A DNA stretch of 64,000 bases, from positions 13,755,001-13,819,000 of the forward strand of contig NC_060026.1 in the NCBI RefSeq assembly GCF_021134715.1, read 5' to 3'. This DNA is from Daphnia pulex. Taxonomy: Eukaryota; Arthropoda; Branchiopoda; Diplostraca; Daphniidae. The position numbers and the translations under genes were made by a program. Of the stretch, positions 1 through 64,000 are shown piece by piece. Each line of letters opens with the position of its first letter. Positions within the stretch are counted from its first letter, which is position 1. The notes under the pieces were generated by a model. The model ran no database searches and was not told the origin of the DNA. It saw only the letters and a list, made by a program, of their open reading frames with translations.

Positions 1-1975
1 ATCTGCTGTACAGCTGGATTCCCGCGTGCGTGCTTGAATTTCGTTCCGCTGCTGAGCCGTGGCAATCTCCAAAGAAAACAAAACAGTCTGACGCACTTGA
101 AACAATGTGAAACTTCCACTTCATCTTTGAGAAAAGATATTATATATAATATCCAGGCGAACACATTGTCCTTCTATCGTGGAAAATGTATATAACTTGA
201 ATGGCTGACACTCGTTATTTGTGACCTGTCGGATTTTTTAAAAAATGTCTTGTACTATGATTGAAGTAACACAGTTTTGTTTGTGGTCTGTACCTATTTT
301 TGCCAGGAAAGTTAAGAAAGCGCTTCTATATATTTGCAGTCAACCGCCGTTGAAAATGCTAGAAAATTGGGGAGGGATAATTGCATGTAGGCTCAGATGA
401 TCTATTTGAGTTTTGCCACGTCTGCAATTTATATTTTAGCGGACGTCGTGCGGGGACAACATCTCATATTGACCGTGAAGGTGCCAAAATGTGTTATGCC
501 ATACATGGCTTAAATTGCTATTTAGTATCACTCCCGACCATGAAATCTATCGACTAAAATTGTTGCTTGTTTTCTTAATGACATTTCATTAAAAATTGTA
601 ATGAACATTTATCATTACAAATCATAGTTTATGTAGCGGCAATTAATGCGAATTTTATTGCGACCTTGTTCGAGATCCTTTTGACGCGAAATTCTCATCT
701 AAATTTTCATAATTGGTTTCAAACGGTTAATTTTAGACTCTTGATTTTTATAGCCGGATATATATTCCGAGGGTAAAAGAGAAAACGATTATTCTAGGTG
801 TGGTGTCTAGGGAAAATTGGCAAACGTAAGGGTTTGCGGAGGACGCCAATAAGAAAAGGGAAAATGTTGGGATTGAACGCATAGCTAATCAACCGATGCT
901 CACGTCATCTGTGGGATGTACTCCTTAAAAAAACGCTCTTTGCCAAAATTAATTTCTCGTAAAGCTATAAAAGAAGCATCAACAAGATTTTGATCAAATA
1001 ATAATAGTCTTGATTGTTTTAATTGACAGCTCGACTTGTAACCGCACCGACAATTTGGATCGCTATAAAACAACAGGCTATAAAGAAATTTATGCCAGAA
1101 ACCAGCATCTGTTGCCGCCAAACGATGTCACTTTCCTTCGTGCAGCCATCCAATAATTTGTGTCGTTGCGCTTCTGCCCGCCGAGTCTATAAAAATACAA
1201 GTCCGGGAGATTGCGTATACAGACGACAGCGGGATGATGAGAACTGGGATAAGGACGCGGCCTAGACAGTCGTGCATGATGAAAATTCATTTGGTCACGC
1301 TTGAGATTTCGTCTCTGTCCAGCAGGCCGAAGAGCGGCATATCAGTATTTACGAGTATTTGCAGAGCTTGCTCCTGTGTAGTGCAACGAGAGAAAATGAC
1401 TAGACTATATAGTTACATGTATAGCTGCATTGTTATTTAGCTCAGATCTATAGGCAGGGTTGTATTTACGCAATTTTTCGTTTGCAATAAGCCCTTGTAC
1501 CAGATGACATTACGGTCGATTGGGATATACTATCACGTTTTACCTCTAGCGGCTGTTAATTGAGCCTGTTGTCAATAAAAAGTGGTTAACATTAAGGAAT
1601 AACGAAAGGCTGTTACGTCAGCGTTTTTGGGTATCAGTGTACGAATGAACGGGATTCATTCACGCGTGAGATATTCAATCATCATCAGCAATGAAAATGG
1701 AGAGTGGTCATAATTTTGGATAGGCGGAGCTTGGTCTGTGGCTTCTGCAAGTTTAAGACCCATCACGTTTCATCTTTAGCAATTCCCTTTTTTCTATCTT
1801 ATGGCTGAGTGTCCAATAACCAGCTAGGCCATGTCGACATTTTAAGTCTTTTAGGCCCATCAGACCACAAAATCCCCGCCCAAATGGCTCGAGCTGTGAG
1901 TCAACTCCCACATATGGAAAACAACCTTGAGGTAATCAGGTCTGTCAGCTTTTAACGTATAGCAGTTGGAATTGG
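1..1975. other. Intergenic sequence, no supported gene
   Basis: I find no gene here that I can support. A short open stretch after a possible splice acceptor near 1028 reads plausibly for about 40 codons and then stops, so it may be a decayed exon, but it matches no family I know. The rest is AT-rich and looks like the upstream region of the cuticle gene. Confidence 0.5.
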
Positions 1976-1981
1976 CCGCTA

Positions 1982-1987
1982 TATAAA
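1982..1987 (+). promoter_or_regulatory. TATA box of the cuticle protein gene
   Basis: TATAAA lies 69 bp upstream of the cuticle protein start codon, in a short leader with no other ATG close to the start. Highly expressed arthropod cuticle genes usually have a TATA box at this distance. Confidence 0.75.
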
Positions 1988-2055
1988 GCCGAGCTGAATC
2001 CACTTGAAATCATCCAGTTGTCTTTTCAACAACAGTCCTCACTACTAACAAGAAA

Positions 2056-2644
2056 ATGAAGGTAAAACAACAGCAAAACTATATCCTTTTATTCTAAAAT
2101 TCTAAAAGAATTTCACATTTAAATTTCAAATTTTTATTTTATTACAGGTTATCATCGCTTTAGCTGTTTTGGCCGTTGTTGCCGTCACTGCCCAATACCC
2201 CTCTTATCCTTCATATCCTGCACCGGCTTATCCTAAACCATCCTACCCCAAGCCTTCTTACGACTATGTGAGTATAATTAATTCCATTCATTAACTTGAT
2301 AATCCAAGTAATTTAAAATGATTCATTCCATTTAGGCTCCCATTCCGTACAACTTTGCCTACGCTGTCAAAGATGACTACACCTACAATGACTTTGGTCA
2401 TCAAGAGACCAGCGATGGTTACGCCAAGACCGGGAGCTATTACGTCCTCTTGCCAGATGGTCGCATGCAGACTGTCAACTACAAGGCCGACGAGAACGGA
2501 TACGTCGCCGATGTTTCGTACAAGGGTGAAGCCCAGTACCCAGAGTACAAGCCGGCCTACTCCAAGCCCGCCTATCCCAGCTACAAACCGGCCTACCCCG
2601 AGCCGGCCTACCCTAAACCTGCGTACAAGCCCAGGTACAACTAG
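2056..2644 (+). CDS. Secreted R&R-type cuticle protein (chitin-binding), 144 aa
   Basis: Structural protein of the chitinous cuticle, secreted by epidermis. Exons are 2056-2061, 2148-2267 and 2336-2644, giving 144 residues. Exon 1 codes only Met-Lys; the intron after these two codons is typical of arthropod cuticle genes. Residues 1-17 are a hydrophobic signal peptide ending near VTAQ. A YPxPxYP-rich stretch follows, then the Rebers-Riddiford chitin-binding consensus at about residues 47-106 (aromatic positions in YNFAYAVKDDYTYND, then GSYYVLLPDGR and VNYKADENGYVADV). The C-terminus is again Pro-Tyr-Lys rich (KPAY repeats). A TATA box lies just upstream. No canonical AATAAA is obvious downstream. 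The exact RR subclass is not certain by eye. Confidence 0.93.
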
Positions 2645-3838
2645 ACAGTTGCAGCAGAGCAACTTGCAAAAGAGCAGCAGCTCGTAATGCCCGAGATTAT
2701 TTTATGAATATATAGCAGCTATACAGTACGAAAATAACAACTCATTTGAATAACAAACGTGATACAACGAAAATTCAATACAAGAATTAAACATTTAAAT
2801 GGAAAGATGTTTTTGTGAATGTATATACTCACTGGACGTGAATTTATGATTTGAAGGAAGAGTATAGAAGTAATTCGATCGTAGTCTAAATAATTGCGCT
2901 GCTTTCTAAAGAGAGAAATTGATGACACATTCTAGAAATATCAAAAGTCTATTTGATGTTCCCACTTTTAAACGAATGGCTTGTATGAAGCTGTCGTAAT
3001 AACGGTATTAACTAGCGATGCTGAAGACGGATAGCTCAAAAAATGTTAAGAGCTAGAAAAAGAAAACGAGCGCATCAGTTGGTTGATACCGAAAATGAGT
3101 TTACTTTGATGATCAAACCGCAGACACGAAAGGAAAGTGAACATCAGAAATTCAGCCACGGTCTGTTCAACTCGGACCTTTTCTCTTGAGAACTGTCGAT
3201 TCACCATGGTGGCGGCCGTTTTCCCACATTTCGTGCTGTCCTCTCCATCTTCCTCACTGCTCCTAGCAAAACAAATGTTTTCATTATAAACAACTCATTC
3301 CAGCACATTGTTAACAATAATCGAATTTATTGACAGGCATTATTCCCGCCCTTTGAACGTTTTATTATTATTAGCATTGTTTAGAGAGAGCCGATCACTC
3401 GACTACGACATGAAGTTCACGAGCCCAAATACTTTGAACTTATCCGCAGTTCATCGTAATCGAAATATGCATGACATGCTCATTCACATCCTACGATGAA
3501 ACTTCTATTTATTTCTTCATTCACCATTCTTTAATTATTTCGGAAAATTCCCACTAAATAAAAAAATCACATTCGTTTTTAAAAAACCCCGCCTAAAGTT
3601 AAAATCACTAGCGATCCAAGAGGCCAGTCTACGAAACAGAAAAAATAGGCTAAACAGCAAGAAAAGAAAAACAACATTTCAACTGCCTTCAATTCAATAC
3701 ACACCAAAACCAAAAGCATTGAATTCACATCCTTTGAAAAGATGAATATTGTTTCAGTTGTTCTGTTATTCACCCGTTTATTTATTTTATAAAACAGAGT
3801 AAAGTTTCAGTAAAAAACAGCGCTACTTTTGGGTCAAA
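2645..3838. other. Intergenic sequence, nothing recognised
   Basis: About 1.2 kb of AT-rich sequence between the cuticle gene and the THAP gene. Its open frames are short, have no homology I recognise and lack convincing splice context. Confidence 0.5.
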
Positions 3839-6147
3839 ATGACAAGAGTACGGTGTTTCGTTCGTGCATGTAACAATGCATCTTACAAGAAAGATTCAAA
3901 TTGTTCTTTTCACGATTTTCCGTCAGATAAAAAGCTCAAGGAAAAGTGGTTAGCAGAAATAATGAAATACGAAAAGTCATGTGGTTGGTCGGAATGGCTG
4001 CGTAAGACAACAGCACATTCAAAAATTTGTAGCGATCATTTTGAACCACAATGCTTCCTAGATTTTAGTAAATTGAAAAAACTTAACCCCACAGCAGTGC
4101 CAACCGTTTTCTCATCACCATTTCAATCTGCTGAAAGTGTTAAAAACAGTGGTATTATAACCAACATTATTTTTATTTTTATGAGTTTAACCAGATCCTC
4201 AATTGTTTTATCTCCAATTAGGAACATCTGCTGTCAACAGCCATTTTTTGGAAGAACAGAGGAGAGTGGAAATTTTTGGAAGTGATCACACTTATGGCCG
4301 AACAGTAATTCAACCCGTCCAACAACCAAATGAACTCCAGCCAATTGAAGTTGTACTACTCGAAGACAGTTTGACAGTAATGAAATTTGAAAATATGAAA
4401 TTACTATATTACAATTGGATTTGTTTACTCTCAAAATCATACCCAGGAAGATGATTGGATTCCCTTAGCAAGAGCAAGAACGGATACACGTTCAATGACA
4501 CCACCAATAAGAGCGCCGTATGATTTAACTGGAAGGATGGTAGAAGAACCGGAAAAAACTTTACCTGTGAACAGAATTTCCGCTTCAGAACCAACCGTCA
4601 CATTACCTACTGCTGTCACATCTAGCGATCAAGGACGTGTACTCGTAACATGTGGCCAAACAGCAATTCAAGCTTACATTGCTCAGCAACAAAAAGAAAT
4701 TCGGACAATCCTATCAACATCCGGAGGCAGTGTGACGGTAATTAAATCAAACTTTAAACTAACCAGTTGTTGCATCACAATGATTTGTTTATTTTCTAAA
4801 TGAGGATCAGAAAGGTGGTGGAATTCCCATTAAAAGAGCAAGAATTGACACAGCTTCAGTCACACGACCAAGAGCGCCGTATGATTTAACTGGAAGAATG
4901 GTAGAAGAACCGGAAAAAACTTTAGCTGTGAATAGAATTTCCGCTTCTAAACCAGCCGTCACATTACCTACTCCTACTACATCTAGCAATCAAGGACTTT
5001 TACCAAATGACCGAACAGAAATGTCAATCCTACCAAAATGCGGAGGCAGTGTGACGGTAATGTAGTCGAACTTAAACGTCTAAAAAATTATTGCATCACA
5101 ATTATTTGTTTTTTTCTCCAATCAGAATCGGGGAAGTGGTGGAATTCCCATTCAAAGAGCAAAAATTGACACAGCTTCAGTCCCACGACGAATAGCACCG
5201 TATGATTTAACTGCAAGAATGGTAGAAGAACCTGAAAAAACTTTAGCTGTGAACGGAATTTCCGGTTTTCAACCAGCCCCCGCAACATTACCTATTCCTT
5301 CTCCAGCTAGCAATCAGGATTTCGTAATCTTATTTACTCCTCAGCCTACGATTCCGGCCGCTCTTCCCGTTCAAAATACTAACTACTATCTAGTGCCAAC
5401 TCCTGTGGCTTCATCAGTCGTCGCCAGCAAGACAGTAACAGGAATCTCTGATAATCAGCAAAATCAGCAACAACGCGTTGAACCCAATCCTGGAACTTGC
5501 AAACCGAGTAATATAAATATTCTAATTTTCGACTACTGCACCATCTAAAATCTGTTTTATCATTTGAATTACAGAAAAAAATAAAGAAGTGACGCAGAAA
5601 GCAATCAAAAAGCGTAACGCTGCCTATGAGAAACAAAGACAAATGGTGAGGAAACTGAAGCGTAGGGTAGAGCAAATGGAAAGAACGTATGACAAGCTTC
5701 TGAATACCGTGGGATTTGCATTATACGAGCGAAGCCAAAAGGACATTCGAGTCAAACGAATGTTTCGTTCCATCGAACGAAGCGATGCTTTCAGGAGATG
5801 ATAACGAAGAGGACCATCCCGCTTTTCTCATCGATCAGGTTTTGTTTATTCCTAATTAGTAAATCAGCACTTATTTACATCCGATGTATCCTTCTTTACA
5901 GATACTGAACTTTAATGCTAAAACTGCAGTCAATGTCAAATACAGTCAAGCGACTATGCGAAGTGCGACGACCTTGAGCGCGAAAAGTTCTTCAACTTAT
6001 GATTTTATCCGCAATCAGGGTGTTCTCATTCTTCCTTCGCGTAACACGCTCGTCCAGCGTATGAAAAAAGCGTCCGCCAAAGAAGATGTTGTTGAGCAAG
6101 AAACCGACGCACTAGAAGGCCTTCTCACCTTGCACACGTCCGATTGA
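3839..6147 (+). CDS. THAP-domain protein with P-element-transposase-like C-terminus; exon triplication and a frame conflict
   Basis: Probable DNA-binding nuclear protein. Exons read: 3839-4151, 4222-4376, 4447-4737, 4811-5056, 5126-5507, 5575 to about 5838, and 5902-6147. Exon 1 encodes a THAP zinc finger (residues 1-95): paired cysteines near the start, CSDHFEP as the C-x2-H pair, and the AVPT box. Exons 3-5 are three diverged copies of one phase-0 exon sharing PYDLTxRMVEEPEKT. Exon 6 begins with a basic coiled coil (QRQMVRKLKRRVEQMER). Exon 7 carries a motif like that of THAP/P-element transposases (SATTLSAKSSSTYDFIRNQG, then LPSRNTL). The coiled-coil frame meets a stop at 5799-5801, whereas the frame joining exon 7 (ending EEDHPAFLIDQ) is shifted by one base, so a one-base indel in exon 6 is likely. 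The gene may be a domesticated transposase relic now broken. AATAAA is at 6223-6228. Confidence 0.75.
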
Positions 6148-6834
6148 TGGCCTCTTTGTGATCATCGGAGCTGTTTGAAATGTAATTAGTGAAGCGCTCA
6201 ACTAAACCGGAAACAATTCAGAAATAAATGTCTTTCACAGGTATTATTTATTATTATAGATTTAATTACTTGTTGGAAACTATGTCTCGTTTATGACTTG
6301 CGTGTGTCGACAGCTAACCGCAAGGGGCGCTTTTTGATTCAATCTCTTTTTATTGGTCTGCAATTGGGATTATCCGAACACGATAACAATGGTCCTATCA
6401 TTTTCCAATCTAAAAGGGCATCAGATATGCGAGATTAAGAATGCGGTGCATTAAAACAGTTTTGCATTACAATACCCCAGTCGGTGTAGTATAGCACGTT
6501 TTAAGCGGTTGTTGTTCTATTTCCCTCAGTTTACCGGGTCGGGAGTTGCAGACGGACAGTTTTTTGTTTTTCCTACGCTGTTTACGCCGCGTGACGTAGA
6601 ATGAGCTGCGAAAACACTGATTATTCAATTAGGAGTTCAGTGTGCGGCCATATTTCTGGTGTACACTGGAACTTGAAGCTGAGATCGCCTTGACGCTCAG
6701 TCAGATACTAACCGTCCACCGTGCCATTCCACTGGCTGTCAACAGAGCTCAATCGAAAAGAAAAACAAGCAAAACATAGTTTGCTCGTGATAGTTTTAAA
6801 ACGTTTTCTAGTTTCGTTAAACTAAATTAAAATC
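6148..6834. other. Intergenic region and ACSS upstream sequence
   Basis: Contains the polyadenylation signal of the THAP gene at 6223-6228. The rest is presumed promoter and 5' leader of the ACSS gene. I see no TATA box or other gene. Confidence 0.5.
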
Positions 6835-7584
6835 ATGGCTAACCTTCTCAAGATTTCGTTAGGAATCGCAAAATATTTGCCAACACCCTTGGTGAGTGCA
6901 TTCCACGCCAAAGTGACAAAAGCTAGTTCAAAATATTGCGGATCGCTACACTGTTTGTATACGTTGTGTCAGAAAGGTAAAATTAGAAAGAGTGCCATGG
7001 GGTCGGGAATATATGGACAAGAAAAAAATCTTCGCGGGCTAGTGGACGCTTTGGTCTTGGGCACAGCGCTGTTTTCGTTTCTGCCGTTAAATCGATTAAT
7101 TGTAATTAAAATGTTGATCTTATATTTTAATTTTAATTATTAATAATTATCTTTTATCTAAATTCTATTTCATCCTCCCTATGTTTGACCATTTTAGCCA
7201 TTTTTAAATTTTCTTAAAATATTTACAGTTTTAAAATGTTTTGCATGGAACACACACAGACGGTAAAGGCAGACGCCACGATCCTTCGTGCTCTATCCAT
7301 CCTTAAAAAAAAAAAATAAGACTCGTGAACGAAAACAGCGCCATAGTAGCCTAGCGTGCATAGATATGCAGAAGAAATTAGGTTGGCACTCTTTCCGTCC
7401 TGTGTGTTGTTGTTGTTGTGTATTTTTGTAAAAAAAGATGGGAAAAAAAGAGAACGATCACATGTAAAAATCTGTTTACAGAAATTATAAATCTTGTAAT
7501 CTCTAGTTTGATCCAAGGCCGGCATTGATGGGAATTCGTTACATCCACTTCACCATTCAAGGACGCCAGAGTGACACAAACCAA
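6835..7584 (+). other. Partial duplicate of SDHA exons 1 and 2
   Basis: Exon 6835-6891 encodes [23 protein letters not shown] exon 1 encodes MANILKLSLELAGKVSSPL. Both are 57 nt and end in TTG followed by gtgagtg. Exon 7507-7584 shares RPA, HFTI and GR with SDHA exon 2, and both are followed by gttagt. No copy of SDHA exon 3 onward follows. The copy is open in frame, not decayed, and lies about 4 kb upstream of the true SDHA gene in the same orientation. Confidence 0.85.
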
Positions 7585-10500
7585 GTTAGTTTGATTAATT
7601 TTATTCATTTTTCAAGTAGTAATCTACCGATTTCATTTGTTAGATAAACATTTACATTGTCTAGTTATGTAATTGTAGACACAGACGTACAGTCAATATT
7701 TGCCTTGACGTTGATTACCATAGTACACTCGCAGCTGGGGGGCCACCGAGCCTAACTGGGGAAGATTTAAGTCCCGACAATCTTTTCTCCTTCCTGCACA
7801 AGGTGGATTAATTGCGTATGTGGCAAATTGCCAATCGCTAAGAATTGCCTGGTTCCTTCAATAAGCTTAGTTTGGTCGATACGCAATTTATGTGCAGAAG
7901 AGTAAAATGAGAGAAACATTTATTTTTAGGTCGGATTGAAACCTGAACCCTTTACTATGGATTCCCCCATTCTCCGCAATTTCAATTGCAGTCTACCTGA
8001 GCTGAGACATTTGTTTCCTGGTTGTTCTAGTCACGAAGAGCTTTACAATTTAAGCATCAATCAGGTGAAATACTTTATACGCGCCCTTACAACTTATCCG
8101 CTTTCGGAAATCTTACAACGTTCATTAATGACAATCTATTTACAGACGGACCTCTTTTGGGGTACTCTTGCCCGTTTGCGCTTGCGTTGGAACCGCGACT
8201 TCCAGCAAGTTTCGGATTGCAACATGGAAACGGGCTCGTTTCGTTGGTTCCTGGGAGGCCAACTTAATGTCTCAGGTAAAGCGCTAATCAAAGAGAACAA
8301 GTCAAATGAGTCGAATGATTTTTTAAAAAGTCAATTGTTAGTCAACTGTGTCGATCGCCATAAGGAAAAGGATCCCAGCCGAGTTGCCCTCATCTGGGAA
8401 AAAGATGAACCTGGACAAGAGGAGCGGGTCACCTACGGGTTGGATATTAACACCATAACAAATTTTTAGTAAATAAAACATTCATTTTAATTGATTGCTG
8501 ACAGGGAATTATACACGATGATGAATCAAGTGTCAAATGTCCTCAAGTCCCAAGGAGTGCAAAAAGGTGATAGAGTGGCAATTTATATGCCACCTTGTCC
8601 ACTCGCGGTCGCCTCAATGCTCGCTTGTGCCCGTATCGGAGCCGTCCATTCCGTAGTTTTCGCTGGATTCAGTGCGGAAGCGTTGGCCAGTCGCATCAAC
8701 GACGGTATCGACTCCTTAAATGTTTACTTTACTTTAAATTGTAATTGTAATTGTAATTGTAATTGTTTGTTATTAGCTGAAGCTAAAATCGTCATTACTG
8801 CTGACCAAGGGATGCGAGGAGGCAAATTAATTGAATTGAAGAAAACGGTTGTGACAGCGGTCGAAAAATGTCCGACTGTTAAAACTATTCTCGTAGCCAA
8901 AAGAACAGGAAATCCTGTCGTTTCATCACCTCTTGACGTCGATCTCGATGAGGTTGGTTTAAAATAATTAATTTTTCTATTAAGTGTAACATTAACCAAC
9001 GGAAAATTTTTGTCAGGCGATGGTTAAAGAGAGCGGCGAATGTGAACCGGCCGTTTTGGACAGCGAAGATTTGCTGTTTATGCTCTACACATCCGGCAGC
9101 ACGGGAAATCCTAAAGGGATAGTTCATTCCCAAGCTGGCTATCTTCTTTATGCGTCGTTGACACATAGTTTAGTTTTCGATTGCAAAGAAGGAGACATTT
9201 TTGGTTGCGTGGCTGACATTGGATGGATCACGGGCCATTCTTACGTCGTGTACGGCCCGTTGGCCAACGGAGTCACGACTCTTTTGTTCGAGAGTACGCC
9301 AACATATCCCAATCCAGGTCTCGATTTAACTATTCATTTGATCTCAAATGTTGACGTTACATAATTCTTGTTTTCCCAACAGGTCGATATTGGGAGACTG
9401 TCCAGCGACTAAAAATTAACCAATTGTATGCAGCTCCTACGGCCATTCGATTATTATTGAAATACGGTGACGAACATGTCGAAAAGTATGATCTCAGCTC
9501 CCTTCGCACTCTAGGCTCTGTGGTATGATTGTAAATTAAGTGTCTAATTAAACGTGATCACGGTTCAACGTTATTTTCTTCCCAGGGTGAACCCATCAAT
9601 GTGGAGGCTTGGCACTGGTACAACAAAGTTGTGGGCAAAGAGAAATGCGTGGTTGTGGACACTTGGTGGCAAACGGAAACGGGAGGCATTTGCATCAGTC
9701 CAACACCCTCGGCTCCTGGATCAGAAATTCGTCCCGGTATGCCGATGAGACCGATGTACGGAATCTGGCCTGCTATTCTAGGAGAAAAGGTAATGTCTAA
9801 TATTTATTTATTTTCCAAATTCATCCTGATTGGAAATCTGTTCTGCAAAGGGGGAGGAGTTGTTAGGCAATGATGTAACAGGTGCCTTGTGTTTGAAAAA
9901 GCCTTGGCCGGGAATGGCACGCACCATTTATGGAACCCACAGCCGCTTCCTGGAAACTTATTATCGACCTTTTAATGGCTTCTATTTTACCGGTGATGGT
10001 GCTGTTCGACACAGTGATGGCTACTATCAGATAACGGGAAGAATGGATGACGTTATCAACGTTACTGGACATCGACTCGGTACTGCCGAGGTGGAAAATG
10101 CCCTGGTATTACAACAAATATTTTAAATTAAAAGAACTCGGATGACAGTTTTTCGTTCCAACAGGGTCAACATCCGTCTGTAGCAGAGTCAGCCGTTGTG
10201 GGGTATCCTTGTAGTGACAAGGGCGAAGGCATTTACGCTTACGTCACTCTTAAGGACGGATTCGTCGCTGATGCCAAGATAGAAGCTGAATTAAGAGGAA
10301 TTGTCCGGCAGAAAATTGCTGCCTATGCGATTCCGGATGTAATACAGGTATAATAATAAAATGGCAGGAAAATTTCTTAATCATAATGCTAATGTTGGTT
10401 CTCGACGTGGTACATTTCAATAGATCTGCCCTAGTTTGCCCAAGACGCGATCCGGCAAGATTATGCGACGAATATTACGTAAAGTTGCGGCGGATGAGAC

Positions 10501-10618
10501 CGACAATCTGGGTGATATTTCAACGTTGGCTGATCCTGCTGTTGTCGAGGATCTTGTCTCTCGCCATCGAACCTTAAAATCAAATCACCTGAATAAAGCT
10601 AGGACTAGTAAATTGTAG
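6835..10618 (+). CDS. ACSS: Acetyl-CoA synthetase with SDHA-like leader exons, 716 aa
   Basis: Acetate-CoA ligase (AMP-forming): acetate + ATP + CoA to acetyl-CoA. Exons: 6835-6891, 7507-7584, 7930-8064, 8146-8275, 8342-8438, 8505-8704, 8777-8952, 9017-9317, 9383-9522, 9586-9789, 9851-10105, 10165-10347, 10424-10618. All phases close. Residues 315-325 ([11 protein letters not shown]) form the ATP/AMP P-loop. WWQTETGG and the [18 protein letters not shown] hinge are present. Lys664 in TRSGKIMRR is the conserved catalytic lysine, known to be acetylated in this family. Exons 1-2 (45 residues, basic, few acids) resemble SDHA exons 1-2 and splice in phase 0 to exon 3, so they probably supply a mitochondrial presequence. 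A cytosolic form could start at the ATG at 7957. That the leader exons join this gene is inference; the synthetase itself is certain. Confidence 0.93.
8739..8766. repeat. TTGTAA hexanucleotide microsatellite in an ACSS intron
   Basis: About four to five tandem copies of a TTGTAA unit lie inside the short intron between the exons ending at 8704 and starting at 8777. It has no coding effect. Confidence 0.85.
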
Positions 10619-11500
10619 TGTAATGATTTTGACATTTCATAACGTCAAATGGCATCGACTCTTTCGTCCGTTATACAGTTGACTAAACATCATCGCCATC
10701 GAACCCTGAAGATTCAAGGGAATTAGGTCAAATTTAGTCCTTGGAATTATTGACACCTCACGTTTAAATCACCAGCATTAACTAATTTTATGTTGACTCA
10801 CTCTTTCGACATTCTTCTGTTACTTCTAAACGAAAGCGGATTTCCATAACTGAATGGTTTGAGCTTTTTTCTGACTTCGCCTTCTGCTGCCTTATAGTTG
10901 TAAAAATAATTACAAAAGTACAAATAAAAACAACTAAGCCTATGATTTCATATGGTGCTGAAATGTAAGACAATCGCAATGAAATACACTGCCATCTTTA
11001 AGAGATTGTGTCGCTTTACTTTCATGATAATCAAAGGATTGTCCCAATAACGAATATCGTGAGCGGTATTTTGCATTCACGACGTCAAGTTCTGATTGGG
11101 CTCTAGCTAGTTTACTAGCTAGCTGATAAGTGGCTAACAATATTTGTTTGTTATGCTAGTTAAAACTTAAATTCAAAATATAGGATATTGATTAAAAATC
11201 CAAGTCCAAGTACCCGAAATTTTGAGTTTCTATTTTAGGGTAATTTCATTTGACTCATTTCTCTTTACTCAAGTGAAAATATTTTGAATTTTGGGTATTT
11301 CTGTTTATCCCATGTTTGTCCTTTGGATCTTCTATTATTATCCGCTTGGAGCGCTAGCTCTACACCGTGCATGATTTTCTATTCATTTCCTTACGTAACT
11401 TTTACACGACGTTGTCCGGTCAATTTGGCTATCCAAAAAGTTAGTCAAAAACGCAGTTCTCGTCATCGAAAGAGGTTCAATTTTACCTCTCACTTAAACC
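10619..11500. other. ACSS-SDHA intergenic region
   Basis: About 880 bp between the ACSS stop and the SDHA start. Minus-strand frames here are short and match nothing. It presumably holds the ACSS 3' end and the SDHA promoter; no TATA box is obvious, as expected for a housekeeping gene. Confidence 0.5.
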
Positions 11501-14140
<2,640 letters not shown>

Positions 14141-14360
14141 AATACAACTAATAAATTCCTGTATCTATCGCCGTGTTCCGATTGTAGCCACTGAAAATAG
14201 ACTAATACATTTTACTGAGGTGTTCTTGACAAATTTTTTCATGCAATTTTTGTAAATTTAGGTTGGGAAAATTCTGAAAGGTGAAGTAATTAGATTTTAT
14301 TGTTTTGAATCATTTACATCTAAGTAACTTTTGATCCTTGAGTTTCTTTTCTCTTTTTTA

Positions 14361-14882
14361 GAATTCTCCGTCCGCTATCGACCTATACTACCTCACCAAG
14401 GCCACGTCAAAGTAATTTGATCTCTTGGTCTTTTCAAGTTGCCCGAGGGATGGAGTACTTAGCTGAAAAAAAGGTAAAAGACACCAGGGTTTTTTTCTTC
14501 CTTAATCAGCATTCATTAATTATGATTTCAGAACATTTTATTATTGCTCTTAACAGGTTCTTCACGGTGATTTGGCCGCCCGAATGTTTTGTTAGCTGAC
14601 AATGGAGTGGCTAAAGTAGCCGATTTCGGAATGGCTCGTAAAATGTATTACGATGAAAGTTACGAAAAGGAAGAGGTGGATGGACTAATTTCTTCAGTGC
14701 ACTTGATCCTGGTAGCCAAACAATGTTCTGCTCAACAGATCCGTTTAATTCCGGATATTCCAGAACAAGTGCTGGTTGCTGTAGGTTTCAACATCACCCC
14801 CAATATGTATTATGTAACCACAGGAAAACAAAGATCTGAGGTTCTTTCAACTATCGAAAATGAAAAATGCCTAAGGCTTTGA
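14361..14882 (+). pseudogene. Broken receptor tyrosine kinase fragment fused to an Ig-receptor exon copy
   Basis: Two former kinase exons are visible. 14361-14473 encodes a hinge/helix region of a VEGFR/PDGFR-type kinase (DLYYLTKATS, then ISWSFQVARGMEYLAEKK in a shifted frame after a stop). 14557-14675 encodes the catalytic loop and activation segment (VLHGDLAAR, then VLLADNGVAKVADFGMARKM). One base is missing between the catalytic-loop Arg and the expected Asn, shifting the frame. At about 14676 the kinase sequence stops and continues directly into a copy of the signal-peptide/first-Ig exon of the receptor gene at 15169 (shared HLILVAKQCSAQQIRLIP). The rest of the kinase is absent. This is a non-functional relic. 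Confidence 0.85.
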
Positions 14883-15168
14883 AAGAATTACCTTATATGG
14901 TTATCATAGGGGTTAAAATCGTTTCCGAGAAAGGAGAAAGCCTCCGCAGCTCCCCCTGCTTCAATGTTGTTTGTTGTCCGTTTCGAAACATCGATGCGAC
15001 CTTAGTATTCGAACTGGTGTGAGTATTTAAACCATTTCGATTTTTTTTTTTGAAAAGCCTTGAAATCCTTTCGGTGATAATTGATAACCCTTATTGTGTG
15101 AGTGTCGTGAATCTAAATTTCATTTTAAAGTGAGAAAGCTTATTCTTCGTGTGTTGTAATTTGTCAAA

Positions 15169-16913
15169 ATGTTTTATGAACCCCCTGTACGACTTTGCAT
15201 TTCATCAGTCAATTCGAGATGGATAGGAGGACTACTTTTAGTACACTTGATCCTGGTAGCCAAACAATGTTCCGCCCAACAAATCCGTTTAATTCCGTAT
15301 ATTCCAGAGCAAGTGTTTGCTGTAGGTTCCAACATCACCTTGACTTGCATCTTTGAAGATGTAGAATTATATAAGGACAATTCGTTGTGGCAGGCGTGGC
15401 AACTGCCCGACTATGTTGCCAAACATCCGGAAGTATAAATCACCTCATAAGTTTTATTGAAAGTTATTTGCCTTTTTTAAATATTTATTTGTGTGTCTCT
15501 TATTTTTTTAATAGTTGAGCGATGCAAGCCACCGCCTTAGTCAGACGTATGTTAAGAACGGAACGCACATGATATCGACGATGACCCTCACAAACGCTGA
15601 AACCAAAGACACTGGATATTTCGGTTGTACCGTGCGTTTGTTTCGTCTGCGTGACGAGAACTATGAAGTGAAACAATACGTCTACGTTTCAAGTTTGTTA
15701 TACCTTGTTCATAGCGCAATAACTGATGTAAATCAAGTTTATTGATTGTCCTTTTAGGTAATGACAATAATGTTTTCATTGACGACCAACAAGGTGGCAT
15801 GAAGAACAGCACCTTTATTTTTGAACACGGAAATTCTGGCCTTGTCCCGTGCAAGTCCACTCATCCTAATGTTACCGTCTCGCTCATCCGCAACTCTCGA
15901 GTAAACTAAAATTTTATTCGCAAGACAATATTATGTTAATATAATTATTCAACATTAATAGAATTTATTATCTGAACCCAATTCAAACTGGTTGATGGAA
16001 TCGAAACGCGGATTGATACTTCATCAAGCGACGTTTGAAGACACTGGTGACTACCAGTGCATTGGAACAGTCAATAATATCAGCACGAAGATATTTTTTA
16101 AGATTTTCGTTGAAGGTATTTGTGTATTATAATTAAAGTCCGGTGGAATGTGCCTTAACCCTCATTTGAACTCACTAATTAAACCCCGAAAATAGGAATA
16201 GAATTGATAAGAGTTGACAACATTGCTGATCCATGGGAAGGAAACAATGTCACATTAATTTGTCGTGCCAACACCAATCCCGAATTTGCTTCGCCTCCCG
16301 AATGGTTTTTCAAGTCAAAATTCGACATGAGTACACTAAAACGAATTAATGAGACGGGCCCATCTGAAGGTAAAAAAACTTGATCACTTTTTCACAGTGT
16401 GAAGATTTTATTTTAACATTTTTTACTTTATCCAACATAAAATTAAAGGCATTAAAATCAGCTTAACTAATGACGAGTTGGGAGTTTACGAAAGTCGACT
16501 AGAACTTCTCAATGTTAACCGCCAAACTACTCACAGAGAATTTAAGTGCAACTCAAAAATCGATAACAAAACTGTATCGAAAGAAATTTCTTTTTTTATT
16601 ACAGGTATATTTCCTTTTTAAAAATTTAATGCAACGTCCCATCGCGTTGATAAAAATGTGGACATTAATTAATTACATTTCCACATTTTTTTAAGGGCCT
16701 GATCACTCATGGATAATCTACGGACTAATACTTCCTATCGGTATTATTGTTCTTGTCATGATTTTTGTTGCAATCATCGTTGTCATCCGAAGGCGATATT
16801 GTGCGTCCTGTGACATTGAAGAATCCTCCTGTTGTGTTTGTCTACTCGGACTTTTGAACTGCTTACAGATGTGCACTTATTGCTGCCTTGCTGCATCCGA
16901 CTTCAGCTCGTAG
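15169..16913 (+). CDS. Ig-domain transmembrane receptor without kinase domain, 428 aa
   Basis: Single-pass membrane protein resembling the outer part of a VEGFR/PDGFR-type receptor. Exons: 15169-15432, 15515-15692, 15758-15900, 15962-16115, 16196-16369, 16449-16604, 16696-16913; all phases close. The N-terminus has a hydrophobic signal segment (LLLVHLILVAK). Ig-like domains follow with typical Cys and Tyr motifs (NITLTCIF, DTGYFGCTV, DTGDYQCIG, NVTLICRAN). A transmembrane helix spans about residues 362-387, followed by RRR. The cytoplasmic tail is only about 40 residues, contains nine cysteines, and ends at a stop without any kinase. It could be a decoy or co-receptor, or the remnant of a kinase gene. 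A broken kinase fragment and a copy of its first exon lie just upstream, so the locus has been rearranged. Confidence 0.85.
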
Positions 16914-18501
<1,588 letters not shown>

Positions 18502-19140
18502 AATTAACTGATACTTCACGCACTTGTAAACTCAAGGTGGACAATAAAAAAACGTTTTTGAAGACTATTTGGGTACTTCTAATTACTAATAGATAATTTT
18601 TGTTAATCTTAAATTAAACTAGTGAGTGTAGTATGGAATAATTTGATTTGTTAAAATGTTCTGTTTAGTTTTTCAAAGTTATTTTACAAATTTAAAACAT
18701 ACTCGAAATTCTGGTTCTGCTTCTGCACCTGTGCGACGGATTTTGAGTAGAAAGCGAATTAAGAGCTCTCCTTTTAAGTTTTTATCGGCTAAGGCGTTGA
18801 GATATCTTCGTTAAAAATTCAACACTCAATCTTTAAGCAGCAAAAGCGCAGTTGAAATCGCATAAAGCATATTTCGCCATCCCTTCATTAGCACTTTAAT
18901 AATTCGTCATATAAATCTTTTAAGGCTACTTATTTTTAAATGAGAGGAAACTCTATTCTTGATTATCTTAAATACCATTCGTGTGGATTCGTACAATCGT
19001 GAATCGTGAATTCATGAATTCGCGTGCGATTCTGCGCGGGCACGCTACAAATTAAACATCTGACATCGTTGCACGATGTGGTCTGCTTGCTGTAGTGAAA
19101 TCGAGCGCGATGTTTTTATGAAGTTAAAAGAGACAATAAA
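18502..19140. other. Intergenic region between PSMA5 and TONSL
   Basis: Holds the PSMA5 polyadenylation signal near 18543. The remainder is presumed TONSL promoter; nothing else is recognised. Confidence 0.5.
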
Positions 19141-22100
19141 ATGAATTCATACACGTTTAAAGATGTTCCAAGTAAGAAAACTCGTATAATGACATCGGTA
19201 ATAGTAAGGTAACTTTGTTTCTTTCTTTAGAACTATTAAAGGTGAAAGCTAAAGCAAAATCTAAAGGGGAATTGAGAGAAATAGCCAACTGCTGCAATGT
19301 TCTGGGAGAGCTATATCAACAACAAGGAAAATTTGAAGATGCAATCGCCGAACATGAAGTACTTTCCTTAAATCTGTCTCTAGACTGTGTAGAGGTTAAG
19401 AAAGTGTTGTTTTTTTTTTTTTCAGGAAGAACGTAAAATATGCAAACAGTTGAATGATTGCATTGGAATTGGCATTGCTCACCGGAAAGTTGGTGAAGCC
19501 TTGAATGAACTTGGGCAATATGAAAATGCCTTGAAACATCAACAGAAATATCTTGGTAAGCATTCAACAAAGTATTTCTTTCACTTTTATTGTATTGTAG
19601 TATAATTTGTGTCTAGTCTTGGCAAAGAGTGCTGACAATAAGTTGGAAGTTCAGCGTGCTCTTGCCACTATTGGTAGAACACATTTCTGTCATGCTGAAG
19701 CATTGACTACAAATAACAGAATTCTTTATGATAAAGCGTTGGACAGCTCTAAGTGGTATTACCAGAAGAGTTTAGAACTTTGTGAGAGGTATTCCCCCAG
19801 CCATAATCACAACCACAAAAACATTAAAATCTATAACATTTTTTATATTAATAGGCTTAAAGAAGTTGTTTCAGAAAGAGACTATATGCAAATGAATTCC
19901 AGGTTACTTTTAAATTTGGGGCTTGTTTGTGATCTACAACAACAAGATAGTGCTGCTGTTAATTATTTTAAAAAGGTATGAATTTTCTCTTTAAATCAAA
20001 CATGTTTAAGTACTATTTTGATCTATCATTTTAGGCCAGCTATATAGCTGATAAATATAATTTCAGAGAAGATCTGCATAGGTGTCATTACTCTTTGGCA
20101 TTATTTTATCAAAGAAGAAAAAACTACAGCCAAGCTAAAAGGGAAGCAGAGATGGCAGAGAAAGTTGCCTTCCAGCTTAAAGATAAATCATTAATCTGCG
20201 ACGATCTAGCATTGAAAGCGCAACTGTTTGTCATAATGGCCGATTTTGAATCTGCGCGAAGGTACTTACTTAAAGCGTACAAACAGAAAACTCCGGTCGT
20301 TCAAGATCGTGAAAAAATCGAAAGCGATTTAAGATCAGGTAAGCCTTAGTAAGTTTCAGTTAATTAAATATAGTCGAGCGGTCTTATAATAATTACTTTT
20401 GGGAATCAGCTATTAAGCTGTGTAAGTTACAGGATATGTGTTGTGCCCTTTCTTCAAATGACGAAGAAAAATTAATGGGACTGCATGAAAAAATGGGTGA
20501 TCTTTGCTCTTCACTCAAAGCTTATTCCAGGGCTATAGATTTCTATTTAAAAATGTTGACGGTAATTCTTCATCAAAACTGTCCACCTGCATGTAAAATA
20601 ATATTAAAATATATGTTGTAGAAAGCCCAGGAGCTCCAGTGGACAGCCAAAGAAATCAATCCAATCTACGTCTCATTGAGTCAAACGTATATGGATGTGA
20701 AAGACTACAAAAGTGCCATAAAATACTATAAAAAGGAATTAGAACATTACGAAAACAACCCAGCCGAGGTATTTATACGTTATTGCTTTATATGTTTTTC
20801 AAATTAAGTAATAAAATCGTGTTCACTTAATTTTTTAGTCATGCCGCACGCTTCTCAATATAGCCAACGCTCTCGAAGAAGATGGCGCAACTTATTACGA
20901 ACTGGAACCGCTGTACCAAGAAGCCCTCGATTTTGCAGTGAAAGCTGAGAACCCACGTTTGAAAGCGAACACTTTGAATTCACTTGCTGTACTGCACGAA
21001 ATGAATGGATACATGGAAAAATCTCGTAAGAAATCATTTGATACATTTTTATTGTGCAATACGTTATTCCTGTTTTGTAGAGGAATCCACGGCGGCGGTC
21101 AACCAAATCTGTTCGGATTACAACATCGACCTCGACGACGATTCGGAAACTCCAGGATCTCAATCCCGAAACGATGGTTTCGATTTGGATGATGAAATCG
21201 ATTTAGACGACGTCGTCGGTATGTGCACATAGTATTACTTCAGTTTACCTTTCTGATTTCATTATTTTCTTAAACAGACGAAGATAGCGACGAAGAGTCA
21301 GATGTATTGGATAACAATCGAGGCAGGAGAAAACCCAAAAAGAATATCGAGAAACTCAATGTGAAAGGTGAAACAGCACTTCATCGAGCTTGTATTAAAC
21401 AAGATATCGCATTGGTCCGCCTACTACTGCAACAGGTGGGCTCTTTAGTTATAATAGAAAATAAATAGAATTCCTGTTATATTCACGTTTATTCTGTTGG
21501 TTAGAAACACAAAGTTAATGTCCGTGACAACTGCGGATGGACTCCGCTTCACGAGGCCTGTAATTATGGAGATGTGGAGATAGTTCAATTACTTATCGAC
21601 AATGGAGCAACAGTAAATGATCGAGGCGGTAAACACTGTGAAGGTGTCACTCCTTTACACGATGCCGCATCTTGCGGTCACATTGAAGTTATGGAAGCTT
21701 TACTTCGGAATGGTGCCAACCCACTGTCACAAACTGATGTCGGAGAATCAGTTTACGAATGCCTATTAAAATGGAGACTGCGAACTGGGGGAGACTTAGA
21801 TTCTCAGACGCTGAAAGATTGCCTTAACATGGAAAAGAAACTTTCAGATTCGATGAAGAAAGGTGTGTGAAACAGTTTCATGTTAATATTGTTTCAGATT
21901 ATTCATTAAATTGTAACATTTCAGCGAATCAGGTCATCCCATCGATGAGAGAAGTCGAACACAAACAATCAAGCACTTCAGCCCTTATTCCAGAGGACGA
22001 AGTTGTTGAAAATTCTTTCCAAAATGATGATTTGTCGTTTATTAATCTGACGGACGACGCCGAAATAGAAGGTCCCGTAAAGATAAGAGTATCTAAGGAT

Positions 22101-24412
22101 AAACGCCTGGCATCTTCTGCTGCTCAGCGAGAGTATGCCCAAGCGATGAAAGTGATTGGAAGCTCCTCGTCTGCCCGTCGACCAACTGTTGCTGGTCCAA
22201 CTAAAAGGAGCCGATCACATCAGCCTGCGCTGGTTTTAGAAGAGGATCTAACAGAAGAATGGATTGAAAACGACCTTCCTTCTCCAACCAGGAAATCGAG
22301 CAAGAAATCCAACATTTCTTTTCCGGTTCACAAACCAAGTTACCAATCAGACAAGGAAAAAACACCAACATCGTCACGGCCTAACAGGTTTACATAGAAT
22401 AAATTCAAAGATTAAAAATTAAAGTTATCTTTCAACTTATGACTGCAGGAATACATCAAGGCTAAGTTTTAGTAACCGAAGAAAACCAGACACCCCTTCA
22501 TCAACTTTCCAGGAGGACATCAATCTTAGCGATGATGATTTCGCGGTCGAAGTGGTTCCGCCTTCTGCCAAACGAGCTAAACCTTCACCAAGTTTGATTA
22601 TTAATTCAAGCGAAGACAGCAATGATCGCGCTTCACCAATATTATCCGTGTCGAAACGGGCGAAAAAGCCCGTTCAATTATCCATGTATGCCTTCACCGA
22701 GGTAATGGAATCATCTGCATATTTAAAAAACTCCCAGTTTAAAACTTGTAATATTTTTGTATTTTCAAGGTTAATTCTCATTCAGACAATCACATTCAGG
22801 CTCCTAAGAAAACAATTAGTAAACCTAATTCCTCTGCTCAACAGCAACTTCCTTCACCAAGTGTCCTGAAATTGTATGTCCGGATTCAAGACAAGGTATT
22901 ACTCATCCCAGTAGAACGCAGCAAATCCGTCCAGTGGCTGTCGGATGAGGCAGCCCGTAGGTACTACAACATGACAGGCCTTAATCCCGTTTTGTCGCTT
23001 CACACGACGGACGGTGCAGTATTAAATGGAGAAGATGAGGTCACCCTAATTCTTCAAGACGGAGATAAATTAGTTGGAGAAATGGTTAAATGGGATCTTC
23101 AACCCTTGCCAGAAAGATATACCAACCTATGTCGTCAACTTGAAATTGGTGCGTTTTTTTTTTCAGTCTATGAACCATTCAGTTTACTTAATTATAAAAC
23201 TAATTTTCCTTTCAGCGCGAATAGGGGAAGTTGACTCGTTGTTGACTAATGCTCATACGGGTGGGAAATTATCGCTAAGATTACCTTTAGGATCGCTCCT
23301 TCTTCCCGTCGTCAAAGCCCTGCGATATCAAGAGAGTTTGTGGGACTTGGATCTTTCTTATGCAAAATTAGACGACCATCTTTTTCAGGTGACATTGATT
23401 TTAGATTTCAACAATAAAATTGTATTAATTAATTACTGTACACAGAGCCTTTGTGAAGCCCTTTCAACGTTACCCCACTTGGTAAATCTCGACCTCAAAG
23501 GGAATTTGATAACCGCTGCTGGTCTTACGCGCCTAGCAGAGAGTTTGCGAGCAGAAAATATCACAGGATTAAAGGTTGCCATTGTTAGTGTGATCTCTTT
23601 AGTTCTTGAGTAATTCAACTCATTTTCTATTTTAGAAACTACAAAGGCTCAATTTGAGCTTCAATCCAATCGGAGACGGTGCTGCATATCCACTAACCAG
23701 CTGTTTTCATCACATGTCAGCTTTACGTTGTTTGCAAATTGAATCGTGCGATTTGACGGATCGGTTTCTGGATGACCACGTTTCTCCTGTGTTAAAAAGG
23801 AGAAGACTTGAAGACCTCAGAATCGGTTTCAACGAGTTCACCTATTCTTCCGTCAAATCCTGGATGCTCGTATTAGATTTTTCCTGTTTAAAATATCTTT
23901 CGTTACAAGGTCTATCCAATGATAGATTAGTGAGCACTTTGTGTAGCAGCATTCAAACCGCGGGAGTATGTCAACTTAGCGAACTCGAATTGTCCCATTG
24001 TAACTTAACGGATTCCTGCGTTGAAAAATTAATCCTTGCATTTGATTTTACTCCCGATTTGAAGAAGATCTCCATCAAAAACAACATCAGATTAGGAATA
24101 GATTCAGTTGCTGATTTGCTGACTTTTAGTCGGACAAAATGTGTCCATATCAAAGAATTAGATTTCTTTGGATGCGCTCTTACCCGATCGGATACAAAAG
24201 ATAATGAAAGATGCGTTGAATCTCTCAGATCCTTTCTAGAATGGTCCAAAAGTTTACAAAAGCTAAGTTTTTCATTTAGTAGACAAAACAACGACCCTAC
24301 TTGGATCCCATCGCTTTCCGATGTTTGGATAACGGGTCACGATAATGGGGCGGGGATCGTCAAACAACCTACAGAACACCAACTGATTTTAACCACTCCA
24401 AATTGTTCATAG
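19141..24412 (+). CDS. TONSL: Tonsoku-like DNA repair protein, 1399 aa
   Basis: Genome-maintenance scaffold; with MMS22L it marks post-replicative chromatin and supports homologous recombination at stalled forks. Eighteen exons: 19141-19171, 19231-19358, 19426-19555, 19617-19788, 19855-19975, 20035-20338, 20410-20561, 20622-20768, 20839-21025, 21081-21218, 21278-21435, 21505-21862, 21925-22387, 22449-22701, 22770-23148, 23216-23388, 23446-23574, 23636-24412. Order matches the family: TPR repeats (about 1-460), acidic linker, three ankyrin repeats (about 525-640), disordered basic linker, ubiquitin-like segment (about 940-1030), leucine-rich repeats to the end. The ankyrin motif GWTPLHEACNYGD carries Trp568, Glu573 and Asn576 (plus Asp564), the positions known in human TONSL to read histone H4 unmethylated at Lys20. 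Human TONSL is 1378 aa. AATAAA copies are at 24475 and 24495. Confidence 0.96.
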
Positions 24413-25637
24413 TACTGTAAATATGTTGGCAGCAATCGAACATTATTCGATCAAGTTGTCAAATTTTAATTGAAAATAAATTCGTTACAATTCAAATAAA
24501 ACAGTTTCGTCATTCAATTTTAAAGGCTTAAGGCTGGAACTTTTGTCATTCTTGTCACCTAAACAAATCATTTATAGGTTAGTAAAAATCGTCGTTTTGA
24601 TGTGGTTTTTTATTAATTTATTTACTTTTCGTTTAATGTGGATTTAGAAGACAATCGTCCAAGAAGTGGTTTACGCAACTTTAGAATTTTAATTGGCAAT
24701 TATTATATTATCACCGCCAGGTGCCCAGGTTGCTGTTTACGTCATCAATCGTTTTCGTCTGCAGTGCAAAATAGGGCCCTAAAGTTCGACGTGTTTATTT
24801 GAATTAGGCCACCATGTTAAAGTTCAACCATTAAACTGTGTTATTATAATGAGATGAGATTGTAGAGATTGACGTCGACGTAATCAGTGAAAATATATCA
24901 TCACCATTGAGCCCTCAAAATGTCGTGAATGACCGACCATGGCACTTTGCAAGATGGAGGAGATCCTACACCTGAGCCAAGGCCACCGACAATGAAAGAA
25001 AATAGGTAAAAACTTTTCTGTATCGGTCGCGAATTCAATTTGAACTGGAAATTGTCGGCAATCGTTTAATTCACTAACACGAAATGGTTTAATTTTAATT
25101 TTAATGTTGGTCTCTCAGAATGACAAATTGTTTTTTTTCCAAGTTTTAGTTTTCATGTTTTTTTTTACACAGAAGACAGTACCAATAGACCTTGTGTTAT
25201 AAACGTTATTTTTACAAAGATGAGGAGATTGTAATCGTTTCATCGTTTATTTTTTGTGCAATCGGCAAACAAATTGAAAAATTTAATGATTTTTTCGGGG
25301 GTGGGATCAAAACAAGTTTGACCTTCCCTTGATTTAGCAGATAGACGCGTGAATTTGTGTGCAGCGATGCGCAGCTATAAAGAGCGTGAAGCTGAAAAAG
25401 TTAATTTGAAAATTATAATCCATTGACGATTAATGAATTAGCTAATGAATCCCTCCCCCCATTTCTAGTCTAGTTTCTCCCATTTTGTGAATCTGGATTT
25501 AATTGGCAATCAATATTGGCAATCAAAATCGGTTTTATCTACTTGTTGCGTCCAGAGTTTTGCAGATAGAAACTTGAAAATTAGTTATTGAATTTTCGTA
25601 AGATCTTTCCTTCCCTCTGGCATTTCCCCTAAAAGAT
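24413..25637. other. Intergenic region with repeats shared across the C1q cluster
   Basis: Holds TONSL polyadenylation signals, one copy of an exon-like plus-strand repeat (24856-25005), and from about 25230 a 3'-flank repeat that also lies beside the other C1q genes. No gene is supported. Confidence 0.6.
24856..25005 (+). repeat. Exon-like repeat, copy 1 of 3
   Basis: Begins gagattgtagagattgacg and ends just before a splice-donor-like gtaaaaac. Copies 2 and 3 (40792-40882, 41688-41851) end at gtaagaactt in the same relative place. In one frame copy 1 reads EIVEIDVDVIS then NDRPWHFARWRR; copy 3 reads EIVEIEVDVLIS then NKRPWHWTRCRK, so it may once have been coding. No family is recognised. 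Confidence 0.6.
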
Positions 25638-28394
25638 CTAACGGGACGCCTCAATATCCTCCTCCAGCAGAAAACCCGTGAAATGGGTCAAGCGGTCACC
25701 GTCGTCATGCAAAGAATACAAATACGAGGATAAACCATAATATTGAATCTGCACCCAAACTTGATCGCCCATTTTTAAGTTTAGCGTCGCCTGGACGGTC
25801 AACGGACTAAATTTATTGATGGCGTCCCTTTCCTCGCTAACAAAACTCGACCCAACTATATACCCGTTCAAATAAAGAGAGGAATAGAAATGATAAGGCG
25901 ATGAATTTGAAATACGCGCATGTCCCGTGAAAGAGAAATAATAAATTCCCGGTCGCGGTGCCGTGAATTTCCCCGTTTTCAAATCCATGGCGTTTCCCTC
26001 ATTCATCGCCTGCAAATCGAACGGAATTGGAGTGTTTGTTATTTTATATGAAGAATCTCTCGTGACTTGAAAATAGACGGGCGCCGATTTGACGTCGACG
26101 TATCCGATCCTCGTTTGGATTTCTGTAAAAAAAAAAAAATAATAATAAGACAATCATTAACATGTCAAATAAAAACACGTCGTACCATTTTCATTAGGAT
26201 AAAAGTCACAGTAAATTATTTCCATCTTCTTCGATCCTTTGACGGAAAAGAATCCGCTCAGTTTGTGCCCCATTCGCTGCAGGTCCGTGCACGAGGTTGG
26301 CATTTTACCAATGTCAACTATTTCACTCGTTCGCTCTATTAAATTCGAATTCTTTTAGTTTTCTCTTAGGAATTCTGATTTTCATTTCTTATTTTACCAT
26401 TTAATTTGGCCGCATAATCCTTAACGGTGAACACGGCGTTGCTCAAATCCATTCTGAGTGAGGCCAAAGTTGTTTTTGTTTTTTCAAAATCATTAAAGGT
26501 TGCTGAAATATTTCAATCGTTTAAAATTTAACCAATTTTACATACTTTAAAAAGTCATTGTACCTGAAAATTCTCTTTTCAGTTTTGCTTCACTGACTTT
26601 TAGTTCTTGACGTAATTGGTTTGAATTCACTACACAATCAAAGAAAACAAAATTTAATTATTTTTCAGTCGCTAAATTCATTAAAAATATGATTGCATTC
26701 AGAAATTTGTTAATTTCAGATAACAATAAAATATACCATTTAATTTTGAGTCGAGTTGTTTGGTTAAATCAGCCTTCGTTTTCACCCACTCCTGCTTATT
26801 CCCTGTAAATCACAACATTTCAATTCAGCTTTCTTATCAATTCTTAACTAGTTCAAAATACCTTCACATTTTTTAGTCAATTCGTTCTTTGTTTTAAACA
26901 AGTCGTTTATGGTGTTGTCTAAGCGATTAGAAATAGCTGCAATCCAATTCCATTTGTTAATAAAGTACGTAATCAAATATTTCGTCTTTCTCTTTTCAAA
27001 CCTTTCAGTTGGTCCTTTAAATTTTTCTGTTCGGCAGTGTCAGTGACAGGGAATTCTGCTGCCTGTTCCATAATTTTGATTGGTGCCGACAGTTCAGCGG
27101 TCGTGTAACTGATAAGAACGTTGCGATCCTGAAGCGATTGTTGATCACGAAATTTGTCCAAATTGATTCTGCTCAGTTGCATCGGTTTGGGCACGAATTT
27201 GTCTCCATTCCATTGGACGTGACTTCTACTTTCTTGTAGTAATTTTTCAGCGTCTTCCTTCACTTCAATTTTTAACTGGCCGTAACTATCGGAATCGGTT
27301 GCCATTTTCTTTGAAATGACTGAACTGATTCTGCCCACGTCAGCCCAACTATTTGGGTCAGAATTGTCGGCTTCTTGAAACATGTCAGTCAGTTTCCTTT
27401 TAGTTTCCGTGTCCATTTTGTTGATGATTCCATTTAAAGTTTTCGTCGTTTTATCCGGCCGATAATTGTCGTCATTCCAGAAAACAGAGTCCCACTTTTT
27501 GTCGCCTTGGTCTTTGATGGTCGTCGTGGATGTGACCAGCAAACCTTTTAAAGTAATTAAAATTTGAGATTCCGTTTCGGGAGACGCAATCTCCGAGTCG
27601 TCTAATGTGTCCATTCGAATTTTGTTAGCCATTTCCGTCAACATTTTTTTCTCATCGCTGGCCGTCAGAAAAACTTCTTTTTTGTCTTCAAATTTCTGTA
27701 AAAGAGTCGAGACCAATTGACCGGAAGTGACGCTGTCGATGGTGAAGGTCGCCTTTTTGGGTGGATTTGACGCCTGCGATGACAAGCTGTACAGGAGTTT
27801 GAAATGGTCAAATTGTTTGGGATTTGATCGCATTTCGTTGGCCAGATCGTCGCAGATTTTCTGATCGTAACACGACAGCGAAAGTTTCAGGGTTTTGCTC
27901 TTGTCATAGTTCGTCCAAACTGGCGATAGCGTATAATCGGATGTGGGTGTGTTACTGGTGAGAATGACCTTCTCCAAGGGAATGACTCTCACTTTATCAT
28001 ATTTGATTTCTTGACTAAGGAATTCGCTCAAATATTTCATAACTTCATTTTGAACTTTGTCGTTCCACATTTCAACGCTAAATCTCACCTCTGCTTGCTT
28101 CATCGCTTTGTTGAAAGAACTAACGGCACTTTTGTGGTCCAGCAGCGCGAGAGGAGAGTAGTAAAACTTTTTCTGGCTGATATCAGTTGTCGTTGCCTTT
28201 CCATTGTTGGCGTGTTCGTAAATCTCAACGAGAAAGTTGCCGTACACCATGGACATTGACGGATCGGGTAAGATTTGGAGTTTCTCCCATGAAGAAGATG
28301 CACCGCTTCTTCCGTCCCTTTGGCAGTTACAGCAAGCGACCGAAACAAATAAAATGGTTAAAATGTACCTTATCGATTTCGTAGCCATTTCCAT
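25638..28394 (-). CDS. Secreted coiled-coil protein with C-terminal C1q domain, copy A, 779 aa
   Basis: Predicted secreted protein of unknown function. Minus-strand exons in order: 28394-27002, 26936-26862, 26802-26737, 26629-26564, 26502-26398, 26335-26186, 26122-25638. Every intron is phase 1, so exons can be added or lost in frame. Residues 1-25 are a signal peptide (ILTILFVSVACCNC). Residues about 30-460 form a domain I do not recognise, with FYYSPLALLDHK, EMWNDKVQNEV and LSLSCYDQKICDD as landmarks. Four small exons encode a charged heptad-like coiled coil. The 50-residue exon (MPTSCTDLQRMGHKLSGFF, then YCDFYPN) resembles the start of fibrinogen-like or fibrillar-collagen C-terminal domains. 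The last exon is a C1q domain (APVYFQV, NEGNAMDLKTGKFTAPRPGIYYFSF, LTHFTGFLLEE). C1q domains usually trimerise and bind ligands, so a lectin-like role is inference. Confidence 0.9.
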
Positions 28395-28505
28395 CCAAGA
28401 ATGAAAAGAAACTTATTTGTAAATGAGGCCCGGGACCAGTATTCGTTTCCTTGACACTTTGGAACGAACTTTTCAAACTGAACGGGAACTCACGAATTTC
28501 TGTGT

Positions 28506-28511
28506 ATTTAT
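28506..28511 (-). promoter_or_regulatory. TATA box of C1q gene A
   Basis: TATAAA on the minus strand, about 112 bp upstream of the start codon. The same flank upstream of gene B (shared aaactgaacgggaactca) has lost this motif, reading cattcatgcag at the matching place. Confidence 0.6.
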
Positions 28512-28675
28512 ACAGACATTCGAATTTTCCAGCGTTTCGACATTGCGTATGCAAGTGCGGTGGGTTCACGATTAAATTACTTCTTTATTTATTATTCGGT
28601 TGCGGGATCCGGCATCAAGTGGAAGACTAAACAGAAGTGTAATTTAATATTCCTGGTGAAGTATAGTACGAGTAA

Positions 28676-29390
28676 CGTATATTTCGTGTGTAGCAACACA
28701 TTTTTCGTCTACTGTTGATTAGTTTGTTGCCCAAATCCACCAAATCCAAACGTCTCATTCCAAATCGTATGGTTAAATTTGATAACCGTAGCTCGTTTGT
28801 TTTTAAAAAATAGCCGAGTACTGAATTCCCAGAAATAAATATTGCTCAAAATGAACTGCTTCAAAGTTCAATCTAGGGTTTGGGGATCTCAGTTTTTCTT
28901 TAATTTTTCTAACTTTTTTTCTCAATTTTTCTCTATTTTTTATGTGAAGAATTTCGAAAAATTCACAAAAAAATGGAAAAACATACAGACAAATAAAAAA
29001 TAAGAAATTTTCGAAATCAATTCACATAATAAATTAATAACACGACCCCGTAGACGATAAAAATATGTAGGCCCCGAAACACTTGAGCCGATATTCGCTA
29101 GAATTTCATGATTTTATCGACACGAATGTCGCCGTATAAGTTTTTGAAACTGAATACTTACTCATCTTATATAGAAAATCCGAAGGCAGACTTGTTTTTT
29201 CCAATGGTCAATGTGCAAGTCCAACTTCGAGTAGACGATAAAACAGAAATGTGATTTGATATTCCCGCCGAGATTCTGTAAACAGAACATTCCAAACATA
29301 CAAACACGATCTATGTATTTTTTTAAACCCGATACGACATACAAGAAAAAAAAATACGTGGAAATATAGAGAATTAGAGAAACCATACCG
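28676..29390. repeat. Non-coding tandem duplication, copy 1
   Basis: About 715 bp closely matching 29626-30366. Shared landmarks in order include tatttcgtgtg, ccaaatccaaacgtctcatt, gatagccgagtactgaattc or its near match, aatctagggtttggggatct and cccgccgagatt. No open frame is conserved between copies, so it is probably non-coding. Part of it resembles the upstream flanks of the C1q genes. Confidence 0.85.
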
Positions 29391-29625
29391 TTTATGCAAG
29401 CAGGCCTATGTTGAAAACAACTGGATTCTTAGTTCTTTGGCCATTCCATTTTCTTTGGCCTAAATGGTTAACTCACTGGCCTAAACAAGATCGTATTTCC
29501 TTTCCTTGGCCTAGTTGGTTATTTTTACTGACCGGACTAAATAACTTAAATCACTTAATCACCGGACTAGACAACTTATAGACACGTTGACATTTGCTTT
29601 ACATTTACATTATCATTTACATTTG

Positions 29626-30366
29626 CTTATATTTCGTGTGCAACCAAAAATTTGTTGTCTACTGTTGATTATTTTGTTGCCCAATTCAACCAAATCCAAA
29701 CGTCTCATTCCAAATCGTATGGTTAAATTTGATAACCGTAGCTCGTTTGTTTTAAAAAGATAGCCGAGTACTGAATTCCCAGAAATGAATATTGCTCAAA
29801 ATGAACTGCTTCAAAGTTCAATCTAGGGTTTGGGGATCTCAGTTTTTTCTTTAATTTTTCTAACTTTTTTTCTCAATTTTTCATTTGAAGGATTACGAAA
29901 AATTGTAAAGAAACTAAAAAAAAACAACAACATACGAACAAAATAAGAAAAAAGAAATTTTGAAATCAATTCACATAATAAATTAATAATGAAACGGGTA
30001 TACCTTATACCCCATAGACGATAAAAAATATGTGGGCGCAGAAACACTTGAGACGATATTCGCTAGAATTTCATGATTTTATCGACACGGATGTCGCCGT
30101 ATAATAAGTTTGAAACTGAATACTTATATTCATCATCTTATATTGAAATCCGAAGGCAGACTTGGTTTTTCCAAGGGTCAATGTGCGCACACGAGCCCAA
30201 CGTCGAGTAGACGATACAACAGAAATGTGACTTGATATTCCCGCCGAGATTGTGTAAACAGAACATTCCGAACATACAAACACGTTCTATATATTTTCTT
30301 TTTTAAAAACCCGATACACGTACAAACAAGAAAAACAAATTGCGTGGAAGATTAGAGAAACTATAG
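29626..30366. repeat. Non-coding tandem duplication, copy 2
   Basis: Second copy of the 28676-29390 unit, in the same orientation, separated by about 235 bp of sequence rich in ttggccta and accggacta motifs. Confidence 0.85.
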
Positions 30367-32079
30367 AATATGCCACCCATTTCAAACTAAAATTAGTTTG
30401 GTATGGAAGAAAGTTTTTTTAACCTACCGAACTGCTATGATGCATTTTTTTATATAGCAGATTATTGTGCTCTACATTCTATGCGATTTCAACACCGACG
30501 TTTTTGTTGCTGTCATATATGTTATGACGGGACGTGTCTGTCATGGCAGTTTTGTTTAAATATTTAAGTTGTTTTTCATAATTTACCGATAAGTTCTTGG
30601 GTAAATTTAATGAATTTTCTTTAAAAATGATCGGCGTTATATTTTACTTTACTAACGTGTTCAAATTTGTCCTATTTTCATCATATCTTAGAGGCTACCC
30701 GAAAGGACCCATGGTCACATACCGATATACCAACAGCCGGCTTTTTCTGCTTAAATTTTCATGATGCAGGTAACAGTTGCGTGATTAAGTATTATCGAAA
30801 TGGTTCTCAATTATCGCGTGACATGTTATCTTTAGGTTCAACACAATCATCTGCCTACTATTGAAGTTGATAGATCATATCGCTAACCCTGGCATAGACA
30901 ACCTTGAGCCAGTCCAGCCTTTAAATTCTTCCATCAAAGTTCAGAAAATGTAAAATGCGTAATTTTTTATTTGTTTAATGTATCAATTCTTTTATAGGGA
31001 AAGTTAAGCAAGTTGCTCATCATCATCATGTTCATCATCGTTTTCATCTTCATCATCTCTCGACTGATCTCATCTTCTGGACAACCTAGAAAACCTCATG
31101 TATGTCACCGTATATGTAAGTTTGATTGTCATGTTATTTAATTACAATTGGTTTTGATAACTCTTTGTTCTTGATTTATCCATTTAGGTTATGACTGAGA
31201 AGATGCAACCAAAACTGCCATCAGCCTATTATAAGAAGTTCGTCGGCATCTCTACATAAACGTGGATCATCAATTGGCGATGACGAACAACCTGCATACA
31301 ACATGTTCAGCTGCGGATCATCCTTTGTTGTTGGTAATATGTTTTCGTTAGTTAACCCGTTGGCTCCCACGCCTTTGTTCCCCCATGTTTTAGCTCTGTA
31401 GCACGGGCCCGCGCTGTTCGGTCTCGTGGTTTATTTGCCGCGGGGTCGGACAGTTGCACCAGCCCCAGATTCGCCGAAAGGCCCTGTTAGGCAATGCACC
31501 ATAGGGACTTCCCCCTTGTCGATACGGTGATGGATTCTAGAGGTTGTGCATTCCATCTTCTCCTGTCACCGTGTCAGCCCGGACTTGTCAGCTAATGGCA
31601 AGTCCCACATTGGTCATATCAAAATGGCAATCAAAATTGGTGTTCTTCTTGTTGATCGAAATAGACAAAAAGAGTCTCAGACCAAGTACTGTCAGTCAGT
31701 GAGGAGGTACAACAACAACAACTCTGCCGGTGATTGGCAAAAACGCGACCTCTCTTCTCTCTCTCTTTCTCAATATTTTCCCATCTTCTTCCCCGTAACT
31801 TGTGAACACACGGCGGATCAAAACGGCCTTGATTGCTGGCCCAACTCTCTCTCTCGGATCGATCGCACCATCTATGGGCAAGCGAAAAAACGTTTGGGAA
31901 ATTTCGACTACCCGCGTTTTCAGTTTGTCTCTATCCGTTCAAATCGTTGAAAATGGCCTCAATTAAATGGCCCTGCATGCCACTCTCTCTCTCTCTGTGT
32001 CCGTCCAATTGCTCCTTTTATTTCGGCACACAGAGATCAAAGTGACGGACAAACGTCGTCTTCTTGTCCACCACTCGTC
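30367..32079. other. Non-coding stretch with GC-rich insert
   Basis: No gene supported. A short CAT-rich tract lies at about 31017-31060. From about 31364 to 31600 the sequence turns markedly more GC-rich than its surroundings, which suggests an inserted element, but I see no terminal repeats or coding motifs. Confidence 0.45.
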
Positions 32080-32220
32080 CCCTTAAAGAATTGGAAACGA
32101 ACGAGTTTATCTTCCCTTCCCCAAATTTTCGTGTCGACGTTCATTTTGCGAATTTTTGGTTCGTGTCGCCCTGAAACTCAAAGGGACGCCAAAATTTCCT
32201 CCTCCAACATGACCCGTGGT
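32080..32220 (-). pseudogene. Truncated 3' end of a C1q gene
   Basis: Closely matches the 3' end and flank of gene B (33766-33910): shared ccccaaattttcgt, tcgacgttcattttgcga, and the last coding bases tcaaagggacgcca and atttcctcctccaacatga. The match stops at about 32220, so only the final few codons of a C1q domain and its 3' flank remain. Confidence 0.8.
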
Positions 32221-33770
32221 TTACAACTGTCTCTTATTTAGTTATTTTCAACTTTTCTTTGCTTGGTATTTGTTTCTGTAAATATTTCTCGTAACTCATC
32301 TTTGAAATTTTGTATTTAGATAACCAGCATCCCGTTTAATTGGAGAAACTTCCAGTGTCGGCCGAGTTAAGGATCTCTTCGATTCCCTTTTCTTTAAATG
32401 TCCTCGTGTACGCCCATGCGAGTTTTGGTGTATTCACGAGGACTCCCTTTTATACCTATCCCGCCTGGTGGAGTCAACTTTTCAGCGGATGGATGGAGTA
32501 CCTGTGGATGGATAGTTGGATACCTGGCAGTATTTCCCTGGTTAAAAGGTAGGACAAACTCATCTCTATTCTTCCTTTTTGACAATTTTTGACAAGATGG
32601 CGTTGATTTTAAATCGTCATGTAATACGGAGTACGATTACTCCTGGGCTAGGCAGTTGGCTGAAACTTTTTTTCTTTGCCATTTTTGTTTTTCTCAGTCA
32701 GGGTTCATTTAATAGCTCACGTGAAGCACAACTGCAGATCAGGCCTTGTTTTTGTACCTCACAACTTATTTGTCTGTGGGCAGAAAAATTTGAACTTGAA
32801 ACACTTGAATCAAAGTGCAACTTGAACTATTTTTTTTTCACCAAGAAGGTCTCCTTTTGCTTTTTTTGGTTAATGCTCAACTATTAAATTTCTTGTTAAA
32901 GTTTATTTGACATTTTGTTTTGGCCGATAAATGGTTTGTGCAACTGAATATCACAAACAATATTGGACACTTAATCATTTTAATTGGCTATTTTATAATA
33001 TTATCACCGCCATCAGGTTATTTTTTACTTAATCTAATTGGTTTCCTCTGGCGAAGGCGAAGACATTTTCTCCCATATCTGAAGCGCCTATTATAAATTT
33101 GGCAATTAAAATCTGTTTTCTCCCTGTTGCGTCTACATTTTTTCAAATAGAAATTTCAAATTTGATTAGTGTATTCAGTAAGTTATTTTGCATCCACAGT
33201 AAAATTTTCGTCAAGAAATTCACATCCCTTAACGAATTGGAGTCTATTCAACTATCTTCCCCTTTCTTCTTTTTTTCCGCCGTGACTGTGAAGAGGAAAT
33301 AATTTGAACTAGTTGAAATCAAATTAAAATAGTGGAATACCTTCACTAAAGATAAACGAGATGTGTAGACGCCTCGTTTTCGTGTTGATTTCAAACGAAA
33401 TTTAAAATAACAAAATAAAATTAATTTTTATATCTGGCAATCAAAATGAGTTTTTCACGTCTCCTGCCCTTATTTTTAGAGATAGACACGCGAACTTTTC
33501 GGGACGTGTGCACAACTGAAATGCGAATTCATCAGTAAAATAATTATTTGAAAATTGTAAATGAATTAAACTCGAATGAATTTTCTCCCATTTCAAGGCC
33601 TTCCGTTTTTTGTCAATCTGGCAATTAAAATTGGTTTTTTGTTCATAACGTCTAGAGTTTTGCATATAGAATTTTGAAACTTGGTTAGTGTATTCACTAA
33701 GTGAAATTGCATCTACAATTCAATTTTGGTAAAGAAATGGCAAATCCCTTTATGAATTGAAAACGAATTA
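32221..33770. other. Repeat-rich 3' flank of C1q gene B
   Basis: Contains no supported gene. From about 33000 it carries the 3'-flank repeat shared with 25230-25620, 41220-41500 and 42000-42770 (landmarks tggcaatcaaaat, gtctagagttttgca, gaatgaattttctccca). Confidence 0.55.
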
Positions 33771-33771
33771 G

Positions 33772-33777
33772 TTTATT
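33772..33777 (-). terminator. Polyadenylation signal of C1q gene B
   Basis: AATAAA on the minus strand, about 80 bp past the gene B stop codon. Confidence 0.55.
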
Positions 33778-33857
33778 TCCCTTCCCCCTTAAAATTCCCC
33801 TCCCCAAATTTTCGTCTCGACGTTCATTTTGCGATTTCGGATGTTGAACCCAAAACC

Positions 33858-36800
33858 TCAAAGGGACGCCACAATTTCCTCCTCCAACATGAAACCCGTG
33901 TAATGGGTGTGGTGGTATTCGTTGTCAAGCAAATACGCGGATGAACCAGAATAATTAATCTGCACCCAGAGTTGATCGCCTTTTTTCAAGTTCAGTGTCG
34001 ACTGAAGGGTCAACGGACTCCATTGATCAACGGAGCCCTTCTTCTCTTGAACAAAACTCATCCCGATTAGATTCCCGTTCAAATAAAGAGAAGAATACAA
34101 ATAAATAGAAGATGATTCAAGACGCGCCACTCCCGCGAAAGAGAAAAAATAAATTCCCGGTCTCGGGGCCGTGAATTTCCCCGATGTCAAATTCATGGCA
34201 TTTCCCTCGTTCACCCGCGTCAACTCGAACGGAATCGGAGTTTCTGTTTTGTTAAATTCAGAATTTCTCTGGACGTAGAAATGGACGGGCGCCGATTTGA
34301 CGTCGGCGAATCCGATCCATTTCTGCTTGTCTGTACAAACAAAAAGATTTGGATGAACAATAACAAATAAAATTAAGGCTCGTTATACCATTTTGATTAG
34401 GATAAAAGTCACAGTAAATCATTTCCATCTTCTTCGATCCTTTTACCAAAAAGAATCCGCTCAGTTTGTGCCCCATTCGCTCCAGATCCCAACAGGAGGT
34501 TGGCATTTTACCAATGTCGACTATTTCACTCGTTCGGGCTTTCAAAAAGCAAACTTTTCTTAGGAAACTTCTCTCTTAGGAATACAAATGTTTAATTATT
34601 TAATTTTACCATTTAATTTGGTCGTCAAATCCGCAACGGCCGACTTGGTGCTGCTCAATTCCATTCTCGTTGAGGCCAAATTTGTTGTTGCAGTTTCCAA
34701 ATCATTTGAAGTTGCTGAACCAATTCGTTCGATCGTATTGAAACAAGTTTATAAATTTAAAGAAAATGAATAATACCTTTAAGTAATTTTCTCAGATTGT
34801 CTTCGGCAGTTTTTAGTTCGTAACCAAATCGTTGCGAATTCGCTGCACAAACAGAAAACTAAATTAATTTCGTTTGTTTTTCAGTCGTTGCGAGAATTGA
34901 GAAAGGTATTTAAATTGGGACCATAATTTAATTGTTCAATATAATAATGAAATAACGATTAGTTAGAAACTCTATAGATTTAATCTCTCTTCTCTCTCTC
35001 TTATGAAAACAATTTTTATTTATTTTACCTTTTAATTCGGTCGCCAAATGCGAAACGGCGGACTTGGTGCTGTTCAATTCCGTTCTCGCTGAGGCCAAAT
35101 TTGTTTTTGCAGTTTTCAAATCATTTGAGGTTGCTGAACCATTTCATTCATGTAAACAATTTCACATATTTTTAAAAGTTAATTTGTACCTCTCAGATCT
35201 CTTTTCAGTTTTTCTTCGGTGACTTTTAGATCTTGACGTAATTGGTTTGAATTCACTACACAATCAAAGAAAACAAAATTTAATTGATACAATTTTTCTC
35301 AATTTCGTTCAATATTCGTATTAACATTTACTTTTGAGCTCAGTTGAAATATTCCCGGCCGTTATTTTTGTCTCTGCCAATTCTTTTTCGGTCGCTAAAT
35401 TTATTGAAAAGGTTTTAGCTTTCAGATTTTATCTGATTTTTAATTTTAAAAAAGGTAAATACTCTTTAATTTTGAAGATAAACCATCGAGGTTTTTGGTT
35501 AAATCAGCCCTCGTTTTCACCAACTCCTTTTTAGTCTCTGTATTAATAAAAACACAATCAAATGGAATATTTTAAGGCATTAAGAGATTGTAGATTGCAA
35601 GAATAAAAATTATTTTGAATACCATTTAATTGGGAAGACAAATTATTGACGTTGGCCTTCGTTTTCTCTAACTCCTTTTTAGTCCCTGCACACAGCATTT
35701 TAAATGCAGTTTTCGCCAAATCATAGTACGGTAAATAATTCAAAATACCTTCTAATTTATTATTTGTAATAGTTAAATCGTTCTTTGCATTCCTCAGTTC
35801 GGTATTTGTCTTCACCAAGTTGTTCACAGTTGTATTTAAGAGTTCAGTAGTGGCTGAAATTCAATTACAATAATAAATTAATAATTTAATGTATTTATTT
35901 TGCAAAATTTACTTCAAAAACCTTTAAGTTCCTCCTTTAAATTGTTCCATTCGTCGGTGACAGTCAATTCTGCGTGTTCTACAAATTTGATTGGCGCCGA
36001 TAGTTCAGCGGTCGTGTAACGGACACGAACGTTGCGATCTTGAAACGATTGAGAATCACGAAATTTGCCCAAATTGATTCTGCTCAGTTGCATCGGTTTG
36101 GGCACAAATTTTTCTCCGTCCCATTGGACGTGATTTCTACTTTCTTGTAATAATTTTTCAACGTCTTCTTTTGAATTTTCGACTCGCCGTGAACTATCGG
36201 AATCGTTTGACAATTTCCCTGAAATTGTTGAACTGATTCTGTCCGCGTTAGCCCAACTGTTTGAGTCGTAATTGTGTTGGATTCTTTCTTTGTTGTCCAT
36301 TTTTCTGTCATATTCATCTGAATTTTTCTTTGCATTTTCCTTCCTCTCGTTTTGCTGATCGGTATTGTGCGTGTGACTATTATTGGTCGCAATTTTCACG
36401 TCGTCATCAGAGCCGACGCCATCGACGGTGATATCAGTGTCATCTCTGCTGGTTGTCGATTTGTCATCGCGAGTTTGATTGCGACTAAATTGTTCTTGAT
36501 GAGTTGCTTGTGATCTTCGCATTTCCTTTTCATTTGCATCTTTCGATTGATTTTCGCGACGAATTTGTTCCTCTCGTCTTTTCTCCTCGTCTTTATTACT
36601 CGAAGTTAATTTTTCTATTATTTCCGCTTGTTTCTCCGATTTTTGAAACAAGTCCGCCAATTTCTTTTGAGTTTCCTTGTCCACTTTGTTTATGATTTCA
36701 TTTAACGTTTTCGTCGTCTTGTCCGGCCGGTAATTGTCCTCAATCCAGAAAACAGAGTCCCACATTTTGTCACTTTGCTCTTTGATGGTCGTCCTGGATG

Positions 36801-37644
36801 TGACCAGCAAATCTTTTAAAATATTTAAAATTTGAGATTCCGTGTCGGGAGACCCGACCTCGGAGTCGTCAAATGTGTCCATTCGGATGTTGGTGGCCGT
36901 TTCCGCCAACATTTTCTTCTCGTCATTTGCCGTCAGAAAAATTTCTTTTTTGTCTTCAAATTTCTGTAAAAGAGTCGTGAACATTTGACCGGAAGTGACG
37001 CTGTCGATGCTGATGGTCGTCTGTTTGGTTTGCGACGTCTGCGATGACAAACTGTACAGGAGTTTGAAATGGTCAAATTGTTCGGGATCGGATCGCATTT
37101 CACTGGCGAGTTCGTCGCAGATTTTCTGGTCATAACACGACAGAGAAAGTCGCAGAGTTTTGCTCTTGTCATAGTTTGTCCAAACTGGCGATAGCGTATA
37201 ATCTGTTGCGGGTGTGTTACTGGTGAGAATGACCTTCTCCAAGGGAAGGACTCTCACTTGATTAGATTTGATATGATGACCGACGACTTCATTCAAATGT
37301 TTTACGACTTCATTCTGGACTTTGTCGTTCCACATTTCAATGCGGAATCTCATCTCTTGTTGTTTCGTCACTCTGTTCAATCTACTAACGGCACCTTTGT
37401 GGTCCAGCAGCGCCAGAGGAGAGTAGAAATATTTTTTTTCGCTGGCTGTCGTCGTTGCCTTGTGATTATTGGCGTGTTCGTAAATTTCAACGAGAAAGTT
37501 GCCGTACTCCATGGAACTTAACGTGTCAGGTGAGATTTGCAGTTTCGCCCAAGAAGAAGAACCGCCGGGGTTGTCCAATCGGCAGTTGCAGCAAACGGCA
37601 GTAAAAAATATGACGAGGATGCACTTCATCGGTGTAGTTGCCAT
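33858..37644 (-). CDS. Secreted coiled-coil protein with C-terminal C1q domain, copy B, 997 aa
   Basis: Paralog of the gene at 25638-28394. Exons in order: 37644-35922, 35853-35749, 35685-35623, 35537-35463, 35394-35332, 35255-35190, 35133-35029, 34842-34777, 34714-34610, 34538-34389, 34330-33858; all internal introns are phase 1 and the frame is open. The signal peptide ends near VCCNC. The unrecognised N-domain is highly similar to copy A but carries an extra block of about 110 very charged residues (KRREEQIRRENQSKDANEKE and onward) just before SNSWANADRISS. The coiled coil uses eight small exons instead of four, including a repeated 66 nt + 105 nt pair. The fibrinogen/collagen-like exon (MPTSCWDLERMGHKLSGFF) and C1q exon (GIYFFSFAG, HTHYTGFMLEEE) match copy A. 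Probably secreted and multimeric; function unknown. Confidence 0.9.
34777..35133 (-). repeat. Duplicated coiled-coil exon pairs within gene B
   Basis: The exons at 35133-35029 and 34714-34610 (105 nt each) are near copies (shared TSNDLxTAxTNLASxRxEL pattern). Each lies just downstream of a 66-nt exon (35255-35190; 34842-34777) containing the related NSNQLRQDLKV or NSQRFGYELKT. Gene A has only one such 105-nt exon. The pair was therefore duplicated inside gene B. Confidence 0.85.
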
Positions 37645-39429
37645 TTCCGTTCGTTTTATCGACACTTTGACGTTTAAACTGAACGGGAACTCAAGAATTA
37701 CTGGGCATTCATGCAGAAAAGTTTAACAAACTCACTCGACTGGGTTTGTGTTCGGCAGCAGTGCTTGTACAAGGTTCGCGATACAAACTTATTTATTTAT
37801 TTTTCGTGTGCGCGATTAAAGTCCAGCATCGAGTGGAAGACTACAGAAATGAAATTTAATTCCTGGCGAAATTCACATTTTTATTTTTGTTTTTTTTTTA
37901 AACTAAAACGAAACATATTTTTGTGTCTCATTCGAACTGGGTTTTTCCAGGGTTTTTCCGTTTCGGCCAATTTTAGCCACCGCCTCGAGAGTCGAAAGAT
38001 AGAAAAATAGTGTCTTTTGATAGTTCCTCCAAGGTTTTATAATCCTGCGTATAAAACAAGTTCACGATTCTTTAAAACGCAATATATAACCAATCAATTA
38101 AACAAGCTAGCAGATTAGATAAATTTCGAATGCTACACATTTAAATGTAAAATCAGTTTTTTTTTAAGTTGCCACACCAACTGATTTCTACCCGCGACCT
38201 AAAGGCGCACCCAAAGCAAGTTATAGATAATGATCTGCTACATAAAATTATTTGTTGCTTGTGAACCTATCCCGCATACCTAAATTGCTGGATCAACTAT
38301 TTTTCATATCAATTTTTTTATCAGATATTCTAAAGACATTTCAACATTTGTTTTGTTTGGCATCTCATTTCTAAATTAACAAATGAATCTGCCAGGTTAA
38401 CTTTAAAATCTCCCCTTCGTTTGCATCACTTTTCGTCGTTCATTCGGCGAATTCAAATAGAAAGCGATGCCAACTAGGAGGTAGAGACGACGAAGAGCCC
38501 CGAAAAATCGAATTTATTTCGGCCTAGATGAGTGGCGAATCGCGTGTTTAATTGGGAATTGGGAGCATTTTTTTAAATTTTATTTTTAAATGGGACTCGA
38601 CGACCAAACAAAAACTCTCATAAATATTTGGCGAATATCTAAAACATTTAAAAAACCTAAGTTTGGTATACCTTTTTTTCCCCTGGGGGGAAAAAACGAC
38701 ACGCCATATGTTTCCTTTGTCTGGCTATATTTTCGGGCCGAATTGGCGGCTATTTGATCTAATCTGACATTTGCAATATAACAGCAAATTGAATCGCCCC
38801 GTGACCCCGTCTATAGCTGGGCAATTTCCCGTTCTGCCACTATATACACTGTTTATTGTTACTGCAATTGTTATGTCCTGGTCACTTCATTTTCATTGTC
38901 GTGGGTGGCAAAACCGCCGCTGTTACTTGTCACTTTTCTTTCTAATTTGGCTAAACGAAAGTTCCTTATTAGCAAATTTCTTATAGTTGTCAATAACAGT
39001 AGAGAGCCAAGACAGGAGGAGGTCCTGTTAATGTTGTTCGTCGGCCGATATCGATTGGGTCGCCGTTCTCGTGAGAAAAGATCGTTATTACACACAACAG
39101 CCCCGTCGAATCCATTCTAGGCAAAGCCAAAGCATTTTACCTTATTGGTTTTTGACAAAAGCCCATGAAAATGTTTGGCTTAGTTGATTCCAAAGGCTTA
39201 CATGTTGTGTTTGTCGTTGTATAATGAAAAACTGGACGGCGTGTGTATAAAATACAGCGCCACAAAAATATTTATCGGCTACTGGCGGTGTGCGCAATCA
39301 AAAACCTTTGAATTGTATTGGCAAATATTCTTGAGATGTGTCAACTCCGTCACTGAAACAAGTGTCTAGAAATGGAAGTTAAATTTTAGTTATTTTGTGA
39401 ATCCATTTTAAAATCGCAATCAGCATACC
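37645..39429. other. Upstream flank of C1q gene B and spacer
   Basis: The first 230 bp resemble the upstream flank of gene A (shared aaactgaacgggaactca, and gagtggaagact in both). The remainder holds no supported gene. Confidence 0.55.
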
Positions 39430-40105
39430 GTCGTTAAATTGAGACTTACATTCAAGTCGTAAATGATTAAATTTTTCTGGGTTATCACGTATTTGATTCC
39501 TCATTCGATTGCAATCTTCCGGTGTCGGGCAGATCAAGCTAAACCTAAGTGCATTGTCATGCGGAATCCAATCATTAGTCAGTGAGAAATCAGCAGATTA
39601 TATTTTGCTGGTCAGCCTGACACTGTCGTAAGGAAGGACTTTCACTTGACTGGACTCGATCTGTTGACTGAGGGATTGTTTAAGGTGTTTGGCCACTTTA
39701 TTTCTGACTTCTTGATTCGAAGGTAAAAAAATTGACGTAGAGTTGAGGGACCGTTTCGTTGTGAATAGGAACGACATTCTTGTGCTGTAGGATAGTGATT
39801 GGCGAGTAGTAAAAGATTTTCTTATTGTTTTTAGTTATTTGACTGTCGTAAATGTTGATACAGAAGGACTCGTGCTGCACGGAGGAAATTTTAATCGGCA
39901 CCGGATTTTTCCGTTGGGACGGTGCGAAGAAGCCGATCAATTGAGGTTGAGATGGAAATAGTTACAGGAACTGGCGATTCCAATTCTGAAGAAGCAATGC
40001 CGATCAGAAAAAGAGCCATCACAACTACCAGTTGCCATGACAACGAAATGCTCATCTGTAATTGCCATTGAAATTTTCCAATCATGTCAGTTTTGATGGC
40101 AAGGA
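39430..40105 (-). pseudogene. Broken N-terminal-domain paralog of the C1q cluster
   Basis: Homologous to the N-domain of copies A and B but decayed. Aligned segments are KKIFYYSPITILQHKN (A: KKFYYSPLALLDHKS), NQEVRNKVAKHLKQSLSQQ (A: NDKVQNEVMKYLSEFLSQE) and ALRFSLICPTPEDCNRM (A: TLKLSLSCYDQKICDDL). It has a frameshift near 39910-39940, a second near 39715, and an in-frame TAA after LTSKI. A plausible signal peptide (LVVVMALFLIGIASS) remains at the 5' end. No coiled-coil or C1q exon follows. Divergence is much greater than between A and B, so this is an older copy. Confidence 0.85.
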
Positions 40106-40791
40106 TGATTATGTTAATGCTAGTTATGTAGTACATTTACAATTATTTTTTAAAATACGTATTTACTACCTTTGAAATAGAACGTCGATCTTTTGGCGTG
40201 TTTCGATGAACAGCAGCTGAAGATGTGACGGTAGAAACTGAAGGTGAAATTCCATGAAAGTTTTGTGATGCGATGGGCTCAACCGCCAAGCAGCTCATTT
40301 TTTTTTGTCTCGTTCGTGCAGAGCAAATTAATATTCACGGTCACTCACCAGCGCCTGCAAGCGCCTAAGGAAATTGAAACCTCCCAACCAAAGCCAAAAC
40401 CACGACTTATTCCTGCCCCTTGATCCACCCACCACCCATCTCCAGAAGACGGTCTGTACCAGAAATTAAATGCGTACATTATCCTTGCAAAAAACGTGAA
40501 ACAAAATTACCGCAACAAAATACTCGTAGCTTTTAAAAAATTGAAGAAAGGAAAGAAATAAAAAGACTGGGGTTTTTGCTATTTTCCAGTTTATTTACGT
40601 TTTAAAATTGGCATCGCCGCATCGCGGTTCTAAATGTTCGTCTACAAATCAAAATCAAAAATGGTGTGTCGTTAACTCGTCAAGTCGTTAAGTTAAGAAA
40701 TAGTTAGGCCACACACTGTGGGTCTGCCAACTCTGTTCACAGTTTTGTAAATTAAAGTTGAACCCATTTAATTGTTTGTTTACAATTAGAA

Positions 40792-40882
40792 GAGATTCTG
40801 GAGATTGACGTCGACGTAATAAGAGGAAGTTATTTTGGCCACCTGAGCCAACATCACCCGACATCAAAGTAAAAGACAGCAG
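40792..40882 (+). repeat. Exon-like repeat, copy 2 of 3
   Basis: Shortest copy; begins agagattctggagattgacg and ends at cagcag before gtaagaactttttgtacctg. It opens with EILEIDVDVI in the same frame as the others and then diverges. Confidence 0.6.
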
Positions 40883-41687
40883 GTAAGAACTTTTTGTACC
40901 TGTCGCAAATTTTAATTTCAATTGACAGTTGCCGACTGATTACGTGCCCCAAATTCGCATTAGCAATCGTTTCATTAAATTGAATGTAGGTCTGATGACA
41001 TTTTCTTTTCAGCGGCCGTTGCTTTTTCGTCATTTTCACACCGTGCGAATAGATAGCGCGTCTGTCCATTTCTTGCCGCGGGTGAAATTCACATTTTGCC
41101 AATTTAAACGGGAAAAATAAAGAATATTAACGAAATGCGTAGACAATCAAACCGTTTTATTCTCGTGTTGATTTTATTAAATTTCGAGCTGCGATAGGAA
41201 AACAAATTGACAAATTTTAATTTTTTGGAGGAAAATCTGGTAATCAAAATGAGTTTTTCCGCCGTTCAAGTTCAAGTCCCCCGCCGTCATTTTAAAGATA
41301 GGCAAATTTGTATTCAGCCATGAAGAAACTGTAGTGCGCGTTTAAGAAAAGATTTTCGAAAAATTCCAATCCGTAAATGGATTAAGAGGCGAATGAATTT
41401 TATCCCATTTCTAAATGTAATATGTAAATCTAAATCAAAATTGGTTTTTTACTCGTCACGTCTACATTTTTGCATATAGAAACTTATTTTATTTGAGAAT
41501 CAATTTTATTTAAGAAATGAAAAAGCATGTTTTTTTGGGGGGTTTTGCTGATTTTCGTCTGCACAAATTAAAACTGAAATTCGTTTTAAATCTCGTCAAG
41601 TTAAGAAATTGTTTGCCCACAAGTCTGCCAAAAACTCAGTTCACAGTGTTGTGTCAAAGTTGAAACCATTTATTTGATTGATTCTAG

Positions 41688-41851
41688 TGAGATTGTGGAG
41701 ATTGAAGTTGACGTATTAATCAGCAGAGGATACAAATCACAGTTGATCCCACAAGAGACCGTGAATAAACGACCCTGGCACTGGACAAGATGCAGAAAAT
41801 TCCAATCACTTGAGCCCACACCAGAGAAAGTCATAAAAATGGAGGCAGCAG
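41688..41851 (+). repeat. Exon-like repeat, copy 3 of 3
   Basis: Longest open copy, ending ggaggcagcag before gtaagaactttttgtacctg. It lies about 0.9 kb past the 3' end of the minus-strand gene at 42776, on the opposite strand. Confidence 0.6.
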
Positions 41852-42775
41852 GTAAGAACTTTTTGTACCTGTCGCGTAATTTCAATTGTGATTTTTTGGC
41901 TGATGACGTGCCCGATTGGAATGATTGATTCGCACGAAATGATTGAAATGAAATGGTTTTTCATTTCTTTTTTTTAATGGCCGTTTTTCACAGCGAACGA
42001 ATAACCAGTTTCGTTCTCGTTTTTGATTTGATTTAATTTGAGCTGCGATAAGTAAATAACCTTTTTAAAATCTGGCAATCAAAATTGATTTTTAACTTGT
42101 CCCGTCCACATTTTCACAGTTAGAAACTTGAAAATTTGTTTTTGCATTCAAAATGTTTATTTCTATCCACAGTCAAATTTTCGTCACGAAATTCTCACCG
42201 CTTAACGAATTGGAGTCGATCGAATTTCCTCCCCTATTCTTTTCCTATCCTGCGTCCATGAGAAGGAAATAATTAAATTGGAGGATTGTGAAAAGCTTCC
42301 TTTAAGATTAACGAAATGCGTAGGCGTGTTGTTTTCGTGTTTATTTAAGCTGAATTTAAAAATGAAAAATAATTTTTTTATCTGGCAATCAAAATGAGTT
42401 TTCAAGTCCCCTGCCCTTGATTTTAGAGATGGACATGTGATTTTTGTGGACGAGTGCACAATTCATATGCAAATTCATCAGTAAAAAAATAATCTGGAAA
42501 TTCTAATCCGTAAATGAATTAGAGGCGAATGAATTTTCTCCCATTTCTAGTCCACCCTGCATTTTGTAAATTTGTAAATCAAAATTTGTTTTTTTATGGT
42601 CGCGTCTAGACTTTTGCAGGTAGAATTTTGAAACTTGGTTAGTGTATTTACATCCATTGACAAATTATAGTACAGAAATTTCTAGTCCTTAATGAATTGG
42701 AATCCAATGTATCTCTTCTGTTCCACCTAAAAATTCCCTCCCCCAAATGTTTCATGTCGCCGATTAAATTGAACC

Positions 42776-44705
42776 TCAAAGGGACGTGGCAATTTCCTCC
42801 TCCAACATGAAACCCGTGAAATGGGTAAAGTGGGAACTGTCGTCAAACAAATACGAAGATGAACCCTCATAATCAATCGTCACCCAAAGTTGATCGCCTT
42901 TTTTCAACTTCAGCGTCGACTGGACGGTCAACGGACTGAATTGATCAACGGGGCTCTTATTCTCGGATATACCACTCCTCCCGATTACATTCCCGTTCAA
43001 ATAAAAATTAGAATCAAACCAAGAATAAGATGAAGATAAAAGGCGCCCCCGGCCCGCGAAAGAGAAAAAATAAATTCCCGGTCGCGGTGCCGTGAATATT
43101 CCCGATGCCAAATCCATGGCATTTCCCTCGTTCACAAGCGCCAAATTGAACGGAATTGCACTTCCAATTGTGGAAAATGAATCATTTCTCTGGACGTAGA
43201 AATGGACGGGCGTCGATTTGACGTTGACGTATCCAATCCATTTTTGAAAACCTTTTCATCAATTATAGAATTAGATAATTGCAACTGAATAATTCGTGAG
43301 AATTTGAAACATTTACCCGCATCGTCCGGTAGTTTAGTGAAATCGCAGTAAACGGATTCCATTTTCGCCGATCCCATGACGGAATAAAATCCGTTCAGGG
43401 TGTGGCCAATCAACCACAAATCCTGGCACGACTTTGGCAGTCCAGTCAAAGTCACTAATCCGGTGCACACGAGTCGGCCAAGGGTGTGGACGCCGGATGA
43501 AGTTTCCAGTTGAGTTCGTCCGAAATTCAATCGAGTGACGGGCAGAACATTTTTGTCGGTAATGACACCTGCAAACAAAATTAATTTTATAAATTTTAAT
43601 TCTGTACAAACGTGTGAATCGTAACGCACCGTCGTCGACTAATTGAAGTGGTGCAAGAGCATCGCAATTGCATTTCGCCGCAGGATCGACGCAATTTCCA
43701 TCAATTCCGCACTGGCAGGTGTGAACTCCGTCCGTGTTATTTCCGGCCCAAAAATATTGTGGATTTCCCTCTCTGTCGTTCCACCAGGAATAAGCGACGT
43801 CATTTGACTCGAATGGGGCATAGTTGCAGTCGTACTAATAATAGAATTAAGAATTAAAAATGTTAAGAATTAAACTGATCAACGAAAACTGACTCTAATC
43901 GACTGGTGGCATTCAGTCGATAATTCCATCAAAGCTTTTATTTGTCCCATTGACGAATTGTAGTTGATGGAGCGTGAATAGCAACCGGCATCGGCGCAGT
44001 GTCCCACATTTAAAGAAGATTCACTATCGTGTAGAACTGAGGTCGATCCTGTTTTTATGGAAAGATAATGAATCAGATCTTTAATTGAAAATTTAGCTAT
44101 TTTAAACTTTTTGACCTGATGTCATATCGCAGTAAACGTAAATTGGATCATCGCCGACACCTTGTCCGTCCGGATCGATCCAGTGCATTCCGGATGAAAG
44201 TGAAGGATCGGCCGCACGAAGTTCTCTGCATGTCCTTGGGATTCCACTCCTTCCATTTGATTGAATTGAAATTTCTTTATTAATTGGAAATAATTTTGAA
44301 TCAGCGGAAACCGGAAGTTCAGCCGCTTCTAACAAGGAAGTTAAAATTCTTTCTTGCTCCTGAATTTTGACTTCTAGTTGGACATTTTTGGCCTCTAATT
44401 GTATTACTTTCAATGTCAAATCTTGTCTTAGTTCATTCTGTCATAGAAAAGCAAAAGTGTTTTACCCACACTGAAACTCTGAATTAAACTAACAACAGTA
44501 GACTTACATTCAGTTCGAGTTGCGCCTCTAGTTGTGTCACCTTTTCTTCAAGTTGAGCATTTTTAGCTTCAATTTTGGCTTCTAGTCTCAGTTCTAATTC
44601 TTGCAGTTTATCTTCCAAGGAAAATGTGGTAAGAGCAGAGGAACAAATTGCCCCGCAACTCAAAATCAGCAACATCAAACCCCAATAGACTGTCAAACGA
44701 CCCAT
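42776..44705 (-). CDS. Secreted protein with neurexin-IV/collagen-like module and C1q domain, copy D, 535 aa
   Basis: Exons in order: 44705-44508, 44437-44116, 44048-43894, 43834-43630, 43568-43317, 43251-42776; phases close. Residues 1-24 are a signal peptide (WGLMLLILSCGAI). A Glu/Leu-rich coiled coil covers about residues 25-110. A full fibrinogen-like module of the type seen in neurexin-IV/CASPR and fibrillar-collagen C-propeptides follows: RTCRELRAADPSLSSGMHWI, DPIYVYCDM, MGQIKALMELS, CQCGIDGNCVD, KCNCDALAP, VLPVTRLNFGRTQ, HTLGRLVC. A second short module (LPKSCQDLWLIGHTLNGFY, YCDF) matches the one in copies A and B, then the C1q domain (APRPGIYFFSFAG, HFTHFTGFMLEEE). It lacks the large N-domain of A and B. 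Likely an extracellular multimeric binding protein; function unknown. Confidence 0.88.
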
Positions 44706-46000
44706 TTTAGCTCGATTTTCTGTAATCCAATAGCGTTGATTAACAAAAGCGACAGTGCGACACGTAACTATAGACAGAATAACGCGCTTTGAAGTTTAAA
44801 TACCTTTTGTGCGGTTTTATCAATCGCCTATCTTGCAAAGAGTCCAAAAAACAGTTTGATTCAAACTTTGGTTTTTGTTTTTGAGCAACATATTTGTTTT
44901 ATGATGACTCGGGTTGATACGGAATTCTAGTCGAATTATAAGTTTAGTTGAATCTAGGTCTCTTTGAGAGAAATAATTTTTTTTAAACGATTATTCTGCT
45001 TTATCCAGTTCTTCGATACATGATGGCTCCCCCACTGATGATCGGCTGTCATGATGCCCCCGCTTATCATGACTCTGCGGACTCATCTGGAAACTGCAGA
45101 AAAACCGCCCATTTTCGTCAATTTTTAGTTAAACAGATCAAAACCAACAGCAAAACAACTTGGGTAAGTGAGGCTACATGTTTCGTTATAGAAATATTTT
45201 ACGGCGTCTTACATTTCTTTTTATCCTTCCCCCCTTTAAGACGACTGTGAGTTCCATTGAAAATTTAGCAAACAATAGAGTGGTGCGTCAATCCTCATCT
45301 TGTCAAAGGATTTAGTACAGAGGAGTACATAACGGTGAGTGCCATAAAAGTTTAAAATCCAACAGCAGAATGTAAAAGAAATGTCGGAAATGTGTGTGTG
45401 ATTTTCTCCATAGAAAAATAATTATATGCAACTATGGAAAATGTTAGCGTATGCTGCGATATCGCCTTCAACGGAGTTTTCTCAATGCCTTGAATGTCGA
45501 CGATATCGTCAAAGAAAACTCTGCTCTTCAAAACGAGTCGTTGTGTTTATATAATTCAAAAGAAGATAAGTTTTCGATTAGAATTTGGGAATGTCAGTCT
45601 AATGTCATGGACTAATGGTCGAATATTATTTGTTTAGTATACGTGGCTATGGACAATCTATCGTTTATTGAAACGGGGATTATTATCCTGCAGACTGGTC
45701 TAACAGGGATCAGGGAAAGGGAAAGAACAAGAACAAATACGAATAGAATTATAGAACAGTTATTGATTCAAGCTGATTTTATTTATCTCCCGGGTATTTT
45801 TTATGTTTTGTTATCGTATTCCAAAAAAAGAACTGACATCTACTGTTTGTCAAGGGAAATTTAAATGGGATTTAAATGCAATTTTGATCGACGAGTGTAC
45901 ATTCTAAGATTGCTCCGATTGTGATTCGCATTAGCAATCGTTTTATTAACTGTAACCCAACCTATCGTATTGTATGGTAGTTACCGTGGGTTGCTGAAAG
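44706..46000. other. Spacer upstream of C1q gene D
   Basis: No supported gene. An open stretch from 45020 ends at a donor-like gtaagt near 45163 but matches nothing. At about 45930-45950 a short piece (ttcgcattagcaatcgtt) repeats one found at about 40957, another trace of cluster duplications. Confidence 0.5.
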
Positions 46001-46242
46001 TAGAACTACAAAGACAATAGAACTCCAAAGACATAAGAAATCTTCAGAATTTATTGGAGTTCTATGGTCGCGTAGTGGAGTTCTATTGTCGGGTATTTTT
46101 AATAATATATTTAAAAAAGGAGTTCTACTATCATTGGAGTTCTACTGTGGCATACAAGGGATTTTTTTTTTAAATTATTTAAATAAACTGGGGTTCTCGG
46201 GGGTTCTATTGTCGGTGGAGTTCTTCTGTCTTTGTAGTTCTA
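46001..46242. mobile_element. Hairpin element with inverted ends and GGAGTTCTA subrepeats
   Basis: The ends are inverted repeats: left starts tagaactacaaagacaatag, and the right end (46205-46242) is its imperfect reverse complement (ctgtctttgtagttcta). Between them a degenerate unit close to ggagttctattgtcgg recurs about six times. There is no coding capacity. It resembles a MITE or foldback element; a target-site duplication is not clear. Confidence 0.65.
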
Positions 46243-47317
46243 CGGTCGCCATACCGTTACCGTAGCCTGTATACTTTCGCATATGTAATCATATTTTTTA
46301 AATTCTTTTAGCTCAATAATTCCCTAGACAAGTTTTTCACAGTTCTTATCATCGATAGGTTAAATCTTTTTAGCTTTCGATACTTAAAAAGTGAAATAAA
46401 AATCAATCAATTTCTTTTACCTTTTAAATTGAACTTCTACTTTAAATTTTTCGGTTTTTACTTCTTCTAATTCTTCGATTTTTTGTCGTTTTATTTTGTT
46501 ATTCAGGTAAAAATTCAGGTAAATAAAAGAAATTGTACCTGTTGCACATCGATATTATTGGCCTTGATTCTTAAAGGTGGCTTGGCTAAACTTTCGACGG
46601 TTAAACTCTATTTAATAAATAGATAATATAACATTGAGCTAATGATCTTGCATTCTTGACTCAATATTTTCAGGAAACTTTTTGAAGTTTTTGTGGGCAC
46701 TGATTTGCAGAGTGCTCGTGACCAACAGATAAAATGGCCCAATTGCAAATTTGCAAGCTGTCTTCCAAAACCAAGGAATTTCTATTTGCAAGGTAATTAT
46801 TTCAACCAATGTTTCTTTTTATTACTGTGGTAATAATTCAAGATGATGAAGTCTAATTAGGTAGAAAACCTTTCTGAAAAGTTTAGGAACCATTGTTAAT
46901 TTCAATTGGTATAAACTATAAATTGAGTTTTAAGCCATAATCATTTGGTATTAATTTTTATATTGGTTGTTGTAGACCCATTCTATTCCCCAGCAACGTA
47001 AACCTGCAGAAGGAAAGGCACGTAAAACTTGTCATGCAGTGGTGTAGAGGTTGGGTGAGAACGGGATAACCATTTGGTTTTACATAACCATTTGGTATTC
47101 ATTTTGATATTGGTTGTTGTAGACCCAACCCCAGAAACTTCAACCTGCAAAAGGAAAAAAGGTCTGCCTGTCCTTCACATTCGAAGGTCACGGAGATCAT
47201 TACATAAAACGTGCCATGCAGTGGTGTAGAGGTTGGGTGAGAACGGGACGTGTTTCATCATTTTCAAGTAGCTACAATAGCCGCAAGGCTTAAAAGGTGA
47301 GGGTGATCAAAAAATCG
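46243..47317. other. Spacer with a short tandem duplication
   Basis: No gene supported. It contains the duplicated unit listed separately (46942-47066 and 47089-47248) immediately upstream of the Tyr-rich genes. Confidence 0.55.
46942..47248. repeat. Two tandem copies of a 125-160 bp unit
   Basis: Copy 1 is about 46942-47066 and copy 2 about 47089-47248. Both start catttggtatt, share tattggttgttgtagaccca, and end with gcagtggtgtagaggttggg followed by tgagaacggga. Copy 2 has about 35 extra bases in its middle. Confidence 0.85.
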
Positions 47318-47324
47318 TATAAAA
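47318..47324 (+). promoter_or_regulatory. TATA box of Tyr-rich gene 1
   Basis: TATAAAA lies 94 bp upstream of the start codon at 47412, a typical distance for a highly expressed arthropod structural gene. Confidence 0.7.
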
Positions 47325-47411
47325 GGAGAGAGAAAAGGCGAAGGTAAATCAGTCGAGTGAGCATCTCCCACACGGCAACAACTGCAGCGCTCTGTCTGAC
47401 ATTTCGCATCC

Positions 47412-48168
47412 ATGGGTAAATATTCTGTCTTTTACATAGAGTTTGGTATCAATCCTTCTTTTGATTATGTATGCCTGTTATTATGTAATATTTATGTTAA
47501 AATTTATAATTGTCTAGCAAACTATGGCGTAGTGCTGCTGTTGTGTGTTGAATCATTGATGGCTGGGTCGACCACTGGTGTACCGATGTCTTCTTGGTAT
47601 GGCGGATACCAAACCGCAACGCCGCTGCCTTACTACCCAAAAGCAACTTACGCAACGACCAGTTACTGCACCGAGGTCTTCAAGTACTACACCACTAAAG
47701 CACCGGACTTGAATAGCACAACTTACGCTACCCCGAGCCACTACACTGACGCCCTGAAGTATTACTCTGCCCCGAGTTACTACTCCACCAAGGCGACGGA
47801 GGATGACTACGCATGCTGCCCCATCCTCCGAGGCTCATACACCGAGGCTCCTAAGTATTACTCTCTTCTCATCTACTTATTGCACCGATTTTCCTAAATA
47901 CTACTCTGTTCCCAGCTGCTACACCAAGGCTCCCGCTGATTGCTACACCGAAGCGGCAAAGTACTACTCTGCCCCGATCTACACAACCATAAATGAGGCG
48001 GCCAAGTGTTACGCTGTCCCGACTTGCTGCACAGAAGCTGCTCTTTCGTACTACGTTGAACAGGAATACTACACTGATGCTCCAGTTCACTACACCACGA
48101 CCTACGCTACACCGCAGCCCCCAAGTACTACACCGAAGAAGCCGCCTACAACAACGTATGCTGCCTAG
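47412..48168 (+). CDS. Secreted Tyr-rich repeat protein 1, 197 aa with a proposed intron
   Basis: Probable secreted structural protein (cuticle, carapace or egg-case type). Exon 1 (47412-47415) has only ATGG; exon 2 starts at 47518 and encodes a signal peptide (MANYGVVLLLCVESLMAGS). The body repeats units such as YTEAPKYYS, TTKAP and TTYATPSYYT. Read straight through, the frame stops at 47897. If 47855-47915 (61 nt, gt...cccag) is removed as an intron, exon 3 (47916-48168) joins in phase and the protein runs to 197 residues. Its last 20 residues (TPQPPSTTPKKPP) are in a shifted frame because of a 10-nt deletion relative to the downstream copy. Degenerate repeat units continue to about 48356. 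Function is inferred only from composition. Confidence 0.65.
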
Positions 48169-48356
48169 TTTACTACACCGAGGCTCCTAAGTACTGAATC
48201 ACTAAGGCACCGGAATTCTACACGTCTGTGTATGGTACCCCTGCCTACTACACCGAGGCCCCGCATTACTACAACACTGAAGCGCTCAAGTACTACACTA
48301 CAACCTGCGCTTCCCCGAGCTACTACACCTACGTCCCGAAGTATTACTGTGCGTAA
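48169..48356 (+). pseudogene. Degenerate extra Tyr-rich repeat units
   Basis: Beyond the stop at 48168 the same frame type continues as VYYTEAPKY, stop, ITKAPEFYTSVYGTPAYYT and TEALKYYTTTCASPSYYT to a final stop near 48356. Gene 2 ends at the equivalent of 48168, so these may be leftovers of a longer ancestral gene. Confidence 0.6.
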
Positions 48357-48447
48357 AAGGAGTCTTCAAAAAACAAAAGAAGTGCCCGAACTGCAGTGCC
48401 CTATCTGTCACCAACTGCTTTCCTCATCGTGTAACCGATTCGCAATC

Positions 48448-49191
48448 ATGGGTAAATATTCTTATTTTTACGTTGAGTTTTGTTTGTTAATATGCCTGTT
48501 AATATTTAATATTAATGTTTCAATTTATTTACTGTTTAGTCAACTATGGCGTCGTGCTCCTGTTGGGTGTTGTATCGTTGATGGCTGGGTCGACTGCTGG
48601 TGTAGCGATGTCTTCTTGGTATGGCGGAAACCAAACCGCAACGCCGCCGCCTTCCTACTCAACTTACGCAACGACCAGTTCCTGCACCGATGTCTTCAAG
48701 TACTACTCCACCAAAGCACCGGAGTTTTATACCACAACTTACGCTGCCCCGAGCCACTACACTGATGCCCTGAAGTATTACTCTGCCCTGAGTTACTACA
48801 CCATCTAGGCGACGGATGACACCACATGACTACGTATACTGCCTATCCTACTACACCGAGGCTTCTAAGTATTACTCTGTTCCCAGCTACTTATTGCACC
48901 GATTTTCCTAAATGCTACTCTGTTCCCAGCTGCTACACCGAGGCTCCCGCTGATTACTACACCGAAGTGGCAAAGTACTTCTCTGCCCCGATCTACACAA
49001 CCACAACTGAGTATTACGCAGTCCCGACTTGCTACACCAAAGCTGCTCTTTCGTCCTACGTTGAACAGGAATACTACACTGATGCTCCAGTCTACTACAC
49101 CACGACTTACGCTACACGTAGCTACAACACCGCAGCCCCCAAGTACTACACCGAAGAAGCCGCCTACTACACAACTACGTACGCTGCCTAG
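48448..49191 (+). pseudogene. Tyr-rich repeat protein 2, interrupted copy
   Basis: Tandem duplicate of the gene at 47412. It has the same ATGG first exon (48448-48451), the same intron position, and the same signal peptide (MVNYGVVLLLGVVSLMAGS) from 48540. The open frame ends at TAG 48806-48808 after 90 residues, where gene 1 has AAG. A second stop follows close by. The frame of the rest (48930-49191, repeats like CYTEAPADYYTEVAKYFSAP) stays open to a final TAG. The 61-nt segment 48869-48929 matches the proposed intron of gene 1 in position and length. It may make a short protein or be a pseudogene. Confidence 0.65.
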
Positions 49192-52100
49192 TTTACTACA
49201 TCGACGAATTTAAGTATTGCCTTGCTCCAAACTACCACACTTAGGTTCATATGTATTGCAATATTCATTACTATATCACCTGCTCCGACCTAAACACCTA
49301 AGTTCTGAAGTATTTCTCTGTATTTGTGAAAGATTGCTGAAATACAAGATTGATAAATCACATGTTTCTATTTTCTCGTTAAATACCTTCTCCTGCTGAT
49401 AATTGCATGATGTGAGAATATTTCTGAGTGCTATGTTAACTTACAAATAATTGATCTTGCCAAATACACTAATAAAACTTTCAATAATATTTAAACTCCT
49501 TTTTATAAATTCTTTTCTATCATTAAAATTCAAAGTCCAACAAACTATTTTTTAAAAATTCAAAGTCCACACACCTATTATTTCTGCTAAGTCCAGACTT
49601 TTGTTTTTGAAAAAAAATTTTAAAAAATTCCCCCTACACGAAATTTTAAAAAATTTTATCGCGAAAAAGATTGATACGAATATTTTATTGCATACAAAAT
49701 TTATTTTTATAACATCTTACATACATTTTTCCTGTGGCCCCCAGGAGGGGGGGCCTGTCGCTTTCTCTACCGCGATAATAACATGATGCAAGTTATATGC
49801 AAGTTATTATTTGTTTGGAGCAGAAAGCTTGTTTTATCTAGCAGTTCTCGACTGTGTCAAACCTGATATTGATCAGGTTGCCTCAGTCGTATACTGCATG
49901 ATTGAATGAAAACTCAAAAGACAACAGATCAAACTTTTAACTCGGCAACACAAAATAATACTGGCAGAGCAATTTCATTTGGCATGGGTGAAAACACAAA
50001 ATTTTTTAAGTCAGGAACCCAGATGCCACAGCTCAGCTACAACAGCACAGCAACTTCTGGATTACACTGCAACTGCATGCTGCATACAAAGGCTCAATCT
50101 GTCTTCGTCACACCTTTCACCATTTGGCTGCAACAAGGTAACCACCAGCGTTTAAGAAGTGTTTGTTGTACCTGTTTAAGACAAGAAAATTATTTTCGAG
50201 AAACACAACTGTGTACACATGCATACTCATTATAACAAAAGAATGCAAAGAGTAACAGAAAACTACGCAGTCCAACAGAACAACTTTGATATCTGATTCA
50301 AAATTTCTATAGTTTAAATTGGTCTACTCTCTAGTCATGTTAACTAAATCTGTAATACTTTTACAAGACATTTTATCAAAATAATTACTTTTTCGTGTTG
50401 AATGGGGTGAGACGTAAGCCAAAGAACAGGCAGCGAGACACACGAGGCACGCCATTTCGGAAATGTACAGGCACTTCCCAAGTCTGAGTTGAATGATTTG
50501 GCAAATTGGTTTCTACATGCTAAATCACCTGTAAATTTTCAAATCAACATTTTACATTCAATAACAGTAGGAAATTAACAATAAATACCTTTAAATTTTC
50601 ATCGTGAGAAACGTCACAACCAACAACCCACTTCTGCTGCGTCTTGGATCAAAATGGCCGCTAAGCGTCCCTGAAGACACTCCCGCTACCTGGTGGCCAT
50701 CATACAGCCACTTATTCACAGTCTATCAATCTGTCAATCTAATGGCTGTCGATAGGTGGCTCAACAACCACGAAACAAGGAATTTAGTATTTACAGATAA
50801 AATTTAATCTTGCCACCTCCTTCCCTCCCAAATAAAAAAAGAATCAAAATAATTGTCCCTCCCAATAAAAGGTACCAATGAACTAATTGCTTTCAAAAAT
50901 GAATCCTAACCCAGAAAAGAAAATTTTCATTTTTAGAAAATTGTTCTCCTCAAATAAAAAAAAAGGAAATAACACACCAAAATTTGTCTTCACTTAACAT
51001 AGGTACATGAAATAGTTTGGGACAAAGTTGACAGTCGCCATTTCTGGACAATCTTGCAGATCTCTCAAACCTCACCAAGTCACCATCTCCAACTTCTGAA
51101 GCCAGCATATCTGAATAGAAAAGAAGTGTTCAAAATAAATAACTTTTCTTTGATTAACTGTTCTAACTTAAATGAAACCAGAACAAAACTGGATTTTAGA
51201 GGATAGTAGCATGAAGTTATTTTTCGCAACAAATCAAAATCTGGGATGGACAAGCATAATTCTTGATACTGTTTAACAGCAAAAACTTATCATGAAATCA
51301 AAATGGCTACATATAATATGAAACAATTATTAGCACATTTTGAATCACAATGAATCTAAATCTAGGCTGGACAAGAACAATTCTTGATTTTGTTGTCAGT
51401 GAGAAATTTTTTAATGAAATTAAAATGGTTACAAATAATATGAAACATTACTTAACAACACATATCGAAGGGAGATAAGGGATCGAAGGGAGCCAACGAG
51501 ATAAGGGATTTCCAAAATCCAGGAGAAAGTAGAAACTGTAGAAACGGCGACGATGCGACCGTCTTCATTCAGACCACGTGAGAAGTGAAAAAAGTTCTGT
51601 AGCAGACGGTGAAGGGTGAATCGCAATAGCAGATAGGCAGTAATGAATTTCTCCGCTAGATGCTATATAATCGCAGGCGGATACAATTTCCAATTTATTT
51701 AAAATACATTACTTCCTAATTAAAAGTTACTATACTATTTAAATATACTTATAATCATCTTAGTTACCTATTCATTTAATATCGTTGCGGGAATGCAAAA
51801 ACCCCATCAATTGATCGACGAGGAACTTAAATTTACACTCATATAAGGGCGAGTCTGATAGACCGGCAATCGCAGATTCCGCAACTATACGAATAATTGT
51901 TCAGAGTTGTTTAGAATGTCAGAACATAACTGAGCTTAAAAACGAAATGAGCAACTGAAAAAATGAGAAATTTCTTAATGACGGTAGTATATTTACTGAA
52001 TTTCTCGACTAAACACAATATACTTAAATTGTCGCTACGCTGACATTGATCAGATAAGGATACAGACAAAATAAAACGAAATACTTATTTGCGGACGAAA

Positions 52101-52321
52101 TCGGAATCCCGGCGGAATCGTGATTAATTAATTTTTAAAGCAAGCCTCGGCCAAAATATAATAGTGAAAAGATTTGAATGATACTTTTTCTCGATGGACA
52201 TTTATACAACATTGGTCAGTTGGAGATTTTGTATGCGTTCTGGGGTTATGTATAAATCATACCACGTCAGAGTGAAGAATGTGACAAGGAGTGAAAAGAT
52301 AATGCGGCGGTTAGTTTTGTC
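49192..52321. other. Long AT-rich spacer downstream of KDM5
   Basis: About 3.1 kb without a supported gene. A frame at 49906-50235 is open for 109 codons but has no recognisable domain. A unit of about 121 bp is tandemly duplicated near 51239 and 51360. Short direct repeats around agataaggga occur at 51470-51510. Confidence 0.5.
51239..51460. repeat. Tandem duplication with a period of about 121 bp
   Basis: tctgggatggacaag...aattcttgat at 51239 recurs as tctaggctggacaag...aattcttgat at 51360, and both continue into aaaatggctaca or aaaatggttaca and ataatatgaaaca. Confidence 0.75.
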
Positions 52322-58820
<6,499 letters not shown>

Positions 58821-59382
58821 TTTCGTCACTTTTACAGAAAATTCCAAGTCTCGATCTAACTGCGTTCCAGGTGTTTTAAATGACGAACGTCATGGACATT
58901 TCCTGCGTTAAATAGTGCACAAATCGTAAAGGCAGTTACGCTGTGCTTCCACTTCTTGCCTGCACGTACGCAACTTAATAGTGAGTAGTGGAGTACAGAT
59001 TTTTTGGAAAGGGACGCCTGAAGGAAGAAATTATTTGTGTGAATAGTCGTTTCTTTAGCAGCTAGATGGAGTTTACTTTTTTCAAATAGACATTTAAATT
59101 GTTGCCATTTGACAAAATAAAAACAATTATCATAATTAAAATATAATATGAAAATATATTTAAGAACTATAATAAAAATAAAATGTTTTTAAAATTATTT
59201 TTCTTTCTTATTTTTCTTTTTTTTATAGGAAATTCGATGAAAAATAACTACTGGCAAGCTTGCTTCTGCAGTTTTGAAATTGATGGCCGATTTGTTTTGA
59301 AAAGTACTCAACACACAAGCTCAAGCTTTCTTACTTTCTATTACCGGCAGTTTTAAGGAAAAAGACCTAAAAGCATCTCAGT
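58821..59382. promoter_or_regulatory. Shared divergent promoter region, KDM5 and coiled-coil gene
   Basis: Only 562 bp separate the two start codons, which face away from each other, so the genes probably share a bidirectional promoter. The centre is very AT-rich. No TATA box is clear in either direction. Confidence 0.55.
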
Positions 59383-60708
59383 ATGTCAGGAAAATACATT
59401 GAAGAGCTTCCCACAACAAGAGAAATGGTTCAAAAGTACAAAAATAAGCTGGAAAAATGTTTGAGGGACTATGAAGGATTGAATAAGACCCTCGCAGCGT
59501 AATCATTTTATGTCATGATTATGTCTTCTCTACCTGCCTTAACCAGTTTTTTGTAGTTTAAAATTTCAGTTTGAAGACAGAGAAAATCTTGAATCAAGGA
59601 TTGATTCCATGGAAGAAAATCTCCGAATGACTAACAGTGTTTTAAGCAGGACGCAAGCCTTATTACTGAAAGAGCGCAATAATTGTCAACAAATGGCTCT
59701 TCATATTGATCTACTTAAAGTAAATCTAACCTTAAATTTAAAAAAAATATGTATTAATTAAAATTTATTTAGAAACAACATGAATTGGATTGTGACAAAC
59801 TAGATCTCCTCTTGTCACTGGATGGAAAACCTGTTCCAAGCCATTATTTTCAAGGAGAACTTGTTTTAAAACAACATATGGCAAAAATGGATAAACTGAC
59901 AAAGGAACAGGCCTCAAAATTACTTGAAGAGCGTTCTCTTTTGAAAGAAGAGTGGGACAGAGAGAGACGTTTAAACGAGAAATGTAAAAAAGACATGAGA
60001 CAAAGGTAAAATATAAAGAACATGACATGGTGAATTATAAAACAATAAAAAATAATCATTGTTAAATTTAAGAATCCAGGATTTGCAGGAAAAAGCTGTG
60101 CTAGCAAATGAAAGCAGAATACTTCATAGCCAGAAGCATTTACAGAATTTTCTTTCTGGGAAGCCTGTTGATGAAAATGATTATAATTTTCATGGTGATA
60201 GCAATTCAAATGTTTACGGATCGAAGATGGATCATTGCTCTGATCAAGAAACCAAGAGGCTTAGGGTAGAATAACATTTATTTTTTTAGGTCATGTGTAC
60301 AGCACATCACGTTAATCTTATTGTACTATTATAGAAAAAGGTCGCAGAACTACAAAGCGAAATAGAATCGTGCAATAAAAAATTGACGGCGCAAAACAGT
60401 ATAATTCATGAAATCAAGGACGAATCTAAAAAAAGACAGGAAAAATTTCTAGTATGAACACTTATAACTCAATTGAAAAAAAAAAAAACATAAAAACGAA
60501 TCAACTTTTATTGCATTTTCATTTTCAGGCACAGACGAAGTCTATGAAGGAGATAATAGAGCGGTTAAAGGAGGAAAACAATCAGTTGAACAAACGGAGA
60601 CTAACCGAAGGTTCCGGTTTCCGCACTGAAATCAAATTATTACAAGATCAGCTTCATAGAACTCAACGCCAGCTTTGTTTTTTAACCTTGAGAAAATCTG
60701 AAGAATGA
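59383..60708 (+). CDS. Coiled-coil protein of unknown function, 333 aa
   Basis: Exons: 59383-59498, 59557-59719, 59773-60005, 60073-60265, 60335-60451, 60529-60708; phases close. The acceptor at 59556 was chosen because the one at 59570 leads to an early stop. The protein is rich in Glu, Lys, Leu and Gln and reads as several coiled-coil stretches (FEDRENLESRIDSMEENLRM, LLEERSLLKEEWDRERRLNE, EIIERLKEENNQLNKR) broken by a short ordered-looking segment (LLSLDGKPVPSHYFQGEL, about residues 104-121). There is no signal peptide or transmembrane segment. I do not recognise the family; a cytoskeletal or spindle role is possible from composition only. Confidence 0.8.
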
Positions 60709-61514
60709 AACTTTTCTCCTTACATTCACCCTTTTTTCCCATCTCTTTAGTTTTTTGTTCCGTTTCCAAAAAAAAAATTGACCTGATTTTATGAGTGACT
60801 AATACGTGTGTTGAATAAGTATACATTGCGGCTTTCATTTCACAATCATGCAGCTTTGCGCTTCTTCAGGTGGGGTCGGAACAATTGTACCTACTACTTA
60901 AGGCCTGAAAACCGCGTTTACATAGTTCGACCCTTTTTGTAGTTGGTCCTCCTCCTCACTCCTCACTTGTTCCTTCTCCAGCTCTTTGAGTTGCATTGGC
61001 CATACAATATTTTGCCGCTAGGTTCGCTCGTTATGTCCTTCAAGAATCTGGGCGTAATTAAAGAATTTACTTTTCAGGCCCTAAACATGTACTGAGCTTT
61101 GCAAAACAGATACAGAATTGAAAAAAAATCTCTGGGTGGTTATCAGTTTCTGCGTCAATCAATTTTTGTATTATTCGTCCAATGTCCAAGATTTTTTTCA
61201 GAAATCTACTTTAAATAGGTAATGTGTTCAGTTACTTTCTAAATTTGTAACTTAGCTAAGCTTTCAATAGTTCCAAATAAAATCTCGAAATTATTTTATA
61301 TTATCTCTTCACACTTTATAATCAGGCAAGTCATTTATTTGCTAAGCTTATCAATAAACATAGTTAAATATAGGTCAGACCAATAATTTATTTTGCTGGG
61401 TATTGCGTGTGAAAAAATGTGACCTTTCACTTGCACGAAAAGTGTGTGATGAATGATGCACATGTACATTTTCTAATTAATCATCTCATTTCTTAAATTC
61501 ATTTTCTATTTCAG
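60709..61514. other. Spacer and PAK promoter/leader
   Basis: No gene recognised. An acceptor (tttcag) just before 61515 indicates that the PAK start codon lies in a second exon and that a non-coding first exon is somewhere upstream here, but I cannot place it. Confidence 0.5.
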
Positions 61515-61522
61515 GTTAAAAG

Positions 61523-63798
<2,276 letters not shown>

Positions 63799-64000
63799 GA
63801 GAAACTGCCTTTACCCTAGCTGTTAAATGACAAAGTCCCTTTAAACGAAATAGGGTATAAACTTGCGGGACCAAAACCGAGTGCCATACCATTTTTAACG
63901 AAAATGATCCTTACAAAGATTTTTGGGTGTTCCATTTTGTTTTTTAACTTCGGACAATCATTTGACTAAAGTATCTTATTTGTTTTAAATTTCAAGCTGT

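Follow-up and report, generated by a model that had tools for sequence, protein, structure and literature searches.

What do the C1q-tipped genes lying together on a contig of Daphnia pulex (NC_060026.1) encode, and what might their products recognise? Among study systems for Red Queen coevolution, Daphnia with its parasites is a leading one, in which the parasite-recognising molecules are unsettled. The window considered here is the whole stretch of 64,000 nucleotides at positions 13,755,001 to 13,819,000 of this contig. Within it a gene set spans positions 25638-44705, from the stop codon of gene A to the ATG of gene D, and a preliminary description had suggested that it belongs to an immune or extracellular recognition family.

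Organization of the locus

The predicted genes A, B and D, the decayed copy C and a further remnant are all on the minus strand, and A and B are intact, both as previously claimed. Gene A (25638..28388) is modelled with 7 exons that splice cleanly to encode 777 residues: exon 1 (28388-27002) for a signal-like start and the N-terminal domain (N-domain), stalk exons at 26936-26862, 26802-26737, 26629-26564 and 26502-26398, an exon for a two-cysteine module (26335-26186), and a final exon with C1q and the stop codon (26122-25638; 70.3 bits). The model of gene B (33858..37644), equally clean in its splicing, has 11 exons and 997 residues; its N-domain exon (37644-35922) includes a linker insert, and is followed by stalk exons 1-4 (35853-35749, 35685-35623, 35537-35463, 35394-35332) and 5-8 (35255-35190, 35133-35029, 34842-34777, 34714-34610), the two-cysteine module exon (34538-34389), and C1q with the stop codon (34330-33858; 65.2 bits). 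All 16 internal introns (6 in A and 10 in B) are GT-AG introns in phase 1, in agreement with the preliminary description, and the length of each internal exon is divisible by 3.

Gene D (42776..44705) is predicted to have 6 exons (44705-44508, 44437-44116, 44048-43894, 43834-43630, 43568-43317 and 43251-42776; intron phases 0,1,0,1,1) and to encode 535 residues, with a COLFI-like body (48.8 bits; Pfam cut-off 26.2), a two-cysteine module and C1q (56.3 bits for the exon, 52.5 bits in the scan that called COLFI). The C1q domains at the ends of A, B and D thus all lie above the Pfam gathering cut-off of 23.7 bits (PF00386), and the PDB relatives of the A head are adiponectin, cerebellin, C1q and collagen X. 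D had been said to carry the same end modules on a neurexin-IV/collagen-like body; the end modules and the COLFI body hold good, but "neurexin" is a name from a Daphnia paper and has no Pfam support. As for the fibrinogen/collagen-like cysteine module described for A and B, Pfam calls COLFI in D but not in the tails of A and B (E up to 0.05), in which a 150-nt exon before C1q encodes the shorter two-cysteine module, which resembles the pre-C1q module of D. Pfam finds no collagen Gly-X-Y repeat in D or in the tails of A and B (E up to 0.05), nor in the N-domain exons of these two genes. Two decayed copies had been reported. The first, C, is clear: its short-form N-domain exon (39379..40136) comprises pieces (39731-39916 and 39454-39732) that differ in frame when matched to the intact short form, with an in-frame TAA, and no C1q piece was found between C and B. 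The second amounts to a small remnant of a C1q 3' end with its 3' flank (32112..32218; 107 bp, 84% identical to 33795-33900 at the 3' end of B).

Using periodicity against 500 shuffles as the sole criterion for a coiled coil, the stalks of A and B show a heptad-like hydrophobic period of 3.55-3.6 whose power was equalled by none of the shuffles, which upholds the coiled coil proposed earlier. The idea that the stalk exons represent whole heptads was dropped, with 24 of 75 predicted exons being multiples of 21 nt and others measuring 66, 75, 96 nt and so on (the predictor behind these 75 exons erred on A and B). Being small and in phase 1, stalk exons can be duplicated or lost without a frame shift, so that the length and reach of the stalk change. 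One such duplication is seen in B, where a pair of exons (66+105 nt) occurs twice (34610..35255), with identities of 89% between the 105-nt exons, 65% between the 66-nt exons and 68% between the introns; the longer segments 34570-34869 and 34995-35285 are 76% identical. The modularity of the phase-1 exons, which the preliminary description read as favouring domain shuffling, is real and shows exon duplication. A, B and D each begin with a hydrophobic segment (best 19-residue mean 1.48-1.95) and have no later stretch above 1.16.

The N-domain

The long form of the N-domain in A (residues 30-460; 27009..28301) has no accepted relative by sequence (Pfam, PHROG and PDB), and its predicted fold (pLDDT 86.5) has no significant match in PDB; hence this region of about 430 residues could not be placed, as the preliminary description had it. 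Nor does the short form alone have a significant fold match in PDB, its top Foldseek hits being mostly ribosomal proteins at E 0.03-0.4, and prokaryotic or viral contigs hold no confirmed relative of the N-domain (7 and 43 pattern matches, none of them upheld). Weak Pfam matches to HSL_N in 11 of 42 members (best 6.4e-4) were rejected because they span about 70 residues and are sub-threshold wherever scores are given (13.8 bits in A and 14.9 in B against a cut-off of 25). Six positions are invariant across the 42 aligned members (P50, L54, W79, C144, C150 and P161, model numbering), among them the two sole invariant cysteines. The N-domain adds a protein domain without a detected relative among solved structures. 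A and B do not pair as nearest relatives when 31 N-domains are placed in a tree.

Family size and genomic distribution

The gene set had been described as a cluster; it is instead a slice of a genome-wide family. The genome contains at least 150 C1q exons and 65 N-domain loci, 51 of them long and 14 short. More than half of the family members lie within 6 Mb of the window's own contig: 40 of the 65 N-domain loci are in the 6-Mb C10 region, with the rest elsewhere on C10 and on C2, C3, C5, C7, C8 and C12. Eleven of the 51 long loci have in-frame stops in the matched stretch, a sign that the family turns over. On the same strand and at most 8 kb downstream of the N-domain, a two-cysteine module occurs at 51 of the 65 loci, a scored C1q exon at 38 and both modules at 35; for comparison, a C1q exon lies upstream of the N-domain at 8 of 65. 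Other numerous domains in this genome are Glyco_transf_10, with 135 matching stretches, and Gb3_synth, with 34; WSC has 1 match.

Diversifying selection on the C1q tips

The C1q expansion itself is already known; what is new is a contrast, observed within the same genes, between diversifying C1q tips and a constrained N-domain. Codon models (our own code, run on paralogues among which gene conversion is likely) gave an M0 omega of 1.07 for the C1q of 11 genes with an N-domain (N-type), and M2a assigned 21.8% of 149 codons to a class with omega 4.8 (LRT 145.6). For the N-domain of these 11 genes and one more, M0 omega was 0.36, with a small yet significant selected class (1.4% at omega 3.2; LRT 15.2, p 5e-4). 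A wider set of 17 C1q heads gave omega 4.7 at 11.6% of codons (LRT 210), and 18 disjoint tips without an upstream N-domain (D-type) gave omega 5.2 at 13.6% (LRT 256). M8a versus M8 yielded LRTs of 130 (N-type) and 248 (D-type). When the 17 heads were split in 40 ways, columns picked on one half had omega 2.19 in the other half (5-95% range 1.69-3.12), against 0.59 for the remaining columns.

Of the 25 sites selected in the D-type set, 22 are among the 31 N-type sites, an agreement that is not fully independent because the gene sets share descent. Numbered along the C1q tip of A (25638..26120), the shared sites are 24, 26-29, 38, 67, 71, 77, 81, 88, 91, 93, 95, 97, 104, 124, 126, 128, 140 and 142; position 135 was excluded since in the joint alignment A alone has a residue there. 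Over these 21 sites the residues are distinct in all 31 tips. Selected sites showed no significant drop in hydrophobicity relative to the unselected positions next to them (0.31 versus 0.41, p 0.38), a result that does not establish surface exposure.

Proposed function and alternatives

The strong diversifying selection on the C1q tips favours recognition, as had been suggested before. We propose that these genes probably encode a large, germ-line-diversified family of secreted two-ended recognition proteins. The C1q end would serve as a variable recognition tip, with the selected sites likely contacting the ligand. C1q heads normally trimerise, and those of this family presumably do the same; with roughly one head codon in eight to one in five diversifying, each paralogue could present its own contact surface. 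The long N-domain, being mainly under purifying selection, would form a constant end whose most likely binding partner is a host molecule or effector shared across the family, with the predicted coiled-coil stalk of small phase-1 exons between the two. D-type genes have similar C1q tips without the N-domain, D itself having the COLFI-like body. The likeliest ligands of these presumably secreted proteins would be microbial or parasite surface molecules, and hence their likeliest role humoral pattern recognition or opsonisation. Immunity is our best guess, aided by links between D. magna COLFI-C1q genes and Pasteuria: one such gene shows trans-species polymorphism near the ABC and F Pasteuria resistance loci (PMC11193740), and another, with partial COLFI and C1q domains, is among the few genes reported as differentially expressed after Pasteuria exposure (PMC4551569).

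A purely antimicrobial role fits poorly with the enrichment of C1q genes among those down-regulated by predator cues in D. pulex, where C1q, C-type lectin, fibrinogen-like and COLFI genes are reported to go down together (PMC4514973). This co-regulation is in keeping with extracellular, mucus or feeding lectins, whose tips would bind glycans from algae, food or cuticle and whose diversity would reflect diet or surface chemistry and not infection; a review also introduces the C1q-domain proteins of invertebrates as belonging to the carbohydrate-binding proteins (PMC10672478). Both of the Pasteuria links above speak against this alternative, which we regard as unlikely.

It is considerably less plausible that the family is an ordinary C1q expansion of the bivalve kind, with the apparent selection produced by relaxed constraint, misalignment or gene conversion between paralogues. 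The paralogues are close together, the synonymous distance of C1q (0.32) is below that of the N-domain (0.47), and in a tree of low resolution the heads of N-type and D-type genes are intermixed (7 label changes against a null mean of 10.3), a pattern that also hints weakly at the two body types having exchanged heads. However, relaxation would drive omega to near 1 and not to the observed value of about 5, and the signal persists away from gaps (in the N-type set, omega 5.7 at 15.1% of 124 codons, LRT 137.9). Moreover, none of 24 null simulations, generated from the fit to the N-type set alone and half of them with recombination, exceeded an LRT of 6.8, against 138 for the data, and disjoint gene sets yield mostly identical sites. 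Diversifying selection is also a mark of gamete-recognition and of diet- or predator-related proteins, and this signature is typical of reproductive or self-recognition proteins (egg coat, mating) whose tips diverge through gamete or clone recognition, but at least 150 C1q exons look far above the usual gamete-recognition sets and the published links point to parasite and predator exposure, making such a function improbable here.

Returning to two-ended recognition proteins, a bolder version, which we put forward tentatively and consider rather doubtful, is that the family constitutes an arthropod germ-line repertoire akin to a constant/variable receptor and forms the basis of Daphnia-parasite specificity. 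A conserved N-domain end would be joined to a hypervariable C1q patch, with recombination between phase-1 exons swapping body types and stalk lengths; the counts behind it are at least 150 C1q heads, 65 N-domain loci of which no fewer than 11 are broken, about 21 shared positions and omega near 5. Diversifying tips on a conserved front provide concrete candidate genes and residues, and would show that an arthropod genome may encode a large germ-line set of recognition heads that vary at particular positions.

Comparison with known systems

EMILINs and multimerins combine an N-terminal cysteine domain, a long coiled coil and a C-terminal C1q. In contrast, Pfam detects no EMI domain in the N-domain exon of either A or B, which gave two and one weak families respectively (E up to 1), nor is EMI among the 25 families listed for 42 N-domain members, and the N-domain has just two invariant cysteines. 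The coiled-coil C1q proteins of bivalves (sC1q-like type II), which are secreted as the present proteins are presumed to be, are similar in their coiled-coil tail and C1q head and in forming a large family with tandem duplication (PMC6835236); the present family differs in the 430-residue N-domain before the stalk and the two-cysteine module before C1q, and its stalk is made of small phase-1 exons. Type I collagen-tailed C1q proteins have a Gly-X-Y tail, a repeat that Pfam does not find in A, B or D.

Within Daphnia, COLFI is combined with C1q, as in D, in D. magna 11F-21.35 and related genes (PMC11193740) and in the D. pulex group Omcl23 "Neurexin/Complement C1q" (82 genes; PMC4514973), and the passages describing them mention no N-domain. 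A conserved domain is said often to accompany C1q in Daphnia, with data not shown there (PMC13322756), and this may be the present N-domain. Cladoceran-specific CS1 proteins of the Pasteuria F locus are described as 239-365 residues long and as carrying a membrane-spanning segment close to the C terminus (PMC9894429). By size and topology A and B are set apart from them, with 777 and 997 residues and no later hydrophobic span, and on these grounds their membership in CS1 was not accepted. Molluscan FREPs are germ-line-diversified proteins with large paralogue sets and variable recognition domains; these are built from fibrinogen and Ig domains, whereas the family described here uses C1q instead.

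Genes of the window

The window lies at 13.755-13.819 Mb on contig C10 of a 133.19-Mb genome comprising 13 contigs. Its three intact genes, as predicted from sequence, are A (28388-25638; 7 exons, 777 residues), B (37644-33858; 11 exons, 997 residues) and D (44705-42776; 6 exons, 535 residues). All lie on the minus strand, in line with the single strand given in the preliminary description, and the phase-1 introns that it reported for A and B are seen in 16 of 16 cases, all with GT-AG boundaries. It also placed two decayed copies between the intact genes, and these correspond to a decayed short-form N-domain exon (39454-39916) and to 107 bp left over from a C1q 3' end. A, B and D each exceed the Pfam cut-off for C1q, and the relatives of the A head in the PDB are adiponectin, cerebellin, C1q and collagen X. 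The collagen-like module described for all three stands for D, where Pfam calls COLFI, but in A and B its place is taken by a short two-cysteine module resembling the one directly before the C1q domain of D. The stalks of A and B (the coiled-coil-like parts between N-domain and C1q tip) have a hydrophobic period of 3.55-3.6 residues, and in the B stalk a pair of 66- and 105-nt exons is present twice, with the 105-nt copies 89% identical.

Between B and D, the C1q exon and 3' flank are 75% identical across 1,254 aligned columns. Repeated segments are common to the 3' flanks or intergenic DNA around A, B and D (24817-25594, 33055-33759 and 40685-42704); therefore, non-coding flanks were included in the duplications. 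Upstream of A is an apparently non-coding tandem duplication of ~0.7 kb (28678-29373 and 29628-30359; 84% identical). Judging by eye, we take the flanking ORFs to be acetyl-CoA synthetase-like (7930-9873), succinate dehydrogenase flavoprotein-like (11899-14140), TONSL-like (19601-24412), KDM5-like (52772-58085) and PAK-like (63463-63798).

A genome-wide family

Rather than forming a local cluster, as first proposed, the window genes belong to a genome-wide family with 51 long-form and 14 short-form N-domain loci and at least 150 C1q exons. Searching with the N-domain of A, for which 92 of 99 candidates were scored, retrieved 116 matching stretches. These were sorted by hand into the 51 long-form loci, a count that excludes small fragments and any further piece of a gene already counted; 11 of the 51 have in-frame stops within the matched stretch. 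A short-form query recovered 14 forms without stops holding only the first ~170 residues of the domain. The 10.3-16.34 Mb region of C10 holds 27 of the 51 long loci, 13 of the 14 short ones and 81 of the 150 scored C1q exons. A tree of 31 N-domains does not place A and B as sister branches.

Counts of C1q exons and two-cysteine modules are lower bounds because 150 candidates were scored per search (of 242 and 268 in two C1q searches, and of 246 for the module). Within 8 kb downstream on the same strand, at least 51 of the 65 N loci have a two-cysteine module, at least 38 a scored C1q exon and at least 35 both; among the matches listed, a scored C1q exon lies upstream of 8 of 65. Likewise, among the matches listed, a C1q exon follows 99 of the 150 scored modules at a distance of up to 1.5 kb and precedes one of them. 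The N-domain match and the module are 118 bp to 4.9 kb apart, a distance that also spans the remainder of the N exon where a gene carries a linker insert, and this spread is consistent with stalks ranging from no exons to more than 12; exon predictions for ten other family genes are rough.

On C7 (2.412-2.438 Mb), a 6.09-kb tandem array contains five or more copies of the N-domain, all of them interrupted by an in-frame TAA within the matched part. Five divergent loci, with ~25-34% identity to A, lie at 10.77 and 11.24 Mb on C2, 0.12 Mb on C5 and 13.01 Mb on C8 (two loci); among the matches listed, none has the two-cysteine module and one, on C8, has a downstream C1q exon. Some of these may therefore be free-standing forms of the N-domain.

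Diversifying selection on the C1q tips

Codon site models were run with our own code on paralogues from this single genome. Over 66 pairs of 12 genes, the median pairwise omega is 0.30 for the N-domain and 0.77 for C1q. For 11 C1q heads of N-domain genes (N-type; a set omitting one partial head, L001, L004, L006, L007, L008 and D), M0 gives an omega of 1.07 and M2a an omega of 4.8 at 21.8% of 149 codons (LRT 145.6), or 5.7 at 15.1% of 124 codons once columns near gaps are removed (LRT 137.9). In contrast, the N-domain of 12 genes (the same 11 and one whose C1q was partly fetched) has an M0 omega of 0.36 and a selected class of 1.4% of codons (omega 3.2, LRT 15.2, p 5e-4). A 17-head set, omitting two distant heads, one duplicate and one partial head, yields an omega of 4.7 at 11.6% (LRT 210).

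The largest LRT among 24 null data sets simulated from the N-type fit without positive selection, half of them with two recombination breakpoints, was 6.8. In 40 random splits of the 17 heads, columns variable in one half had a median omega of 2.19 in the other (5-95%: 1.69-3.12), versus 0.59 at the remaining columns, and no shortage of synonymous change was seen at the chosen columns. Furthermore, 18 D-type heads, disjoint from the N-type set, give an omega of 5.2 at 13.6% (LRT 256), and 5.6 at 14.2% once columns next to gaps are excluded (LRT 211). These comprise 16 hand-picked from the best-scoring C1q matches together with D and L006; D-type here means that the locus list shows no upstream N-domain match belonging to the gene itself, the body having been read for D alone. 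M8a against M8 is concordant (LRT 130 for N-type, 248 for D-type). Twenty-two of the 25 D-type sites fall within the 31 N-type sites (hypergeometric 3e-16), which constitutes agreement and not full independence, because both sets share descent.

Over the shared sites (one ambiguous position dropped), all 31 heads are mutually distinct, with a median difference of 17 of 21 positions, and Arg, Glu, Asn and Tyr are enriched; both observations are descriptive, since the sites were chosen for variability. Runs of sites at every second position, a pattern like that of residues sharing one side of a strand, outnumber the chance expectation in the D-type set (11 versus 3.2) and, weakly, in the N-type set (9 versus 4.8, p 0.03). 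The hydrophobicity of selected sites is not significantly lower than that of their neighbours. Given the topology of C1q heads, many of them presumably lie in strands D, E and G and the adjoining loops.

Likely role and relation to known systems

The combination of a variable C1q tip with a conserved opposite end and an adjustable stalk, in an oligomer predicted to be secreted, is what a recognition molecule could look like. Among the open-licence papers searched, we found none that deals with selection among the C1q heads of Daphnia, and to that extent the description of the N-domain family with its architecture, of a stalk assembled from exons and of the contrast in selection is new. The accessible portion of a 2026 paper mentions, with data not shown, that a conserved domain frequently accompanies C1q in Daphnia (PMC13322756). 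According to the part available of PMC4514973, 172 D. pulex genes carry the C1q InterPro term, a 'Neurexin/Complement C1q' family numbers 82 genes, and C1q genes are over-represented among those down-regulated by predator cues; the last of these speaks against an exclusively immune function.

Two further domains that are numerous in the genome, mainly on C7, C8 and C10, are Glyco_transf_10, with 135 matching stretches, and Gb3_synth, with 34; the resistance loci of D. magna are reported, in the text excerpts available, to include genes for fucosyltransferase and alpha-1,4-glycosyltransferase. The published work, to the extent accessible, points towards parasites: genes differentially expressed upon Pasteuria exposure are described as including one with partial COLFI and C1q domains (PMC4551569), and a D. 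magna COLFI and C1q gene near the ABC and F Pasteuria resistance loci shows trans-species polymorphism, with balancing selection described for one such gene (PMC11193740).
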